Shown: positions 1 through 64,000 of the stretch, piece after piece
Layout of the letters: every line of letters begins with the position of its first letter
Numbering within the stretch: position 1 is the stretch's first letter
Source: an uncultured Oscillospiraceae bacterium
GTDB taxonomy: Bacteria > Bacillota > Clostridia > Oscillospirales > Oscillospiraceae
NCBI GenBank assembly: GCA_947588955.1
Contig: CANPYX010000003.1
Span: forward strand, 1-64,000
Reading direction: 5' to 3'
DNA: 64,000 nucleotides
Program-made: the position numbers and the translations under genes
The notes under the pieces: generated by a model
Databases searched by the model: none
What the model was told of the DNA's origin: nothing
What the model saw: only the letters and a program-made list of their open reading frames with translations

Positions 1-6
1 TTCCAT
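1..6 (-). CDS. Start of a leftward gene cut by the window edge
   Basis: On the minus strand an ATG at position 6 is preceded by GAGGTGA five bases upstream, a good Shine-Dalgarno site, and further upstream by TACAAT, a possible -10 element. Only two codons lie in the window, so the product is unknown. Confidence 0.4.
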
Positions 7-54
7 GTTTCTCACCTCACGGACTATTGTACCATAGTTGATGAGAAAATGGGA

Positions 55-329
55 GGTTTTTTGACAGACTGAAATCCGGACCCCTCAAGGGGTCCGGATT
101 AAACTCATAATTAAGTATTTTTCCGGCGGCATGTACGTCGGAAAAATAACCTTATGTCGCGCAAGTGTGTGACCCTTCGGGTCACGCGCGCAGCGCGACA
201 GCAGGGCAATTTTCTCTGAATTTCGCAAAATTCAGAGAAAATTGCCCGCACGTTCCCCTAGTCGACAAAGACCAGCGGTCTTTGTCGACTAGATTAAAAT
301 CCGGACCCTTGAGGGGTCCGGATTTTAAT
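55..329 (+). repeat. Mosaic multi-hairpin intergenic repeat, copy 1
   Basis: The element is a chain of hairpins joined by conserved linkers: a hairpin with arms AATCCGGACCCC (73-100); hairpin A with arms ATTTTTCCG and CGGAAAAAT (about 117-147); stem B with outer arms GTCGCGC and GCGCGAC around an inner TGACCC/GGGTCA hairpin (about 156-199); a long perfect hairpin C with loop CGCA (204-246); linker GCACGTTCCCC; hairpin D (about 260-290); and hairpin E (296-326) ending against the ftsH stop codon. The same modules recur at 16361-16620 (reversed) and 27038-27260 with different stem sequences but preserved pairing. Nothing coding is seen here. Confidence 0.8.
296..326. terminator. Hairpin behind ftsH, probable bidirectional terminator
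   Basis: An AT-flanked GC-rich hairpin (AAAATCCGGACC arm) begins three bases after the ftsH stop. It is also the last module of repeat copy 1, so the mobile repeat seems to supply the terminator of the operon. Confidence 0.6.
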
Positions 330-2357
330 CTATTTATCTGAGTCGTCCTTTTTATCCTCATCGCCTGTCCTGTCCTCAATGAAGGGGCTTTGCCATGTGC
401 GCTTTTCCTCCATCTCGGCGCGTTTGGCGTCCTCAAGGGCCTCGGCGCGGATCTCCTGCATGATGGGCGGCTCGGACACCTGCCCCACGTCCTCCGGGGG
501 AGGGATGGAGCCCGTGGCGATAAGCGCCTTGAACTGCTCGCCGGTCATGGACTCGTTCTCCAAAAGGTACTCGGCGCACTCCGTCACAAGGTCCCTGTGC
601 TCCTTGAGTATCTCCTCGCACCTTTTGGCGGCCTCGTCAAAGATGCGCTTGACCTCCTCGTCGATTGCCGCCGCCGTCTCCTCGGAGTAGGACTTGGTGG
701 TGCCGAAGTCACGGCCGATGAAGATGGAGTGGTCGGAGCTGTCGTAGCTTATGGGTCCCAGCCTGTCGCTCATGCCGTAGCGTGTGACCATGGAGCGGGC
801 GATATTCGTCGCCGACTGAATGTCGCCCGAGGCGCCCGTGGATATGTCGTCCAGGAAAAGCCTCTCCGCCACGCGCCCGCCCAGGCTCATGACGATCTCC
901 TCAAACATCTCGGAGCGGGACTTGTAGTTTTCCAGATCCTCCTCAGGCCTGAACAGCGTGTAGCCGCCCGCCTGACCGCGGGGGATTATTGTGATGAAGT
1001 GTACGGGGTCCGCGTGCTCCAAAAACGCGCCCGTCACCGCGTGGCCAGTCTCGTGGTATGCCGTGAGCTTCCTCGCCTTGTCCGACATCTTGCGGGACTT
1101 CTTTTCGGGGCCCATCTGCACCTTCAGGATCGCCTCGTCCACGTCGGACATGGTTATGAAGGGCTTGTTCTCCCTCGCGGCGAGAAGCGCCGCCTCGTTC
1201 ATCACGTTCTCCAGGTCCGCGCCGGTAAAGCCCGGAGTGCCCCTGGCTATGCTGGCAAGGTCCACGTCGTCCCCCAGGGACTTGCCACGGGAGTGTATCT
1301 TCAAAATGGCCTCGCGCCCCTTGATGTCGGGCACGCCCACAAATATCTGCCTGTCGAACCGTCCGGGTCTCAAAAGCGCGGAGTCCAGAATATCCGCCCT
1401 GTTGGTCGCCGCCATGACGATCACGCCCTCGTTGGTGTTGAAGCCGTCCATCTCAACCAACAGCTGGTTCAGCGTCTGCTCGCGCTCGTCGTGACCGCCG
1501 CCAAGTCCTGAGCCGCGCTGACGGCCCACGGCGTCGATCTCGTCGATGAATATAATGGCGGGAGCCAGCTTTTTCGCCTGGTCGAAGAGGTCACGCACGC
1601 GCGAAGCGCCCACGCCAACGTAGAGCTCCACAAAGTCTGAGCCTGAGATGGACAAAAACTGCACGTTCGCCTCTCCCGCGACAGCCTTAGCCAGAAGCGT
1701 CTTACCTGTGCCCGGAGGTCCCACCAGCAGCACGCCCTTGGGTATCCGCGCGCCAAGCGCCGTATATTTGTGCGGGTCCTTCAGGAAGTCAACGATCTCC
1801 TCCAGCTCCGCCTTTTCCTCGTCCGCGCCGGCGACGTCGGCAAAGGTGACCTTTTTCTTGTCCTCCGAGGCGAGCCTTGTCCTGGCGTGCCCAAAGCGCC
1901 CCGCACCGTTGGCGCCTCCTCCGGCGCCTCCGCCCAGCCTGTTCATCATCACGTACCAGATGACCACCATCACGATCATGATGATGACATACGGTATTAT
2001 GGTGACCCACCAGGGCGTCTCATACACCGGCGGCAGGTTGAACTTGAGTATCCCCCTGTTCTCCTGATCGGTGATGATGTCTCCCAGGTCGTCCCAGAAG
2101 ATGGAGACGGACATGAGCTGATGGTAAACGCTCTTGCCGGTTATGTCATCCATGGGCGTTTTCAGCTCCATGTAAACGGTGCCCTTCTCAATGGAGAAGT
2201 ACTGCACGTTTTCATTGACGAACTGGTCGCGCATCTGCCAGTATTCTATGCCCTCGGACTTGGTGTCGGAGGAGCTGAGAAGGTAAATTGCCGCTACCAA
2301 TATTACGACTATGAATATATAAAACCCAATATCGGGGCGGCGTGACTTTTTGTTCAG
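330..2357 (-). CDS. ftsH: ATP-dependent zinc metalloprotease FtsH
   Basis: Membrane-anchored AAA protease that degrades misfolded and short-lived regulatory proteins at the inner face of the membrane. Visible parts are a first membrane segment, an extracytoplasmic domain, a second segment near residues 120-140, then Walker A GPPGTGKT, Walker B FIDEID, the second region of homology, and the zinc site HETGH (HEAGH in most relatives) in the protease domain. The first in-frame standard start is a TTG at 2300, but that falls inside the first membrane helix. The frame continues upstream through a typical FtsH N-terminus to a CTG at 2357 that follows AAAGAGG by nine bases, so I place the start there (675 residues) as an inferred non-AUG start. 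Last gene of the leftward operon. Confidence 0.93.
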
Positions 2358-2437
2358 ATAGATCAGCCTCTTTCCTGTGGGATCGGGGAAACGCGCATAT
2401 TGCCCTCGCGGGGGATTTTAAATCATTTGAAGCGGTG

Positions 2438-2977
2438 TCAGGCGTAGATTTCCGATTTCAGTACGCCTATGTAGGGGAGGTTGCGGTAGCGTTCTGCGTA
2501 GTCCAGCCCGTAGCCCACAATGAAGGCGTCGGGGCACTCAAAGCCCACGTAGTCCGCGTCGATGTCCGCCTTTCTGCGGGCGGGCTTGTCAAGGAGCGTG
2601 CAGATCCTCACGGAGCTGGGCTTTCTCGCCTCGATGTACTTCTTGAGGTACGAGAGCGTCACACCGGAGTCCAGTATGTCCTCGATGAGTATGATGTCCC
2701 GCCCCTCCACGTTGTAGGTGAGGTCCTTGTTTATCTTCACAGCGCCCGTGGTGGTGGTCCCGGAGCCGTAGGAGGATACCGCCATGAAGTCGATGTCGCA
2801 GTAGCAGTCCACCGCCCGCATCAGGTCCGCCATAAATACGAAGGACCCCTTCAAAACCCCCACGAACAGCGGGCTTTTGCCCTCATAATCGTGCGTTATC
2901 TGCTCCCCCAGCTCGCGCACCCGCGCCTGAAGCTCCTCACCGGAGAAAAACACTCTGTCAATATCCTTTTCCAGCAT
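2438..2977 (-). CDS. hpt: Hypoxanthine phosphoribosyltransferase
   Basis: Cytoplasmic purine-salvage enzyme that joins hypoxanthine or guanine to PRPP. The 179-residue length is typical, and the PRPP loop [12 protein letters not shown] is intact near residues 100-112, as is the late [10 protein letters not shown] segment found in this family. Its start overlaps the end of tilS by one base, the usual tilS-hpt-ftsH arrangement of Firmicutes, so the genes are almost certainly cotranscribed. Confidence 0.95.
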
Positions 2978-4320
2978 TACCGAATCTCCTCTTTTCCGCG
3001 TTTTTCTGTTTTTATTATTATCGCCGGCTCTCCCCCCACCGGCAGGGTGTCCACGCTCTGCCCCAGCCCGTAAACCGCCAGCACCCTGTCCCCGCAGGCT
3101 ATAACGGGGAGGGAGGCGCGCATATGGGCGGGAATCTTTTTGTCTATCATCAGCCTTTTCACGCTCCTGGTCCCCGCCCTCGTTTTCAGGGCGTCGCCGG
3201 TTTTGCGCGGGCGAATGATAAGCTCGGAATTGATTGTATCCCTTTTTATAAGGAAATTAGTTAAGGAATTGTAAATCCGTTGCCCTTCGGCGGGCTCACA
3301 GCTCACCGTCAGGCCGATTTCCTCCATTATAACAGGCCTGTCAAGTGATAAGACCCTCTCCTGAAAGGCTTTTTCCGAAGCTTCGGCGCTTGTGAGCTTT
3401 CCGTACTCCCGCCTCACCGCAAGCCCCGGAAGGTCCAGCCTCCCCGAGGGGTCAGGGCTTTTCGCCAGCTCCAGCACCGCCTCCACGTGCGCCTCGGAGA
3501 GCTTCTCCCCAAAGACCCCCCGCACCGCCCTTGACGAGACGGGGAAGGGGAGCGATGCCAATCCGGATGCCGGAACCGCGTCCTCCGTACAGCTTTCCTC
3601 AATGAACTCCCGCGCCTTGCCCGAAAGGTACTCCTCGTCCCGCCGCAAAAGCTCCGTCATGCCCGTGACGTTCAGCGACGGGTTTATCTCCCTGAGCACC
3701 GGCAGTACCCGGTGCCTCAGTTTGTTTCTGGTGTACTCGTCGGAGCTGTTGGAGGAGTCCTCCCGGTGCGGTATGCCGTTTTGTCCGTTGAGCTTGAGTA
3801 TCTCAGCCCTTGTCAGCGCCAGAAGCGGCCTTATGAGCCTGCCGGAGACCGGCGGTATCCCGCACAGGCCCCGAAGCCCCGTGCCCCTGGCGATACGCAT
3901 GAGCACCGTCTCCAAATTGTCGTCGGCGTTGTGCGCCGTGGCCACGCGCCCGATCCCCCTCTTTCCCGCCTCGGAGAAAAAGAAGGCGTAACGCATATCC
4001 CTTGCCGTCTCCTCGATGCCCTTTCCGCGCCTTTCCGCCTCGGCGCGCACGTCCCCGGAGCCGCAAATAAGCTCGATTCCCGCGCCATCGCAGTATTCCC
4101 TGACAAACGCCTCGTCACCGTCGGATTCCTCCCCCCTGAGCATATGGTTGAAGTGCGCCGCCAAAAGCGTGAAGCCGTAAACCGGCGCAAGCTCGCGCAG
4201 TACCCACAGAAGGCACATGGAATCCGTCCCGCCTGAGACGCAGGCCATCACCGTCCCGCCGCGGGGGAGCATACCGTATTCTTGACAAAAATCAGAGATT
4301 TTTTTCAGATACCTGTTCAT
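2977..4320 (-). CDS. tilS: tRNA(Ile)-lysidine synthase
   Basis: Attaches lysine to C34 of the tRNA-Ile that reads AUA, using ATP, which converts its decoding from AUG to AUA. The N-terminal PP-loop SGGTDSM (near residue 30) and the later [13 protein letters not shown] segment identify the family. The C-terminal part carries the usual substrate-binding and TilS-C regions, and 447 residues is a normal length. The start overlaps the dnaB stop codon by one base. Confidence 0.94.
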
Positions 4321-5663
4321 CAGAAGTCGTCACGGCGCCGCTCAAGCGACGAGAAGGTGGTGTATTCCGGCGTCCAGTGGAGCTCCACGGTGCCCGTCTC
4401 GCCACGGCGGTTTTTGAGTATTATGCACTCGGCTACGTTTGGCCGCTCCGTCTCCTTGTTGTAGTAGTCGTCGCGGTACAGGGCGAGGACGATGTCCGCG
4501 TCCTGCTCTATTGCGCCCGACTCGCGCAGGTCCGAGAGCATGGGGCGCTTGTCCTGCCGCCCCTCGTTGGCGCGGGAGAGCTGTGAGGCGCATATGACAG
4601 GCACGTTCAGGTCCTTCGCCATTATCTTCATCATTCGGCTTATCTCGGAAACTATCGTCTGCCGGTTCTCGTTTGAGCGCCCGCTGCCTCCGGCGGAGGT
4701 CATGAGCTGCAAATAGTCGATTATCACAAGCCCCAGATTGTCCACCCTCCGGCAGGCGGCGGATATGTCCGCCACGGTGAGCGTGGGGTTTTCGTCGATG
4801 AGTATGTTCATGTCGCTTATGGACACGCAGCTCGCCACCACCTTCTCCCAGTCCTCGGAGCTGAGCTGCCCCGTCTGGAGCTTTTTAAGCTCCACCTGGG
4901 ATTCCATGGCCAGCAGGTTCCGGCAAAGCTGGGCCCGGCTCATCTCCAGTGAGAATATGGCAATGGTGACGGGGGAGGAGTGTGCCACGTTCAGCGCAAT
5001 GTTCAGAGCTATGCTCGTCTTCCCCATGCCGGGGCGCGCCGCCACCAGTATGAGGTCTGACTTGTTGAGCCCCATCATCGCCCGGTCAAGGTCAGCAAGC
5101 CCCGTGGAAAGACCAGGTATCTGCTTGCCGCTCTTTGCCGCCTCCGCCAGGGTGTTGTATACCGTGGACATGACCTCGGAGACCTTCTTTAGCCCCTGGT
5201 TGTCCCGCCCGTGGCGTATGTCGTATATCTTCTGCTCGGCAAGCTCAAGTATGTCGTCCGCCTCGCCCTGTGCCTGCATGGCAAGAGAGTTTATGTCCGT
5301 GCCCGCCTGGGCCACCTTGCGCAAAAGCGCCTGGTCCCTGACTATGTTCACATAGGGCATTACGTTTTTTGCCGTGGGGGTTATGTCGATGAGCTTGAAA
5401 AGGTAGTCCTTCGCCTCGTCCGTGTACTTGCCCTGGACCTTCAGCTGGTCCGCCACCGTCACCGCGTCGATGGTGCGGGAGTGGATGAACATGGAGAATA
5501 TCGCCTCAAAGAGGTCCCTGTTCACGTCGGAATAGAAGTCCTCCGCCTTGAGGGCGCTGACCACGTCGGCAACGCAGCGCGAGTCCAGGAGCATTGAGCC
5601 CAGCACCGCCTGCTCAGCCTCGGTGCTGTGGGGGAGCTGCGCGAATGTGAGAAGCTCCGGCAT
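4320..5663 (-). CDS. dnaB: Replicative DNA helicase DnaB
   Basis: Hexameric 5'-3' helicase of the replication fork. The N-terminal domain begins with the typical PHSTEAEQAVLGSML, and the RecA-like C-terminal domain has Walker A ARPGMGKT, the LVIIDYLQLM Walker B strand and the segment ASQLSRANEGR. There is no intein. Its place between rplI and tilS matches other Firmicutes. Confidence 0.96.
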   Translation of the reverse strand: MPELLTFAQLPHSTEAEQAVLGSMLLDSRCVADVVSALKAEDFYSDVNRDLFEAIFSMFIHSRTIDAVTVADQLKVQGKYTDEAKDYLFKLIDITPTAKNVMPYVNIVRDQALLRKVAQAGTDINSLAMQAQGEADDILELAEQKIYDIRHGRDNQGLKKVSEVMSTVYNTLAEAAKSGKQIPGLSTGLADLDRAMMGLNKSDLILVAARPGMGKTSIALNIALNVAHSSPVTIAIFSLEMSRAQLCRNLLAMESQVELKKLQTGQLSSEDWEKVVASCVSISDMNILIDENPTLTVADISAACRRVDNLGLVIIDYLQLMTSAGGSGRSNENRQTIVSEISRMMKIMAKDLNVPVICASQLSRANEGRQDKRPMLSDLRESGAIEQDADIVLALYRDDYYNKETERPNVAECIILKNRRGETGTVELHWTPEYTTFSSLERRRDDF

Positions 5664-5705
5664 GTAAAGGCCTCCTTTTGTGAAGGGATAATTTGCTGCG
5701 ACGGG

Positions 5706-6155
5706 TTATTTCGCCTCGGTTATGAGAAGGTGTACCGTCCCGTTTATCTCGTAGCCGAATTTCACCTTGACCTCGTAGGAGCCGTAGGACTTTATGGGGT
5801 CGGCGATGTTTATGCGCCCCTTTTCTATCTCAATGCCGTACTGCTCCCGGAGGGCGTCGGATATGTCCTTGTTGGTGACGGAGCCGAAGAGCTTCCCGCC
5901 CTCGCCCGCCTTGGCGGAGATCTTCACCACCAGGGATTCAAGCCTCTTGGCGTTCTCCATTGCCTTCGCCTTCTCCTCCTCAATCTGGCGGAGCCTCGCC
6001 TTCTCCTTGAGCTTCATTGTGTTCACCGCGTCCGCCGTGGCGGGGACGGCAAGCTTCCTGGGGAAGAGGTAGTTCCTGGCGTACCCGTCGGAAACCTCCA
6101 CCATCTGTCCCTTTTTGCCGTGGTCACGCACGTCCTGCTGTAAGATTACCTTCAT
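5706..6155 (-). CDS. rplI: 50S ribosomal protein L9
   Basis: Two-domain ribosomal protein at the base of the L1 stalk. The N-terminal signature runs from MKVILQQDVRDHGKKG through YARNYLFPRKLA, followed by the long connecting helix rich in Lys and Glu and the C-terminal RNA-binding domain. The length is 149 residues, and it lies between gdpP and dnaB as in Bacillus. Confidence 0.97.
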   Translation of the reverse strand: MKVILQQDVRDHGKKGQMVEVSDGYARNYLFPRKLAVPATADAVNTMKLKEKARLRQIEEEKAKAMENAKRLESLVVKISAKAGEGGKLFGSVTNKDISDALREQYGIEIEKGRINIADPIKSYGSYEVKVKFGYEINGTVHLLITEAK

Positions 6156-6201
6156 TTTTTCAATTCCTTTCTTATTTGATGCCGCCGGTGAGCGCCGCCG
6201 C

Positions 6202-8217
6202 TCACTCGTCGGTGATGGAGAAGTCCTCCAGGTATTTGTCTATCTCCGCCAAAAGCTCCTCCACCACCTGGCGGAGTGTCTTGTCGGGTATCTGCGCTCC
6301 GGCGGTGGACTTGTTGCCGCCGCCGCCGAGACGCTCCACTATCACCTGCACGTTTATGTCGCCCAGGCTCCTGGCGGAGATGTTTATCTTGTCCCCCAGC
6401 GGAAAGAGGACAAAGGACGCCTGAATTCCGGAGATATTCAAAAGCTCGTCGGCCGCCTGCGCCGCCGTCACCCTGCTTTCCACGTTCTCCGCCGCGGCTA
6501 TGGCTATTCCCGCCTTGTAGATCCTGGCCTTTTGGACGATGGCGTACTTTGCCACCGCCGACTTGAGGTCCGACTGGAGAAGGTGCTTCACGTCGGAGGT
6601 GTCCGCGCCGGCTCTGCGAAGGAACGCGGCGGCGTCAAAGGTGCGCCCGCCTGTGCGGAGGGTGAAGTTCTTGGTGTCAAGAACTATCCCCGCCAGAAGC
6701 GCCTCAGCCTCCACCCTGAGTATGTCCGACTGCTCCACCATGTACTGCAAAAGCTCCGTAACCAGCTCCGAGGCGGAGGAGGCGTAGGGCTCGTGGAAGG
6801 AGAGCGCCACGTTCTGGATGTAGTCCGCCGCTCTCCTGTGGTGGTCGATGACCGCCACCCGGTTGCAGGACTGGAGCAGGGATTCGGATTCCACCTGGTC
6901 CGGCCTGTTGGTATCCACGATTATGAGAAGCGTGGAGCCGTCCATGGCGAGAATGGCCTCCTGCGGGTCGATGAAAACGTCCTTGTATTCCGGCAGCGGC
7001 AGGACCCTGTCGATGAGGGGCTGAGATACCTGAGTGCCCATGTCAATAACTATCTTTGCCGGCTTTTTCAGGCTCCTTGCCGCGCAGCAGAGCCCCACCG
7101 CCGAGCCCACGGAGTCAAAATCGGCGAACTTGTGGCCCATGATGAGTATGGAGGAGGCTGAGCGCATGAGCTCCGAAAGGGAGCCCGCCATGACGCGGGA
7201 CTTCACCTTTGTCCGCTTCTCCACCTGGCTCGTCTTGCCGCCGTAGAACTCAAAGTTGTAGCGGTTCTTTATCACCGCCTGGTCGCCGCCGCGGGACAGG
7301 CTCATCTCCAGCGCCAGGGAGGCGAAGGCGTATGTCTCGCCCATGTCGTGCCCGTCCAGACCCACGCCGATGGATATGGTGGGGTGGGTGCCCTTGGCGG
7401 TGGATAGCTCCCTTACGGAGTCAAGAATGGAAAATTTGGAGTCCACATAAGACTGGAGGTACCGCTCCTCGAATATGAAGATGTACCTGTCCCTGTCAGC
7501 CCTCGTGATGTAGCCGCCCTTGTCCCTGGACCACTCGGTGAGCTTGTCGTCGATGGAGGATATGAGCATGGATTTGTCCTTTTCGGACATTCCGGAGATT
7601 ATATCGTCGTAGTTGTCAATCATTATGATGGAGAAGACCGGGCGCGAGCTGACAAACTCGTCCCTTATCCTCGCGTACTCCGTCTCGTCCACCCAGTAGG
7701 TGGTGGCGACGAAGTTTTTTATCCCCGGAGCGTCGGAGCCCCGCACCAGGTTGCCGAACACGCGAAAGCGCCTGTCGCCCACGGTGACAAGGTCCGGGTA
7801 CTCGTTTTTCCCCTCCATGAGCCAGCGGGCGGTGAAGCCCGGCACCAGGGAGGATATGGAGATGGCCAGAAGCCGGTCGTTTTTGCCGGTGAGGGCGAGG
7901 AACTGCTCGTTTGCGTAAATGATCTCGTTTTCCTCCAAAGTGAAGGTCACCATGGGGAAGGGGAAGGACTGGAGCGTGTTTTTCGTGGCGTTGTCTATGT
8001 TTGCCGTGACGGACTCGATATATTTGAGCATCTCCCGGCTTCTGCGCCTGTTTGACGCCTTGGTGTAGACAAGCAGCAGCAGTATCGCCGCCAGCTCCGC
8101 AGCCGCCAGCGGCAGGCTGTATTTGCCCAGAAATACGGTGGCAACGGCAAAAATCACCAGCGCCGCAACATAGAGATGTATGTTGGAGCCCAGAAGGCTC
8201 TTTATTTTCCTGTTCAT
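6202..8217 (-). CDS. gdpP: Cyclic-di-AMP phosphodiesterase, GdpP/YybT type
   Basis: Membrane enzyme that hydrolyses c-di-AMP. In order it has two N-terminal membrane helices, a PAS-like domain, a degenerate GGDEF domain, and a DHH-DHHA1 catalytic unit with GHKFADFDSVG, VDTNRPD, VIDHHRR and the C-terminal GGGGNKSTAGAQ motif. I chose the ATG at 8217 rather than the one at 8235 because AAAGGGAGG lies just upstream of it. This gives 671 residues. A TTGTTA/TATAAT promoter sits upstream, so this is the first gene of the leftward operon. Confidence 0.93.
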   Translation of the reverse strand: MNRKIKSLLGSNIHLYVAALVIFAVATVFLGKYSLPLAAAELAAILLLLVYTKASNRRRSREMLKYIESVTANIDNATKNTLQSFPFPMVTFTLEENEIIYANEQFLALTGKNDRLLAISISSLVPGFTARWLMEGKNEYPDLVTVGDRRFRVFGNLVRGSDAPGIKNFVATTYWVDETEYARIRDEFVSSRPVFSIIMIDNYDDIISGMSEKDKSMLISSIDDKLTEWSRDKGGYITRADRDRYIFIFEERYLQSYVDSKFSILDSVRELSTAKGTHPTISIGVGLDGHDMGETYAFASLALEMSLSRGGDQAVIKNRYNFEFYGGKTSQVEKRTKVKSRVMAGSLSELMRSASSILIMGHKFADFDSVGSAVGLCCAARSLKKPAKIVIDMGTQVSQPLIDRVLPLPEYKDVFIDPQEAILAMDGSTLLIIVDTNRPDQVESESLLQSCNRVAVIDHHRRAADYIQNVALSFHEPYASSASELVTELLQYMVEQSDILRVEAEALLAGIVLDTKNFTLRTGGRTFDAAAFLRRAGADTSDVKHLLQSDLKSAVAKYAIVQKARIYKAGIAIAAAENVESRVTAAQAADELLNISGIQASFVLFPLGDKINISARSLGDINVQVIVERLGGGGNKSTAGAQIPDKTLRQVVEELLAEIDKYLEDFSITDE

Positions 8218-8261
8218 GGTACGCCTCCCTTTCATCGAGATTCGCGCGTAAAATCAACAAC

Positions 8262-8290
8262 ATTATACCATTTATCGCTTAGATTAACAA
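8262..8290 (-). promoter_or_regulatory. Promoter of the gdpP-rplI-dnaB-tilS-hpt-ftsH operon
   Basis: Read on the minus strand, TTGTTA and TATAAT are separated by 17 bases, with the -10 preceded by TGG. The site lies 45 bases upstream of the chosen gdpP start. Confidence 0.65.
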
Positions 8291-8371
8291 TACCCTCTTT
8301 CAATTATTTTTCACTCTCTCGGAAAAGCTAAGCTACACACGCGAAAAAGAAAGACAGGGGGATAAAGAAAC

Positions 8372-10684
8372 ATGAAAGCGATAGTGATGGCGGGGGGAGA
8401 GGGCACGCGTTTAAGGCCCCTTACCGAGGGAAGGCCGAAACCCATGGTGGAGCTTTTGGGCAGACCCGTTTTGGAGCGGACGGTGGAGCACCTAAAAAAT
8501 AACGGCATAACCGACATCTGCTTCACCCTCCGCTACCTTCCAAAGGTCATCGAGGAATATTTCGGTGACGGCGAGCGATTCGGGGTCAGCATAACCCACC
8601 GGGTGGAGACTGAGCCGCTGGGTACCGCCGGCGGCGTCAGGGCGTGCCGGGACTTCATAGGGGACGAGGAGGTGCTGGTCATCTCCGGCGACGCCGTGTG
8701 CAGCTTCGATCTGCGCCTGGCGCGGGAATTTTTTGAAAAGAAGTCCGCCGACGCCTCCATCGTCCTCTATGAGCACCCGGAGCCCACCCGCTTCGGGCTC
8801 GTTATCACCGACGGCGACGGGCGCGTCACCTCCTTCGCGGAAAAGCCCTCCTGGGACAAGGTGGTCACCAGCATGGTGAACACCGGAATATATATCCTCT
8901 CCCCGAAGGCGGTGGACATGATCCCGGAGGGACAGCCCTACGATTTCGGAAAGGACCTTTTCCCAAGGCTCCTCAGAGAGGGCGCGAGGCTTTACGCGTC
9001 TCCCGCCGAGGGCTACTGGTGCGACATCGGCTCGCCGGAGGCGTACAGGGAGTGCTGTATCGACGCCGTGCGGGGCGTTATAGGGCTGGACCTGAAAGCC
9101 CCTGAGACGGAGCCGGGTGTGTGGTCCAACGTGCCCCTGGAGGGCGTCACGCTGGTGCCTCCGGTGTATGTGGGAGAGGGGTGCAATATAGCTCCGGGCG
9201 CGCGCCTGGGGCCCAACGCGGTGGTGTCACGCGGGTCAAGCGTGGGCAAGGGAGCGGCTGTGCGGGACAGCGTTATAAACGGCGCCGCCGTTGGAAACGG
9301 CTGTCTCATTGAGGGCGCTATAATAGGCCGCGGCGCCATACTCTCCGCCAACGCCCGTGCGGGGCGCGGGTGCGTTGTGGGCGACGGCGCCAGCATAGGC
9401 GAGGGCTGTGTCCTTGCGCCTGGCGTGCGGGTGTGGACCGACAGGCGCGTCCCAGGGGGCAAAAGGCTCTCCAAGAGCCTCACCGGGGATGCCCCGGCGG
9501 AACCCGTTAGATTCTCCTCCGACAGCCGCGTCACCGGCGACATCGCCGTCAGCCTCACGCCGGAGACGGCGCTTGCCATGGGCGCTGTGCTGGGCAAGGA
9601 CGGGCGCGTGGGGGTCGCCCACACCGGCGGGGAGGCGGCTCGGCTCATCGCCGACGCCATACTGTGCGGCGTCACCGCCGCGGGAGGCGGGGGCTGCCGC
9701 CTGGACGCGGGCTTCGAGGCCCAGCTTGCGGGTGTGGCGGAGCTCTTTGCCCTGTCCTCCGCCGCCTTCGCGCGGCAGGAGGGGGAGCTGGTGACCGTCA
9801 CATTCCTCACAGGCCGCGGCACGGGGATCGGTACGGAAAAGCGCCGTAAGCTGGAGTCCGCCGCGGCGGGGGAGCGCCCGAAGACAGCCGCCGCCATCGG
9901 CGGGATCTCCGCCGTATCCGGCACTGCAAGGGCGTATATCTCCGGCGTAATTGAGGAGGTCCGCGCCATTGCGGGAAATACGCGCGGCATGACGCTGGCG
10001 GTCACGGGCTCCGGCGCGGAGAACAGGGCGCTCAGGTGCGTGCTGGCGGGGCTCGGCTTCACCGTGGGCAAGGCAAAGCCCGGAACCGCGTCATTCAGCG
10101 TGTCACCGGGGGGCTTTGAGCTCACCTGCCGGGACGAGCGGGGCAGGGAGACGGACGCCTGCCACACCCTCACCGCCGCCGCCAGGTGCCTCATGTGCCT
10201 GGGAGTAAAAAAAGCGGCGATACCGGACGACGCGCCAACGGCGGTGGAGAGGCTCGCCACGCGCTACGGCTGCCGGGTCTTCCGCGCCTCCTCGCCGGAG
10301 GGCGGGGAGCTTTGGGAGGGACAGAGGTTCCTCCGTGACGCGGTGACGGAGGCGGCGGTGATAGCCGCGTCCATGGCAAAAGACGGCGCGGAGCTTTCAC
10401 GCATCCTTGACGACCTGCCGCCCTTTGAAACCGGGGAGCGCAGGGCGGAAATAGGCGTTTCCGGCGCCCGCGCCATGCGGCTTCTTGCCGCTCAAAGCGC
10501 CGAGCTGGCCTTAGAGCCCGGCGGCGGGCTCAGGCTCTCAGGCGCGCGGGGCACGGTGAGAGTCGCCCCATCCTTTGACGGCGCGGCGCTGAGATTTATG
10601 GCGGAGGCGCAGACCTCCGAAATGGCGGACGAGCTTTGCTGCAAAGCGGAAAACCTGGTAAGAAAAATAACGAACAACCGCTGA
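8372..10684 (+). CDS. Sugar-1-phosphate nucleotidyltransferase fused to a degenerate phosphomannomutase
   Basis: The first 235 residues are a complete nucleotidyltransferase: MAGGEGTRLRPLTEGRPKPM binding loop, then TEPLGTAGG, and a metal-site region at GDAV. Residues about 245-365 are left-handed beta-helix hexapeptide repeats. Residues about 375-770 follow the phosphohexomutase plan but have lost its marks: the phosphoserine TASHN motif is replaced by TFLTGRGTG, and no DGDxDR metal loop is visible. The protein probably activates a sugar phosphate (GDP-mannose type is a guess) with a non-catalytic C-terminal half. Fusions of this plan are known in Gram-positive bacteria. The gene is monocistronic. 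Confidence 0.8.
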   Translation: MKAIVMAGGEGTRLRPLTEGRPKPMVELLGRPVLERTVEHLKNNGITDICFTLRYLPKVIEEYFGDGERFGVSITHRVETEPLGTAGGVRACRDFIGDEEVLVISGDAVCSFDLRLAREFFEKKSADASIVLYEHPEPTRFGLVITDGDGRVTSFAEKPSWDKVVTSMVNTGIYILSPKAVDMIPEGQPYDFGKDLFPRLLREGARLYASPAEGYWCDIGSPEAYRECCIDAVRGVIGLDLKAPETEPGVWSNVPLEGVTLVPPVYVGEGCNIAPGARLGPNAVVSRGSSVGKGAAVRDSVINGAAVGNGCLIEGAIIGRGAILSANARAGRGCVVGDGASIGEGCVLAPGVRVWTDRRVPGGKRLSKSLTGDAPAEPVRFSSDSRVTGDIAVSLTPETALAMGAVLGKDGRVGVAHTGGEAARLIADAILCGVTAAGGGGCRLDAGFEAQLAGVAELFALSSAAFARQEGELVTVTFLTGRGTGIGTEKRRKLESAAAGERPKTAAAIGGISAVSGTARAYISGVIEEVRAIAGNTRGMTLAVTGSGAENRALRCVLAGLGFTVGKAKPGTASFSVSPGGFELTCRDERGRETDACHTLTAAARCLMCLGVKKAAIPDDAPTAVERLATRYGCRVFRASSPEGGELWEGQRFLRDAVTEAAVIAASMAKDGAELSRILDDLPPFETGERRAEIGVSGARAMRLLAAQSAELALEPGGGLRLSGARGTVRVAPSFDGAALRFMAEAQTSEMADELCCKAENLVRKITNNR

Positions 10685-10701
10685 GCCGGGTATATCCGGC
10701 T
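10684..10701 (+). terminator. Hairpin after the nucleotidyltransferase gene
   Basis: AGCCGG and CCGGCT pair around GTATAT, overlapping the stop codon. There is no T run, so function as a terminator is uncertain. Confidence 0.35.
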
Positions 10702-10757
10702 CTACATAATTATCCCTCGACCGGCTCAATATTAATGTAAATTTTTCATTTTACCTG

Positions 10758-10786
10758 TTGCGAAACGGGGGAAAATCAAATATAAT
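10758..10786 (+). promoter_or_regulatory. Promoter for the solute-binding lipoprotein and probably asnS
   Basis: TTGCGA and TATAAT are spaced by 17 bases, 56 bases upstream of the lipoprotein start. Confidence 0.6.
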
Positions 10787-10841
10787 GAGATATTGGTTTT
10801 GAATACAGCCATCTTATACATAGCTTGCGGGATATGGATAT

Positions 10842-11600
10842 ATGAAAAAGCTTTTCTGCGCGGCGATTGCCGCGGTAATTATAATGACCCTCGTCTCCTG
10901 CTCCGGCGGGGGACCGGAAAATCAGGTCTTTTCCGGCGCGGACATGGCGGGTAAGACCGTGGGAGTGCTGGAGGGGAGCCTGTCCGAGGCGTACATGATC
11001 GCCTTCGGAAGGGCGGAAATAAAGACATACTCCGACCCCAAATCCCTGGCGAGGGACGTGAGGGACGGGACGCTGGACTGCGCCCTGGTGAGCTCCGGGG
11101 ACGCGGGGAGGGTGACGGGCAGGGGCCTCAAGACCCTGGACGAGCCCTACGCCGACGACGACTACGCCATACCCGTCTCCGCCGAGAACCGTCTGCTCAT
11201 AGACAACCTTGAGTCAGCCATGGTGTACATGCGCGCCTCGGGAAAAATCTCCTCCATCATCGACAGATGGGAGGACGGCGGGGAGCCGCAGGCTTACGAG
11301 CCCGCGCCCGACGCCCAGGAGATTAGCGTTGCCATCTCCGCCGACGTGTACCCCTACGCCTTTTATGACGACGACGGGGAGCTGGCGGGGATCGAGGTGG
11401 ACGTGGTGCGGGGGATATGCGATTACCTGAAGCTCAGGCCCGTATTCTCCGTGGTGGACGCGGACATACTTCTCTATATGGCGGAGAGCGGCAAGACCGC
11501 TTTTGCAATAGGGCGTATAGCCTCCGACCCGGACAATGAGGCGGTGGTGTTCACGTCATCGTATCTGCATTCAACACAGCTTATAGTTGTGAGAAAATAA
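10842..11600 (+). CDS. Solute-binding lipoprotein (SBP family 3) with swapped lobe order
   Basis: A 252-residue exported lipoprotein: signal sequence with lipobox LVSC at residues 17-20. Residues about 35-145 (from [10 protein letters not shown] to IIDRWED) match what is normally the second lobe of a family-3 periplasmic binding protein. After an acidic Pro/Ala linker, residues about 160-252 (from [19 protein letters not shown] to STQLIVVRK) match what is normally the first lobe. The arrangement is therefore a circular permutation, or two half-proteins in reverse order. No ABC permease or ATPase is adjacent; asnS follows after 11 bases. The ligand is unknown, with amino acids typical of the family. 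Confidence 0.7.
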
Positions 11601-11611
11601 GAGGTAAATTT

Positions 11612-13033
<1,422 letters not shown>

Positions 13034-13134
13034 TACCTTCCGTTTCATAATTGCATTATACCACAAAGATAATTAAAAGTCAAGAAAAATTTTAAGTAAA
13101 ACGAAAAAATTTTTCTGATGAGAGGTGTATCCCC

Positions 13135-14304
13135 ATGTCCGACAGGAAAAAGGAGCCGAAAATATACGGCACGAATATAGACTTCAACGCCTACAATCTC
13201 CGCCCGGCGGGGTCGTATCTTGACGACCTAAAGCGCCTCAAGGACGAGCTTACCGTGACACTCACGGGCTTTGGCTCGACGGTGAAGCCGGAGGAGAAGA
13301 AGCGGGAGGAGAAGGCTCCGAAAAAGGACGCGGGCAAGGTCGCGGGTCCTGAGGAGCTGAAGAGCTCCATGGACGAGGCAAAGCGCGCCGCGGACGAGCT
13401 TTTGCGGGAGATGGAGGAGACGAGCTCCGCCGCTCTCAGCCCCTCCGCGCCCAAGACCGAGGCGGAGAAGAGCCCGGAAAAGCCGGATCTTGACAAGCTT
13501 CTGGAGGAGCTTGACGGGCTTGTGGGGCTGGAGGAGATAAAAAAGAACGTGAGGAGCCTTATAAACCTTGCCAAGGTGCGAAAGCTCCGGGAGGAGCACG
13601 GTCTGCCCACGCCGGCGATGAGCCTTCACCTTGTGTTCATGGGAAACCCCGGCACGGGGAAGACCACAGTGGCGCGGCTCATAGCAAAGCTCTACTACGC
13701 CATAGGGGTTCTCTCCAAGGGGCAGCTCGTGGAGGTGGACAGGTCCGGGCTTGTGGCGGGCTTTGTGGGGCAGACAGCCATAAAGACCGACGAGGCGATA
13801 AAAAAGGCCATTGGCGGCGTGCTCTTTATTGACGAGGCGTACTCCCTTGCCGCCAACACAGGGGAGAACGACTTCGGCAGGGAGGCAATCGAGACGGTCC
13901 TCAAGGGCATGGAGGACAACAGGAACGACCTTGTGGTGATAGTGGCGGGGTATCAGGATTTGATGGAGCGGTTCATAAGCTCAAATCCGGGGCTTGAGTC
14001 GCGCTTTAACAGGTACTTCGTCTTTGACGACTACAACGGGGAGGAGCTTTACAGAATATTCCTCTCCATGTGCGAAAAAAACAAATACACCCTGACGGTT
14101 GAGGCGCAGGAGTACGCCAAGAAGCTCTTCGGCGACCTCTATGAGGGGCGCGGTCCCAACTTCGGCAACGCCAGGGACGTGCGGAACATATTTGAAAACG
14201 TGGTGGGCATCCACGCCGACCGCGTTGCGGCAGACACCCAAATAGACGAACGCGACCTGACCGCCGTCCTGCGCGAGGACATCGAAAAAGCCGCGGAGAT
14301 GTAA
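13135..14304 (+). CDS. CbxX/CfqX (SpoVK-like) AAA ATPase
   Basis: A 389-residue cytoplasmic ATPase. The first 120 residues are Lys/Glu-rich and look disordered or coiled. The AAA module holds GLVGLEEIKKNVRSL, Walker A GNPGTGKT, the GFVGQTAIKT loop, Walker B VLFIDEAYSL and an arginine finger in NPGLESRFNRYF. This is the family of Rubisco activase CbxX and sporulation protein SpoVK; in a heterotroph such as this the client is unknown. It lies between asnS and an exonuclease gene with short gaps. Confidence 0.85.
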   Translation: MSDRKKEPKIYGTNIDFNAYNLRPAGSYLDDLKRLKDELTVTLTGFGSTVKPEEKKREEKAPKKDAGKVAGPEELKSSMDEAKRAADELLREMEETSSAALSPSAPKTEAEKSPEKPDLDKLLEELDGLVGLEEIKKNVRSLINLAKVRKLREEHGLPTPAMSLHLVFMGNPGTGKTTVARLIAKLYYAIGVLSKGQLVEVDRSGLVAGFVGQTAIKTDEAIKKAIGGVLFIDEAYSLAANTGENDFGREAIETVLKGMEDNRNDLVVIVAGYQDLMERFISSNPGLESRFNRYFVFDDYNGEELYRIFLSMCEKNKYTLTVEAQEYAKKLFGDLYEGRGPNFGNARDVRNIFENVVGIHADRVAADTQIDERDLTAVLREDIEKAAEM

Positions 14305-14353
14305 AAAAGCGGTAAAAGGGCAAAACCCTTTTTTAAAGAAAAGAGGTGACACC

Positions 14354-15295
14354 GTGGTCGTACTCGATCTTGAATTCAACAGCGGCATGTACTCCTCCAG
14401 CAGACTGGAGGAGATACTTCAGATCGGCGCCGTCAGGGTGGACAGGCCCGGCGGACCTGTAATCGCCTCTTTCAACGCCTACATAAAGCCCAGAGTACAC
14501 AAGCGCATGTCGCCCGGCGCCAAGGTTTTGCCGGAGCTGGAGGAGAGCCTTGAGGGGGGAGTGGCGTTTGAGGACGCCTACCGAAGCTTTCTGGAATTTT
14601 GCGACGGGGAGACCGTTTTTGCCGAGTGGGGCAGGGACGACTTCAAGATACTGGGACGCAACGCCGTATATTTTGGCCTGGAGCCCATGCTTCCGGAGGA
14701 GCTTATAGACATACAGGCGGCATTCATGAGGACCGTGGGCGCGGTCAACGGCTCGCAGCTATACCAGGCTGCTGTGTATTGCGGCATACCTGACACCTTT
14801 GTTTTCCACAACGCCCTGAATGACGCCATGTATACGAGCCTTGTGGGGGGCTTTGCCTCCGGAGCCTCGGTGGAGGAGAGCCGTTTCAGCCTAACGCAGG
14901 AGGACATATGCCCCACGTTAAGACCGAAAAAGGCGAAAAAGGCGCAGACGCGCTCGGGTCCGTATGAGAGCCTGGAGCGCGCCCTCAACAACATGGGCTG
15001 CCGCCGCGCGGTGTGCCCGGAGTGCAGGAGCATATACAGGGTCAAGGAGTGGCACCTTTGGGAGGACGGGAAATATTACGGCTCCGCCCGCTGCGAGAGC
15101 CACGGCGAGATTCTCCGCCGGCTCCAGATACACCAGACCTCCGACGGAAAGCTTTGGGCGTACAGCGAGACCCTGCCCGCCACGCCCCAGAACCTCCGCC
15201 GCCTTACGCCGCAAAACCTCGCCCACTCCTGCCGCCGCTCCCACAGCCCATCATATCTCCGGCGGCGCAGGGAGAGAAGAAAGAAGAAGAGATAA
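14354..15295 (+). CDS. DEDDh 3'-5' exonuclease with C-terminal Cys-rich region
   Basis: The RNase T/DnaQ-type fold starts with VVLDLEFNSG (first acidic pair), continues with EWGRDDF (third acidic residue) and ends with HNALNDAMYT (catalytic His and Asp). This resembles KapD-type inhibitors and exonucleases of Firmicutes. Residues about 215-250 add CPEC and a later Cys-His pair, possibly a zinc knuckle, and the tail is basic. The start is GTG, preceded by AAGAGGTGA. The substrate, RNA or DNA, cannot be told from sequence. Confidence 0.75.
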   Translation: MVVLDLEFNSGMYSSSRLEEILQIGAVRVDRPGGPVIASFNAYIKPRVHKRMSPGAKVLPELEESLEGGVAFEDAYRSFLEFCDGETVFAEWGRDDFKILGRNAVYFGLEPMLPEELIDIQAAFMRTVGAVNGSQLYQAAVYCGIPDTFVFHNALNDAMYTSLVGGFASGASVEESRFSLTQEDICPTLRPKKAKKAQTRSGPYESLERALNNMGCRRAVCPECRSIYRVKEWHLWEDGKYYGSARCESHGEILRRLQIHQTSDGKLWAYSETLPATPQNLRRLTPQNLAHSCRRSHSPSYLRRRRERRKKKR

Positions 15296-15363
15296 AAACG
15301 CAGCGTTGATTTTCAGGGCAGGTCAAAAAACGGTATTTAAAGCAACATATGGGAGGACACAGC

Positions 15364-15837
15364 GTGAAAAGCAACAAAAGCAAATTCCTTTGGCTGCTGT
15401 TTGGAGTATACTGTATTGCCATGTTCTTCATACTCTTTGTGAGGAGAAAGGTTGACTTCGGGTTTCCGTACTGGGAACAAGTGAGAATGAGAATGAATCT
15501 CGTTCCGTTTCGATCGATCCGCAAGAACGTATACTATATAATTCAAGGAACAGACAATTATATGATGCGAAATGCCCTTTTCAATCTCTTGGGGAATTTT
15601 GCCATGTTTATGCCTTATGGTTTTTGCTTCCCCAGGCTGTTTGAGAGATTCAGGCGGTTTGGGATGTTTATCCTGCTTTCCGTTGGTGTCCTGCTGTCTG
15701 TCGAGTCGATTCAGGTATTAACGTTAAGGGGAAGCTTTGACATAGACGATATTATCCTGAATATGTCAGGGGCGCTTATTGGGTTTCTCCTGTCGAAAAA
15801 AGTCAATTGTCGAGCGGACGGCGGTTCGATGAAATAA
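15364..15837 (+). CDS. VanZ-like membrane protein
   Basis: A 157-residue protein with four predicted membrane helices and the VanZ signature: NLVPFRSI, then NALFNLLGNFAMFMPYGF, a central ESIQVLTLRGSFDIDDI and a final helix. VanZ relatives give low-level teicoplanin resistance or are envelope proteins of unknown role. The GTG at 15364 is preferred over an ATG at 15349 because GGGAGG between them is an ideal ribosome binding site. The gene is clearly more AT-rich than its neighbours, as is the next one. Confidence 0.8.
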   Translation: MKSNKSKFLWLLFGVYCIAMFFILFVRRKVDFGFPYWEQVRMRMNLVPFRSIRKNVYYIIQGTDNYMMRNALFNLLGNFAMFMPYGFCFPRLFERFRRFGMFILLSVGVLLSVESIQVLTLRGSFDIDDIILNMSGALIGFLLSKKVNCRADGGSMK

Positions 15838-15879
15838 TAATAAACATCATAGATGACTTTCTTTGATCGGAGGAATAAA

Positions 15880-16320
15880 GTGGCGGTCAGATTAGAGGAA
15901 ATCGACCCTGAAAATTGGAGATTGGGGTTGAAGGTGTTGGAAGCTCAAAAGAATTATGTCTCCGACAGTGCGGAGCTTCTTGCAAGAGCATACGCATATC
16001 GGAAAAGCCGAAGCAATGCCCTTGTCATTTATAATGACGATATTCCTGTCGGAATGGCGTTATATTACGATTTGGACGAAATGAACGCATATGATTTCAG
16101 CCAACTTTTTATTGACGAGCGTTATCAAAGAAAGGGCTTTGGAATTGAAGCGGCACGTCAAATTTTAGAGAGGATGGAGCGCGACGGCAAATTTGATAAG
16201 GTCGTTCTGTGCTATATTGACGGAAATGAAGCCGCGAAGAACCTATATGAAAAGCTGGGCTTCAAATTGACCGGAGAATGTGATGAAGACGAAATCGTAA
16301 TGGAAAAGCGTCTGAGATAA
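15880..16320 (+). CDS. GNAT-family N-acetyltransferase
   Basis: A 146-residue acetyl-CoA-dependent transferase. The core motif QLFIDERYQRKGFGIEAA holds the acetyl-CoA pyrophosphate loop, followed by VVLCYIDGNEAAKNLYEKLGF, the usual C-terminal strand and helix. The GTG start at 15880 follows CGGAGG by six bases, better than the upstream ATG at 15853. The substrate is unknown. With the VanZ-like gene it forms an AT-rich pair that looks recently acquired. Confidence 0.82.
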   Translation: MAVRLEEIDPENWRLGLKVLEAQKNYVSDSAELLARAYAYRKSRSNALVIYNDDIPVGMALYYDLDEMNAYDFSQLFIDERYQRKGFGIEAARQILERMERDGKFDKVVLCYIDGNEAAKNLYEKLGFKLTGECDEDEIVMEKRLR

Positions 16321-16360
16321 TTACCGTTTCCAACGCCTTTAGGAACTAAAGGGCGCCGAA

Positions 16361-16620
16361 AAATAGACCATTGACATTTTACCGGTAAGCCGGTGTGTCA
16401 ACGGTCTATTATTATTGTCAAAAAAGGACTTTGTCCTTTTTTGAAGGGAAAACGTGCGGGAAATTTATGTGAATTTTGCGAAATTCACGTAAATTTTCCT
16501 GCCGTTTTGCTGCGCGCACGCCCCGTAGGGGCGCACACTTGCAAAACATAAGGTGATTTTTCCGACGTACATGCCGCCGGAAAAATATTTGACTTTGAGT
16601 TTTTTGGCAGTCTGAAAGGG
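16361..16620 (-). repeat. Mosaic multi-hairpin intergenic repeat, copy 2 (reversed)
   Basis: Copy 2 fills the gap between the convergent GNAT and rhomboid-like genes. In forward coordinates it shows hairpin E (16361-16410), hairpin D (16418-16444), linker GGGAAAACGTGC, the long hairpin C with central TGCG (16458-16499), stem B with outer arms GTTTTGC/GCAAAAC (16504-16547) and hairpin A (about 16556-16586). A further motif TTTTTTGGCAGTCTGAAA (16600-16617) resembles TTTTTTGACAGACTGAAA at 56-73 and is likewise followed by a hairpin. Confidence 0.8.
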
Positions 16621-16639
16621 CTGTGCCTTTTTTGGGGAA

Positions 16640-17527
16640 TTATTCCGTGTGATGGATGTGGCTATTTATGTGGTCGACGCAGTAGCAGTGGTAGCCCTGG
16701 CAGCGGGAGCAGTAGCGGAACTCCAGGTCGGGGTCAGAGACGTCGGTCCTGCCGCAGACCTCACATTTGTGGCGGTAGCCCTGTATGCGCTCCTCGTTCT
16801 GCGAGCGGTGGACGGCGTTTCGAAATTCGCCGCGGGTCTTGGAATAGCTCCTGTCACGGCGGAGATTTATCCTCAGATTGCCCCAGCAGAAGAGGAAGAA
16901 GTTGAGTATGCCGATGACGGGAAGGAGGTTGAAGGGGAACGCCGGCATGTTCCCGATTATCCCGGCGGCGAAAACGGCGGCGTCGAGCCATGCCGCCCAC
17001 TTCATTTTGATGGGGATGAAGAAAAAGATGCGCACTATGGCGTCGGGCCAGATGGAGGCGAAGGCAAAGAACATGGAGAGGTTCAGGTATTGGGGCGTCA
17101 TCATGCTCCCCACAAGTAGCTCGGCAATAGAGGGGTCAGTCAGAGCCGCCGCCGCGGCGTAGTAGCTTATGAAGCCGAAGACGATGTTGAGGAGGACGCC
17201 GGAGAAGTAGTAGATGGTGAACCTGCCGGCGCCCCAGTTGCGCTCCAGGTTGGAGCCGATGAAGTAATAGAAATAGAGCGCCACTATCTCCCAGAAGGGA
17301 CCGGAGCTTGAGGGCATGAAGACAAAGGTCAAAAGCCTCCACACCTGCCCGCGGAGAATGAGGCGGGGGTTGAAGCTGATGTAGCTGAGAAGCGTACCGG
17401 TGGTGTCCATCATGGCGAACACGTAAACTATGCCGCTGCCCGCCACCAGGTAGATCATGAGGTTGCGGATACCGAAGTTGGGGTGCTTGTAGCAGAATTT
17501 TGTGACAGCGCGGTCAATGGCTTTCAA
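16640..17527 (-). CDS. Rhomboid-fold membrane protein lacking the catalytic Ser, with zinc-binding tail
   Basis: About 295 residues. Residues 20-225 form six predicted membrane helices in the rhomboid/derlin pattern (LRGQVWRLLTFVFMP, GSNLERNWGAGRF). Where active rhomboids have GxSG this protein has FAFAS, and no paired His is obvious, so it is probably a pseudoprotease. The tail has two Cys pairs (CEVC and CSRC) plus His and Cys, a likely zinc ribbon facing the cytoplasm. I favour the TTG start at 17527 because AGAGGTGA sits six bases upstream of it; the upstream ATG at 17548 lacks a site. Confidence 0.7.
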   Translation of the reverse strand: MKAIDRAVTKFCYKHPNFGIRNLMIYLVAGSGIVYVFAMMDTTGTLLSYISFNPRLILRGQVWRLLTFVFMPSSSGPFWEIVALYFYYFIGSNLERNWGAGRFTIYYFSGVLLNIVFGFISYYAAAAALTDPSIAELLVGSMMTPQYLNLSMFFAFASIWPDAIVRIFFFIPIKMKWAAWLDAAVFAAGIIGNMPAFPFNLLPVIGILNFFLFCWGNLRINLRRDRSYSKTRGEFRNAVHRSQNEERIQGYRHKCEVCGRTDVSDPDLEFRYCSRCQGYHCYCVDHINSHIHHTE

Positions 17528-17744
17528 GTTCATCACCTCTTGTTGCAATTATAACCCAACAGGTGGAAAAAGTCCATATGAATATAAAATTTAATGGTCA
17601 TATCCGGGGCGGGACGGTACGATCAATGAAAAAAAGGAAAAAATATTATAAAAATTTCTAAATATATATGGCGCGATTGGACAAAGTGTGCTACAATATA
17701 ATGTATTGTCGAATAATATACATTTTTCCGTCAGGAGGACAATT

Positions 17745-18905
17745 ATGGCAAGCAGAATTTTTACATCTGAATCGGTCACCGAGGGGCATCCCGACAAGAT
17801 CTGCGATCAGATCTCTGACGCGGTCCTGGACAACATCATCGCCAACGACAAGCACGCGCACGTGGCGTGCGAGACCATATGCACCACGGGTATGGTGCTG
17901 GTGATGGGGGAGATCTCCACGGAGCATTACGCGGACATAGCCGCCATAGCCAGGAGGACCATCAAGAGGATAGGCTACGACAGGCCCGAATACGGCTTTG
18001 ACGGCAACTCCTGCGCAGTTATAACAAGCATCGACGAGCAGTCGCCGGACATAGCCAGGGGCGTGAATTCCGCCTACGACGACGCCGACGACGAGGGCGC
18101 CGGCGACCAGGGGATGATGTTCGGTTACGCCTGCGACGAGACGCCGGAGCTCATGCCCGCGCCCATATCCATGGCGCACAAGCTCTCCCGCCGCCTTTCC
18201 GAGGTGCGCAAGAGCGGGGAGCTGGACTTCCTGCGCCCGGACGGGAAGACGCAGGTCACCGTCAAATACGACGGCGAGGGGCACGTGGAGAGCTGCCCCG
18301 CCATCGTCGTATCCTCCCAGCACTCGCCGGACATAGCCATAGAGAAGCTGCGCGAGGCGATTGTTGAGACGGTGGTAAAGCCCGTCATACCCGCGAATCT
18401 CATAACCCGCGATACGAAGATATTCGTCAACCCCACCGGCAGGTTCGTCATCGGCGGACCTGTGGGGGACTCAGGGCTCACCGGCAGGAAGATAATCGTT
18501 GACACCTACGGCGGTGTGGGCGGACACGGGGGCGGGTGCTTCTCCGGAAAGGACCCCAGCAAGGTGGACCGCTCCGCGGCGTACATGGCCCGGTATATCG
18601 CCAAGAACATCGTGGGCGCGGGGCTTGCCCGCCGCTGCCAGATAGAGCTTGCCTACGCCATCGGCGTGGCGCGGCCCGTTTCCGTGCACGTTGACACCAT
18701 GGGCACCGGCGTCATGGACGACGAGAGGCTCGCGGGCGTGGTGCAGGAGTGCTTCGATATGCGTCCGGCAAGGATCATAAGCAAGCTGGGGCTTCTGGCT
18801 CCCATCTATGAGCAGACCGCTGCCTACGGGCACTTCGGCAGGACCGACGTGGACCTGCCCTGGGAGCGGCTGGACATGGTTGACACCCTGAAAGCGTACC
18901 TGTGA
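17745..18905 (+). CDS. metK: S-adenosylmethionine synthetase
   Basis: Makes SAM from methionine and ATP. It starts [18 protein letters not shown], and the ATG follows TCAGGAGGAC. Motifs [10 protein letters not shown] and the P-loop-like [17 protein letters not shown] (Cys where most have Ala) are present, and 386 residues is normal. No SAM riboswitch is seen in the AT-rich upstream region. The stop overlaps the next gene by four bases, so the two are cotranscribed. Confidence 0.96.
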
Positions 18906-19801
18906 GCATGGAGGACAAGAGAAAGCAGGGACAGCGGGGCTTTGGCGGAAAGGACCGCAGACCCGGAGGACACGCGGGCGCTGGACCGAAGCCGCCGCGC
19001 CGCGCCCCAGAGAGACGCGACGACGTGGAGGCAGAGGAGAGCTATATCGAGGGCAGGAACGCCGTCACCGAGGCGCTGAAAGCGGGACGGCCGCTGAACA
19101 AGGTATTTGTCGCCTCCGGCGACACTGACGCGGGGCTTCGCAGGCTCGTTTCAATGGCGCGGGACGCGGGGGCCGTGGTGGTGGAGACGGACAGGCGGAA
19201 GCTTGACTCCATGAGCGCCACCGGCGCGCACCAGGGGATAGTGGCGTTGGCGGCGGTGAAGGAGTATTCTACCGTGGGCGAGATACTCGATTATGCCCGC
19301 TCAAGGGGCGAGGCGCCGCTTATCGTGATATGCGACGAGGTGTCCGACGGACACAACCTGGGCGCGATAATCCGCACGGGGGAGTGCGCCGGGGCGCACG
19401 GGGTGATAATCCCCAAGCGCCGGAGCGCGTCGCTGACGGCGGTGGTGTCCAAGACCTCCGCCGGGGCGGTGGAATATATGCGCGTGGCGCGGGTGCCGAA
19501 CCTCTCCGCCGCCATAAAGGAGCTCAAGGACGCGGGGGTGTGGATATACGGCACCGCCGCCGACGCGCCGAAGACGGTATACGATACCGACCTCACGGGA
19601 CCCATGGCGCTGGTCATAGGCTCCGAGGGGGAGGGCATGAGAAGGCTTGTGGAGGAGAGCTGCGATTTCACGGTCTCCATACCCATGAAGGGCCGCATAT
19701 CGTCCCTGAACGCCTCGGCAAGCGCCGCCATCGTGCTCTATGAGGCAGTGCGGCAGAGGAGTTCCATACTGCCGGATGGTGAAAGACCTTCAAACGGATA
19801 A
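18902..19801 (+). CDS. rlmB: SpoU/TrmH-family RNA 2'-O-methyltransferase (RlmB-like)
   Basis: SAM-dependent methylase of the SPOUT class. After a basic, Gly-rich 45-residue tail comes the substrate-binding domain ([15 protein letters not shown]), then the three knot motifs: [28 protein letters not shown] and [16 protein letters not shown]. By similarity it modifies 23S rRNA, as RlmB does. Its position directly after metK, the SAM source, is suggestive. It starts GTGAGCATG, so an ATG six bases on is an alternative start. Confidence 0.85.
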
Positions 19802-19823
19802 AACCTCATCGGGGGGTAAAGAT

Positions 19824-22280
19824 ATGGCAAACGACAAAAACATACTTGACGACCTGGAGCTTTCGGGCGACTACTCGGAGGAGGAGGGCTTCTCGCTGGA
19901 GTCGATACTTGCCGAGTACAAGGGGAGCGCCTTTATGGACGGCGACAAGAGGACGCCGGCGGAGGAGCTCCAGCGCAAGACCGACGACATCATCAGGGAG
20001 GCGCTGAGGGACACCGCGCGGCAGGAGGAAGAGCCCGCCGAAAAGCCGGAGGAGCCGGACATTGCCGCCTTCTTCAACTCGCCGGAGCTTAAAAAGCTCG
20101 CCGCCGAGAGGGAGCCGGATATGCCTGAGCCGGAGGAGCCGGAAAAGGCGGAGGAGCGCCCGCGCAGATCGCTTTTCCGCCGGAAAAAGGACAGGCGCGA
20201 GGCGCGTCCCGATCCGGAGGAGGCCGAGGAGCGCCGGGAGCTGAGGCCCCGCCGGAGGCGCGAGATCATGGACGAAAACGCCGCTCCCGCCTACGACACG
20301 GCGCCGGAGATCGATCTGTCCGTATTTGACGACCCGGAGGACGAGCGCCCGGAGAGGAGCGTGGACGACTTCATAAGCTCCCTGGACGATTCGGAGCCCG
20401 AGGAAAATACGTACGCGCGGGACGATGAACCGGCGGAGGACGCTGAGGAGACGCTCAGGCGCGGCGAGGAGGAGCTTGAGGCGGACGACGCCCGCCGCAG
20501 GCGCGGTATCCTTGGGATATTCCGCAAAAGCCCGGACGACGCGGCAGAGGAGACTGAGGAGTTCACAGATGACGGGGATTACTCCGACGAGAGCTCGGAG
20601 GAGTACGACGAGGACTACTACGACATTGAGCCCGACCCGGATTTCAAGAAGGCGGCGGGCGTTTACGCGAGGATGGTGCCGTCGCTGAGACTGCGCATAC
20701 TCGGCGCCTCCGTCATAGCCTTCCTCATGGTGCTTACCACCTGGCTCTTTACCGCGGGTCACGCCATGCCGCTCATAGGGCACACCTACAAGGGCAACGT
20801 GGCGGCGCTGCTCATTATGGAGCTCATGGTCATCGCCCTGGGGATCGACGTGGTCGCCAGGGGCCTTGAGGACATTTTGAGGCTTTCTCCGGGCGTTGAA
20901 TCGCTGGTGTTCGTGTCCTGCGCCGCATCGGTGATCGACGGCTTTGTCATGCTCATAACGAAAAACTACTCCAGGGGCATCACCCTTGCGGTCATTTCCG
21001 CCATCTCGCTTATCGGCGCAATGAGCGCAAGAAAGTCCATGTACATGGCGCTTTGCGACTCCCTCAAGGGCGCAAGGGCGTCCTCCTCGACCTGGGGCGT
21101 GACGCTGGACGCCGAGGACATGGAGGGAAGGCGGGTACTGAAAAAGATAGCCGGAGCGGACGAGGGCTTTTACGCCGCGTTGACAAGCCCGGACAAGGCG
21201 GAAAAGCTCTATGACGATATAGCTCCCATGCTTGTCATCGTTTCCTTTGTGCTGTCGTTCCTCGCCACGGTGGGCCACGGCAACGCCGGGGGCTTCACCC
21301 ACACCTTCTCTGTTATGACGGCGGTGTGCGCCGCCTTCCCTGCCGCGCTTATATTCGCCCTGCCCTTTAAATACGCCGCGGCGTCACTCAGACGCTCCGG
21401 CGGGGCTGTCGCGGGTTATGCCGGCGCCGCTACAATAGCCGATTCCGACGGCTCGCTTATCACCGACCAGGACATATTCCCTTCGGGGAGCGTAAAGCTT
21501 GAGGGCGTTAAGGTGTTTGAGGGGGTGGACCCCAGAAGGGTCATTTCCTCCGCCGCGTCACTCATCATAACCTCGGATTCCGGTGTAAAAAAGGTATTCG
21601 AGGAGCTTTTGAGGAGCCAGAACATGGTCCTCAAAAGGGTGGACGAGTTCTCCTGCTACGAGGGCGGGGGCATCGGCGGACTTGTGGAAGGCGAGCGGGT
21701 GCTTTGCGGCACGGGCGCGTTTATGAGCCTCATGGGGCTGAGGGTGCCCGATGACCTGAATTTGCCGGGCAACGTGTTCGCCGCCATAAACGACGAGCCG
21801 GTGTGCGTCTTTTCACTCTCCTATGTCCCATCGGGTCTTGTGCAGTCGGCACTTGTGGCGCTTTTGGGGACGAGGACCAACGTCCTCATGGCCGCCAGAG
21901 ACTTTAACATCACGCCAAACAGCGTGAGGCAGAAGTACAAGGTCTCTATGGACGGGGTGGAGTACCTGCCCATAAAGACGGCGTATGACCTGAGCCGGAG
22001 CGAGCTTCCAGAGGGCAGCGGCGTCTCCGCCATACTCTGCCGGGGCGGGCTTTCGCTCTTTGCCGAGATCATCTCCAGGGCAAGACAGCTGAAGCTCATT
22101 ACAACGCTCAATTCAGTTATCACCGGCATCGGTACGGCGCTTTCCGTTGTGATAATGTTTTACCTGTGCTGGGCAGGGGCGTTTGCCTCCGCCGGTGCCC
22201 TCAACGTTTTCTTCTTCATGTCGGTGATCGGCATTGCGGTTTACATAATGTCGCAAGCGTTGAGATTGAGGCTTAAGTGA
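19824..22280 (+). CDS. Degenerate P-type ATPase-like membrane protein with long acidic N-terminus
   Basis: An 818-residue protein; the ATG at 19824 follows GGGGGG by seven bases. Residues 1-280 are very acidic and low in complexity. Membrane helices follow near 305-400, 470-520 and 745-815. The order of parts matches a P1B-type ATPase: FPAALIFALP stands where CPCAL...P is expected, DSDGSLIT where DKTGTLT is expected, an N-domain-like segment GGGIGGLVEGERVLCGTGAF, and a final helix pair ending SQALRLRLK. The phosphorylation motif is altered and the GDGxND hinge is not visible, so ion transport is unlikely. It may be a sensor or scaffold. The gene follows rlmB closely. Confidence 0.65.
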   Translation: MANDKNILDDLELSGDYSEEEGFSLESILAEYKGSAFMDGDKRTPAEELQRKTDDIIREALRDTARQEEEPAEKPEEPDIAAFFNSPELKKLAAEREPDMPEPEEPEKAEERPRRSLFRRKKDRREARPDPEEAEERRELRPRRRREIMDENAAPAYDTAPEIDLSVFDDPEDERPERSVDDFISSLDDSEPEENTYARDDEPAEDAEETLRRGEEELEADDARRRRGILGIFRKSPDDAAEETEEFTDDGDYSDESSEEYDEDYYDIEPDPDFKKAAGVYARMVPSLRLRILGASVIAFLMVLTTWLFTAGHAMPLIGHTYKGNVAALLIMELMVIALGIDVVARGLEDILRLSPGVESLVFVSCAASVIDGFVMLITKNYSRGITLAVISAISLIGAMSARKSMYMALCDSLKGARASSSTWGVTLDAEDMEGRRVLKKIAGADEGFYAALTSPDKAEKLYDDIAPMLVIVSFVLSFLATVGHGNAGGFTHTFSVMTAVCAAFPAALIFALPFKYAAASLRRSGGAVAGYAGAATIADSDGSLITDQDIFPSGSVKLEGVKVFEGVDPRRVISSAASLIITSDSGVKKVFEELLRSQNMVLKRVDEFSCYEGGGIGGLVEGERVLCGTGAFMSLMGLRVPDDLNLPGNVFAAINDEPVCVFSLSYVPSGLVQSALVALLGTRTNVLMAARDFNITPNSVRQKYKVSMDGVEYLPIKTAYDLSRSELPEGSGVSAILCRGGLSLFAEIISRARQLKLITTLNSVITGIGTALSVVIMFYLCWAGAFASAGALNVFFFMSVIGIAVYIMSQALRLRLK

Positions 22281-22337
22281 GAAAAACCGCCAAATAATTG
22301 CAACAGAAAAAATCGCCAAAAAATTGCAAAATAAATA

Positions 22338-22366
22338 TTGTGTTTCTTGTCAGCTTGTATTATAAT
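22338..22366 (+). promoter_or_regulatory. Promoter of the EF-G paralogue
   Basis: TTGTGT and TATAAT are separated by 17 bases, about 100 bases upstream of the start codon. Two near-identical copies of CGCCAAA(T/A)AATTGCAA lie just upstream at 22288 and 22313 and could be regulator sites. Confidence 0.55.
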
Positions 22367-22379
22367 ATTGCTTTAGTAC

Positions 22380-22434
22380 GGGATTAAACCGACGCGGGTT
22401 CGACTCCCGTCAGCTTAACTCGGGTTTAATCCGG
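22380..22434 (+). ncRNA. Structured leader resembling a tmRNA 3' end
   Basis: An outer perfect stem GGATTAAACC/GGTTTAATCC (22381-22390 with 22423-22432) encloses an inner hairpin with arms GACGCGGG and CCCGTC around a T-loop-like TTCGACT. About 25 of 30 bases from 22389 match, by eye and from memory, the 3' end of Escherichia coli tmRNA (CGGGTTC...ACTCCCG...CAGCT). There is no room for a full tmRNA upstream. It lies in the 5' untranslated region of the EF-G paralogue and has no T run. Confidence 0.4.
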
Positions 22435-22463
22435 AAACAAATTTATGAGAGGATCATGCATTT

Positions 22464-24491
22464 ATGGGCTACGCTGCTGAAAAAATTCGCAATATCGCGC
22501 TCCTCGGCCACGGCGGGAGCGGCAAGACGACCCTTGCCGAAAGTATGCTTTTCGTCGCCGGCGCAACCACGCGCCAGGGCACTGTCGGTGCGGGCAACAC
22601 CGTATCGGACTACGACGCGGAGGAGATAAAACGTCAGACAAGTATCTCCGCCACCACCATGTTCGCGGAGTTCAAGGGCTACAAGCTGAACATCATCGAC
22701 ACCCCGGGCTACTTTGACTTTGTGGGCGAGGTGTTTGAGGCTCTGCGCGTGGCGGACACCGCGGTCATCTGCATTTCCGCCAAGGACCAGATGAACGTTG
22801 GCGCCGAGAAGGCGTGGAAATACGTAAACGAACGCAATCTTCCCCGCGCGGTGTACGTTTCAAAGGTGGACGAGGAGCACGCCAACTTCGAGAAGGCGTT
22901 TGACACTATCCGCGGAGCCTTCGGCTCCTCCGTCTGCGCTCTCACCGAGCCCGTGATGGAGGGCGAGAAGGTCGTCGGAATAGTGGACGTCCTCAAAAAG
23001 AAGGCCTACAAGTTCGTCTCCGGCAAGCGCCAGGAGATCCCCATGCCCGCGGAGCTCTCCGGCAAGGTGGAGGAGCACTACGCGGAGCTGGTGGAGAACG
23101 CCGCCGGCACCAGCGAGGAGCTGATGGAGAAGTACTTTGAGGAGGGCGACCTCTCCGAGCAGGAGGTCTATGACGCTCTGGGCACCGGCATCGCCGCCGG
23201 CGAGATTTGCCCCGTGTTCTTCGGCAGCGCCGCCACGGGTCTCGGCACCGAGGTGTTCATGGACAGCGTTTGCAACCTGTTCCCGTCTCCCCGTGAGAAC
23301 GGCGAGGCCATTGACGGCAGCGCCCCCACAAAGCTCATTGTCTACAAGACCATTTCCGACCAGTTCGGTAGGTTCAGCCTCTTTAAGGTGGTGTCCGGCA
23401 AGGTATCCGCCGACATGACCCTGACCAACGCCCGCAGCGGCGCGCAGGAGAAGCTGGGCCACATCTACACCATGCGCGGCAAGCAGAACATAGAGGTCAC
23501 GGACCTTGCCCCCGGCGACATCGGAGCCGTCTCAAAGCTCAGCGACACCAAGACCGGCGACACCCTTTGCGACGCCAAGGCGGTGGAGGCTGTGCCGGGG
23601 ATCGAGTTCCCCGCGCCCTGCTACTCAATGGCGATCCGTCCCAAGACAAAGGGGCAGGAGGACAAGGTCGCCCAGGGCCTTTCGAGACTGCGCGAGGAGG
23701 ACGTCACCTTCACCGTCACCAACAACGCCGAGACGCGCCAGATGGTCATCTCCGGCGCGGGCGATATGCAGCTTGACGTGCTGTGCTCCAAGCTTAAGAA
23801 CAAGTTCGGCGTTGAGGTGGAGCTTTATCCCGCCAAGGTGCCCTACAGGGAGAAGATACGCAAAAAGATCGAGGCCCACGGCCGCCACAAGAAGCAGTCC
23901 GGCGGACACGGACAGTTCGGCGACGTGTGGATACGCTTTGAGCCCCAGGACGAGAGCGAGGACCTCATCTTCGCCGAGGAGGTATTCGGCGGCTCCGTGC
24001 CCAAGAACTTCTTCCCCGCCGTTGAAAAGGGACTTCGTGAGTCCGTGGGACGCGGCGTCCTCGCCGGTTACCCCATGGTCTACCTGAAGGCCACGCTGTA
24101 CGACGGCTCCTACCACCCCGTGGACTCCTCCGAAATGGCGTTCAAGACCGCCGCGAACCTGGCGTTCAAGGAGCTGGTAAACGCGTCTCCCGCCCTTCTG
24201 GAGCCCATCGGACTTCTCAAGGTCACCATCCCCGACGCCAACATGGGCGACATCATGTCAGACCTCTCCAAGCGCCGCGGCAGCCCCATGGGAATGAGCG
24301 TTGTGGACGGCATGCAGGTAGTTGAGGCCGAGGTCCCCATGGCTGAAATGGGCTCCTACGCCATCGATCTTCGGTCCATGACCCAGGGCAGAGGCTCCTT
24401 CACCTTCGAGTTCGTGCGCTACGACGAGGCGCCCCTGAATGTCCAGCAGAAGGTCATCGAGGAGGCAAAGGCTGACGCCGACGCTGAATAA
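22464..24491 (+). CDS. Elongation factor G paralogue (EF-G-like translational GTPase)
   Basis: A 675-residue GTPase with G1 GHGGSGKTT, G3 DTPGYFDF and a G4 that reads SKVD instead of NKMD, followed by domains II-V. Domain IV has the sequence GRHKKQSGGHGQFGDV. The altered GTP-binding motifs and the absence of the neighbouring rpsL/rpsG/tuf genes mark it as the second, EF-G-like branch found in many Clostridia rather than the housekeeping fusA. Its role, in recycling, stress or tetracycline-like protection, is not known. It has its own promoter and leader upstream and a strong terminator after the stop. Confidence 0.85.
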   Translation: MGYAAEKIRNIALLGHGGSGKTTLAESMLFVAGATTRQGTVGAGNTVSDYDAEEIKRQTSISATTMFAEFKGYKLNIIDTPGYFDFVGEVFEALRVADTAVICISAKDQMNVGAEKAWKYVNERNLPRAVYVSKVDEEHANFEKAFDTIRGAFGSSVCALTEPVMEGEKVVGIVDVLKKKAYKFVSGKRQEIPMPAELSGKVEEHYAELVENAAGTSEELMEKYFEEGDLSEQEVYDALGTGIAAGEICPVFFGSAATGLGTEVFMDSVCNLFPSPRENGEAIDGSAPTKLIVYKTISDQFGRFSLFKVVSGKVSADMTLTNARSGAQEKLGHIYTMRGKQNIEVTDLAPGDIGAVSKLSDTKTGDTLCDAKAVEAVPGIEFPAPCYSMAIRPKTKGQEDKVAQGLSRLREEDVTFTVTNNAETRQMVISGAGDMQLDVLCSKLKNKFGVEVELYPAKVPYREKIRKKIEAHGRHKKQSGGHGQFGDVWIRFEPQDESEDLIFAEEVFGGSVPKNFFPAVEKGLRESVGRGVLAGYPMVYLKATLYDGSYHPVDSSEMAFKTAANLAFKELVNASPALLEPIGLLKVTIPDANMGDIMSDLSKRRGSPMGMSVVDGMQVVEAEVPMAEMGSYAIDLRSMTQGRGSFTFEFVRYDEAPLNVQQKVIEEAKADADAE

Positions 24492-24510
24492 AAAATCTGG
24501 TATTTTAAAA

Positions 24511-24535
24511 CCGCCCGGAAATCCGGGCGGTTTTT
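24511..24535 (+). terminator. Terminator after the EF-G paralogue
   Basis: CCGCCCGG and CCGGGCGG pair around AAAT and are followed by five T, 20 bases after the stop codon. Confidence 0.9.
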
Positions 24536-24560
24536 ACAGTTTTTCTGTGAGGTGGCTGAG

Positions 24561-25292
24561 ATGGGGGAGAGGGCGCGGTGCGTTATTGTTGACCGGAGCG
24601 AGTGGTTCCGTGAGCTTTTGCGCGGCGAGCTTGAGGGGCTGGGCGTCGAGCTTGTGGGCGAGGCGGTATCCCTCGCCGACGCGCGTGAGGTCCTTGTTTC
24701 CCGCAAGCCGGAGGTGGCTCTTGTGACGCCGGAGCTTGACGAACGCGGCGAGGGCGTGCGCCGTCTCCTGTCCGGGGTGGGACCCGCCGAATGTCCGACC
24801 CTGGTGCTTCTGGGGCAATTCAGGGCTCCCACAGGGTTTAAGATCCTGGGCGGCTGCCGGAGGGTGGGCAAGGCTGACGGCGTAAGGGCGCTGGCGGGCG
24901 AGATCGTCGCCGCGGCGGAGGAGCGCCGGGAGCTTCTGCGCGCCGTCTCCGGCGAGTACAGGCAGGAGAGGACGGCGGACGCGCTTCTTCACGCGCTGGT
25001 GCTGGACGGCAATCAGACGGGCTGCGCGTACCTCCGTCATGCCCTCCTCGCGGCGGTCCGCGAGAGTGACCGCGTCAGGGCAAAGGAGCTTTACACCGAA
25101 ACCGCTGAGAGCTTTTCCACATCGCCCTCCGACGTGGAGCGCAATATAAGGTTTGCCGTCTCCACCTGCGTTAAAAGCGCGCCGATAAACAGCAGGATAG
25201 TGATTTTGGGCTCCGGCGGCGCCGTTCCGGGGAATATGGAGCTCATAAGGACCCTGGCGGGCATTGTCGGCGGACGCGCGCGGCGGGTTTGA
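24561..25292 (+). CDS. Spo0A-like regulator with a pseudo-receiver domain
   Basis: About 243 residues. Residues 5-120 follow the CheY-like receiver pattern but lack its chemistry: the usual double acid is DR (VIVDRSE), the phosphoacceptor Asp is replaced by Thr (VALVTPELDE) and the conserved Thr by Gly; only the Lys (VGKAD) remains. Residues about 135-243 match the Spo0A DNA-binding domain: ADALLHALVLDGNQTGCAYL, FSTSPSDVERNIRFAV and the C-terminal helix. It may bind 0A-box-like sites independently of phosphorylation. I prefer the ATG at 24561 because GAGGTGG precedes it; a GTG at 24552 is in frame. True Spo0A is probably elsewhere. Confidence 0.75.
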   Translation: MGERARCVIVDRSEWFRELLRGELEGLGVELVGEAVSLADAREVLVSRKPEVALVTPELDERGEGVRRLLSGVGPAECPTLVLLGQFRAPTGFKILGGCRRVGKADGVRALAGEIVAAAEERRELLRAVSGEYRQERTADALLHALVLDGNQTGCAYLRHALLAAVRESDRVRAKELYTETAESFSTSPSDVERNIRFAVSTCVKSAPINSRIVILGSGGAVPGNMELIRTLAGIVGGRARRV

Positions 25293-25315
25293 CATATCCG
25301 GAAAAAATATGTATA
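25287..25315 (+). promoter_or_regulatory. Consensus sigma-A promoter of the GH13 gene
   Basis: TTGACA and TATAAT with exactly 17 bases between them. The -35 overlaps the stop codon of the Spo0A-like gene. Confidence 0.85.
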
Positions 25316-25363
25316 ATGGTCCGGCGCGAATACCGAACTTAAAATGAGAGGAAATCAGCACAC

Positions 25364-26671
25364 ATGTGGTTTGACGAGGCGGTAATTTATCAGATTTATC
25401 CCCTGGGGCTGTGCGGCGCGCCGGAGGAGAACGACGGCGTAACTGAGCACAGGATACTCAGATTGTTGGATTGGGTGGAGCACATAAAGGCACTTGGCTG
25501 TACCGCGGTGCTTTTGAATCCTGTTTTTCAGAGCGACAGGCACGGGTACGACACGAGGGACTACTTCACGGTGGACTGCCGGCTTGGAGACGAGGAGGAT
25601 TTGAGGCGCGTCTGCGGGGCGTTCCACGACGCCGGCATACGGGTCATGTTTGACGCGGTGCTCAATCATGTGGGACGGGGCTTTTGGGCGTTTCGGGATG
25701 TGCTTGAAAGGCGCTGGGACAGCCCGTATAAGGATTGGTTCCACGTTGATTTCAACGGCAACTCCGGGTGGAATGACGGCTTCTGGTACAAGTGCTGGGA
25801 GGGCGCCTGGGAGCTGGCGGAGCTGAATTTGTGGAACAACGACGTAGTGGAGCACCAGCTTGCCGCCATAAGGAGCTGGGTGGAGCGGTTCGACATCGAC
25901 GGGCTCCGTCTGGACGTGGCGTACTGCCTGCCGCAGGAGTATTTAAAGCGCCTGCGCGGGTTCGCGAATGGCCTAAAGCCGGATTTTGTCCTCATGGGCG
26001 AGACGCTCCATGGGGACTATAACCGATGGATGTCCGACGAAATGTGCCATTCGGTGACAAATTACGAGTGCTACAAGGGGCTGTGGTCAAGCCTTAACGA
26101 CATGAACCTATTTGAGATAGGCCACTCCCTTGCCCGCCAGTTCGGTCCGGAGCCCTGGACGCTCTACAAGGGCAAGCACCTTTTGAGCTTCCTTGACAAC
26201 CACGACGTGGAGAGGATCGCCAGCAAGCTCCGGGACAAAAAGCAGCTGCCCGCCGCCTGGGGGCTGGTGTTCGGGATGCCCGGAGTCCCCGCCGTATACT
26301 ACGGCAGCGAGTGGGGGACAGAGGGCAGGAAATCCGACGGGGACAGGGCGCTGAGACCGGAGATTGTGACGCCGGAAAGTAACGGGCTCACGGAGTTTAT
26401 TTCGCAGCTCGCCGCCGCAAGGAAAGCAAGTCCGGCACTTATGTACGGTACATACAGAAATTTGCAGATCCAAAATAAATTCCTGGTGTATGAGCGCGAG
26501 TGCCAGGGGGAGAGGGTCGTTGTCGCGGTCAACGCCTCGCCTGAGACCCAGTGGGCGCGGTTCGACGCCCGCGGTGATCGGGGGGTGGACCTGATCACCG
26601 GAGAGGAGCGGGGGCTTGGGGATTCGACCATGATCGAGGGGTATGGGGTGTATTTTTGGAAAATACAGTAA
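25364..26671 (+). CDS. GH13 alpha-amylase-family glycosidase
   Basis: A 435-residue enzyme without signal peptide, so cytoplasmic. The barrel motifs are complete: region I DAVLNHVG, region II GLRLDVA (nucleophile Asp), region III MGETL (acid/base Glu) and region IV FLDNHDVER. A short C-terminal beta domain follows. Size and motifs fit a maltodextrin- or cyclomaltodextrin-cleaving intracellular enzyme, but the exact substrate cannot be read. It is monocistronic, with a consensus promoter and a hairpin after it. Confidence 0.88.
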   Translation: MWFDEAVIYQIYPLGLCGAPEENDGVTEHRILRLLDWVEHIKALGCTAVLLNPVFQSDRHGYDTRDYFTVDCRLGDEEDLRRVCGAFHDAGIRVMFDAVLNHVGRGFWAFRDVLERRWDSPYKDWFHVDFNGNSGWNDGFWYKCWEGAWELAELNLWNNDVVEHQLAAIRSWVERFDIDGLRLDVAYCLPQEYLKRLRGFANGLKPDFVLMGETLHGDYNRWMSDEMCHSVTNYECYKGLWSSLNDMNLFEIGHSLARQFGPEPWTLYKGKHLLSFLDNHDVERIASKLRDKKQLPAAWGLVFGMPGVPAVYYGSEWGTEGRKSDGDRALRPEIVTPESNGLTEFISQLAAARKASPALMYGTYRNLQIQNKFLVYERECQGERVVVAVNASPETQWARFDARGDRGVDLITGEERGLGDSTMIEGYGVYFWKIQ

Positions 26672-26703
26672 AAGTGTTCCCGCCGTTGCGGGAAACGGAG
26701 GGT

Positions 26704-26754
26704 CTTCTTTTCTCATCTTTTTCTCCGAAATGAGAAAAAGACGAGTAAAAGAAG
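26704..26754 (+). terminator. Long A/T-rich hairpin after the GH13 gene
   Basis: CTTCTTTTCTC...TTTTTCTC pairs with GAGAAAAAG...GAGTAAAAGAAG around CGAAAT with only two mismatches. It works as a terminator in either direction because of its T- and A-rich arms. Confidence 0.6.
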
Positions 26755-27037
26755 CAAAAGAGAGAAAAAGAATTTTTATTTTTGGGCCGGCAGAAGCTTT
26801 CAAGTCCTACCGTATAGACTCACGACAGCTCCCGCAGTCTGAAACTTCCCCGCACGGGCAGAAGAATCGACGCGCGGGTTCCCATGAGCCGAATTGCACA
26901 GTCTCCGAACCCGCTTAACCGCTTAACGTGGTCGGTAGTCAGTACGCCCTGCCCCTCAACATCGCCGCGCTTTGGTTCTAAAATCGGGCAAAGCCCTCGG
27001 CGCTTCTCCACCCTGCGTTTATCGCTTTAATTTAAAT
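26755..27037. other. Intergenic stretch without recognised gene
   Basis: Between the GH13 terminator and repeat copy 3 I find no gene I can support. A 63-codon minus-strand frame (26820-27011) is GC-rich and has no good ribosome binding site. The sequence looks neither like the flanking genes nor like the hairpin repeat. Confidence 0.3.
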
Positions 27038-27260
27038 GTTTTTCCGGCGGCATGTACGTCGGAAAAATCACCTTTTGTTTTGCAAGTGTGCGCCCCTTCG
27101 GGGCGTGCGCGCAGCAAAACAGCAGGAAAGCCCCCGCGAAAGGTCCGCAGACCTTTCGCGGGGGCTTTCCGCACGTTCCCCACTTCAAAAAAGGGCAAAG
27201 CCCTTTTTTGAACGTTTCCCTCTAATTTAAAAAGAGGTCCTTTGGACCTCTTTTTAAATT
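27038..27260 (+). repeat. Mosaic multi-hairpin intergenic repeat, copy 3
   Basis: The modules are in the same order as in copy 1: hairpin A (27038-27068), stem B with outer arms GTTTTGC/GCAAAAC (27077-27120) around GCGCCCC/GGGGCGT, the long hairpin C of 21 base pairs with loop CGCA (27125-27170), linker GCACGTTCCC, hairpin D (27184-27212) and hairpin E (27224-27260). Hairpin E contains the asd stop codon. Against copy 1, stems B, C, D and E differ in sequence yet still pair. Confidence 0.8.
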
Positions 27261-28333
27261 AAGCCCTGTGCGCAGAGGAGCTCGGCTAAGAGAATGGCTC
27301 CTCCGGCGGCGCCGCGGAGGGTGTTGTGGCTCAGGCAGACGAATTTGTAGTCGTACTGGGTGTCCTCACGGAGGCGGCCTACGCTGACTGCCATGCCGTT
27401 TTCCAGGTTGCGGTCCAGCTTCGTCTGGGGGCGGTTGTCCTCCTCAAAGTAGTGGATGAACTGCTTTGGGGCGGAGGGGAGCTCAAGCTTTTGGGGCAGG
27501 GCGGTGAAGCTTGCCCAACGCTCCTTGATCTCGTCAATTGAGGGCTTTTTGGCGAAGGAGGCGAACACCGCCGCCATGTGGCCGTCGGAGCAGGCGACGC
27601 GGAAGCACTGGGCGGTGATGGAGGGGGAGTCGGCCTTGACAATCACGCCGTTTTCAACGCGCCCCCAAAGCTTCAAAGGCTCCTGCTCGCTCTTTTCCTC
27701 CTCGCCGCCGATGTAGGGAATCACGTTGTCTACGATGTCGGGGAAGGTCTCGAAGGTCTTGCCTGCGCCGGAGATGGCCTGATAGGTGCAGACCAGCGCC
27801 TTTTGAAGGCCGAATTCGTCCTTCAACGGGTGCAGGGCGGGGACGTAGCTTTGCAGGGAGCAGTTGGACTTCACGGCTATGAAGCCGCGTTTTGTCCCCA
27901 GGCGCTTGCGCTGGAAGGGGATGACCTCCAGGTGCTCCGGGTTTATCTCCGGCACCACCATGGGCACGTCCGGGGTCCAGCGGTGGGCGGAGTTGTTGGA
28001 GACCACGGGGCACTCATGCCTGGCGTACGCCTCCTCAAGCGCCTGTATCTCGTTTTTCTTCATGTCCACGGCGGAAAAGACGAAGTCCACGTTGGACGCG
28101 ATCTCGTCAATGTCGTCCTCGGCGGACCTTACAATGAGGTCCTTCGCGCACTCCGGCACGGGGACGCTCATGAGCCAACGACCGGAGACCGCCTCGCCGT
28201 AGGGCTTGCCGGCGCTGCGTGAGCTGGCGGCGACCTCGGTGAGCTCAAACCAGGGGTGACCGGCTATGAGCGTGACGAAGCGCTGACCCACCATGCCTGT
28301 GGCGCCGATGACGCCGACCTTGTATTTTTTCAT
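27254..28333 (-). CDS. asd: Aspartate-semialdehyde dehydrogenase
   Basis: Reduces aspartyl phosphate to aspartate semialdehyde with NADPH, leading to lysine, threonine and methionine. GATGMVGQRFVTLI is the dinucleotide loop, KSNCSLQSYV holds the catalytic Cys, and later segments match the archaeal/fungal-type branch, which is common in Clostridia. The ATG at 28333 follows GGGAGG; the longer frame upstream is not needed. The stop codon lies inside hairpin E of repeat copy 3. Length is 359 residues. Confidence 0.93.
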   Translation of the reverse strand: MKKYKVGVIGATGMVGQRFVTLIAGHPWFELTEVAASSRSAGKPYGEAVSGRWLMSVPVPECAKDLIVRSAEDDIDEIASNVDFVFSAVDMKKNEIQALEEAYARHECPVVSNNSAHRWTPDVPMVVPEINPEHLEVIPFQRKRLGTKRGFIAVKSNCSLQSYVPALHPLKDEFGLQKALVCTYQAISGAGKTFETFPDIVDNVIPYIGGEEEKSEQEPLKLWGRVENGVIVKADSPSITAQCFRVACSDGHMAAVFASFAKKPSIDEIKERWASFTALPQKLELPSAPKQFIHYFEEDNRPQTKLDRNLENGMAVSVGRLREDTQYDYKFVCLSHNTLRGAAGGAILLAELLCAQGLI

Positions 28334-28520
28334 GATTTTTCCTCCCAATATGATGAAAATAATATGGTAATTAAAAAAATTGCCGAAAGGGGTAGCCAAA
28401 CAGTGAAAAATGTTGTATAATGCAGTTTACATAAATATCGCCGGCTGTTTCGCCCGCGCGGCATTGATACTTTAGCACAGGTAAAAGCCTGTGTCAACGG
28501 TGAAATAGTTTAAAAATCAA

Positions 28521-28563
28521 GGCGGTTTTTGCGTTTTAGCGAGATAAATAACCGAAAACCGCC
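28521..28563 (+). repeat. Inverted repeat before the SpoIID-type gene
   Basis: GGCGGTTTT (28521-28529) and AAAACCGCC (28555-28563) are perfect inverted copies 25 bases apart, ending 27 bases before the start codon. This could be an operator or a leader stem. A smaller hairpin CACAGG/CCTGTG lies upstream at about 28477-28494. Confidence 0.4.
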
Positions 28564-28589
28564 ATTTGCCGCCAAAACGGAGGTATCCC

Positions 28590-30365
28590 ATGAAATCGAA
28601 GCTGAAAACGATAATAACCGCGCTCCTTGCTCTCGCGCTGTCGGTATCGCTGGCGCCCGCACCGGCAAGGGCGGACTACACGCCGCCGTATGACACCGTG
28701 AGGATCGGGATATATTCATATAAAGCGGACGGAGCTCCGGCGCAGAAGGCGTTTTCCTGGTCAAATCTTCAAAATGTCGCGGGGTACGGCGACGGGTACG
28801 AGCTGGGATATTACGATTCCGACCGTCAGTTCGTGTCCCTGGGCGCCTTTATCACCTCCACGAACCAGATCTCCGTTTTGATCGACAAAAACATGAAGTA
28901 TAACTCTTCCGAAAACTCCTATTCGGAGCTCTCCGGCTCCGCCTCCGGTACGGTGGTGGGCTGCTTCCATCTGAGGTACAACACAGTATACGCCACCTAC
29001 GACGAGGCGGCGGCAAAGGCGGCGGAATATGACGGCGGCTTTGTAAAATACGAAAACGGCAGCTTTGTTGTGCTGGTGGGTCAGTACCTCTCCTCCGGCG
29101 AGCTATCCCGGGCTGTGGGCGGGGACTTCACAGGCGACAGCGGCACGGCAAACACCGTGACGGTGGTGGAGACGAGGACGAACAGGATACTCTTTGAGTT
29201 TGACTGCGGCACATCGCTGAACCTGGCAGTCCGCCCGTTCAGCAATTCCGAAATCAAGACACAGACCTGGCACAGGGGCTGCATGTACTACGGCGGCTTC
29301 TCCTTCCTCCGGGGCGAGGCGGGTATAACCACGGTGAACTACGTGAATGTGGAGGACTACGTCAAGGGAGTTATCTGCTATGAAATGGGCAACGGCTGGC
29401 CGATTGAGGCACTGAAGGCACAGGCTATAACCGCAAGGACGTACCTCATGGCGAATATAAACAGGCACCGCTCTCTGGGCTATGACCTGTGCAACACCAC
29501 GGACTGTCAGGCATACCACGGAACAGGCTCTGCCAACGCCAACACGGACGCGGCGGTGGACCAGACCGCGGGGCAGTACCTCATGTACAACGGCGAGCTT
29601 TGCGAGACCTACTATTACTCCTCCAACGGCGGCGCCTCGGAGGACGTGGAGAACGTGTGGACCGAGGCGATACCGTATCTTCGCGGAGTTGTTGACCCAT
29701 ATGAGGCGGACGCCTATAAGGACGGCAAGATAAACCAGTATTACTGGACCGTCACATATACCCCGTCGTCGCTGGGCGCGAGACTCAGGAGCCTGGGGAA
29801 GAACTGCTCGGACATAGTTAAAATAAGGCTGGAGTTTACCAATGTCGGCAACGTGAAGTCCATCACCTTTATCGACACGGCTGGGCGGAATATCACGGTG
29901 AACAAGGAGAAGGTCCGTACATACCCAAGCGTCAGGTCGTGCCGGTACTCGGTAAACGGTCTGGGACCTGCCAACTCAGCCAACGGCACAAGCTATTACG
30001 TCAACGACGGGACTGCCATAGGCGAGACACTGCCGGGGCTCTTTGCCATTGGCTCCTCCGGCGTGAGTGAGCTCCCGGCGGACGACATCTACGCCATACG
30101 CGGCACCGGCACGGTGGATAAGGTCAGCGCCGGCAGCACCGCGAATTCCGGCACGGTGGGCGTGAACGCCCAGGGCAAATTTGTATTTTCCGGCTCCGGT
30201 TACGGGCATAATGTGGGCATGAGCCAGTGGGGAGCGTACTCAATGGCAAAATACCACAACATGACCTGCGAGGAGATACTCACCTTCTACTACACAGGCA
30301 CGCAGATCGTCACCGCCGGCACGGGCGCGGCGGACGACGACTGGTGGTTCGGCGCGTTGGGTTGA
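28590..30365 (+). CDS. SpoIID/LytB-domain exported protein
   Basis: A 591-residue protein with a signal peptide ending near ARA at residue 28. The SpoIID/LytB core spans about residues 240-590: [43 protein letters not shown] and the late [18 protein letters not shown]. SpoIID itself is a lytic transglycosylase that cuts glycan strands during engulfment. This protein is longer, with an extra N-terminal region of about 200 residues, so it may be a SpoIID paralogue rather than SpoIID proper. The ATG follows ACGGAGG. The next gene, queA, begins 20 bases after its stop. Confidence 0.85.
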
Positions 30366-30385
30366 GGGGAAGAAGGGCTTTTTCC

Positions 30386-31435
30386 ATGAAGACATCGGAT
30401 TTTTACTATGAGCTTCCAGAGGAGCTTATCGCCCAGACGCCACTTGAGCGCCGGGACGCCTCCAGGCTCATGGTGCTTGACAAAAATACCGGAAAGACGG
30501 AGCACCGGCGGTTTTTTGAGCTGCCGGAGCTTCTGCGTCCCGGAGACTGCATGGTTTTCAACGACTCCCGCGTCCTTCCCGCGCGGCTTTTCGGGAAAAG
30601 ACCCACCGGCGGCGCGGTGGAGGTGCTGCTTCTCACCGACAAGGGCGGCAAGCGATGGGAATGCCTTGTCCGTCCCGGCAAAAAGGCGCGCCCCGGCGAC
30701 AGGCTCAGCTTCGGCGACGGGGAGCTGGAGGCGGAGATAGAGGAGATACTTGACGGCGGGAACAGGCTCATACGCTTTGACTACCAGGGCATATTCATTG
30801 AGATACTGGAGCGCCTGGGACGTATGCCATTGCCGCCGTATATCCATGAGGAGCTGAAGGACGCGGAGAGGTATCAGACGGTGTATTCCCGCGAGCTCGG
30901 CTCCGCCGCGGCTCCTACGGCGGGGCTCCACTTTACGCCGGAGCTCCTTGAAAAAATACGCGAAAAGGGCGTGGACACCGCCTTCATAACCCTCCACGTG
31001 GGGCTTGGGACCTTCCGGCCCGTGAAGGAGGACAATATAGAGGACCACGATATGCACTCGGAGTTTTGCCAGATCTCCCGTGAGGCGGCGGATAAGGTCA
31101 ACGCCGCAAAAGAGCGCGGGAGCAGGGTCATCGCCGTGGGCACCACCTCCTGCCGCACCCTTGAGGCGTTCTCGGACAGCTCCGGGCACCTTGAGCCGGC
31201 GTCGGGTTGGACGGATATTTTCATCTACCCCGGCTACAGCTTTAAATGCGTGGACGCGCTGGTGACAAACTTCCACCTGCCTGAAAGCACCCTCCTCATG
31301 CTCATCTCCGCCCTCGCCGGCCGCGACCGAGTCCTCGCCGCCTACCGCGAAGCAGTGCAGGAGAGATACAGATTTTTCTCGTTTGGAGATGCGATGTTCA
31401 TTGGAAGCAGGATGTTTGAAGACAAAGACAAGTAA
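30386..31435 (+). CDS. queA: tRNA preQ1(34) S-adenosylmethionine ribosyltransferase-isomerase
   Basis: Builds epoxyqueuosine on preQ1-modified tRNA by transferring the ribosyl part of SAM. The N-terminus [24 protein letters not shown] and segments [20 protein letters not shown] and GDAMFI are diagnostic. Length is 349 residues. The start ATG is preceded by GAAGAAGGG, weaker than usual. It is the last host gene before the prophage. Confidence 0.94.
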
Positions 31436-31437
31436 GA

Positions 31438-31474
31438 AAAAAGCCCTGAAATCAGTGAATTTCGGGGCTTTTGT
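31438..31474. terminator. Bidirectional terminator between queA and the prophage recombinase
   Basis: AAAAAGCCC-TGAAAT pairs with ATTTC-GGGGCTTTT. It can serve both queA (rightward) and the recombinase gene (leftward), whose stop is four bases away. The left attachment site must lie near here. Confidence 0.75.
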
Positions 31475-31477
31475 AAT

Positions 31478-33214
31478 TTATTGGGGCTTGTAGGAAAATT
31501 TGATTTCAAGGCCGTTTTTGAAGAGAATCGCGCTGGTACGGCCGTCTTTTATACAAAAGTTTGTCACGATGCTGTTGAGAAAATCTTTGACAATTTGTGG
31601 GTCTATACGGCGAACAAAATGCTCGTAATTGATATATCGCTTTCCTTCCAGTTGTTGAGCCAATATGAAGTAGCTTGCCTTTGCTATGAACTCCTCGTCA
31701 CTCATGCTGAGAGCGGAGGCGGAGGAGACTGAAAGATATTCGAGCCGGCTGTCAACCTCCTCGATGCGGTCGAGTATTTCCTTTCGCTCTATCAGGTAGT
31801 CCTTATCTGGGATCCCGGCGTCATCGTACAGATATATGGTTTTCAGACGGTTCAGGGCGCGTTCGAGCCGGCGCTTTTCAGAGAGCAGCGTATCTCGTTC
31901 TTGGACCTCGGCGGAAGACTCGGCAGCTTTTACGGTCGCCGGGGTGTATTCAGGATTATCATACTTGCTCTTGAGATGGTTGAATAGTTCTTCAAGCCCA
32001 GGACGCTCTATATGGTCAACACGGGAGAACACTTCGCCACGAAGGAGCTTTTTCTCCAGAGTCTCAATGGATGTGCTTTTGCCGAACGACTTGGAGACTT
32101 TTATGAGATTGTGGATGAAGTTAAAAACGAATGGGCCAAGGGTGATGTCTGAGACATACTTGTTGGGGCAATCGTTGAAGCGGCGGTGTCTGGAGCACAG
32201 ATAGATTGATGGACGCCATCCATCGGCTCGCTCTCTGTCTATGGTCGCTATCATAGGGGAGCCGCAGCAGCCGCAAGTGAGAAGACCGGCGAATATATGG
32301 ATGTGCTTGCGCTGGAATGTCTGTCCGTACTTACCGCGCTGTCTGCTCTTTAGCAGATTAACCACCGCTTGTTGACGCTCTTGTGTAACGATGGCGGGGT
32401 GGTGATTTTCAACAAGCACCCATTCGTTCTGAGGCTTCGTCTCGAATGTGTGTGATTTAGTCTCGTCACGATAGTTATAGCGATAAGTCCCGGAATAAAA
32501 AGGGTTCGTAAGGACGTGATGAACAGCTACCGGGTTCCATGCGCCGCCTTGACTTGCCGGTACGCTCTTTTCGTTCAGTTCCTTGGCTACCTTGAGCAAC
32601 GATCCGGTGGCCTCATATCGGTCATAGATGAACCTGACTACTCGCTCCTCACCTTCGTCTATTGTGAAAGTCTTTGTTTTTTTGTCGTAGTCGTACCCGT
32701 ATGGAATACGGCCACCGTTCCAAACCCCGTCGTTTGCTCTGGAGAGCATTACTGCGCTTACACGCTCAGAAGTCATATTGCGTTCCAGTTCGGCAAATAC
32801 CAGAATGATTTTGAGCATAGCCTCCCCCATTGCTGACGAGGTGTCGAACTGCTCGTTTTTGGAGACGAATATGACGCCCAGCTTTTTCAACTCGGAGTAC
32901 ATAGTCGCAAAGTCCAGAAGATTTCGGCTTATGCGGTCGATTTTCCACACCAGTATATGCGAGAACTCGCCCATGCGGACACGGGACATCATTTGCTGGT
33001 AGTCCGGCCTGTCCGTGTTCTTGGCACTATATCCTGCGTCCTGAAAAATCGCGTAGTCTTTTATGTTAAGGGCATATCTGGCGTAGTTGATGAGCTCGCT
33101 TTGCTGGACGGGCAGACTTGCTTTGTCTACCTGATGGACGGTTGACACACGGATATAGATTGCTACCTTCTGAGGGAGAAAGTCAGCGGCACCGCGTTTT
33201 TGGTTTGAAGCCAT
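31478..33214 (-). CDS. Large serine recombinase (phage integrase)
   Basis: A 578-residue site-specific recombinase. The catalytic domain carries Ser24 in YIRVST, the conserved Gln of LPVQQSEL, and VWKIDRISRN, with the long E-helix after LVFAELERNMTSERV. The Recombinase domain (GRIPYGYDYD to NPFYSGTYRYN) is followed by a zinc-ribbon (CGCCGSPM and a later CSRH...C) and a coiled-coil segment near residues 430-480. It integrates the phage into attB and, with a directionality factor, excises it. Its stop abuts the host boundary, as expected for an integrase at the element end. Confidence 0.94.
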   Translation of the reverse strand: MASNQKRGAADFLPQKVAIYIRVSTVHQVDKASLPVQQSELINYARYALNIKDYAIFQDAGYSAKNTDRPDYQQMMSRVRMGEFSHILVWKIDRISRNLLDFATMYSELKKLGVIFVSKNEQFDTSSAMGEAMLKIILVFAELERNMTSERVSAVMLSRANDGVWNGGRIPYGYDYDKKTKTFTIDEGEERVVRFIYDRYEATGSLLKVAKELNEKSVPASQGGAWNPVAVHHVLTNPFYSGTYRYNYRDETKSHTFETKPQNEWVLVENHHPAIVTQERQQAVVNLLKSRQRGKYGQTFQRKHIHIFAGLLTCGCCGSPMIATIDRERADGWRPSIYLCSRHRRFNDCPNKYVSDITLGPFVFNFIHNLIKVSKSFGKSTSIETLEKKLLRGEVFSRVDHIERPGLEELFNHLKSKYDNPEYTPATVKAAESSAEVQERDTLLSEKRRLERALNRLKTIYLYDDAGIPDKDYLIERKEILDRIEEVDSRLEYLSVSSASALSMSDEEFIAKASYFILAQQLEGKRYINYEHFVRRIDPQIVKDFLNSIVTNFCIKDGRTSAILFKNGLEIKFSYKPQ

Positions 33215-33289
33215 TTTTAACCTCCACTATTATTAGATACAGAAAGAGGCAGCCCCGTACTTGGGACCGCCTCTTTTCGCTTGAGAACA

Positions 33290-33772
33290 TCATGCGATAG
33301 CGATTATGACAAATGTTCCCGAAGATAAGGTGTCTGAAAGCGAATCCTCGAACCGTTCCCTATCCTTATAAGTCAGATAGCCCAATTTGCACATAGTATC
33401 AATCATGCACGAAGCTTGACCGTAATTATCAAAAGTGTATTCCTTGGAGAACCCGTCCAGCATCTCAATGTCCCACATTGAGACAGATAAAGCTATGCCA
33501 GCAAGGGCGTCTTCTAAAAAAAGCTCGTCCTTCAGAGAGACTGTAACGAGAAGATCGCCGCTGGGGGAAATGAACACATTAGATAATTCGCCGGAGAAAG
33601 AATTTGAGGACACAAAGATGTTTTTAGCTATACACGTCATCTGAGACATGGACTCGTAAGGGATGCTGACGGGGTCAAGTTCCCAAGAGTCGATGCCGTC
33701 ACCTGAGCACAGACGGGTCAAGGCCCCGTCACAATATGCGAACGCTTTAGAACTGGAAGACAAATTATACAC
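33290..33772 (-). CDS. Hypothetical prophage protein in the immunity region
   Basis: A 160-residue protein that I do not recognise. It is Ser-rich, with no membrane helix and no HExxH motif, so it is not the common ImmA-type protease found beside such repressors. Its start overlaps the end of the repressor gene by eight bases, so the two are cotranscribed in the lysogen. Lysogenic expression suggests an immunity or host-fitness role, which is inference only. Confidence 0.6.
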   Translation of the reverse strand: MYNLSSSSKAFAYCDGALTRLCSGDGIDSWELDPVSIPYESMSQMTCIAKNIFVSSNSFSGELSNVFISPSGDLLVTVSLKDELFLEDALAGIALSVSMWDIEMLDGFSKEYTFDNYGQASCMIDTMCKLGYLTYKDRERFEDSLSDTLSSGTFVIIAIA

Positions 33773-34115
33773 CCTCTTTGTATTTTTGCAGAACAGCCTT
33801 TATGACCATGCGGTCGTCCGGGGTGGCAAGAGAGTAAAGGCGCACGAACTCCACGACATCTGCCGGCATCTTCTCGTACCTGTCCTCACCTATGCCGAGG
33901 AGCCAGTCGATAGATACGTTGAAATACTCAGCAAGTTTGATGATATATGGGAGATCCGGCTGCCTGTCCCCGGACAGATAGCGCGATACGGTAGGTCTGG
34001 CTATTCCTGTTGCGTCTGACAATTCGCTGCGGTTAAGCCCATGACTTGCCATAAGAGAGCCGAGCCGCAATCTGAAGTCCTCGTAGTTGAAGTCTGTTTT
34101 TACTGGATAGCTCAT
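33765..34115 (-). CDS. CI-like repressor (XRE-family HTH)
   Basis: A 116-residue protein whose helix-turn-helix fills residues 15-70 (LMASHGLNRSELSDATGIAR, then VSRYLSGDRQPDLPYIIKLA). The C-terminal part is short, so it is not a LexA-like self-cleaving repressor. The ATG at 34115 follows AGGAG; the frame extends upstream but without such a site. It faces the rightward early genes across a region with divergent promoters and an inverted-repeat operator, so it is the likely lysogeny repressor. Confidence 0.85.
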   Translation of the reverse strand: MSYPVKTDFNYEDFRLRLGSLMASHGLNRSELSDATGIARPTVSRYLSGDRQPDLPYIIKLAEYFNVSIDWLLGIGEDRYEKMPADVVEFVRLYSLATPDDRMVIKAVLQKYKEGV

Positions 34116-34155
34116 AATATCAACTCCTGTACCGTTGTGTGACAAGTATAGTACC

Positions 34156-34184
34156 ATAATAAAACAAGTCACCGGAAACTGCAA
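34156..34184 (-). promoter_or_regulatory. Leftward promoter of the repressor gene
   Basis: On the minus strand TTGCAG and TATTAT are 17 bases apart, 41 bases upstream of the repressor start. GTACCATAAT overlaps the -10, and related GGTAC words recur at 34130, 34251, 34273 and 34573. Confidence 0.55.
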
Positions 34185-34187
34185 CAC

Positions 34188-34230
34188 TTTTTATCACAAA
34201 CGGGAAAAAATTTACCACAAATGATAAAAA
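34188..34230. promoter_or_regulatory. Candidate repressor operator between divergent promoters
   Basis: TTTTTATCA (34188-34196) and TGATAAAAA (34222-34230) are perfect inverted copies 25 bases apart, lying exactly between the leftward -35 and the rightward -35. Each half is followed inward by a CACAAA word. Confidence 0.5.
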
Positions 34231-34235
34231 ACTTA

Positions 34236-34264
34236 TTGACAATTACCAATCGGTACATTATAAT
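34236..34264 (+). promoter_or_regulatory. Consensus early rightward promoter
   Basis: TTGACA and TATAAT with 17 bases between. GGTACA between and after these hexamers may be part of an operator. It drives the Cro-like gene and the early operon. Confidence 0.85.
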
Positions 34265-34313
34265 GTTTACGATGGTACACTAAATAAAGAACAGAAGAAT
34301 GGAGGTGAACATC

Positions 34314-34556
34314 ATGAAACCGCTTGAAATCAAAGGAGCCCGAACAAGGCTTGGATTCACTCAGCAGTTTGTTGCCGACGAACTCCACTTGTCGCTCCCG
34401 TCTTATAGAAAGAAGGAGAGTGGAAAAGTGAAGTTCACCGACGAGGAGAAGATGAGGCTTTCTAAGGTACTTGAGCTTTCACCGTCTCAGACGAACGATT
34501 ATCTTTACGACGGCATCCTGCCCATTGGCAAGCTCGATGAACAGGCTTGCGGCTGA
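34314..34556 (+). CDS. Cro-like small HTH regulator
   Basis: An 80-residue protein with an XRE-type helix-turn-helix (ARTRLGFTQQFVADELHLSL) and little else. The ATG at 34314 is preceded by GGAGGTG at 34301; an ATG at 34299 has no site. As first gene of the rightward transcript facing the CI-like gene it probably acts as Cro. Confidence 0.8.
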   Translation: MKPLEIKGARTRLGFTQQFVADELHLSLPSYRKKESGKVKFTDEEKMRLSKVLELSPSQTNDYLYDGILPIGKLDEQACG

Positions 34557-34662
34557 AATTTTTTTACCCTGAACGTACCGAATGGTAACAGTTACGTACC
34601 ATCAAGACACCGCCTTTCGTTTTTTGATATTAGCATTATATGACACTCTGGAGGAGAAGAAA

Positions 34663-35172
34663 ATGGGAAGAGACTCCGTAAAAGCCAATGAGAATATGTG
34701 CTTTCAATGCAGGAAAAGGGCCGCAGAATACAACGACAAGCTATCCAGCAGAGAGGGCGCAGCAGAACTCCTCGGAGTGTCAGTTTCAAGCCTCGCGGAT
34801 TATGAGCTTGGTCTGACCAAGATTCTCCCGGTGGATAAGGTCGTCCTCATGGCAGACGCCTACAATGCGCCTGAACTCAAGATCTGGTATTGCCAGACCC
34901 AATGCCCGATAGGGCGGGATTATCGGATGCCATCGCCGGAGCTGAACACGGTGGAGCGTGCCACCTTGAACCTCCTGAAGCGGCTGAGAGGCGCGGATAT
35001 TCAGGAGGTCAAGGACAAGCTCATAGACATAACCGCCGATGGGGTTATCACCGGGGATGAAAAAGTGACCTTGCAGGACATCATGAATTTCCTCGACGAC
35101 CTTATTCAAGCGGCTGGAGAGCTCAAGCTGGTGGGCTCCAAGTACATGAACGAGGGGGCCAAAAATGACTGA
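34663..35172 (+). CDS. HTH-containing early phage regulator
   Basis: A 169-residue protein. CFQC near residue 12 and CQTQC near residue 80 could bind a metal. Residues 25-75 (REGAAELLGVSVSSLADYEL) form an XRE-like helix-turn-helix, and the C-terminal part is helical (ADGVITGDEKVTLQDIMNFL). This layout is common in prophages of Clostridia, in which the role is regulatory. The ATG at 34663 follows GGAGGAG. Confidence 0.7.
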   Translation: MGRDSVKANENMCFQCRKRAAEYNDKLSSREGAAELLGVSVSSLADYELGLTKILPVDKVVLMADAYNAPELKIWYCQTQCPIGRDYRMPSPELNTVERATLNLLKRLRGADIQEVKDKLIDITADGVITGDEKVTLQDIMNFLDDLIQAAGELKLVGSKYMNEGAKND

Positions 35173-35335
35173 CACAGAAGCCCTCAGGAGGTTCCTAAAA
35201 GAGGAATACGGCATCAGCTCTGAGCTTGAACTCGAAAAGGCAGTGATGAAAATGCCTAAAATCAAAATAGGCGTGTTCATATCGAAAACTGAAAGGAGTA
35301 CACAAAATGACTACGAAAAAGAGAACATCGCATAG
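35165..35335 (+). CDS. Small hypothetical phage protein (56 residues)
   Basis: Starts MTDTEALRRFLKEEYGI behind GAGGGGG, overlapping the previous stop by eight bases and the next start by 29 bases. It is mostly helical and charged. The overlaps and ribosome binding site support translation; the function is unknown. Confidence 0.5.
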   Translation: MTDTEALRRFLKEEYGISSELELEKAVMKMPKIKIGVFISKTERSTQNDYEKENIA

Positions 35336-35930
35336 ACCCGGAGACATTGTGAGGTTGGCCGGCATCGAATTTGTCGTGCTTGACAACAACATGGCGGGAA
35401 GCTCCGCCGAGGAAGAGGCCCTGTTTATCCTGGCGCTGAAATCCCAGGGGCGGAGCCAGTTCGGTAACGACAACAACTACACCAACAGCGACCTGCGCGA
35501 TGCGGTATGCGACTGGCTGGATACCTTGGCGAACATCGGAGTGGACATAGACGCCATCAAGCCCAGGATGCTGGACCTGACGACGCTGGACGGATACAAG
35601 GGCTACGGGTCCCTCGAAGTCAAGGCGGCTCCCCTGACGATGGATGAGGCCCGGAAATACGCGGAAGTCATTCCCGACTGCGACGAGGCCACATGGCTGT
35701 CGACGGGATGGGGAGGCCCGGAGCATTTCGGTTCCACGTACGCGTTGTACGTGAGCACCAATGGCGTTTGGGGCCACAGCCACTGCTCGAACTCGTATGG
35801 CGTCCGCCCCGCTTTGGTCATTTCCTCTTCTCTCTTGGACTCTGAGAGTGATGAGACTGGACTCGAAGATGTCTCTACGGAGGACCTGCTCGAAGAGATT
35901 CGCCGCCGAGCAAACGGAGGCAAGGAATGA
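35307..35930 (+). CDS. Phage protein with a DUF6273-like domain
   Basis: A 207-residue protein preceded by AAAGGAG. The N-terminal half (GDIVRLAGIEFVVLDNN) and the segment from ATWLSTGWGGPEHF to NSYGVRPALVISSSLL match the plan of the DUF6273 family, a sulfatase-modifying-factor-like fold frequent in gut phages. Its function is unknown. The last 30 residues are acidic, and the stop overlaps the next gene by four bases. Confidence 0.6.
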   Translation: MTTKKRTSHRPGDIVRLAGIEFVVLDNNMAGSSAEEEALFILALKSQGRSQFGNDNNYTNSDLRDAVCDWLDTLANIGVDIDAIKPRMLDLTTLDGYKGYGSLEVKAAPLTMDEARKYAEVIPDCDEATWLSTGWGGPEHFGSTYALYVSTNGVWGHSHCSNSYGVRPALVISSSLLDSESDETGLEDVSTEDLLEEIRRRANGGKE

Positions 35931-36601
35931 AACCGGAAGTAAAGCGGGGGCCGTGGGGGAAAGTGATAGCGGGGCTCCTAAGCCTCGTAGTTGCCGTAGC
36001 CACGCTCTCAGCTTGGCCGAGCACCGGGGCTGAAGCGGAGGCTGAAAGGCCAGTTCCGAAAACACCGGCTCCCGTCCAGACCTTGGAATACGTTGAAGAT
36101 GTAGTCGAGCCTCCAGAAGAGCCGGTACATATCCCCCTGGCAGAAGAAGCAGCGCCCACCGAAGCCCAGATCCCGGCAGAGGACGAGGAGCCGGACGTTG
36201 AGGACTTGTATTCAGAAGAGGAGATAGAGGCCATAGCCAAGACCGTTTACGGGGAGGCTCTTGTCACTGGTTCCGATACAGAGATGGCTGCGGTTGCGTG
36301 GTGCATCCTCAACCGGGTGGACAGCCCCAGTTTTCCAAACTCGATCATCGGCGTCGTAACGGCAAAATGCCAGTTCCACGGGTACAGGGGCGACAATCCG
36401 GTCCCTGAACACATCAAGGAACTCGTAAAAGATGTTCTCACAAGATGGACGGCTGAGAAAAACAGCGACGGCGATGTAGGAAGGGTTCTCCCGGCTGATT
36501 ATCTGTACTTCTGGGGAGACGGGCGGCACAACCATTTCACGACCGAATATCTTGGAGGCGTTGAGTGGGATTGGAGTCTCCCGACGCCTTATGAAAGCTG
36601 A
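35927..36601 (+). CDS. SleB-type cell wall hydrolase, membrane anchored
   Basis: A 224-residue protein with an N-terminal signal or anchor helix (residues 13-30), an acidic Pro-rich spacer (35-95), and a Hydrolase_2 domain: EEEIEAIAKTVYGEA with the catalytic Glu, MAAVAWCILNRV, and a late YLYFWGDGRHNHF. SleB relatives cut spore cortex or cell wall peptidoglycan. Its place in the early operon, far from any lysis module, is unusual and argues against a simple endolysin role. Confidence 0.8.
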   Translation: MKPEVKRGPWGKVIAGLLSLVVAVATLSAWPSTGAEAEAERPVPKTPAPVQTLEYVEDVVEPPEEPVHIPLAEEAAPTEAQIPAEDEEPDVEDLYSEEEIEAIAKTVYGEALVTGSDTEMAAVAWCILNRVDSPSFPNSIIGVVTAKCQFHGYRGDNPVPEHIKELVKDVLTRWTAEKNSDGDVGRVLPADYLYFWGDGRHNHFTTEYLGGVEWDWSLPTPYES

Positions 36602-36611
36602 GGTGCCGAGC

Positions 36612-36878
36612 ATGAGCGAAGAACTTACCGAAATTGTCGAGAAAGTGGCGGAAAAGACCGGATTGTTCATTTGCCTGAAAGATGCCAACGAGGTCCTGAA
36701 ATACACCGTCAGGAAATGCGAGGTGAGCGGTAACGGGCCGGATTACGTCCCGGTACTGTTCGAGAACGAGCTCAGAGACTTCCTGACAAGAAAAATCATC
36801 AATGCGAGAGGAGCGATAGCTGATGTGTTCGATATGCGGCCATTACCCGTGTCACCCACAATGCCCGAACGCGCCTGA
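36612..36878 (+). CDS. Small hypothetical phage protein (88 residues)
   Basis: MSEELTEIVEKVAEK is preceded by TGAGGTG six bases upstream. The protein is mixed alpha/beta with no motif I recognise. Its last 56 bases overlap the next gene in another frame. Confidence 0.55.
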   Translation: MSEELTEIVEKVAEKTGLFICLKDANEVLKYTVRKCEVSGNGPDYVPVLFENELRDFLTRKIINARGAIADVFDMRPLPVSPTMPERA

Positions 36879-37053
36879 TCCCGAAGCTGTTTATGAGTGC
36901 GCGTCTTGTAAGGAGCCCATTCGGGATGGAGACGACTACTTTGAACTTGACGGGGACTACTACCACGAAGACTGTTTCCTCGATAACGCCCCAGGCATCC
37001 TCGTTGAGAAATGCGGAGCCGTTCGTGGCACCGCTGATGCGAGGTGCCAATGA
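36823..37053 (+). CDS. Small LIM-like zinc-binding protein
   Basis: A 76-residue protein with CSICGHYPCHPQC at the start and a second cluster CASC...H..C (YECASCKEPI, YYHEDC), the spacing of a LIM or treble-clef zinc site. AGAGGAG stands ten bases before the ATG. Probably a protein- or nucleic-acid-binding accessory of the recombination module that follows. Confidence 0.6.
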   Translation: MCSICGHYPCHPQCPNAPDPEAVYECASCKEPIRDGDDYFELDGDYYHEDCFLDNAPGILVEKCGAVRGTADARCQ

Positions 37054-37682
37054 TGGAAATGGTCAATGACACCGGCCTCCACTTGGATTTCCCGGAGCTC
37101 ACGTTCAAAGACGAAAGCCACACCTACCGGCTCGACGGAGAAGTCATTCCGAGCGTGTCCACAATCATGGAGCCGCTTAAGGTTTTTCACTACCAGGGCA
37201 TAAGCGAAAGGACGATGACGAAGGCCGCAGCGAAAGGCACGTCAGTCCACAACTCCATCGAGAACTGGATTAAGTTCGACTTCGAGGACGTAGCGCCGGA
37301 GCACAGAGGCTTTTTCGATGGCTTCTTGGCCTGGACAGAAGAGGAGGCCCCCAAAATCATCGGATCCGAACTCAGGGTTTATCACCCGATTTTGAGATAC
37401 GCCGGCACGATAGACATTCTCTGGTTTGACAAGGACGGCCACCTCACCATAACGGACGTTAAGACCACTTCACAGCTCATTGATATGCTGTGTGGCGTCC
37501 AACTTGAAGCCTACGGCAAGGCCCTCGACAGCCATGGAATTAAAATCCAGCGCAAGAACATCCTGCACCTCAAGAGGGACGGAAGGTACGAGGTTAGGGA
37601 GTTCCCGGCCAACGACGCCGAAAGATGGAGAGTTTTCGGCAGCCTCAAGTGTGTGTACGACTACGTTCAGTCTTACAAATAA
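37050..37682 (+). CDS. PD-(D/E)XK exonuclease of the phage recombination module
   Basis: About 210 residues. GTSVHNSIENW, YAGTIDILWF, LTITDVKTT and VQLEAYGKAL give the Asp, Glu/Asp-x-Lys and QxxxY elements of a RecB/Cas4-like nuclease. Such nucleases precede annealing proteins in phages and resect double-strand ends for them; a Bet/RecT gene lies two genes downstream. The start is GTG 37044, ATG 37050 or ATG 37053 behind GAGGTG; 37050 gives the usual four-base overlap. Confidence 0.8.
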   Translation: MMEMVNDTGLHLDFPELTFKDESHTYRLDGEVIPSVSTIMEPLKVFHYQGISERTMTKAAAKGTSVHNSIENWIKFDFEDVAPEHRGFFDGFLAWTEEEAPKIIGSELRVYHPILRYAGTIDILWFDKDGHLTITDVKTTSQLIDMLCGVQLEAYGKALDSHGIKIQRKNILHLKRDGRYEVREFPANDAERWRVFGSLKCVYDYVQSYK

Positions 37683-37702
37683 TTTTAAGATGGAGTGATT
37701 AC

Positions 37703-38422
37703 ATGAGCACGAAAGAAGAAGTTCAGACAGGCATCGCCGTCAACCGTACCGTCCCGGACGAGGAGCTGGAACTCGGCGCAGAGGTCAGCATCCTTGAGAA
37801 ACAGGTCGGTGAGTGCGTGATAACCGGCCAGGAGGACTACGAGAGGGCGTCCGATTTCCTCCGGGAAATCAAGGGGATGCAGACCAAGGTAAAGGAATAT
37901 TGGGAGCCCTTGCGCGTCATTACCAAACAGGCGTATGACAACATCCTCGCCAAGAAGAAGGAAATGATGACTCCGCTTGAAAAAGCCGAGACAATCCTCA
38001 AGCGGAAGATGGGTGACTTCGCCAACGAGCAGGAGCGGATAAAGAGAGAGCGGGAAGAAGCCGTTCGGAGGCTCGCGGCTCAGGAAGCCGAGAAGAACCT
38101 CGAAGAGGCTGCGGAGGCTGAGTCCAGGGGGGACCAGGAGACGGCAAATTACGCCATGTCCAACGCCGAGGTCATGGATAACTTGGCGAGAAGCGAGGTC
38201 AACGTAGCCGGCCCCACGAAGACCGCCGGCGTATCGCTCCAGAGGACGTGGAGAATTGTCAGCATCGACAGTTCTCAGGTCCCGATCTCCGTCAATGGCG
38301 CTGAACTCAGGCCGGTTGACGAAAAGGCCGTATTACGGCTTATCAAGAGCTCCAAGGGCACAGTCAATATCCCCGGCGTAGTCTACGAGAGCGACTTCTC
38401 CGTGAGCGCCAGGGGGAAATAA
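37703..38422 (+). CDS. Coiled-coil phage protein between nuclease and annealing protein
   Basis: A 239-residue protein. Residues 60-160 are charged and predicted to form coiled coil (KREREEAVRRLAAQEAEKNL). The C-terminal part (RTWRIVSIDSSQVPISVNGA) is a small globular domain seen in many phages at this position. It probably supports the exonuclease-annealase pair, but no activity is known to me. The start follows GGAG by nine bases. Confidence 0.7.
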   Translation: MSTKEEVQTGIAVNRTVPDEELELGAEVSILEKQVGECVITGQEDYERASDFLREIKGMQTKVKEYWEPLRVITKQAYDNILAKKKEMMTPLEKAETILKRKMGDFANEQERIKREREEAVRRLAAQEAEKNLEEAAEAESRGDQETANYAMSNAEVMDNLARSEVNVAGPTKTAGVSLQRTWRIVSIDSSQVPISVNGAELRPVDEKAVLRLIKSSKGTVNIPGVVYESDFSVSARGK

Positions 38423-38440
38423 TACAAGGAGGTTATCAAA

Positions 38441-39325
38441 ATGAGCACAGCGTTGAGCAAGGCCGAGCAGAACGCCCTTTGCGTAAGCTACGACGTTATG
38501 GGGTCGCACGTCGAGCTCGATTTGCAGTTCGTCAAGAACTACCTCGTCAGGGGAGCACCCGACAAGGTCACGGACCAGGAGATCGTGTTCTTCATGAACA
38601 CCTGCATGGCCCAGAAGCTTAACCCGCTTGTTGCGGGAGAGGCGTACTGCATCAAATTCGGGAACGAGCCGGCCCAGATGGTCGTAGGCAAGGGGGCCTA
38701 CCTCCGTAGGGCGTTTGAGCACCCCGACTACCTCTTTAAGGAGGACGGCATCGTCGTGAGCCGTGGAGGGGAGATCGTTCAGAAAGAGGGATGCTGCCTC
38801 TACCCCGGAGAAACGCTCATTGGGGGCTGGTGCAGAGTCCACTTCATCCGAAACGGCACGGAGAGGACCTGCTTCAAGGAAGTCTCGTTCTCCGAGTACG
38901 ACAAGGGACAGGCCAACTGGAAGAGCAAGCCGGCCACGATGGTCAACAAGGTCGCCATCAGCCAGTGTGTCCGTGAGGCGTTCCCGAAGGACTACGAGGG
39001 CTTGTATTCGGAGGAGGAGATGATAGCTTCTGGAGCTATCCCGCAGGACGTTACTGGAAGCGGTGGCGTCATCGCCGCAGACGGTGTCATCGTAGATGAC
39101 CCCCCTGTCACCCAGGAGCAGCGCCAAACGATTTTCAAAACCATTCGGCAATACTTCACGAAAACCGAGGGCAACGAAATCGTGAAAGGGCTCCTCGAAG
39201 AGGAAGGGCTTGAGTCTACGGACGGCCTCTTGACTTCGCAGTACAACAGAATCATGGAGAGGGTCAGGTCCATCGTCGCTGAGAAAACGGAACAGCAGAG
39301 GGAGGACGCTCCTACCGAAGAGTAA
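38441..39325 (+). CDS. Phage recombination protein Bet/RecT family
   Basis: A 294-residue single-strand annealing protein. The Bet-type core runs from VSYDVMGSHVELDLQFVKNY through FFMNTCMAQKLNPLVAGEAY, MVVGKGAYLRRAFEHPDY and ATMVNKVAISQCVREAFP. It anneals complementary strands after exonuclease resection. AAGGAGG lies upstream of the ATG. Confidence 0.9.
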   Translation: MSTALSKAEQNALCVSYDVMGSHVELDLQFVKNYLVRGAPDKVTDQEIVFFMNTCMAQKLNPLVAGEAYCIKFGNEPAQMVVGKGAYLRRAFEHPDYLFKEDGIVVSRGGEIVQKEGCCLYPGETLIGGWCRVHFIRNGTERTCFKEVSFSEYDKGQANWKSKPATMVNKVAISQCVREAFPKDYEGLYSEEEMIASGAIPQDVTGSGGVIAADGVIVDDPPVTQEQRQTIFKTIRQYFTKTEGNEIVKGLLEEEGLESTDGLLTSQYNRIMERVRSIVAEKTEQQREDAPTEE

Positions 39326-39363
39326 AGGCCCAGAAAACTCAAGATGACAGGTAGGTGATAACA

Positions 39364-40170
39364 TTGCCGTGGTTTGCGGTCCAGACCGATGTATTTGGGG
39401 GCAAACTCAGGAACCTCGCGGACAGGATAGGCTGTTCCGAGAACGAGGCGTTTGGGCTCCTTGGCCGTTTATGGGCCTGGGGGCTCAACAACGCCACGAA
39501 AGAAGGAAAAATAGAGTTTGCCTCAGAGAAGACGCTTGCCTCGGTACTTACGGCCGGAATAGATGAAAGATACTCACCGTCAGCGGCGGTAACAGCCATG
39601 ATCGAGTCTGGATGGATAGACCGTGAGAGCGATGGCTTTTTCATCCACGATTGGGAGGACTGGCAGAAAGAGTGGTACAAGGCTCTTGAACGCCGGGAAA
39701 AAGATACCCAACGGAAGAGAAATGCCAGAAAGATACGTTCGCTCGACTCACAAATCACGATGGACGATGTGGAGACGGTCCGAACAGAGCCGCCTCCCGC
39801 CGCTGAAGAAGAAAAAGCACCAGAACCTACAAGTGAGGCCCCCAAGAAGAAAAAGAACGATTACACCCCGGAGTTCGAGGAGTTCTGGGCGGCCTATCCG
39901 AGGCAGGTAGAAAAGGCTACCGCCTATAAGAAATACATGGCGAGGAAGAAAGACGGGTTTTCGCCCGAAGAGCTTCTTATTGCGGCAAAGAACTACGCCG
40001 AAAGCTGCCGGAGGAAAAGAACGGCGGAAGAGTACATCAAGCACCCAAGCACTTTCCTAAGCGCAAACACCCCGTTCATCGACTATATCCCCAAAAAGGT
40101 CCTTGAGACAAGCGAGTCGGCAGTAGGCAACCCGTTTGCGGAGTTCCAAGAGGAGGATGCAAATGCCTGA
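39364..40170 (+). CDS. DnaD/replisome-organiser-like replication protein
   Basis: About 268 residues. The N-terminal winged-helix part (GGKLRNLADRIGCSENEAFG, then SGWIDRESDGFFIHDW) and a Lys/Glu-rich linker lead to a helical C-terminal region (PEFEEFWAAYPRQVEKATAY). This plan matches phage replication initiators that recruit the helicase loader encoded next. TAGGTGAT seven bases upstream supports the TTG at 39364; a GTG at 39355 is the alternative. The phage origin may lie inside or beside this gene, but I see no clear iterons. Confidence 0.75.
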   Translation: MPWFAVQTDVFGGKLRNLADRIGCSENEAFGLLGRLWAWGLNNATKEGKIEFASEKTLASVLTAGIDERYSPSAAVTAMIESGWIDRESDGFFIHDWEDWQKEWYKALERREKDTQRKRNARKIRSLDSQITMDDVETVRTEPPPAAEEEKAPEPTSEAPKKKKNDYTPEFEEFWAAYPRQVEKATAYKKYMARKKDGFSPEELLIAAKNYAESCRRKRTAEEYIKHPSTFLSANTPFIDYIPKKVLETSESAVGNPFAEFQEEDANA

Positions 40171-41041
40171 AAAAGCAGATCCGTTTGAACTGGTAAAGGG
40201 GATAGCGATGGTAGGGCTTCAGGGCCAGACCCAAAATCCCGGAGACTATACGGACGAAGAAGGGCTCCTTGTATGTGGAAAATGCGGAAAGCGCAAGCAG
40301 TCTTGGGTGCATATCCCAGATAACAACTCCCAGGACAGGAAAATCCTCGTAAGGGCCAAATGCCTTTGCGAACAGCGTCAGGAACAACTCGAAAAGGAGC
40401 AGGAAGAAAAGCGAAAAGCTATGCTTCAGGTCCAGCGGCTCAGAGAAGCAAGCCTGATGGACAAGAGGCTTGAGGAGTCCACGTTCGATAAGTTCAAGGT
40501 CAACGGTGAGAACTCAAAGAACTTCCGAATGTGCCAACGGTACGCAACCGGATTTGACGAGATGGTCAAGAAGAACCAGGGGTTAATCCTCTGGGGAGGC
40601 GTAGGGACCGGGAAAAGCTTCGCCGCCGCTTGTATAGCTAACTACTTGCTGAAGCAAGGAGTTCCAGTTGTAATGACCTCTTTCGTAAGGCTCCTTGAGA
40701 TTATTCAAAACGGAGGGGACGGGGTGCAAAGGCTGCTCTCAAGGCTCAATAAGGCCAAGCTCGTAATCTTTGATGACCTTGGGGCCGAGAGGGGCACGGA
40801 CTACGCCCTCGAAAAAGTCTATAACATCGTTGACGGGAGATACAGAAGTATGCTCCCCATGATATTGACGACGAACCTCACCATCACCCAAATGAAAGAG
40901 GAGACTGACACGAGGTACAGTAGGATTTACGACAGGCTGTTCCAGACCTGCTTCCCGATGCAGTTCACCGGGGACAGCTTCAGGAAGAAAGAAGCGGCAA
41001 GACGATATTCAGAAATGGAAGCGTTTCTGAACGGAGAATAA
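40163..41041 (+). CDS. DnaC-like helicase loader ATPase
   Basis: A 292-residue AAA+ protein. An N-terminal zinc site (VCGKCGKRK with later CLC) precedes Walker A GGVGTGKS, Walker B LVIFDDLGAE and sensor 1 ILTTNLT. It loads the host DnaB helicase at the phage origin. AGAGGAGG precedes the ATG at 40163; an ATG at 40157 is too close to that site. Confidence 0.9.
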   Translation: MPEKADPFELVKGIAMVGLQGQTQNPGDYTDEEGLLVCGKCGKRKQSWVHIPDNNSQDRKILVRAKCLCEQRQEQLEKEQEEKRKAMLQVQRLREASLMDKRLEESTFDKFKVNGENSKNFRMCQRYATGFDEMVKKNQGLILWGGVGTGKSFAAACIANYLLKQGVPVVMTSFVRLLEIIQNGGDGVQRLLSRLNKAKLVIFDDLGAERGTDYALEKVYNIVDGRYRSMLPMILTTNLTITQMKEETDTRYSRIYDRLFQTCFPMQFTGDSFRKKEAARRYSEMEAFLNGE

Positions 41042-41055
41042 GGAGGTGACATCGC

Positions 41056-41250
41056 ATGGCGGACATAGGAGACTCCGGCTTCCTCAAGATAGCCAACGAG
41101 AGCGATAGGGTCGCTGTGGCGACGATCCTGTATAAGAACGGGTACACCGTTCGGCCCGTCAGGAAGAAAAAGAACGGCAAGGCCAACGAGTATTACGTCT
41201 CGTATAAGATTGAGGCCCAGGACATAACGGAGGCGACCAATGAAAATTAG
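41056..41250 (+). CDS. Small hypothetical phage protein (64 residues)
   Basis: Preceded by AAGGAGGTGA. The basic centre (VRPVRKKKNG) and helix-strand pattern suggest a nucleic-acid-binding accessory, but I recognise no family. It overlaps rusA by 11 bases. Confidence 0.6.
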   Translation: MADIGDSGFLKIANESDRVAVATILYKNGYTVRPVRKKKNGKANEYYVSYKIEAQDITEATNEN

Positions 41251-41662
41251 GTTTACCATTCCTGGAGATCCGGTCGGTAAAGGCCGACCAAGGTTCAGCA
41301 CCGCTGGGAAATTCGCAAAAGCCTACACCCCGGCGAAGACTGTAAACTACGAGAACCTTGTTAAACTCGAATATGAGAGGCAATGTCACGGCCTTGCTTT
41401 CGACCAGGACGTTCCGCTCGATATGAGAATAACAGCTTACTACAGCATACCTCAGAGCGTCAGCAAGAGAAAGAGAGAGCTGATGCTTGACCGGAAAATC
41501 CGACCGATGAAGAAAGCCGATTGGGACAATATAGGAAAAATCGTCTGCGATTCGCTTAACGGGATTGCGTACCGTGACGACGTTCAAATCGTAGACGCTC
41601 AGGTCAGAAAGTTCTACGGCGAGGTTCCGAAGGTGGTTGTCACCATTCAGGAGGCGAGCTGA
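41240..41662 (+). CDS. rusA: RusA-family Holliday junction resolvase
   Basis: A 140-residue endonuclease that cuts four-way junctions. KIRFTIPGDPVGKGRPRF, then KKADWDNIGKIVCDSLNGIA and YRDDVQIVDAQVRKF hold the conserved Asp residues of the active site (ADWDN, DD and D). It fits the recombination-replication module. Confidence 0.92.
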   Translation: MKIRFTIPGDPVGKGRPRFSTAGKFAKAYTPAKTVNYENLVKLEYERQCHGLAFDQDVPLDMRITAYYSIPQSVSKRKRELMLDRKIRPMKKADWDNIGKIVCDSLNGIAYRDDVQIVDAQVRKFYGEVPKVVVTIQEAS

Positions 41663-41914
41663 ATGGAAAAACAGTTCCGAAACGAGACTTGCCCTGATAA
41701 ACAGGAAAAGCAGCCGTTCCTCTTGTTCTCTGAGAGAGCAGCACTCGCAGACGCATTTATGGAGTGGATAGAGAAGGTAGGAGCTGCAAAAAGCGTTTTC
41801 AACGTCATCACGTTCCTCGATTACAGTGGCCTTATTAACATAAAGGAAGCCAAGGCTATGGCTGGACCCGTTATTGAGAAAAGGAGGAACAATGAGCAAG
41901 GAACTCCAGTTTGA
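41663..41914 (+). CDS. Small hypothetical phage protein (83 residues)
   Basis: Begins directly after the rusA stop and overlaps the next gene by 23 bases. Helical (ALADAFMEWIEKVGAAKSVF), with no recognised motif. Packing between two clear genes supports it. Confidence 0.5.
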   Translation: MEKQFRNETCPDKQEKQPFLLFSERAALADAFMEWIEKVGAAKSVFNVITFLDYSGLINIKEAKAMAGPVIEKRRNNEQGTPV

Positions 41915-42125
41915 CGGCTATTGGGAAGGAGAGGCGATTTATTCCTGCGACTGCTGCGGGAAGAAAGAAAAGTTCCGCTTCGAGTGTGAGGATGACCTCG
42001 ACTACAAGGCCATGCAAGCCAAACTCAGGAAAAAAGGGTGGATTTTCACCAAAGTAAACGAAAGATGGAAAGACTTCTGCTCCGAAAAGTGCAGAAACGA
42101 GTTTATCCGAAAAAACACAATTTAA
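41892..42125 (+). CDS. Small zinc-ribbon phage protein
   Basis: A 77-residue protein with CDCCGKKEKF and a second pair CSEKC, the spacing of a zinc ribbon. AAGGAGG precedes the ATG. Basic and probably nucleic-acid binding. Confidence 0.6.
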   Translation: MSKELQFDGYWEGEAIYSCDCCGKKEKFRFECEDDLDYKAMQAKLRKKGWIFTKVNERWKDFCSEKCRNEFIRKNTI

Positions 42126-42137
42126 GGAGGACAACAA

Positions 42138-42977
42138 ATGAAAAGCACAGACATGAACCTCAGTCTCAACGGCGATACCTTCCAGTCCCTCAAGGATGAC
42201 TTTGACGGCATCCTCGCAAGGACCGTAGGGAACATGGAAATGAAGGGGGCTGACAGCGCCACTATTTCCATTAAGCTGTCCATCTCGCTCAAGAAGAGCG
42301 CCGTCAACGGCCGGGAAGTCACAATCCCCACCTTCGAGCACGTCATCAGTTCCGTCATGCAGGTCAAGGACAAAAAGACCGGCTCTCTCAGCGGCGACTA
42401 TGAAATCGTCTATGACCAGGATGCTGACACCTGGCTCATCCGCAAGATCGACAACGGCCAGACGAGCCTGTTCAACGAGGACGGAGATGATGCCGACGGC
42501 AGAATCATTGACGCCGAGTACGAGGAAATCTCCGACGGTGAGGGCGAGCTTCCGGCCCTTCCTCAGCACGAAGAGGACGGAGAAGAGGATGAGATCGAAG
42601 CCGAAGAGGATGAAGAGGAGGAAACCGCTTTTGACTGGCTCAAGTCCATGGTCGGCAGTGACCTCACTTCGGCCAAAATCGGCCGTCACTTCGTCGTCAA
42701 GGACAAGATGGGCAAAATCATCCTCAGTTCCGCCACAGGCAAAGAAGACCCCTACTTCTGCGATAAGGAAATCCTCTCCAAGCACGAAGGCCACAAGCTC
42801 GGCATTGGCTGCAATACAGACGATGACGGATCCGAGAAGGTCTTTATCGGATGCGTTGGCTGCGGCGACATCCTCTATGAAATCACCAAGACCGAGAAAT
42901 CCGGCACTGATGATGCTGATGCCGATGGCGAAGAGGACGACGGCTACGAGTACGAAGATCCCGAAAGCGACGAGTAA
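42138..42977 (+). CDS. Acidic hypothetical phage protein with Cys pair
   Basis: A 279-residue protein. The first 110 residues are alpha/beta, 110-175 very acidic and low in complexity, and 175-260 contain CNTDDDG and CVGCGD, a possible metal site, before another acidic tail. It lies between zinc-protein and HNH genes in the early operon. I do not recognise the family. Confidence 0.6.
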   Translation: MKSTDMNLSLNGDTFQSLKDDFDGILARTVGNMEMKGADSATISIKLSISLKKSAVNGREVTIPTFEHVISSVMQVKDKKTGSLSGDYEIVYDQDADTWLIRKIDNGQTSLFNEDGDDADGRIIDAEYEEISDGEGELPALPQHEEDGEEDEIEAEEDEEEETAFDWLKSMVGSDLTSAKIGRHFVVKDKMGKIILSSATGKEDPYFCDKEILSKHEGHKLGIGCNTDDDGSEKVFIGCVGCGDILYEITKTEKSGTDDADADGEEDDGYEYEDPESDE

Positions 42978-42997
42978 TCGGGAGGGCACGGCGTTGA

Positions 42998-43732
42998 ATG
43001 AAATCACCAATAGACACGATCCGGGGGCGGATAGTCGAATATGACGACAGGCTGCAAGAGCTCGTCATAAGGGCTCCGTACTCCGATTGGCCCACCATGA
43101 TAAGGCGGGAATATAGCGAGTGCGACATAACCCTCGTGGACGGCAGAAGGATTTCCAATAAGCAGAGAAAGACGGTGTACGCCCTCTTAAAGGAAATAAG
43201 CGCTTTTACCGGACAGGGCTTATCCTCCACTAAAACGACCATGAAGCGAAAGTTCCTGTCAGAGGACCTGTGTGAGCCCGATGCCGAACTGTTCTCTTTG
43301 TCAGACGCCCCCATGAGCCTCGTGGCCGCTTTTCAGAGATACTTGGTACGGTTCATGCTGGAGTTTGACGTTCCGTGCAGCGTCCCAATGCTCGAATTTG
43401 TTGATGACATAAACGATTACGTTTATGCTTGCCTCGTGACCAGGAAATGCTGCATCTGCGGAAAACCGTCTGACCTCCACCATGTTACCCATGTAGCCAT
43501 GGGCCGGGACAGAGAAGAGATAATCCACGAGGGCATGGAGGTCCTGCCTCTTTGCAGAATACACCACGAAGAAGCCCACATGATAGGGCAGATTACGTTC
43601 AACAAGAAGTACCACATAGACGGCGGCATAATCCTCGATAAGGCCCTGTGCCGCCTCTACAACCTAAACGAAAGGGATGAAGAAAATGCTGAACCACATT
43701 GTTCTGATGGGACGGTTGACCAAGGACCCTGA
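42998..43732 (+). CDS. HNH-type nuclease, phage replication module
   Basis: A 244-residue protein. The C-terminal part has CCICGKPSDLHHV, LPLCRIHHEEAHM: two Cys pairs and the His residues of a zinc-stabilised HNH fold, as in the putative HNHc nucleases next to ssb in many phages. The N-terminal 130 residues are a separate domain. The last 47 bases overlap ssb in another frame. Confidence 0.75.
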   Translation: MKSPIDTIRGRIVEYDDRLQELVIRAPYSDWPTMIRREYSECDITLVDGRRISNKQRKTVYALLKEISAFTGQGLSSTKTTMKRKFLSEDLCEPDAELFSLSDAPMSLVAAFQRYLVRFMLEFDVPCSVPMLEFVDDINDYVYACLVTRKCCICGKPSDLHHVTHVAMGRDREEIIHEGMEVLPLCRIHHEEAHMIGQITFNKKYHIDGGIILDKALCRLYNLNERDEENAEPHCSDGTVDQGP

Positions 43733-44099
43733 ACTCAGACGTACCACGTCGGGGGTCCCGGTTTCCACTTTCCGAATTGCCGTTGATAGGGACTTCAGCG
43801 GCAACGGAGGGGAGAAACAGGCAGATTTCGTAGACATCGTAGCCTGGAGGAACACCGCAGAGTTCGTGTCCAAGCACTTCAGCAAGGGCAGGATGGCGGT
43901 AGTCTCCGGCCGGCTCCAAATGCGAGAATGGACCGACAAGGAGGGCCACAGGCGTATCAACACCGAGGTCGTGGCAGATAACGTCTACTTCGGTGACTCC
44001 AAGAAGCCAGAGGGAGGCGGAGACTATGAGCCGCCCCAAGACATACCCCAGGGCAACTTCCAGGATGTCAGCGATGACGACGGGGACCTTCCGTTCTAA
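43686..44099 (+). CDS. ssb: Single-stranded DNA-binding protein
   Basis: A 137-residue OB-fold protein: MLNHIVLMGRLTKDPELRRT, then FRIAVDRDF and FVDIVAWRNTAEFVSKHF, with an acidic tail ending DDGDLPF, the partner-recruiting tip. An in-frame ATG at 43677 adds three residues. It protects single strands for the Bet and replication proteins encoded upstream. Confidence 0.94.
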   Translation: MLNHIVLMGRLTKDPELRRTTSGVPVSTFRIAVDRDFSGNGGEKQADFVDIVAWRNTAEFVSKHFSKGRMAVVSGRLQMREWTDKEGHRRINTEVVADNVYFGDSKKPEGGGDYEPPQDIPQGNFQDVSDDDGDLPF

Positions 44100-44111
44100 T
44101 AGGAGGCAGAA

Positions 44112-44903
44112 ATGATAGAAACGAAAATAGAGTGGTGCGATTCTACTTGGAATCCGGTAAGCGGGTGTCTCCACACCTGCGAATACTGCTACGCAAGGGC
44201 GATAGCCAACCGCTTCGGCGGGTGCGACGATGCTCCTGACGGCAAGACGAGCCAAAGGATTATCACTCTTACCGAGAGAAAGAAAGTCACCCGCAAGAAC
44301 GGCAAAACCATCAACGCTGCGTACCCGTATGGGTTCACCCCTACCCTCCACGAATACCGGCTTAGTGACCCGCTGAAAAAGGGATTTGGCGAAACGATTT
44401 TCGTCTGCTCCACGGCGGACCTGTTCGGAGAGTGGGTCCCTGATGAGTGGATAGAGCGAGTGTTCGACGCTTGCAAGGATGCCTGGGGGCATAGGTACTT
44501 GTTCCTCACTAAGAATCCGTCGAGATACCTTAAGCTTGCGGAGGCCGGAAAGCTCCCCAAGGGAGATAGCTTCTGGTACGGCTCCACGACGGCCAGCCCT
44601 GAAGACAAGTTCTTCTTCAGTGACAGCTATAACACGTTCGTAAGCGTGGAGCCCATTCTCGCTCCGTTTAAGGAGAGCGACGGAAGCCTCGAAGCTGTCA
44701 AGAAAATAGATTGGGCCATCTTCGGGGCCGAGACGGGAAACCGAAAGAACATCGTGGTTCCCCAAAGAGACTGGATTGAGGACTACGTCCGCCTCATGCA
44801 GGAGGTCGGAAAGCCGGTCTTCATGAAGGAAAGCCTGAGGAAGATATGGGGAGACGGCCAAGGGGCGGACAAGTTCCTTACTCAGACACCGTGGGGAAAA
44901 TAA
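44112..44903 (+). CDS. DUF5131 (phage Gp37/Gp68-like) protein with radical-SAM-type Cys motif
   Basis: A 263-residue protein. The N-terminus WCDSTWNPVSGCLHTCEYCY contains Cx3Cx2C, the iron-sulfur ligand pattern of radical SAM enzymes. Later segments KGFGETIFVCSTADLFGEWV and IFGAETGNR match the DUF5131 family, common in phages and plasmids. Radical SAM chemistry is inferred from the motif; the substrate is unknown, with a nucleotide or nucleic acid plausible from context. Confidence 0.8.
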   Translation: MIETKIEWCDSTWNPVSGCLHTCEYCYARAIANRFGGCDDAPDGKTSQRIITLTERKKVTRKNGKTINAAYPYGFTPTLHEYRLSDPLKKGFGETIFVCSTADLFGEWVPDEWIERVFDACKDAWGHRYLFLTKNPSRYLKLAEAGKLPKGDSFWYGSTTASPEDKFFFSDSYNTFVSVEPILAPFKESDGSLEAVKKIDWAIFGAETGNRKNIVVPQRDWIEDYVRLMQEVGKPVFMKESLRKIWGDGQGADKFLTQTPWGK

Positions 44904-44929
44904 CCTGCTACTTCTGGAGGTGAACCGAA

Positions 44930-45271
44930 ATGCCCAAGCCGAGCGGCCTTTTGAGAAAAAGGCAGTCAGACATCAATGCGTGGAGGCAAGCTGAAAAAGA
45001 TACCACCATCCAGTACATGGTTGATACCATGGAGATTACTCTCAATGACCCGGACGTAATGGGCAAGGGCGTACTCGGAGAAGTCAGACTTGAGAAAGTC
45101 ATAAGGGCCTGGAGTAAATGCTATGACGAATACTACGGGGCCCTCTCAAAAGGCCCGGAGTCAGACTACATCCAAGAAAAGCTCGACCAGAGGCTCAGGA
45201 GGATTTTCAAAAAGAAAAAGCTCCCTACATTCCAAGAGCGTTACCCATGGATTAAGGAGCAGAAATACTAA
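44930..45271 (+). CDS. Hypothetical phage protein (113 residues)
   Basis: Preceded by GGAGGTGA. Basic and helical, with a Lys-rich C-terminal segment (RRIFKKKKLPTFQERYPWIK). I recognise no family. It sits between the DUF5131 gene and a possible transcription regulator. Confidence 0.6.
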   Translation: MPKPSGLLRKRQSDINAWRQAEKDTTIQYMVDTMEITLNDPDVMGKGVLGEVRLEKVIRAWSKCYDEYYGALSKGPESDYIQEKLDQRLRRIFKKKKLPTFQERYPWIKEQKY

Positions 45272-45299
45272 TCCCCACCCTAAATGCGGAAAGAGGTGA

Positions 45300-45818
45300 A
45301 TGGGCTCCACTATGGGGGATATGCACATAGATGTTGCTTCCGTGAAGTCAAGACTCGTAGACTTCAGAGAGAGGGAACGAGACATAGACAACCAGATCGA
45401 GAGACTTGAGCGAATGACGGCCAAGATGGAGAGCGCTGGAGCCCAACCGCTGTCTGATATGCCGCGTTCACCAAGCATCTCAAGCGACAGAATGGCGGAC
45501 TACGTTGCCCAAAAGGAAGAGCTTGAGCAGGAAATCAGATCCGCAATAGGCAGCCAGAGCGAGGAGAAGGCCGAGTTAGAAGGCGTCTTGTCAAAGATAA
45601 AAAGCCCAGACGAAAAGGCTGTTATCAGGATGAGGTACTTCGACCGGTCAAGCTGGAATGAAGTTCTTGATATGCTATTCGGCAGCCGAGATGATTTCTT
45701 GGACAAGCAGGAAACGTATCTCAGGAGGGTACACAAGATACACGGCGCTGCGCTATTCCACATGAGCGTAATCCTCAACGAAAATGACCCGAATACAGAG
45801 GTTCCTGCGGATATGTAG
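45300..45818 (+). CDS. ArpU/DUF1492-like phage regulator, sigma-70 region 4 type
   Basis: A 172-residue protein. A coiled-coil N-terminal half (REREDIDNQIERLERM-type heptads) leads to a C-terminal helix-turn-helix with sigma region 4 flavour: SPDEKAVIRMRYFDRSSWNE and later ETYLRRVHKIHGAAL. Such proteins end the early region of many Firmicute phages and switch on late genes. A terminator follows at 45865. The start is placed at the ATG at 45300 although AGAGGTGA is very close to it. Confidence 0.7.
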   Translation: MGSTMGDMHIDVASVKSRLVDFRERERDIDNQIERLERMTAKMESAGAQPLSDMPRSPSISSDRMADYVAQKEELEQEIRSAIGSQSEEKAELEGVLSKIKSPDEKAVIRMRYFDRSSWNEVLDMLFGSRDDFLDKQETYLRRVHKIHGAALFHMSVILNENDPNTEVPADM

Positions 45819-45864
45819 CCTATACTTTATCATTCGAACAATTTCCAGCGGTTTTAGAAGCTTA

Positions 45865-45906
45865 TTCGGTGGGCAAGCCAAACAGGATGCCCACCGAAAT
45901 TTTTTG
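45865..45906 (+). terminator. Terminator ending the early operon
   Basis: TTCGGTGGGCA and TGCCCACCGAA pair perfectly around 12 bases and are followed by ATTTTTTG, 46 bases after the regulator stop. Confidence 0.88.
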
Positions 45907-45926
45907 AAAATAATGAAAATTTATTC

Positions 45927-45954
45927 TTGACTTAGGCGGTAGGTATTGTAAAGT
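45927..45954 (+). promoter_or_regulatory. Phage promoter motif, copy 1
   Basis: TTGACT and TAAAGT are 16 bases apart, with GGCGGTAGGTATTG between. The same 28 bases occur at 47278-47305, and a related form at 54953-54980. It starts the small-gene operon after the terminator. Confidence 0.65.
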
Positions 45955-46009
45955 AAAGTTACAGAAAATCCCAAAAACAACGGGTTTAACGCCCAAGGAG
46001 GAACAAAAA

Positions 46010-46288
46010 ATGATAGGAGTTCAGAACTTTAAGTGCAACGTCAGCGACAAGCGGAAATACAAGTACAAGTTCTTCGTAGACATCATGACAGGAGATGACG
46101 AGGTTCTTGCCACCGGCGAAATCTTCGTCCCCTCCATCGACGGCAACACGGAGAGCATCATCGTCGAAAACGCGAAAGCCCTCTACAAGGATTTTGAGAG
46201 GATCGCCTATCAGTACAACGGGCTCACCCCCACAATCCGTGGAAAGGCCGTAAAAGGCAAGACCATCCGCTATCCGGTGGCGGTATAA
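46010..46288 (+). CDS. Hypothetical phage protein (92 residues)
   Basis: Preceded by AAGGAGGAAC. A beta-rich, basic protein (KCNVSDKRKYKYKFFVDIMT) and first gene behind promoter copy 1. No recognised family. Confidence 0.65.
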   Translation: MIGVQNFKCNVSDKRKYKYKFFVDIMTGDDEVLATGEIFVPSIDGNTESIIVENAKALYKDFERIAYQYNGLTPTIRGKAVKGKTIRYPVAV

Positions 46289-46306
46289 CACATAAGGAGG
46301 CCAGAA

Positions 46307-46627
46307 ATGAACGTCTCTAAAGCGAGGACCATTTCAAACCGGGTCAGGGCGAAATACCCCAATGCCCTCTCCCCCGTTAAATGGACAGACGTATATTCGA
46401 GCGAGGAGGAACTGGTCGAGGACCTGCGGAACATTCACGTTCCTGAAGACATCGAAAAAGACTGGTTCTGGATGGGGTGCGAGCCCTTCTATAAGGGTTA
46501 CGTCTACATACATTCTTTCGCAAAACAAGTCCAGAGCGGGAAGGAACTCAGCAAAAAGCAGCTTACCCAATGTAAAAGACTCGCAGTTGAAATCAAATGC
46601 GCGGCAGCGATAAGGGACTGCTATTGA
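46307..46627 (+). CDS. Hypothetical phage protein (106 residues)
   Basis: Preceded by AAGGAGGC. Basic N-terminus and a Trp-rich centre (DWFWMGCEPFYKGYVYIHSF). Follows the previous gene by 18 bases, so cotranscribed. Not recognised. Confidence 0.62.
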   Translation: MNVSKARTISNRVRAKYPNALSPVKWTDVYSSEEELVEDLRNIHVPEDIEKDWFWMGCEPFYKGYVYIHSFAKQVQSGKELSKKQLTQCKRLAVEIKCAAAIRDCY

Positions 46628-46652
46628 TAGAGCTTCCTCGCCAGATACATAG

Positions 46653-46674
46653 CCAGCCGGGGGATCCCGGCTGG
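46653..46674 (+). terminator. Hairpin between small phage genes
   Basis: CCAGCCGGG and CCCGGCTGG pair perfectly around GGAT, followed by TGTGTTTCGTTT, a poor but T-rich tail. It may attenuate transcription into the next gene. Confidence 0.5.
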
Positions 46675-46716
46675 TGTGTTTCGTTTATCAATCATCAATT
46701 ATGGAGGTTTAATCGA

Positions 46717-47241
46717 ATGGCAACAAAAGAACAGGAGCGGAAGGCTCTCCAGAAGATTAAGGACATAGTCGATTCCCTTGGGCCGGACAGCTATGTAGCG
46801 GCAGCCTTCGACGGGTGTTTTAACTTGGCCCAGGAGAACATAGACGGAGATTTCATGATAAGCTTTACGCAGAGATTACAGAAGGCAGATGATGAAATCG
46901 CCTATTACAAAAGGGCCGCTGAGTCTTTTTCAAAAGACCTCGGAGAACACGTTGAAGCCATGCAAAAGCTCAAGGAGACGGTCGTTCCCGAAAAGGAGTT
47001 GGGCGAGATTTACGACGCACTTGCTCAACTCGCGAAAAGATATGAAACGGAGGAAGCTTCGGCGGCAGAAGAAATTGTAGAGTTTGCGGACGAGCCGTGT
47101 TCGAGAGAATTTGCCCAGGCGGTCAGATGTCACCGTGAGATAAGGGAGGAGATAGACCGGCTTAACGAGCTCAGAAGCGAGGTTGCGAAACGCCTTAAAA
47201 TAATGGACGAGCAGTCGCAGAATAAGGAAGAAAATTGTTAA
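46717..47241 (+). CDS. Coiled-coil hypothetical phage protein
   Basis: A 174-residue acidic helical protein with long heptad-like stretches (FTQRLQKADDEIAYYKRAAE and later REIREEIDRLNELRSEVAKR). TGGAGG precedes the ATG at 46717. A structural or partner-binding role is possible. No family recognised. Confidence 0.65.
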   Translation: MATKEQERKALQKIKDIVDSLGPDSYVAAAFDGCFNLAQENIDGDFMISFTQRLQKADDEIAYYKRAAESFSKDLGEHVEAMQKLKETVVPEKELGEIYDALAQLAKRYETEEASAAEEIVEFADEPCSREFAQAVRCHREIREEIDRLNELRSEVAKRLKIMDEQSQNKEENC

Positions 47242-47277
47242 AAAGCGAAAATTTTTAGAAAAATCCTGTATTTCCTA

Positions 47278-47305
47278 TTGACTTAGGCGGTAGGTATTGT
47301 AAAGT
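47278..47305 (+). promoter_or_regulatory. Phage promoter motif, copy 2
   Basis: Identical to copy 1 over TTGACTTAGGCGGTAGGTAT and on through TTGTAAAGT, then TAAGTTAC. It lies 45 bases before the start of the next small gene. Confidence 0.65.
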
Positions 47306-47349
47306 TAAGTTACGCTCAATTTATACAAAAGAATTAGGAGGAAATACAA

Positions 47350-47658
47350 ATGGAAACAAACGAAAACAAGACAGTCCTTACGGAAGAGGACAAGGAAATA
47401 ATCCGCAAGCACTATCGTACATACGAAGAGATGTTCGCAGCCGGCAAATTCTATGACGGGTACCTCGGAATACCCTCCCTGGAAGATGATTTAGCGGAAG
47501 CAAGAGGGTATCTCGAAGATGGAGACTTCGACGAAACCGGGATTTCCTCAGAAGCTGGTTACAGGTTCGAAATCGAATTAGCCGAAGGAATCCTCAGGAA
47601 GTACAACATTGTGACCGACTTCGAGGAGTTCTATCGGAAATACGGTTTCGAAAACTAA
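47350..47658 (+). CDS. Acidic hypothetical phage protein (102 residues)
   Basis: Preceded by TTAGGAGGAA. Strongly acidic (net charge far below zero) and helical. Small acidic early phage proteins often mimic DNA or inhibit host enzymes; this is only a class-level inference. Confidence 0.62.
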   Translation: METNENKTVLTEEDKEIIRKHYRTYEEMFAAGKFYDGYLGIPSLEDDLAEARGYLEDGDFDETGISSEAGYRFEIELAEGILRKYNIVTDFEEFYRKYGFEN

Positions 47659-47689
47659 GAAAATGCCACGGGCAGGAAAGGAACTGAAC

Positions 47690-47953
47690 ATGAAAGCGAA
47701 ACACTTCGATGGTCTTCTCCAGAGCGAAATCAGGAAAGCCGAGAGCGCAGCGAATAAGGCCACAGGGACGAAGAACTGTAAGCTCACCGGCTATAGCTAC
47801 AAGGTCGTCCACCCGTTCGACTTTGACCCAGACGCCGTATTCGTTGAGGTCATGTGCGAGATGTGCCACGACTATGAGCGCCGCGCTTCCGTTGATGTGA
47901 GGCTCGACATTCCGATGTTCGACAGGCGGCGCACAGTCGCAACAGCCGTTTAA
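47690..47953 (+). CDS. Hypothetical phage protein (87 residues)
   Basis: Begins MKAKHFDGLLQSEIRK; GGAAAGGAA lies just upstream. It contains CEMCHD, a possible half metal site. An upstream in-frame ATG at 47663 lacks a ribosome site. Not recognised. Confidence 0.55.
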   Translation: MKAKHFDGLLQSEIRKAESAANKATGTKNCKLTGYSYKVVHPFDFDPDAVFVEVMCEMCHDYERRASVDVRLDIPMFDRRRTVATAV

Positions 47954-47977
47954 CGAACTTATCGGGGAGGCGAAAAT

Positions 47978-48115
47978 ATGAAAAGATCGGAGTATTTGAG
48001 AAGGGCGTTTGAGGCGTATAACGATGGCCGGGTTGACGATGAAACCTATGACGCCATGGTCATGAACGCCGAAGTCTTCTGTGACGATGACGGCGAGGAG
48101 GAGAGCGAACAGTAA
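47978..48115 (+). CDS. Very small acidic phage protein (45 residues)
   Basis: MKRSEYLRRAFEAYNDGRVD begins behind GGGGAGG and ends in an acidic tail. Spacing, start site and codon use match its neighbours. Function unknown. Confidence 0.5.
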   Translation: MKRSEYLRRAFEAYNDGRVDDETYDAMVMNAEVFCDDDGEEESEQ

Positions 48116-48186
48116 CGGATTATCATTTGCGAATAATGATGCAAAATACCCGCCACGGAGGAACGATGGCAGAAAGGAAATGGCTA

Positions 48187-48432
48187 TGAACAACAAGGAG
48201 TACGATGTCGATTTTGACCTTGTCCTGCACATTCGCGGTGGCCTTACAGGTCTGGACCATAAGCCTGAAGACCCCCGCCGAACTTCTCGGCGATATTTTC
48301 CCCGGAGACTGCGAGTGCGAGTTTCTGGGTGTCTCGACAAGTATGAATAACAGCTTCCGTGGGTACATGGAGGTGACTGAGGTGGAGGATGATGACGACG
48401 ATGACGAGGATGATGACGACGAGGAGGACTGA
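48187..48432 (+). CDS. Acidic phage protein, probably interrupted by a frameshift
   Basis: Frame 1 begins MNNKEYDVDFDLVLHIRGG at 48187 and closes at 48350 with an unlikely Arg-rich end. An overlapping frame holds the protein-like sequence LKTPAELLGDIFPGDCECEF and an Asp-rich tail ending at 48432. Joined by one shift near 48240-48275 they make one plausible 81-residue acidic protein. The shift could be a sequencing error, a real disruption or programmed; I see no classical slippery heptamer. Confidence 0.4.
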
Positions 48433-48434
48433 AA

Positions 48435-48650
48435 ATGGGGAGTGAGATTGAGAGCATAGACTATGAACTGAAGTGCTACTCTGTCTATGCCAAGAAGCAC
48501 GACTCGAAGAACTTTTACAAGTTGGTAAAGAAGTTTGACAGGGAGGAGGATGCCGCCAACTTCGCTATCGAATACCACCAGAAGCGCCCTGAAGAACTCG
48601 TGAGTATCATCAGGGAGGAGTACATGAAAATCTACCTGAAGCAAGATTAG
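48435..48650 (+). CDS. Small hypothetical phage protein (71 residues)
   Basis: Starts two bases after the preceding stop. It contains a pattern (FDREEDAANFAIEYHQKRPE) like short phage accessory proteins. Function unknown. Confidence 0.58.
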   Translation: MGSEIESIDYELKCYSVYAKKHDSKNFYKLVKKFDREEDAANFAIEYHQKRPEELVSIIREEYMKIYLKQD

Positions 48651-48662
48651 GAGGTGTACGGA

Positions 48663-48974
48663 ATGAAGGTCCCAAAATATGTCGTTGAACTCATGGAACG
48701 CAGCCGCTATGAATATGACCGCTGCACGAAAAGCCCGAATTACGGAGCTGGTTACACAATCAGCATCCAGAAACATTCGGAGTACGGGATGATCGACACC
48801 CTCAAAGCTGAAGTCGAACGCCTTTGCAAATGGGCTAACCGCATCGGAGGACCCGAAACGGCCTATTTGCTCTATATCCCCAGCGAAACCCATCACGTTA
48901 ATCAATCTGCCGTCGTCACCATCTTCGACCCGGTTATGCAGCAGATAGAGAAGTACATACCGAACCGCAAATAA
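48663..48974 (+). CDS. Hypothetical phage protein (103 residues)
   Basis: TTAGGAGGTG stands just upstream of the ATG at 48663. Mixed alpha/beta with a helix (EVERLCKWANRIGG). Not recognised. Confidence 0.6.
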   Translation: MKVPKYVVELMERSRYEYDRCTKSPNYGAGYTISIQKHSEYGMIDTLKAEVERLCKWANRIGGPETAYLLYIPSETHHVNQSAVVTIFDPVMQQIEKYIPNRK

Positions 48975-48994
48975 GCAAGGAGGAGTAAACCGAT

Positions 48995-49408
48995 ATGCCC
49001 AAAACGATGATTAGATGCGACAACCAGCAAGGCGTTTGGTACGCCGTATGGTCTGAAGAAATAGCCGATTCCGTAAAGAAGGCAATCGAGGATTTCAGCG
49101 GGAACACGGTGGAGATTACATCGTTTGCCCCCGGTAGGGTCCCCTTGGAGATGTTGCCGGAAGAGATTCAGCACGAAGCCAAGGAAACGCTGAAAGCGTT
49201 CGACGAGGTGTCGGTGGTCTATGAGCACGAGGGATTTCACGTCACTACGGCTGTGTGTTTGTGCGCCAATTACGCCAAGGACCACTTCGTCTGCGGCAGG
49301 TATCTTGCCAGTGAGGTCTTCACCACGGAGGAAAGACGCAAGAACTCCCTGGAGGAGTTCGGGTACATCATTCCTCACCTCAAGGGGAAGGATTATCAAA
49401 AGGAATAA
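48995..49408 (+). CDS. Hypothetical phage protein (137 residues)
   Basis: Preceded by AAGGAGGAG. Globular and mixed alpha/beta (MIRCDNQQGVWYAVWSEEIA), with two Cys residues (VCLCAN). No family recognised; it is cotranscribed with the small-gene run. Confidence 0.6.
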   Translation: MPKTMIRCDNQQGVWYAVWSEEIADSVKKAIEDFSGNTVEITSFAPGRVPLEMLPEEIQHEAKETLKAFDEVSVVYEHEGFHVTTAVCLCANYAKDHFVCGRYLASEVFTTEERRKNSLEEFGYIIPHLKGKDYQKE

Positions 49409-49426
49409 TCCGCAGGAGGACTGAAT

Positions 49427-49678
49427 ATGAGGAAAAACACTGGCTATGACGTGTTGTACTTCTCCCAGAACAGAAAAAAGCCCGTATCTGGCTCTACAAA
49501 GGCCACGTCAGACTTTTTGGCAATCGTGCACGAAGACTATCCTACGGCCACCATATCCCAACTAAAGGAGATTTTGAGCGACAGGAACCGTTTTGCATTG
49601 GAGCCAGAAGCTATTCGCGTCCTTGATGACCATATCGAGGCAGGGTATGGAGATGTAACTCCCGATTGGAAATACTGA
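49427..49678 (+). CDS. Small hypothetical phage protein (83 residues)
   Basis: Preceded by GCAGGAGGAC. Ends VTPDWKY. Last gene of the small-gene run; the next 260 bases are non-coding. Not recognised. Confidence 0.58.
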   Translation: MRKNTGYDVLYFSQNRKKPVSGSTKATSDFLAIVHEDYPTATISQLKEILSDRNRFALEPEAIRVLDDHIEAGYGDVTPDWKY

Positions 49679-49718
49679 AGAGTCCAGAGCCATTAGGAGA
49701 CTGCACAGCGGTTTGACG

Positions 49719-49757
49719 CTATACTTTCCCCATCTCGGCTCGCTCCAGCGGTTTTAG
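49719..49757 (+). repeat. Spaced motif CTATACTTT...CCAGCGGTTTTAG, second copy
   Basis: CTATACTTT and CCAGCGGTTTTAG recur at 45820-45857 with nearly the same spacing (24 against 25 bases). Both copies lie in non-coding gaps after operon ends. TATACT could be a -10 element. The rest of 49679-49940 holds no gene I can support. Confidence 0.4.
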
Positions 49758-49889
49758 GCGGGTCTATTTCTTGTCACGGCACATAAAGTCACGAAAAGTC
49801 ACCAAAAGGCATTGTATGTCATCCTTTTCCTGTAGTATGGTGTAGAACAGAAAAAATGGATGGACGTTAGGGGACGACTAATCCATGGG

Positions 49890-49914
49890 GAGCTGCCGAA
49901 AGGCGGCTCTTTTT
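49890..49914 (+). terminator. Terminator/attenuator in front of the sugar cassette
   Basis: GAGCTGCC and GGCGGCTC pair around GAAA (with one wobble pair) and are followed by TTTTTC. It ends 26 bases before the ParB-like start, so cassette expression requires read-through or antitermination. Confidence 0.75.
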
Positions 49915-49940
49915 CATTTGCACTTTTGGAGGTACTGGAA

Positions 49941-50573
49941 ATGGATAAGCACATAGAGATTGTCCAGCGGAGAGTCGGGGACTTAAAGCTCGACTTTGGG
50001 AACCCCCGAAAAATCAAGAAGCAGAAACGAGAGGACCTTGAGGACTCGTTGGAGAACTACGGTGACTTCGACATCATCGTAATCAACGAGAAGAATCAGG
50101 TCATTGGTGGAAACCAGCGTGTCACGATTTTTCAAAAGAAGAATCCTGACATGATCGTTGACTGTAAGATGCTCGTAGGCTATACGATTGCAGAGCAGAA
50201 GTACGTCAACATCAAGCTCAACAGCCACGCCGGAGAGTGGGACCTTGAAGGACTCGGAGACTGGACGGCTGACCTAATGGGAAGCTTCAAGCTCGACCTT
50301 GAAAAGCCTCCCAAGCCGGTTGATGAGCGTAATATCAAAGAGATGGAGCCCATCCACTACGAGCAGTACGACTACGTCCTGATAGCCTGTAGGAACGAGC
50401 TCGACTACAATGACCTCGTCAGAAAGCTCGGCATCGAGGGCGGACAGGTCAAGGTAGCCAAGAGCCGGCACATAAAGGGCAGAGCCATCTGGTACGACCA
50501 GATGAAGGCCCAAATCATAGGGGCTGATGAAGTCCAGGCTCAGGAGAACGGAGGGGAAGGCGATGAAGAGTAA
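49941..50573 (+). CDS. ParB/Srx-fold protein at the head of the sugar cassette
   Basis: A 210-residue protein with the ParB-type core: GNPRKIKKQKREDLEDSLEN, VINEKNQVIGGNQR and a following helix. This is the CTPase/nucleotide-binding fold of ParB, present without the DNA-partitioning HTH. Stand-alone ParB-like proteins often sit in phage DNA-modification and terminase-proximal loci. The ATG at 49941 follows TTTGGAGG; an upstream start at 49860 would overlap the terminator. It overlaps the next gene by 11 bases. Confidence 0.75.
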   Translation: MDKHIEIVQRRVGDLKLDFGNPRKIKKQKREDLEDSLENYGDFDIIVINEKNQVIGGNQRVTIFQKKNPDMIVDCKMLVGYTIAEQKYVNIKLNSHAGEWDLEGLGDWTADLMGSFKLDLEKPPKPVDERNIKEMEPIHYEQYDYVLIACRNELDYNDLVRKLGIEGGQVKVAKSRHIKGRAIWYDQMKAQIIGADEVQAQENGGEGDEE

Positions 50574-51798
50574 GTTCGCTGTCCCTGACGTAGGAAGCAA
50601 TGAAATACGGCTTGTCAGCGAGGCCATCAAGAGCAAATGGCTGACGGCCGGCGATGTAGTCAGACAATTCGAGCGTGGGATCTCGGAGCTTTCTCAGACT
50701 GACAGGGCCGTCGCTCTTGACAGTTGCTATAATTCCATGGAGCTTACTCTTAGGGCTTTAGGCATAGGCCACGGAGACGAGGTTATTACCACTCCATACA
50801 CCTATACGGCAACGGCTGCGGCCATTCACAATGTCGGGGCGAAGATTGTGTTTGTAGACCTCGACGAGAGCGGAGAATCCTTCGAGATGGACTATATGGC
50901 GGTAGCCAGAGCCATCACGGGAAAGACGAAGGCCGTCATTCCTGTTGATATTGGCGGAAAGCTGTGCGACTATGACGCGCTGCGAGGAGCCATCGGCTTT
51001 AAGGCGAACGTTTATCAACCGGCCAATCCATTCCAGGAGGCCATAGGCCGTGTAGCGATTATCGCTGACGCGGCTCACAGCTTTGGAGCTGAGATGTACG
51101 GGAAGATGAGCGGGGAATGGGCAGACTTCACCTGTTTCAGCTTCCACGTCCTCAAGTGCATCACCACGGGGGGTGAGGGCGGTGCGGTAGTCTGGAAAGA
51201 CATCCCCGGCTTCGACAATGATGGGTTCGAGAAAAAGCTTCGCCTTCTTGCCGATAACGGCCAAACGAGCCGAGACAAGACCCGTGGATGGGAGTACGAC
51301 ATAGCCCTCATAGGGCACAACAGCATCATGACAAACCTTGATGCTGCCATGGGCCTCAGCCAGCTTGAGAGGTATTCCAACATCCGTGAGAAGAGAATAG
51401 ATGTTACGCTCACCTATGATAATCTGTTCGAAGAAATAGGCGCGGTGACGAAAAGGGTCCGGCCCCTTATCAAACACTTCGGGCCGAAATACACAACGGC
51501 CATGCACCTGTACCCGGTGCGAGTGAAACATCCTTGCGCCTTTACGCCGGAAGATGAAGAGAAGTTCAGAAACTACATCTACTGGCAGATGGCACACAAT
51601 GGGGTTCCTTGCAACGTCCACTACAAGCCCTTGCCGATGATGACGGCCTACAAAGCTCTTGGGTTTTCCATTAACGATTACCCGAAAGCCTACGAGATGT
51701 ATAGAAGCCTTTTGACGATCCCGTACCACACGGAGCTTACGGCTGATGAGCAGAAGAAAATTGTTTCGATTTTAGGGGAGGCGGTGAGTAGTATATGA
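50563..51798 (+). CDS. DegT/DnrJ/EryC1-family sugar aminotransferase
   Basis: A 411-residue PLP enzyme that aminates keto-sugar nucleotides. It has DSCYNSMELTLRALGIGHGD, IIADAAHSFGAEM with the PLP Asp, and FSFHVLKCITTGGEGG with the Schiff-base Lys. With the 4,6-dehydratase encoded next it would turn a UDP-4-keto-6-deoxy sugar into a 4-amino-4,6-dideoxy sugar, as the PseB/PseC pair does. GGAGGGGAAGG precedes the start. Confidence 0.9.
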   Translation: MKSKFAVPDVGSNEIRLVSEAIKSKWLTAGDVVRQFERGISELSQTDRAVALDSCYNSMELTLRALGIGHGDEVITTPYTYTATAAAIHNVGAKIVFVDLDESGESFEMDYMAVARAITGKTKAVIPVDIGGKLCDYDALRGAIGFKANVYQPANPFQEAIGRVAIIADAAHSFGAEMYGKMSGEWADFTCFSFHVLKCITTGGEGGAVVWKDIPGFDNDGFEKKLRLLADNGQTSRDKTRGWEYDIALIGHNSIMTNLDAAMGLSQLERYSNIREKRIDVTLTYDNLFEEIGAVTKRVRPLIKHFGPKYTTAMHLYPVRVKHPCAFTPEDEEKFRNYIYWQMAHNGVPCNVHYKPLPMMTAYKALGFSINDYPKAYEMYRSLLTIPYHTELTADEQKKIVSILGEAVSSI

Positions 51799-52778
51799 GT
51801 TCCAAACTCACTGGCTCTGTAGTCCTGATTACCGGAGGGACCGGGAGCTTCGGAAATGCTTTCCTCGACGAGTGCATAGCCGAAGGAGCGAGGGAGATCC
51901 GCATTTTCAGCAGAGACGAGAAGAAACAGTACGATATGGCCCAACGCTATCGGGAGCAGCCGAACGTAAAGTTCTTCCTCGGAGACATAAGGGACAAGAA
52001 AAGCCTCGATACAGCCGTATATGGCGTTGACTACGTCTTCCACGCCGCCGCTATGAAACAGGTCCCGTCCTGTGAGCGGTTCCCCATGGAGGCCGTAAAG
52101 ACCAACATCAACGGGAGCGATAACGTTCTCACCACGGCCGTCCAAAAGCACGTCAAAAAGGTCGTGTGCCTCTCCACCGACAAGGCCGTCTACCCTACAT
52201 CTGCCATGGGCTTCACCAAGGCATACATGGAAAAGCTCGCCATGCAGAAAGCGGCAGAGCAGGACAAAACGGAGATTTGCGTCACTCGGTTCGGAAATCT
52301 CATCGCTTCGAGAGGATCCGCCGTCCCCCTCTTTATAGACCAAGTCAAAAACGGGGCCCCGATTACCATTACTGAACCTGATATGACAAGGTTCGTGATG
52401 ACCGTCCAGGACGCCGTAGCCCTTGTCAAGGAAGCGTTTGAGAGCGGCAACAGCGGGGACCTGTTCGTGAAAAAGTCCTATGCTTGCACGACTGGAGATC
52501 TCGCCAGCGCCGTATGCAAGTACATGGGGCTCCCCAGAACCTACCCCACGGTGTATATCGGCATAAGACCGGGCGAGAAAATGCACGAAGCCCTTCTGAC
52601 TGAGGAGGAGGCCACCAATGCGGTTGAGCGCGGCGACTATATCCTCGTTCCGAGAGCAAAGAGCGGCATGAACCCGAAAATCAAGGCCGCCTACAGGTCT
52701 GACCTGTCCAAGAGACTCGGCGAGGACGAGCTCCTTGCCCTCATAAACAGAGTGTTTGAGGAGGGGAGCGGAGTATGA
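51795..52778 (+). CDS. UDP-sugar 4,6-dehydratase (PseB/FlaA1-like)
   Basis: A 327-residue short-chain dehydrogenase: LITGGTGSFGNAF nucleotide loop, FHAAAMKQVPSCE, the active-site run LSTDKAVYPTSAMGFTK with Asp, Lys, Met and Lys positions, and the substrate segment RFGNLIASRGSAVPLF. It dehydrates UDP-GlcNAc, with or without C5 inversion, giving the substrate of the aminotransferase. Four-base overlaps join it to both neighbours. Confidence 0.9.
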   Translation: MSSKLTGSVVLITGGTGSFGNAFLDECIAEGAREIRIFSRDEKKQYDMAQRYREQPNVKFFLGDIRDKKSLDTAVYGVDYVFHAAAMKQVPSCERFPMEAVKTNINGSDNVLTTAVQKHVKKVVCLSTDKAVYPTSAMGFTKAYMEKLAMQKAAEQDKTEICVTRFGNLIASRGSAVPLFIDQVKNGAPITITEPDMTRFVMTVQDAVALVKEAFESGNSGDLFVKKSYACTTGDLASAVCKYMGLPRTYPTVYIGIRPGEKMHEALLTEEEATNAVERGDYILVPRAKSGMNPKIKAAYRSDLSKRLGEDELLALINRVFEEGSGV

Positions 52779-53461
52779 GTAAGCATCTGTTTGTAGTGGC
52801 CCACCCTGACGATGAGGTCCTTGGGGCCGGCGCTTTCATCTACGATGCCGTCAAGCGCGGAGATGAGGTTGCAGTCGTCATGATGAACACCTTTGACTTC
52901 ACCCGGTATATCCGCAAGCCCGAACAGCTCGGACGAGATATGCTCCTGAGCCAGAAAAAGCTCGGCATCTATAAGTGCTACAGGCATTGTCACCCTGACA
53001 GCAACTTCCACAACACCAATCACCGTGAGATGGTGGAGCAAATCGAGTTCGCTATCCGCGACTTTGAGCCGGATAACATTTTCACTCAGTACCCCGGAGA
53101 CATAAACACCGACCACTACTGGACGGCGGCCTCCTGCATGGAGGCATTTCGCCTTTGGCAGCGTGGCCGTGGGGAAGTTCATCCGGTGAGTGGGCTCTAC
53201 CTCATGGAAGTGCAATCATCCACCGATTGGGGGCTCAACCCGTGTGAGAAACGCTTTGAGCCGAACTGGTTCGTTGAGGTGTCAGAAGATGGCGTAAATG
53301 CCATGATAGACTCACTGAAGACGTATGAAAACGTCATACGGCCCGTTCCTCACCCCAGGTCTGAAGAAGCGCTTTGGGCGAGCGTAAGGCTCAGGGGCGC
53401 TCAGTCCGGTTATCCGTTCGCCCAGGCGTTCGACTGCGTTTTCAGGAGAGGGGCGATGTGA
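52775..53461 (+). CDS. PIG-L/LmbE-family deacetylase
   Basis: A 228-residue zinc hydrolase. VVAHPDDEVLGAGAF is the AHPDDE metal motif, and DINTDHYWT supplies the third ligand His. The family removes N-acetyl groups from GlcNAc-containing molecules. In this cassette it probably unmasks an amine on the sugar made by the two preceding enzymes, or on the finished glycoside. Confidence 0.88.
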   Translation: MSKHLFVVAHPDDEVLGAGAFIYDAVKRGDEVAVVMMNTFDFTRYIRKPEQLGRDMLLSQKKLGIYKCYRHCHPDSNFHNTNHREMVEQIEFAIRDFEPDNIFTQYPGDINTDHYWTAASCMEAFRLWQRGRGEVHPVSGLYLMEVQSSTDWGLNPCEKRFEPNWFVEVSEDGVNAMIDSLKTYENVIRPVPHPRSEEALWASVRLRGAQSGYPFAQAFDCVFRRGAM

Positions 53462-54177
53462 TGATACTGACATCACATCAGCCAGACTTCTTGCCGTACA
53501 TGGGCTTCTTCTATAAGGTCCTCCACAGCGATGCCCTTGTAATATCCGATGATGTCCAGTTTTCCAAAAAGGGTATGCACAACTGGAACTACATCAAGAC
53601 GCCTGAAGGGGCGAAAAAGCTCACAATCCCCGTACACGCCCACCACGATACGCCACTCAGGTTCGTAGAAATCTCCGAGTGCCATTACAGTTTGCTATCG
53701 GTCGCAAAGACCTTGGAGCAGAACTACCGGAAAGCTCCACACTTTTCGGAGGGCATGGAGATCGTGGAGATAATCAGGACGTTCGCAAACCTGAACTTCA
53801 AAAAGGACGACACGGTCCCCCTTGCTGTCCTGAACAACCACTTGAACGGGACGATTATGCAGCGTTTCGGTATTCTCCCGAAGCGAGTGAAATTTGCGAG
53901 CGCACTTGGCGTTACCGGGCACAAGGATGAACGCATCTTTCAGATGTGCGAATACATGAAAGCTAACACCTATTTGAGCGGTAGAGGGGCAGCCTCCTAC
54001 CACGACCCGGAGGAGTACAAGAAAAGAGGCATACGGCTCATCTACACAGATTATGAGCCTGTCCAATACGGGCAGCTCCACGGAGAGTTTGTGCCGAACC
54101 TGTCCGTCATAGACTATATTTTCAACTGCGGCTTTGAATTGCCTCAGTCCTGGAGGAGAGACGCATGGAGGACGTGA
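53461..54177 (+). CDS. WbqC-like family protein
   Basis: A 238-residue protein. ILTSHQPDFLPYMGFFYKVL at the start and the central LTIPVH and LGVTGHKDERI segments are the WbqC family pattern. WbqC proteins occur in O-antigen and amino-sugar loci, probably as acyl- or aminoacyl-transferases acting on amino sugars; the reaction is not settled. The start ATG overlaps the preceding stop. Confidence 0.8.
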   Translation: MILTSHQPDFLPYMGFFYKVLHSDALVISDDVQFSKKGMHNWNYIKTPEGAKKLTIPVHAHHDTPLRFVEISECHYSLLSVAKTLEQNYRKAPHFSEGMEIVEIIRTFANLNFKKDDTVPLAVLNNHLNGTIMQRFGILPKRVKFASALGVTGHKDERIFQMCEYMKANTYLSGRGAASYHDPEEYKKRGIRLIYTDYEPVQYGQLHGEFVPNLSVIDYIFNCGFELPQSWRRDAWRT

Positions 54178-54890
54178 CCTTTGGAATATACATTCCGAGC
54201 TACAAGAGAGCGAAGACCTGCACGGCACATAAGTTCCTCCAGTACGGGACCTATGTTGTAAGGCAGAGCGAATACGACGAGTACAGGGAGGCCCTGGCTG
54301 ATTACAGTGACCATATCGAGGTCTGGGGAGTGGAAGACAGCCAGATTTGCGGCTTGACCGAAGTAAACCAATGGCTCGTTGACAACGCCCCGGAGCAGGT
54401 GATAGCCATTCTGGACGACGACATCCACCATTTCTTTTACAGAATGTACGATACGGAGTCCATCGTAGATCCTGAACTCATCACGTCAGAACTTGAGCGT
54501 ATAGGGCAGCTTATGGCCGACCTCGGCATAGGCTTCGGAGCCACTGACGCTACGATCCGGCCGTGGAATTACGACTGCGAGTTCGCTTTCAAGGGCTGCG
54601 CCGGAGCCGTGAGATGGGTAAACCGGGCGACGTTCAAGGCCAAGTGCAACAAGGAACTGGAGTACAACTACGACCTCGACGTGGTGCTTCAGGAACTCCT
54701 GTCCAACCGGATTATTCTCAAACCCAAATACTTCTGCTCGAAGGGCCTCACAGACACTAATGAGGGCGGAGCGTCAGGGAAGAAACGTGGGGATCAGGTA
54801 GCCTGTATCAACCTCATGAAGTCGAAGTGGGGAAAATACTTCTCCTACAACCTGAAGACGAATGTACCTCACATCAACGTCAAGCGGTAG
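54165..54890 (+). CDS. Glycosyltransferase, TAGT-like
   Basis: A 241-residue GT-A-type glycosyltransferase: FGIYIPSYKRAKTC at the start, AILDDDIHHFFYRM with the metal-binding DDD, GFGATDATIRPWN, and YNYDLDVVLQELL. The plan resembles the TET-associated glycosyltransferases of phages, predicted to glycosylate modified DNA bases. No TET/JBP oxygenase or nucleotide hydroxymethylase is in the visible part of the phage, so a protein acceptor stays possible. Last gene of the cassette; 13 bases overlap the WbqC gene. Confidence 0.75.
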   Translation: MEDVTFGIYIPSYKRAKTCTAHKFLQYGTYVVRQSEYDEYREALADYSDHIEVWGVEDSQICGLTEVNQWLVDNAPEQVIAILDDDIHHFFYRMYDTESIVDPELITSELERIGQLMADLGIGFGATDATIRPWNYDCEFAFKGCAGAVRWVNRATFKAKCNKELEYNYDLDVVLQELLSNRIILKPKYFCSKGLTDTNEGGASGKKRGDQVACINLMKSKWGKYFSYNLKTNVPHINVKR

Positions 54891-54952
54891 TTACCGACAC
54901 ATTACACATAATCAGAAAATGATTATTTCTAACAAAATTTTTGAAAAAATCA

Positions 54953-54980
54953 TTGACTTTAAGCCGGTAAGTGTTAAGAT
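54953..54980 (+). promoter_or_regulatory. Phage promoter motif, divergent copy 3
   Basis: TTGACT and TAAGAT are 16 bases apart with GCCGGTAAGTGTT between, matching the two exact copies at 45927 and 47278 in layout. It restarts transcription after the sugar cassette. Confidence 0.55.
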
Positions 54981-55024
54981 ATAGTCAAGCCCAAAAAATA
55001 CAGGGCTGAATATCGGCTGAGAGG

Positions 55025-55972
55025 ATGGTGCATTTGGCTTATGAGATGGTGACGAGGACTGGCCGGAACTTCTACGAAGTGACATCGGCCATGCAAAACG
55101 CCATTCGCAATGGAGACTATGAGGTAGCGGGTTACGCGATGTGGGAACTCCTTCCACAGTACACCCCGTACCTGAGGAAACGTCTTCTCGTTATTTCCGC
55201 TGAGGATTGCTACGGAGTGATAACGAAAGAAATCCTCCACCTCATGGACATCGGGGATGAGGCTGCGCTCACAAGGGCCCTGTCCCTTATCTGCAAAGCG
55301 AAAAAGAACCGGGACGCAGATTATTTCGTCTGTAATCTGATGTACGTCAATTCTCCCACGGGAGCGAACAAAGACGAGCTGAGTAAGGCTCTATACTCAG
55401 CAATCCGAAAGCGCAGAATGGTAGAGTCGGGCCATCTTGCAGCAGAGCTTTTCAAAAAGAACCGAAAGGCTTTCTGGAAGATGCTCACAGAGACGGCCGA
55501 GATGTTCTATCCTCACCTCGTAAGTGAGTTTGCGGCTTTGAGCGAGTCGAACGACAGAATGTCGAAGCCGACGGAGGAAACGATTTTCGTAGCGAAGGCC
55601 ATTGTCCTGATGTGGACGCAGAGAGCGGAAAAGGAACAGCTTCTCTCTTATCCTGGAATGTCATTTGACAAGTTCCTGGATCCGGCAGGCATCGAGATTA
55701 TCAAACCTCTCGAACAATGCCGGAAGATAAGGGGGCTGTTCCCGGAATACCTCTACAACTGGCATACCGCTTACGGCAAGTACACGCTGAGACGGGATGC
55801 GGTCCACGCCATCGAGAATGACCAGAAGCTCCTCACTCCTCTCGAAAAGAACCTGTTCGACGACTGCACATGGAACCGGGACATCAACTTCTGCCTTGAG
55901 AAACACAATCCGAGGCATCGTCCCATTCCATACGACGACGGCAAGAGAGTGGTAACAGATGATGGAACGTAA
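55025..55972 (+). CDS. Phage protein resembling the RarA/clamp-loader C-terminal domain
   Basis: A 315-residue all-helical protein. AIRNGDYEVAGYAMWELL followed by RKRLLVISAEDCYGVI resembles the helical C-terminal domain of RarA/MgsA (GsDpdaAlYwlar...RRlv.iasEDiG), without the AAA ATPase part. It may bind SSB or replication forks. The start is uncertain: GAGAGG touches the ATG at 55025, while a TTG at 55034 has better spacing. Confidence 0.6.
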   Translation: MVHLAYEMVTRTGRNFYEVTSAMQNAIRNGDYEVAGYAMWELLPQYTPYLRKRLLVISAEDCYGVITKEILHLMDIGDEAALTRALSLICKAKKNRDADYFVCNLMYVNSPTGANKDELSKALYSAIRKRRMVESGHLAAELFKKNRKAFWKMLTETAEMFYPHLVSEFAALSESNDRMSKPTEETIFVAKAIVLMWTQRAEKEQLLSYPGMSFDKFLDPAGIEIIKPLEQCRKIRGLFPEYLYNWHTAYGKYTLRRDAVHAIENDQKLLTPLEKNLFDDCTWNRDINFCLEKHNPRHRPIPYDDGKRVVTDDGT

Positions 55973-56192
55973 AAGCGACAGGGTCAGGAGGCTCGTAGCA
56001 GCCGGAGATTTCAAATCGGCGCTCAGGATAGCCAAGGACTTCAAACTTGGGATCTCAGAAGATGACCGAGCTGATATGTGCCGGGGCTATGAATGTCTCA
56101 CAAATCCGAGGCTTTACAAATCCATCGGCTTAGATACCGCCCAAATTGCGCTAAAGGGCGTAGAAACGGTGAAACGCCTATACGGGGTATAA
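55959..56192 (+). CDS. Small hypothetical phage protein (77 residues)
   Basis: Basic helical protein (RRLVAAGDFKSALRIAKDFK) that overlaps the previous stop. This sequence type accompanies the RarA-C-like gene in related phages as far as I can recall. The function is unknown. Confidence 0.6.
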   Translation: MMERKSDRVRRLVAAGDFKSALRIAKDFKLGISEDDRADMCRGYECLTNPRLYKSIGLDTAQIALKGVETVKRLYGV

Positions 56193-56215
56193 CAACCCCA
56201 CCGGATTATCAAAAA

Positions 56216-56265
56216 GCAAAATGGCGATTCTGCGGCCTCCTGCGGCTTCACCCTCGCCATTTTGC
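56216..56265 (+). terminator. Long stem after the small-gene pair
   Basis: GCAAAATGGCGA and TCGCCATTTTGC pair perfectly over 12 bases around a 26-base GC-rich loop. There is no T run beyond the stem, so it may be a processing or regulatory stem instead of a terminator. Confidence 0.45.
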
Positions 56266-56289
56266 TACCGCCCATAAAGGAGGAAGAAG

Positions 56290-56481
56290 ATGCCGAAATA
56301 CTGCGTGACAGTGACAAGACATGGCTGGATGTTTGTTGAGGCTGCATCAGAAGCGGAGGCTATGGCCATAGCGGACCACCAGATGACAGACACGGTTATT
56401 TGGTCGGACGATTGGTCCACTACGGATATAGAAGAAAACGAAGACGGAAGAGAGTACATCACCGAGAAAGCCTTCGAGTGA
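56290..56481 (+). CDS. Small acidic phage protein (63 residues)
   Basis: MPKYCVTVTRHGWMFVEAAS begins behind AAAGGAGG and ends in an acidic stretch. This is the common small phage fold with alternating strands and a helix (EAEAMAIADHQ). The last protein gene before the RNA block. Function unknown. Confidence 0.6.
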   Translation: MPKYCVTVTRHGWMFVEAASEAEAMAIADHQMTDTVIWSDDWSTTDIEENEDGREYITEKAFE

Positions 56482-56490
56482 ACGAAACAA

Positions 56491-56569
56491 GCTGGTGTAG
56501 TGTAACGGGAACACGATCCGACGATAAAACGTAGGAGAGTTGGGGGTTCAAATCCTTCCACCAGTGCCA
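56491..56569 (+). tRNA. tRNA-like RNA with abnormal anticodon arm
   Basis: Acceptor GCTGGTG pairs with CACCAGT and is followed by G and an encoded CCA. The D arm (GTGT/ACAC) and T arm (GGGGG TTCAAAT CCTTC) are in place. The anticodon arm is TCCGACG/CGTAGGA with one G-A mismatch and a six-base loop ATAAAA, so no normal seven-base loop with U33 forms and I assign no amino acid. Confidence 0.5.
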
Positions 56570-56922
56570 GCCCCACGACATAGGGCGTGGGGGATTCCCT
56601 GGGAACACCTTCAGAAATGAGGGCAAAAGGTTGCTGGGTCGCTCCCATCCGTTGAAGCCGGACGTATGAGGACAACGATACAGTCGGGACACGACGGAGA
56701 AGCCACGCCGCATAACCGTATGAGTGAGACGGTGGGCCGGCATACCCCAACGGGAGTTCGAGAGCCCGAAAATGTATGCCTATCTCCTCCATCGGCGCAT
56801 GAACCGGTGTAGGGGTGTCATGTGAACTCCTTCTAAGGTCACACGGGGGTAAGGGCCTCGCCTCAAACGTTCCAGGCGAATGAGGTGCCGAGGTGCAATT
56901 CCTCTGAGCCCCCACAAAATAT

Positions 56923-57008
56923 GTGTCAGTAGTTCAGTTGGTAGAACGCCACATGGATTATCAATACCCATTGTGGAAACGTAATTGGTTCGAGTCCTAC
57001 CTGACGCA
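56923..57008 (+). tRNA. tRNA-like RNA with extended anticodon arm and bulged T stem
   Basis: Acceptor GTGTCAG/CTGACGC and a textbook D arm (GTTC AGTTGGTA GAAC) are present. The anticodon arm has CCACA/TGTGG and then TGG/CCA, an eight-pair stem with an 11-base loop. The T stem would be a perfect GTAGG/CCTAC if three bases ATT (56984-56986) were removed. There is no encoded CCA. No amino acid can be assigned. Confidence 0.45.
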
Positions 57009-57077
57009 AATCCTCACGCTCCCGTGTTGACAGTCAAGTTCCTGCTTGGAAATAGCGAGGGCCTGGGGGAAACAAAG

Positions 57078-57286
57078 TGTGCGGTGGCGGAAGATAGACG
57101 CTAAAGTGATGCTTCTTTTAGGTTGGTTGGGGATAGCGCCGCGTAAGCGGGATCGGGTGCTCCGTAAAATGATCCTTGAGTAGGCCGGAATTTATTCTCC
57201 ACCTGAATGGTGCCAAGGCAGAGGGTAATCGTAAGAATAACCTAAAACTCCAACCGTGCATGGGTGCAAGTCCCATGTCCGCACAC
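57078..57286 (+). ncRNA. Split tRNA-like RNA (Leu-type D arm) with 150-base insertion
   Basis: TGTGCGG (57078-57084) and CCGCACA (57279-57285) form a perfect acceptor. The 5' part continues with a Leu/Ser-type D arm (GCG...AGATAGACGC) and the 3' part with a perfect T arm ATGGG TGCAAGT CCCAT. Between them lie about 155 bases with further stems (GGTTGG/CCAACC). I see no group I or group II intron core. It may be a tRNA-shaped domain of the larger RNA. Confidence 0.35.
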
Positions 57287-57293
57287 TTTGTAA

Positions 57294-57351
57294 GCCGACA
57301 TAGGTGTTCCCTTGTGAGAGAGGTGCGCAGGTTCAATTCCTGCGGTCGGCA
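57294..57351 (+). ncRNA. Mini tRNA-like hairpin: acceptor and T arm only
   Basis: GCCGAC/GTCGGC forms an acceptor followed by A, and CGCAGG TTCAATT CCTGCG a perfect T arm. Only about 25 bases replace the D and anticodon arms. This resembles a minihelix or a deleted tRNA. Confidence 0.35.
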
Positions 57352-57654
57352 AAACGTTAATAGAGGCTATGCTTTGCGGAGCATGAGGCTATGAAAACTG
57401 GCCTTGGCAATCTGGGAGATACAGATCGTCGAATGGTATCGAGCAAACCGACGTTAAATAAGTGTGGAGACGGTGAAAACCCGGTGCCGGAGTGACCGGA
57501 TGATGTGAGCGGTTATCAATGCGGCCCTCACAGAGAACGAAAAAGGTGCGCTGAAAACTACGGAGCAGGTCGTCCGGAAGACCTGATTGGCGAAACCTCG
57601 AATGGGAGTAGACGTGTTCCAGTGATAATCTAAGCGAACAACGCATTGATACTT

Positions 57655-57733
57655 GTCAACGTGGCGGAATTGGTAGACGCTGGGGGACTGACGCGCGGCA
57701 GCCCATTTGCTGGTTCAAGTCCAGCCGTTGACA
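57655..57733 (+). tRNA. tRNA-like RNA with Leu-type D arm and abnormal anticodon region
   Basis: Acceptor GTCAACG/CGTTGAC, D arm GCG...CGC with GAATTGGTAGA, and T arm GCTGG TTCAAGT CCAGC are all perfect. Between them TGGG/CCCA and CTG/CAG pair with a GGA bulge and an eight-base loop ACGCGCGG, not a normal anticodon loop. No encoded CCA and no amino acid assigned. Confidence 0.45.
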
Positions 57734-57991
57734 CAAGGGCTTTTCGGTTGAGCAAGCTCCCTACCTGCCTGGGAGCCACGCAAATGCGTGAGAAACCGAC
57801 AGACAACTACTCTTGCCTGACGAGTGCGACCAAGGAAGGGCGGCAGAAGTTCAGGCGGGACACGGACCGGCCCGAAACGGTTACGGCCACACAGCTTTGG
57901 GAACGCTTATGCGTGTGGAGCAGACAAGCGCCAGTTAATCAGACCAAATAACTTGAACTGGCCTGTGGCGGCCCGGAAAGACGGGCAACAC

Positions 57992-58067
57992 GCGCCGATA
58001 ACTCAGTTGGTAGAGTAGCCGCCTTTTAAGCGGCAAGTCACCGGTTCGAGTCCGGTACGGCGCACCA
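57992..58067 (+). tRNA. tRNA-Lys (anticodon UUU)
   Basis: All four arms fold: acceptor GCGCCGA/ACGGCGC (last pair A-A), D arm ACTC/GAGT, anticodon stem GCCGC/GCGGC with loop CTTTTAA, and T arm ACCGG/CCGGT with TTCGAGT. Discriminator A and encoded CCA. Reads AAA and AAG. Confidence 0.95.
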
Positions 58068-58245
58068 TATTATCAAACCACTATAAGGTCAGATAGGGGC
58101 GCGCCTTTAAGGCCAGGGGCGCATACGGCGGTGCGGAGGTAGGAGAAATACCTGAGTCATAATGCAATAGCCAGGGGGGAGACAGGGCCCAAGGGAAAGC
58201 GGGTCCAATCGCCAATGTGGTAAACAGATAGGTTATAAATAGTAC

Positions 58246-58321
58246 GGCGCATTAGACAAGCGGTCAAGTCACCGGGCTTTCAATCCGGTATCGGTGGGTT
58301 CAAATCCCCCATGCGTCACCA
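58246..58321 (+). tRNA. tRNA-Glu (anticodon UUC)
   Basis: Acceptor GGCGCAT/ATGCGTC, D stem GAC/GTC with AAGCGGTCAA, anticodon stem CCGGG/TCCGG with loop CTTTCAA, T arm GTGGG TTCAAAT CCCCC (one mismatch), discriminator A and encoded CCA. Confidence 0.93.
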
Positions 58322-58406
58322 AACCCGTCCACCCGTGTATTTGAATTGTGGGGTGGTTGTCCGTAGAGGGCCAGGGGACGGCTGGGCGTAAAAGGGGTAG
58401 TCCTCC

Positions 58407-58511
58407 GTGGAAGAGTGGTTGACGGGAAACCTGGGGAGTGCAGCGAGGTCCGAATCCTCAAGCTGATCGGTTCGACTCCGGCCAGCGCATGGTGCAAAAC
58501 TCCCCTTCCAC
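58407..58511 (+). ncRNA. Closed structured domain in the RNA block
   Basis: GTGGAAG (58407-58413) pairs with CTTCCAC (58505-58511), enclosing two T-arm-like hairpins: GAGG TCCGAAT CCTC and GATCGG TTCGACT CCGGCC. The closing stem looks like a tRNA acceptor, but the interior is not a tRNA. Confidence 0.35.
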
Positions 58512-58629
58512 GCTAATCCAGCAAATGACCGGCAAATAAGATTCCCCGTGAGCCGCAACGGCTTTGGGGAATATCGGGACGGGAAAAAGTCAGCGCAGCA
58601 AATAAGAACGGATTATCACTCAGGAACAC

Positions 58630-58704
58630 AGGGATATAGCCAAGCGGAAAGGCACGGGATTTTGGCTCCCGCAAACGCTGGTTCAAATCCAGCTATCCCC
58701 GCCA
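58630..58704 (+). tRNA. tRNA-Gln (anticodon UUG)
   Basis: Acceptor AGGGATA/TATCCCC (weak first pair, as is usual for tRNA-Gln), D stem GCC/GGC with AAGCGGAAA, anticodon stem CGGGA/TCCCG with loop TTTTGGC, T arm GCTGG TTCAAAT CCAGC, discriminator G and encoded CCA. Confidence 0.93.
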
Positions 58705-59054
58705 GATGTATGGTTCCACAGTCCTCCATGAGAGGAGATAGGGCCTTGGCTGCTCGTGGTGCGACACGGCAGCTTGAAGAAAAATGTGTGAGACTGGACC
58801 CGGTTATAAATGAAGAACGGTTACGACAGGCGCACCTGCGTAGGGCTGAAAAGTACCGTGTTTGTTCAAGGCGGGTAGGGAAATGGCTCCTGGATAAAGC
58901 GCAGGAGGCAGAAATACAATATGGACGAGGATGGCTTTAGTTTTAGCCGTGGCAACGCCGACCAACCAACGGTGTCGAGGCGTTATGTACTGCGGAGCCA
59001 GCAGCCGGATCCCGAACCGCCTTGAGCAGATGTGATATAAACTGAATACCGGAC

Positions 59055-59086
59055 AGCTCTTTCGCTTATGCGAGAGGGCTCTTTTT
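59055..59086 (+). terminator. Terminator closing the RNA block
   Basis: AGCTCTTTCGC and GCGAGAGGGCT pair over 11 positions (wobbles included) around TTAT, followed by CTTTTTATTT. It lies just before the small terminase start. Confidence 0.9.
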
Positions 59087-59110
59087 ATTTCCAAAAAGTA
59101 GGTGATTTTT

Positions 59111-59668
59111 GTGCCAAGAAACCCGAAACAGGACGCCAATTTGAAGCCCATAAAAAAGGGAGAACTAACCAGTGAGGAAGCAAAGCGACGCGGGAAGAAC
59201 GGCGGGGAGAAATCTGGAGAGGTCCGAAGGGCCAAAAGAGACGCCAGACAATCGGCCAGATACATCCTCGAATTGGCCGCCAAAGGGCAGATTGCGAAGA
59301 ACCTCGACGAGCTCGGCATCCCGAAGAATGAGCAGACCAACATGGCGGCTCTCCACGCAAGGCTTGCGGTCATGGCTCTTGGCGGAAATCTGGAAGCCTA
59401 CAAGACACTGATGAAAATGGCCGGCTACGACCCGGAGGAGAACCGGGAGGAGAGGGAAAGCATCAACTCCGACCGCAGAAAAGATATGGAGTCTGAGGTG
59501 AAAATCAACACGCTCGGTGGTGGAGCACCCGAAGGGGCCAACATTGCGGTCAATATGCAGGACGGCGACGGTTTCAATGATGTCGTGATATATCTCCCGC
59601 CCGTCCAGGACGAAAGTGAATGTGAAGTCCCCACTGAGGACGCAGAAATCGGCGGCGAGGAAAAGTAA
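59111..59668 (+). CDS. terS: Terminase small subunit-like protein
   Basis: A 185-residue protein directly before the large terminase. The N-terminal half is basic and helical (KKGELTSEEAKRRGKNGGEK), followed by YILELAAKGQIAKNLDELGI and a helix (LAVMALGGNLEAYKTLMKMA), the usual order in phage packaging adaptors that bind pac/cos DNA. The tail is acidic. The GTG at 59111 has AGTAGGTG six bases upstream; the GTG at 59102 lies within that site. Confidence 0.75.
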   Translation: MPRNPKQDANLKPIKKGELTSEEAKRRGKNGGEKSGEVRRAKRDARQSARYILELAAKGQIAKNLDELGIPKNEQTNMAALHARLAVMALGGNLEAYKTLMKMAGYDPEENREERESINSDRRKDMESEVKINTLGGGAPEGANIAVNMQDGDGFNDVVIYLPPVQDESECEVPTEDAEIGGEEK

Positions 59669-59705
59669 GGAGGCAACTCCCCTCCTTCAAGGGAGGTGAA
59701 AAGCT

Positions 59706-61103
59706 GTGCCGAAGATTATCACTCCTCAGCCCGGACCTCAGACTCAGTTTTTGTCCACGCCGGCGCAGATTTGCATATACGGTGGTGCGGCAGGAGGAGG
59801 CAAGTCATACGGCATCCTCATGTCACCGCTTAGATATAAAAACACGCCCGGTTTTGGGTGTACGATATTCCGACGCAACTTCAATCAGATATTCGCCCAG
59901 GGCGGCCTTTGGGACGAGTCCGAAAAGATTTACCGTGGCATAAACGGAGCGGAGCCAAAGTTCGCAAGGGGCCAGTGGTGGTTCAGAAACAGGAAGGGCG
60001 AAATCGTGTCAAAGGTCACGTTCGCACATATCGAGCGGGATGAGGACGTTCACAAATGGCAAGGCTCCCAGATTTGCGAGATCTGTTTTGATGAGCTCAC
60101 GCATTTCAGCGAAAAGACGTTCTTCTATATGCTGTCTCGTAACCGCTCCACCTGCGGCGTGACACCGTTTGTGAGAGCCACCTGCAACCCGGATGCGGAT
60201 AGCTGGGTAGCAAAGTTCATCGACTGGTGGATAGACCAGGACACGGGCTACCCGATAGCCGAAAGGAGCGGAAAGATCCGGTGGTTCATCCGCCGGGACG
60301 AGACGCTTTATTGGGCGAACACGAAAGAAGAACTTTGGGAAAGGTTCAATCTGGTGACTGACGAGGAGAGAGGCGAGCCCCGGTCGGTCACTTTTATTAT
60401 GTCCAAGCTCTCGGACAACAAGGAGCTTCTGAGGATAAACCCAGGCTATCTTGCCAACCTGAAAGCCCTGTCACTCATTGAACGTGAGCGGCTGCTTTTC
60501 GGCAACTGGAAAATCAAGGCCGGCGCGGGACTGTTTTTCAAACGCACTCAGTTAGGCGACATCCTCAAAACGGTCCCGCAGGACGTTGTCCAATGGGTCA
60601 GGTGTTGGGACCTTGCCGCCACAGAAAAAGACGACAAGGGCAACCCGGCCTACACCGCCGGCGTCCTCATGGGCAAGCGGAAGAACGGCAGATACGTCGT
60701 TGCGGACGTAATCAACAGGCAGATGTCCGCATCCGATGTCCGAAAGCTCATAAAGCTCACGGCTCAGTCAGACAGGGCTGCCTACAAGAGAGTACGCATA
60801 CGGCTCCCGAAAGATCCCGGTCAGGCTGGTAAGGAACAGGCAGAAAGCTACATCAAGTTCCTGTCTGGCTTCGATGTCACGGCTGTTGCAGAAACAGGCA
60901 GCAAAGAGTCGAGGGCAGAACCCATGGCGGCCCAATGGCAAGCCGGCAACTTCGACATCGTCTACGGGCCGTGGAATGAAGAATACCTCAATCAGCTTGA
61001 AAACTTCCCGGAGGGCCAGTTCAAGGATATGGTCGATGCCTCCTCGAACGGCTTTACGGAAATTGAACTGAGGACGCAATTCAATCTGTCCTCCATGATT
61101 TGA
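59706..61103 (+). CDS. terL: Terminase large subunit
   Basis: A 465-residue packaging motor. The ATPase part has Walker A GGAAGGGKS and Walker B EICFDE followed by LTHFSE; the nuclease part starts with RCWDLAATEKD (first catalytic Asp) and has further acidic residues after VVADVINRQ. It pumps DNA into the prohead and cuts it. The start is GTG behind GGGAGGTGAAAAGCT. Confidence 0.94.
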   Translation: MPKIITPQPGPQTQFLSTPAQICIYGGAAGGGKSYGILMSPLRYKNTPGFGCTIFRRNFNQIFAQGGLWDESEKIYRGINGAEPKFARGQWWFRNRKGEIVSKVTFAHIERDEDVHKWQGSQICEICFDELTHFSEKTFFYMLSRNRSTCGVTPFVRATCNPDADSWVAKFIDWWIDQDTGYPIAERSGKIRWFIRRDETLYWANTKEELWERFNLVTDEERGEPRSVTFIMSKLSDNKELLRINPGYLANLKALSLIERERLLFGNWKIKAGAGLFFKRTQLGDILKTVPQDVVQWVRCWDLAATEKDDKGNPAYTAGVLMGKRKNGRYVVADVINRQMSASDVRKLIKLTAQSDRAAYKRVRIRLPKDPGQAGKEQAESYIKFLSGFDVTAVAETGSKESRAEPMAAQWQAGNFDIVYGPWNEEYLNQLENFPEGQFKDMVDASSNGFTEIELRTQFNLSSMI

Positions 61104-61129
61104 CAAATTCCTAAAGAGGTGAAAATGGC

Positions 61130-64000
61130 GTGGCTGATAACAAGGCGAAGATAGAAAGTATCATGCGGTACGACAGCCTGATACGCAAACAGGCTGGGCT
61201 GTCAGCGGTGCGGCCCTTCAGGGAAGATGGCTATGTCAATCTCCTGACCAGATATGGCACGTCCAAAGACTCCACAGAGGCGTATAGATACGCCCCGGAG
61301 CCGGTAGTACCCGACGACCTGCTGACCACCTACTATGAAGGCAACGGACTGTTTGCCAAAATCATAGACACCCCGGCTGAGGAGGCCATCAAGCACGGCT
61401 TCACCCTTGAGGACCTGTCAGACCAAGACCTTGAGAGCTTCTACATCGAGGCTCTTGACGAGCTCGATTGGGAAGAAACCGCCATGACCGCAATCAAGTG
61501 GGCGAGGCTTTTTGGCGGCTCCATCATCGTCATGCTCATAAACGATGGGCGAGGACTTGACGAGCCTCTTGACTGGAGAAACATCAAGTCTATTGATGAC
61601 CTCGTCGTATATGACAGGTCCATCATCTCGTATGATACGTCCTCCATGTATAGCTATCGGCCCGACGATCCGTTCAGGACCAGAGGCTCGCGGCTCGGAT
61701 TGCCCGAATACTACCACGTTTCGAGCAAGACTGGCACGTTTACGGTACATGAGAGCAGGTGCCTCATTTTCCAAAACGGCATACTGCCTGAGAACACGTC
61801 CAACTCCATCTACCAGCTTTGGGGTATGCCCGAATATGTCCGCATCCGTAGGGCTATCCGGGACGCTGAGGTAGCTCACGGCAGCGCCACGAAATTGCTT
61901 GACCGTTCCATTCAGGCCGTCTACAAGATGAAAGACCTGTCTGCGGAACTTGCCACTGAGGATGGTGAGAACCGTGTGCTCCGCCGGCTCCAGACCATTG
62001 ATATGGCCCGTGGCTTACTCAGCAGCATCGTAATCGACAATGACAACGAGGACTATGACTTCCGCACGTTCCAGTTCAACGGCGTTGCTGACGTTGTGGA
62101 TTGCACCTGCAACTTCCTGTCCGCCCTGACATCTATCCCTCAGACCATCCTGTTTGGCCGTTCCCCGGCCGGTATGAACTCCACTGGCGAGAGCGATCTG
62201 GAGAACTACTACAACTTCATCGAGCGCATTGACAGGAGAATGGTAAAGAAGAACCTGCGGTATCTCCTGTCCATCGTTTTCCGGGCTGGCGTCGCCACTG
62301 GCGAGGTCGATGAGATCCCGAAAATCAAGATAAGGTTCAACCCGCTTTGGTCACTCAGCGATGTCGAACAGGCTGACCTCGACCAAAAGAGAGCGCAGAC
62401 CCAGCAGACTAAGGCTCAGACCGCCCAGATTTACGTTGATATGCAAGCGGTTGACCCGTCCGAAGTCCGCAAAAAGCTGGCTGACAGCGAGGACTTCGAT
62501 GTGGAAAATATGCTTGATGAAGTTCCTGAAGACGATCTGTTTGCCGAGTACAACGCACAGCAGCAAGCCGCACAAGTAGGAACTATGGCGGAACAGGGGC
62601 AGTTTGCTCAGTATGCCCAGGGTGTCAACGTGGAGGAACACAATGTTGACCCCGGTACTGAGGGATCGGCTCCTGCTTCGGCTCCTGCGGCAACAAAGCT
62701 ACCTCAGGATATGAGCCCTGAAGAACTCGCAAAAATATCCGGCCGTCCCAGCGAGGATGTGGATAAGACCGACGAGGCTTTCTCTGTCGGTGTCCTCATT
62801 ATCGCTGACGGTAAAATCCTTGCCGGCACTCGGCACAATGACTTCGGCTACGGCCTTATTTGCGGTCCGGGCGGCCATGGCGAGGATGGAGAAACCCCGG
62901 AACAGGCGGCTATCAGGGAAACTCAGGAGGAGTTTGGCATCACGCCTACCGACCTCGTTCTGCTCGGCCGTGGCCCGAAAGAGAATGAGACGGACCTCAC
63001 GCCGTATCTGTTCCTTTGCACCGACTATACGGGTGTTCCTGAGTGCATGGACCTTGAGATGGTCAATCCCCGATTCCTGTCACTCGAAGAACTCGGCGCT
63101 CTCGACGCATCACTTTTCCCGCCGTTCGCTGACAGCCTGAATGTCCTGCAAGGCGTCCTCGCTGGAGTATGCGACAGGGCTGATGGTGGTCCTGGTAGTG
63201 GAAACCATAACCATAAGGGCGTTGAGGGACAAAGGGGAGGAAGCGCAAAAGGTACTGGTGGCGGAGTGGAGACTATCTCGTCCGTAGCGTCAGTTATACC
63301 GAAGCCTAATATTTCAGACCCGGAAGATAAGCGAGATAAAATCTCAAAGCCATTCTTTGAGAAAATTGGATATGCGAAAAAGCCGTCTGTTGTCTCAGAC
63401 GATGAGTTTGAGTCAACAGAAAGCGATTACCCGGTCCAGTATAGGGGCATAGATGAAGCCGGCTCTTTTGAGAGCTTTGTTGGAGATGAATATTTTGTTG
63501 GAGGCGGAGCCAACGGAGATGGCACTAATACGACCCCTGACAAGAAAACCGCAGAGGAATTTGCGGGAAAGGGCGGTACTGTCGTAAGAATCAAACTTGA
63601 CAAATCCGCCAAAGTGATTACTGACTCGGAACTCATGGAGAAAATCGGCGACTTTAGAAACGCCGAGCCTCCAGAAGGTGTTGACCCTGGTGTGTTCCGC
63701 TATCTCTCGTCTAACCCCGGCTGTATAGCCGCGTCACTCGGATACGATGCAATTTATGATAGCGGAACTCAGTGGTTGAACATAGTCAATAGAGGAAAAA
63801 TGGTCGTGTCTTCCAATGCCGGCTCCAATAACAACGACGGAGGCCCCGGATCCGGTAATTTCGGACACAAGGGAGTCGAAGGGCAACGCGGCGGCTCTGC
63901 TCCGTCTGCCCAGAAATGGCGCGAAAGCGTTGGAGAGAAAAGAACAGCGATGCACTCCGAAAAGCCGAACAAACAGGCCATGACCTTGTGGAAGAACGGC
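61130..64000 (+). CDS. Portal protein fused to Nudix and ADP-ribosyltransferase-like domains (runs off the window)
   Basis: An open frame of 957 codons without stop. Residues 1-480 are a DUF1073-type portal (AVRPFREDGYVNLLTRYG, AKIIDTPAEEAIKHGF, TILFGRSPAGMNSTGESD). Residues about 545-680 are a Nudix hydrolase with the box GGHGEDGETPEQAAIRETQE then EFG. A Gly-rich linker (GGPGSGNHNHKGVEGQRGGS, near 686) leads to residues about 765-900: VQYRGIDEAGSF, TTPDKKTAEEFAGKGG and LGYDAIYDSG, resembling phage ADP-ribosyltransferase-fold domains, less certain. A second linker (GGPGSGNFGHKGVEGQRGGS, near 905) starts another unseen domain. The start is GTG, eight bases after AGAGGTG. Confidence 0.8.
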   Translation, partial: MADNKAKIESIMRYDSLIRKQAGLSAVRPFREDGYVNLLTRYGTSKDSTEAYRYAPEPVVPDDLLTTYYEGNGLFAKIIDTPAEEAIKHGFTLEDLSDQDLESFYIEALDELDWEETAMTAIKWARLFGGSIIVMLINDGRGLDEPLDWRNIKSIDDLVVYDRSIISYDTSSMYSYRPDDPFRTRGSRLGLPEYYHVSSKTGTFTVHESRCLIFQNGILPENTSNSIYQLWGMPEYVRIRRAIRDAEVAHGSATKLLDRSIQAVYKMKDLSAELATEDGENRVLRRLQTIDMARGLLSSIVIDNDNEDYDFRTFQFNGVADVVDCTCNFLSALTSIPQTILFGRSPAGMNSTGESDLENYYNFIERIDRRMVKKNLRYLLSIVFRAGVATGEVDEIPKIKIRFNPLWSLSDVEQADLDQKRAQTQQTKAQTAQIYVDMQAVDPSEVRKKLADSEDFDVENMLDEVPEDDLFAEYNAQQQAAQVGTMAEQGQFAQYAQGVNVEEHNVDPGTEGSAPASAPAATKLPQDMSPEELAKISGRPSEDVDKTDEAFSVGVLIIADGKILAGTRHNDFGYGLICGPGGHGEDGETPEQAAIRETQEEFGITPTDLVLLGRGPKENETDLTPYLFLCTDYTGVPECMDLEMVNPRFLSLEELGALDASLFPPFADSLNVLQGVLAGVCDRADGGPGSGNHNHKGVEGQRGGSAKGTGGGVETISSVASVIPKPNISDPEDKRDKISKPFFEKIGYAKKPSVVSDDEFESTESDYPVQYRGIDEAGSFESFVGDEYFVGGGANGDGTNTTPDKKTAEEFAGKGGTVVRIKLDKSAKVITDSELMEKIGDFRNAEPPEGVDPGVFRYLSSNPGCIAASLGYDAIYDSGTQWLNIVNRGKMVVSSNAGSNNNDGGPGSGNFGHKGVEGQRGGSAPSAQKWRESVGEKRTAMHSEKPNKQAMTLWKNG

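What the first reader, a model, noticed from the sequence alone, without database searches (positions are those of the whole stretch)
49941..54890. Six-gene phage cassette predicted to make an amino-deoxy sugar and attach it, possibly to DNA
Six overlapping or abutting genes encode a ParB-fold protein, DegT aminotransferase, UDP-sugar 4,6-dehydratase, PIG-L deacetylase, WbqC protein and TAGT-like glycosyltransferase. The PseB/PseC-type pair would give a 4-amino-4,6-dideoxy sugar; PIG-L and WbqC would trim and re-acylate it; the glycosyltransferase would transfer it. ParB-like proteins and TAGT enzymes recur in predicted phage DNA hypermodification loci. A complete sugar pathway inside the phage points to a modification protecting DNA from restriction. 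No base hydroxylase is visible here, so virion protein glycosylation is the main alternative.
Basis: partly seen in the sequence, partly recalled or inferred. Interest (0 to 1): 0.85.

Follow-up and report, generated by a model that had tools for sequence, protein, structure and literature searches.

The report
Swappable phage DNA sugar-coating module
A virus integrated in this bacterial genome carries genes predicted to build an unusual amino sugar and likely to fasten it to the virus's own DNA; a core of three of its genes (a ParB-like protein, a sugar-transfer enzyme and a protein resembling part of the replication protein RarA) recurs in dozens of other phages with different sugar-making genes beside it, so it would be an unrecognised, reconfigurable way for phages to disguise their DNA.

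Summary
In detail: six overlapping genes at 49941-54890 encode a ParB-like protein, DegT aminotransferase, FnlA/PseB-class dehydratase, PIG-L deacetylase, WbqC protein and TAGT-type glycosyltransferase. In related phage loci the ParB-like, glycosyltransferase and RarA-like genes travel together (28/28, 32/33, 38/39, 48/48), usually close to terminase genes, while sugar genes are exchanged: WbqC or an ATP-grasp ligase, never both in 79 groups; other kits use UDP-galactopyranose mutase or a PLP decarboxylase. Cultured Microbacterium phages carry the trio. Rhodobacter phage RcZahn and Vibrio phage KarBoss carry a parallel version with another glycosyltransferase. A thymidylate-synthase-fold enzyme, the usual source of hydroxylated bases, is absent from 44 of 45 viral records (many fragments) and 5 of 5 cultured phages. 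Best reading: DNA glycosylation with an unknown attachment handle; virion-protein glycosylation is the main rival. No chemistry was tested.

The parts
49941..50573 (+). ParB-like protein (210 aa), core gene 1; ParB N-domain fold plus a conserved C-terminal part
   Evidence: phrog_620 E 6e-19; Foldseek to pNOB8-like ParB-N 5k5d E 4e-5, model mean pLDDT 72.9; no Pfam hit for this protein
50563..51798 (+). DegT/DnrJ/EryC1 sugar aminotransferase, accessory (sugar building)
   Evidence: PF01041 E 9e-79; nearest solved 6ewj E 1e-85 versus PseC 2fn6 E 7e-34; SFHVLK motif
51795..52778 (+). UDP-GlcNAc-type 4,6-dehydratase (FnlA/CapE/PseB class), accessory
   Evidence: PF02719 E 2e-97; 4j2o E 2e-98, CapE 3vvb E 4e-95, 2gn4 E 1e-60; FnlA 351.5 bits, PseB 289.5 bits, both under cut-off
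52775..53461 (+). PIG-L/LmbE-type N-deacetylase, accessory
   Evidence: PF02585 E 5e-16, HPDDE motif
53461..54177 (+). WbqC family protein, predicted sugar acylation step, accessory; an ATP-grasp ligase takes its place in relatives
   Evidence: PF08889 E 4e-55; exchange with ATP-grasp; no solved relative
54165..54890 (+). TAGT-type GT-A glycosyltransferase (241 aa), core gene 2
   Evidence: PF20691 E 3e-5, under cut-off; phrog_842 E 8e-11; T2 enzyme by hhalign E 1e-5, probability 82, 76 columns; model pLDDT 87.7, phage TAGT among best viral matches
55028..55972 (+). RarA/MgsA C-terminal-domain-like protein (314 aa) without AAA+ ATPase, core gene 3
   Evidence: profile A3 to 2r9g and 2qw6 E 5e-5, then 8g28, 3bge, 3ctd; hhalign to 10 RarA proteins E 2e-6, probability 89, 102 columns; KellEzio gp78 of the family hits MgsA_C PF12002 over cut-off
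55959..56192 (+). small conserved ORF (77 aa) following the RarA-like gene; role unknown, membership in the unit uncertain
   Evidence: homologue in 29 of the 51 loci found with the glycosyltransferase
59102..59668 (+). probable terminase small subunit (landmark)
   Evidence: position before TerL and blastp conservation in relatives; no Pfam hit
59706..61103 (+). terminase large subunit (landmark)
   Evidence: 50% identity to annotated terminase large subunits of Rhizobium phages

Best explanation
The seven genes at 49941-55972 are likely a phage DNA-glycosylation module: a ParB-like protein and a RarA-C-terminal-like protein are predicted to hold a TAGT-type glycosyltransferase on replicating or about-to-be-packaged phage DNA, where it would transfer a sugar that the four accessory enzymes are predicted to make. 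Shown: the gene content, the motifs, the tight linkage of the three core genes across phages, their frequent place close to terminase genes, and the exchange of accessory sugar genes. Inferred: a dehydratase and an aminotransferase turn UDP-GlcNAc into a 4-amino-4,6-dideoxy sugar, PIG-L removes the 2-N-acetyl group, WbqC puts a new acyl group on a freed amine (the job that an ATP-grasp ligase would do in relatives), and the glycosyltransferase attaches the product to DNA after synthesis, as a shield against restriction or other DNA-targeting defence. Unknown: the chemical handle on the DNA, since no known base-hydroxylating enzyme was found with the module.
For: Core linkage measured from three anchors (locus groups with enough flank): found by glycosyltransferase, ParB-like 28 of 28 and RarA-like 32 of 33 within 4 kb (30 downstream, 2 upstream); found by ParB-like, glycosyltransferase 38 of 39 (the miss, L121, is a ParB-methyltransferase); found by RarA-like, glycosyltransferase 48 of 48 (that scan kept the best 80 of 327 loci). 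The glycosyltransferase is of the family of the T2/T6 DNA enzyme (PMC13216743 passages and section 20), and in T2 and Citrobacter phage NM4.3 that enzyme sits beside the hydroxymethylase. The two other core proteins are relatives of DNA-acting proteins. Of 30 groups with at least 6 kb downstream, 23 have a TerS or TerL recognised by my profiles within 9 kb. Sugar genes swap while the core stays; L026 keeps ParB-DegT-dehydratase-PIG-L-glycosyltransferase but has ATP-grasp where WbqC stands here. A parallel kit with another glycosyltransferase, again with RarA-like, ParB-like and amino-sugar genes, is in RcZahn (terminase two genes past ParB) and KarBoss (terminase not looked for). No hydrophobic stretch in the six proteins (highest 19-residue Kyte-Doolittle mean 1.12). 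The window RarA-like protein has no tblastn match in 72,556 plasmid records.
Against: No base hydroxylase: thymidylate-synthase fold absent in 44 of 45 viral records and 5 of 5 cultured phages, where T2 and NM4.3 controls ring, so the acceptor is unexplained. No biochemical or mass-spectrometry evidence was seen for any member. The window glycosyltransferase is under the Pfam cut-off, as are L061 and L046; Busephilis gp83 has no Pfam hit and only phrog_842 E 5e-4; similarity to the T2 enzyme is remote. Solved-structure matches are ordinary glycan enzymes. Authors of Stenotrophomonas phage DLP3, which has a similar kit, proposed host LPS modification (unconfirmed) and list its WcaG protein in virion mass spectrometry (PMC7326821 passages); in DLP3 and DLP5 the RarA-like match is weak and about 7 kb from the sugar genes. 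In KellEzio the three core kinds are not adjacent. Closeness to terminase also fits a virion protein target, and 7 of 30 groups showed no terminase by my profiles. In L040 the RarA-like gene was not found.
Confidence: 0.58

Rival explanations
1. The cassette glycosylates a virion protein (capsid, portal or tail) during assembly; the ParB-like and RarA-like genes take part in packaging and lie beside it for timing.
For: Location close to terminase genes; a soluble GT-A glycosyltransferase with glycan-enzyme fold matches; no base hydroxylase found; a homologous dehydratase (WcaG) is listed among proteins in DLP3 virion mass spectrometry (PMC7326821 passages).
Against: Does not explain why ParB-like and RarA-like genes accompany the glycosyltransferase in nearly all well-flanked loci; named viral structural matches include TAGT and T-even-type enzymes; the large ORFs in the terminase and portal places fall in different blast clusters in different loci (labelled by position), so no one virion protein partner is constant.
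Confidence: 0.17
2. The cassette alters the host surface (lysogenic conversion or receptor masking) by changing a polysaccharide or teichoic acid.
For: Dehydratase, aminotransferase, WbqC and UDP-galactopyranose mutase families are also those of polysaccharide loci; DLP3 authors suggested LPS modification for their glycosyltransferase (PMC7326821 passages).
Against: No hydrophobic stretch in the six proteins and no flippase or polyprenyl-phosphate transferase among them; position far from the recombinase gene at 31478-33214; the trio is also in cluster EC Microbacterium phages, described as lytic (PMC7302621 passages); ParB-like and RarA-like partners unexplained.
Confidence: 0.08
3. A sub-case of the best explanation: DNA is the target, but the sugar goes on a hydroxymethylated or hydroxylated base supplied by an unrecognised phage or host enzyme, so this is an ordinary DNA hypermodification system with one hidden step. 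Its odds lie within those of the best explanation.
For: Krischvirus SAP DNA carries glucosylated cytosines although such genomes lack recognisable 5hmCMP or 5hodCMP synthases and DNA glucosyltransferases (PMC13390438 passages), so hidden routes exist; many prophage ORFs have no family.
Against: Among the families and blast clusters compared, no further non-structural gene is shared by all loci, so a common hidden enzyme would have to be a core protein or the host's.
Confidence: 0.3
4. The cassette acts on RNA (for example tRNA; a tRNA cluster lies at 56491-58704) or on a small molecule used against defence.
For: tRNA genes lie just downstream in the window.
Against: Core proteins resemble DNA-acting ones. 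The tRNA cluster was not looked for in the related loci, so this is weakly tested.
Confidence: 0.04

Closest known systems
T-even DNA glucosylation (gene 42 hydroxymethylase + alpha/beta-GT or TAGT; T2, T6, NM4.3)
   Same: TAGT-family glycosyltransferase; phage-encoded
   Different: No hydroxymethylase found; own sugar-building genes; ParB-like and RarA-like partners; close to terminase
TET/JBP-associated glycosyltransferase systems (PF20691 namesake)
   Same: Same glycosyltransferase family
   Different: No TET/JBP found in 28 records, but no control rang in that search or
CmoX/CmoY carboxymethylcytosine amidation loci (PMC12783734)
   Same: ParBc proteins occur in many of these DNA-modification contigs; an ATP-dependent ligase adds glycine (passages)
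   Different: PF00145, the family of cytosine-C5 methyltransferases, not found in 20 of 22 viral records searched; glycosyltransferase instead
Mosigvirus arabinosyl-hydroxycytosine clusters (RB69, NP; PMC13390438)
   Same: Phage sugar-modifying gene cluster plus glycosyltransferase (passages)
   Different: Those use a thymidylate-synthase-superfamily 5-hodCMP synthase; not found here
RarA/MgsA
   Same: Similarity over about 100 residues of the region after the AAA+ domain
   Different: AAA+ domain absent; only the C-terminal-type region
Cluster EC Microbacterium phages (Quhwahvirus) gene block
   Same: ParB-like, glycosyltransferase and RarA-like genes in this order
   Different: UDP-glucose dehydrogenase as the sugar gene between them; in the passages read, published only as glycosyltransferase and dehydrogenase genes (PMC7302621, PMC12614000)
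Stenotrophomonas phage DLP3 cluster (PMC7326821)
   Same: PIG-L, WcaG, WecE, methyltransferase, glycosyltransferase and ParBc genes shortly before TerL (passages of its tables)
   Different: Other glycosyltransferase family (RfaB-type); authors suggest LPS modification; RarA-like match weak and not adjacent

Membership tests
TAGT (PF20691) | Pfam score over the gathering cut-off | tested here: inconclusive
   Window protein 24.6 bits, cut-off 27.5; L044 34.8 and Javan291 63.4 bits pass; L061 21.7 and L046 16 do not, Busephilis gp83 none; many of the 120 listed homologues carry PF20691 precomputed
TAGT (PF20691) | GT-A fold with phage TAGT among the nearest structures | tested here: met
   BFVD: two unnamed proteins, then TAGT of phiRSL1 E 1e-12 and others; GT-A enzymes in PDB
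T-even type DNA glucosylation | dCMP hydroxymethylase (thymidylate-synthase superfamily) in the same genome | tested here: not met
   0 of 27 and 1 of 18 viral records, many fragments; the 1 reads as an ordinary thymidylate synthase (phrog_5682, 46-49% identity to phage ones). G000 has one, on another contig. Cultured 0 of 5; T2 and NM4.3 ring
TET/JBP system | TET/JBP dioxygenase | tested here: inconclusive
   0 of 28; 0 of 299 phylum genomes; no control rang
DNA base hypermodification | Modified nucleoside in virion DNA | not testable with these tools
   needs LC-MS
PseB/PseC pseudaminic-type pair | NCBIfam equivalog cut-offs | tested here: not met
   PseC 239.7 of 423.5 bits; PseB 289.5 of 407.75; FnlA 351.5 of 730
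RarA/MgsA | AAA+ ATPase domain | tested here: not met
   314 aa, no Pfam family; similarity only to the region after the AAA+ domain
RarA/MgsA C-terminal domain | profile similarity to RarA proteins | tested here: met
   six of seven PDB hits of profile A3 are AAA-ATPase/RarA chains, E 5e-5 to 0.2; only 3pvs is named RarA there, the rest I take as RarA-type from recall; hhalign E 2e-6; KellEzio member PF12002 36.4 bits over 27. Single sequences of the window and Busephilis find nothing
ParB | ParB N-domain | tested here: met
   by fold and PHROGs; Pfam ParB_N in only 1 of 28 members, E 0.026

The most novel reading that the evidence does not exclude
A widespread, previously unrecognised phage module (ParB-like + RarA-C-like + glycosyltransferase) glycosylates DNA without any prior base hydroxylation: the ParB-fold protein itself installs or exposes the handle, or the glycosyltransferase bonds the sugar directly to a normal base, with the sugar and its acyl or amine decoration exchanged from phage to phage by swapping gene kits.
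Probability: 0.25. Interest if true: 0.92.

Novelty: new variant of a known kind. Interest (0 to 1): 0.74.

Why it matters
The phage DNA glycosylation routes described in the papers seen here start from a base hydroxylated by a thymidylate-synthase relative (PMC13216743, PMC13390438 passages) or, from recall, a TET enzyme. Here a three-gene core recurs without a recognisable one, in contigs titled as Bacillota, Bacteroidota and Treponema MAGs, in Actinomycetota phages and, in a parallel version, in phages of Pseudomonadota, with interchangeable sugar kits. If it modifies DNA, it would be a new route to glycosylated DNA and could give a function to solitary TAGT genes, which PMC13216743 counts in 288 of 753 phage genomes and leaves open. 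Cultured carriers in laboratory hosts make the question testable now.

Tried and rejected
PseB/PseC assignment: rejected as too specific. A hydroxymethylase elsewhere in the prophage: Pfam scans of 20 further ORFs (16 of the window, 4 downstream) showed none; most downstream ORFs of the listing were not scanned by family, only searched as part of G000 for PF00303, PF12851 and PF00145, where the hits lie on other contigs. The one thymidylate synthase near a cassette (L093) is ordinary. tblastn of the window glycosyltransferase in annotated phages: no match; distant members were needed (L044, one weak match; L096, 57 records). The ParB model has low confidence after about residue 110, so only its N-domain match is used. 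hhalign of A2 with the Busephilis ParB-like protein failed internally; PHROGs was used. WbqC: no solved relative and no paper on its function among 12 listed for the word (listing only) or, so acylation is inferred from position and exchange. Iyer 2013 and Pyle 2024 were sought by DOI and are not held; I cite nothing from them. PMC7468147 came up and was seen as a listing only. Recalled, from no call: that Srx and a serine kinase share the ParB fold, that RarA acts at replication forks, that 6ewj is pneumococcal, the roles of motifs.


Full report
What is there. Six + strand genes at 49941-54890 overlap by 1 to 13 bases and encode a ParB-like protein, a DegT aminotransferase, a nucleotide-sugar dehydratase, a PIG-L deacetylase, a WbqC protein and a glycosyltransferase. 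They sit in a prophage that begins near a gene at 31478-33214 that reads as a serine recombinase (by eye, no family search) and runs past the window end; RecT is at 38441, a phage replication-initiation and a DnaC-like gene at 39355 and 40163, terminase large subunit at 59706-61103. Relatives of the host mostly lack the cassette: the glycosyltransferase is in 1 of 60 genomes, the window's own.

The glycosyltransferase. It matches TAGT PF20691 at 24.6 bits (cut-off 27.5) and phrog_842, the T-even beta-glucosyl-HMC-alpha-glucosyltransferase family (E 8e-11). 254 homologues were found (the best 120 listed, many of them with PF20691 precomputed). The alignment of 26 keeps 47 invariant positions; the DDD motif is kept except in one row that reads GDD. 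The T2 protein beside the thymidylate-synthase-family gene is itself PF20691 and aligns by hhalign at E 1e-5, probability 82, over 76 columns. The model (pLDDT 87.7) has as best viral matches two unnamed proteins, then named TAGT proteins, with a T-even-type enzyme at rank 7; in the PDB it finds GT-A enzymes, first chondroitin polymerase and, nearby, a fucosyltransferase.

The sugar genes. The dehydratase is nearest to 4j2o and CapE 3vvb (E 2e-98, 4e-95), then to 2gn4 (1e-60). The aminotransferase is nearest to 6ewj (1e-85), far ahead of PseC-type 2fn6 (7e-34). Neither reaches an NCBIfam equivalog cut-off. A 4-amino-4,6-dideoxy sugar from UDP-GlcNAc is the sensible prediction; the stereochemistry is open. 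PIG-L would free the 2-amine and WbqC would acylate an amine; both steps are inferred.

The related loci. Scans of viral contigs with the glycosyltransferase, the ParB-like protein (63 loci) and the RarA-like protein (best 80 of 327 kept), and one scan of genome contigs (13 loci), gave 183 loci, which fall into 86 groups sharing an exact 120-base word. Groups are related by descent, so counts are not independent events. 79 groups hold the glycosyltransferase. Of the other 7, six have the anchor gene close to a contig end (L075, L088, L141, L143, L157, L164); the seventh, L121, is a ParB-methyltransferase. L164 has one unassigned 244-aa ORF upstream of its RarA-like gene, so it could be a true exception.

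The core. By how the locus was found: found by glycosyltransferase, the ParB-like gene is upstream in 28 of 28 groups with at least 4.6 kb, and the RarA-like gene lies within 4 kb in 32 of 33 with at least 2.5 kb downstream (30 downstream, 2 upstream; miss L040); found by ParB, the glycosyltransferase in 38 of 39 with at least 5 kb; found by the RarA-like gene, the glycosyltransferase in 48 of 48 with at least 2 kb, but the ParB-like gene in only 30 of 39 by my profile. Of those nine misses, two (L126; L127-L129) begin inside the DegT gene, so the ParB place is cut off, and the seven groups L182-L192 carry a diverged ParB-like gene that reaches into the glycosyltransferase frame (tblastn with that of L190; L190's own by PHROGs). 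Over the 79 groups, ParB is in 39 of 39 with at least 6.5 kb upstream and the RarA-like gene on the same strand in 66 of 68 with at least 2.5 kb downstream; in one of the two misses (L120/L123) it is on the other strand between the two.

The RarA-like protein. The window protein has no Pfam hit, and the Busephilis one alone finds nothing relevant in the PDB. The family profile finds AAA-ATPase chains of RarA type as six of its seven PDB hits (2r9g, 2qw6 E 5e-5; 8g28; 3bge; 3ctd; 3pvs, named RarA, E 0.2); hhalign with 10 RarA proteins found by MgsA_C in host relatives gives E 2e-6; and one member, KellEzio gp78, passes the MgsA_C cut-off. The part aligned lies after the AAA+ domain; the ATPase is missing. 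Annotators of Microbacterium phages call it AAA-ATPase.

Swapped kits. Among 39 groups with at least 6.5 kb upstream: DegT+dehydratase+PIG-L+WbqC 9; PIG-L+WbqC 6; PIG-L+WbqC+PglD-type acetyltransferase 6; ATP-grasp+decarboxylase 5; ATP-grasp+UDP-galactopyranose mutase 4; none of these families 3; ATP-grasp+mutase+decarboxylase 2; four single combinations. WbqC is in 33 and ATP-grasp in 20 of 79 groups, never together, 26 with neither, some of these cut short (Fisher p 2.5e-6, inflated by descent). L026 has the window's order with ATP-grasp in the WbqC place. Family names come, on chosen members. So several nucleotide sugars seem to be served to one kind of transferase, and the acyl or amide step would be done by either of two different enzymes.

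Cultured carriers. Each of the three core proteins matches 56 Microbacterium phage records, duplicates included, with the same host tallies (the lists were not compared row by row). In Busephilis genes 82, 83, 85 are ParB-like, glycosyltransferase and RarA-like, with a UDP-glucose dehydrogenase between; terminase genes 1 and 4 follow if the record's ends adjoin, which fits the circular permutation stated for its relatives Merry and Sunny. Genes 83 and 85 were checked by hhalign (E 5e-7, 7e-42), gene 82 by PHROGs. Streptococcus phage Javan291 has ParB-like and TAGT genes just before the terminase genes; no RarA-like gene was found in the part read. A second version uses another glycosyltransferase (group-1/GT4-like: PF00534 passes in KellEzio, is under cut-off in KarBoss). 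Rhodobacter phage RcZahn genes 141-146 are RarA-like, deacetylase, dehydratase, aminotransferase, methyltransferase, glycosyltransferase; gene 147 and then, if the ends adjoin, ParB-like 1, unknown 2 and terminase 3 follow. Vibrio phage KarBoss has homologues of the seven named from RarA-like to ParB-like. The RarA-like and ParB-like matches of these two are weak by my profiles (E 3e-7 to 3e-14, and about 1e-6) but firm to each other. Stenotrophomonas phage DLP3 lists PIG-L, WcaG, WecE, methyltransferase, glycosyltransferase and ParBc before terminase (passages).

The missing hydroxylase. Thymidylate-synthase fold, which covers both hydroxymethyl- and hydroxy-dCMP synthases (PMC13390438 passages): 0 of 27 viral records (of 38 found with the glycosyltransferase) and 1 of 18 (of 36 further ones found with ParB), many of them fragments; Busephilis, Javan291, KarBoss, KellEzio, RcZahn 0 of 5, with the T2 and NM4.3 genes ringing as controls. 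TET/JBP: 0 of 28, but the control never rang. PF00145: 2 of 22 viral records. A published case of glucosylated DNA without a recognisable route exists (Krischvirus SAP).

Judgement. DNA is the better target because the core proteins have DNA-linked relatives, they travel together, and the unit tends to lie at the packaging genes. That T4 alpha-GT may work at the replisome is noted in PMC13216743 and suggests what a RarA-like adaptor could do; this is analogy. Protein glycosylation is not excluded. Paper searches with TAGT, ParB, hypermodification and terminase terms returned none, as far as I read, that describes the trio as a unit; PMC7302621, PMC12614000 and PMC7326821 list some of the genes. 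Only open PMC papers are searched, and of every paper named I saw passages (for PMC13216743 also section 20), not the whole text.

Noticed in passing
window 44112-44900: DUF5131 (PF07505) protein with a CX3CX2C motif like radical-SAM enzymes (motif meaning recalled); no blastp match in the flanks of L011-L024.
   Followed up: partly
window 56491-58704: tRNA cluster between the cassette and the terminase genes, including a tRNA-Tyr with the unusual anticodon ATA and a further tRNA at 56923-57008 seen only by Rfam.
   Followed up: no
L010 about 10616-11818 (contig C3 94616-95818): A 400-aa ORF that reads like a reverse transcriptase beside a large late gene, perhaps a diversity-generating retroelement (by eye, no search).
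   Followed up: no
L009 15404-16540: Prophage protein with an ADP-ribosyltransferase exoenzyme domain, PF03496 E 1e-6.
   Followed up: no
L010 343-992 (contig C3 84343-84992): A short pair of ORFs that looks like a RelE/HigB-type toxin with an HTH antitoxin (by eye, no search).
   Followed up: no
L043, L054, L091, L105, L111: A PLP decarboxylase (PF02784 in L043 and L111) with an ATP-grasp ligase in the related cassettes suggests that an amine or amino acid is ligated as part of the modification.
   Followed up: partly
L220 (Arthrobacter phage KellEzio): RarA-like gp78, group-1 glycosyltransferase gp90 and ParB-like gp92 are in one genome but not all adjacent.
   Followed up: partly
L055 750-1905: ParB-like and PIG-L matches fall in two frames each in this contig; left as they are.
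   Followed up: no
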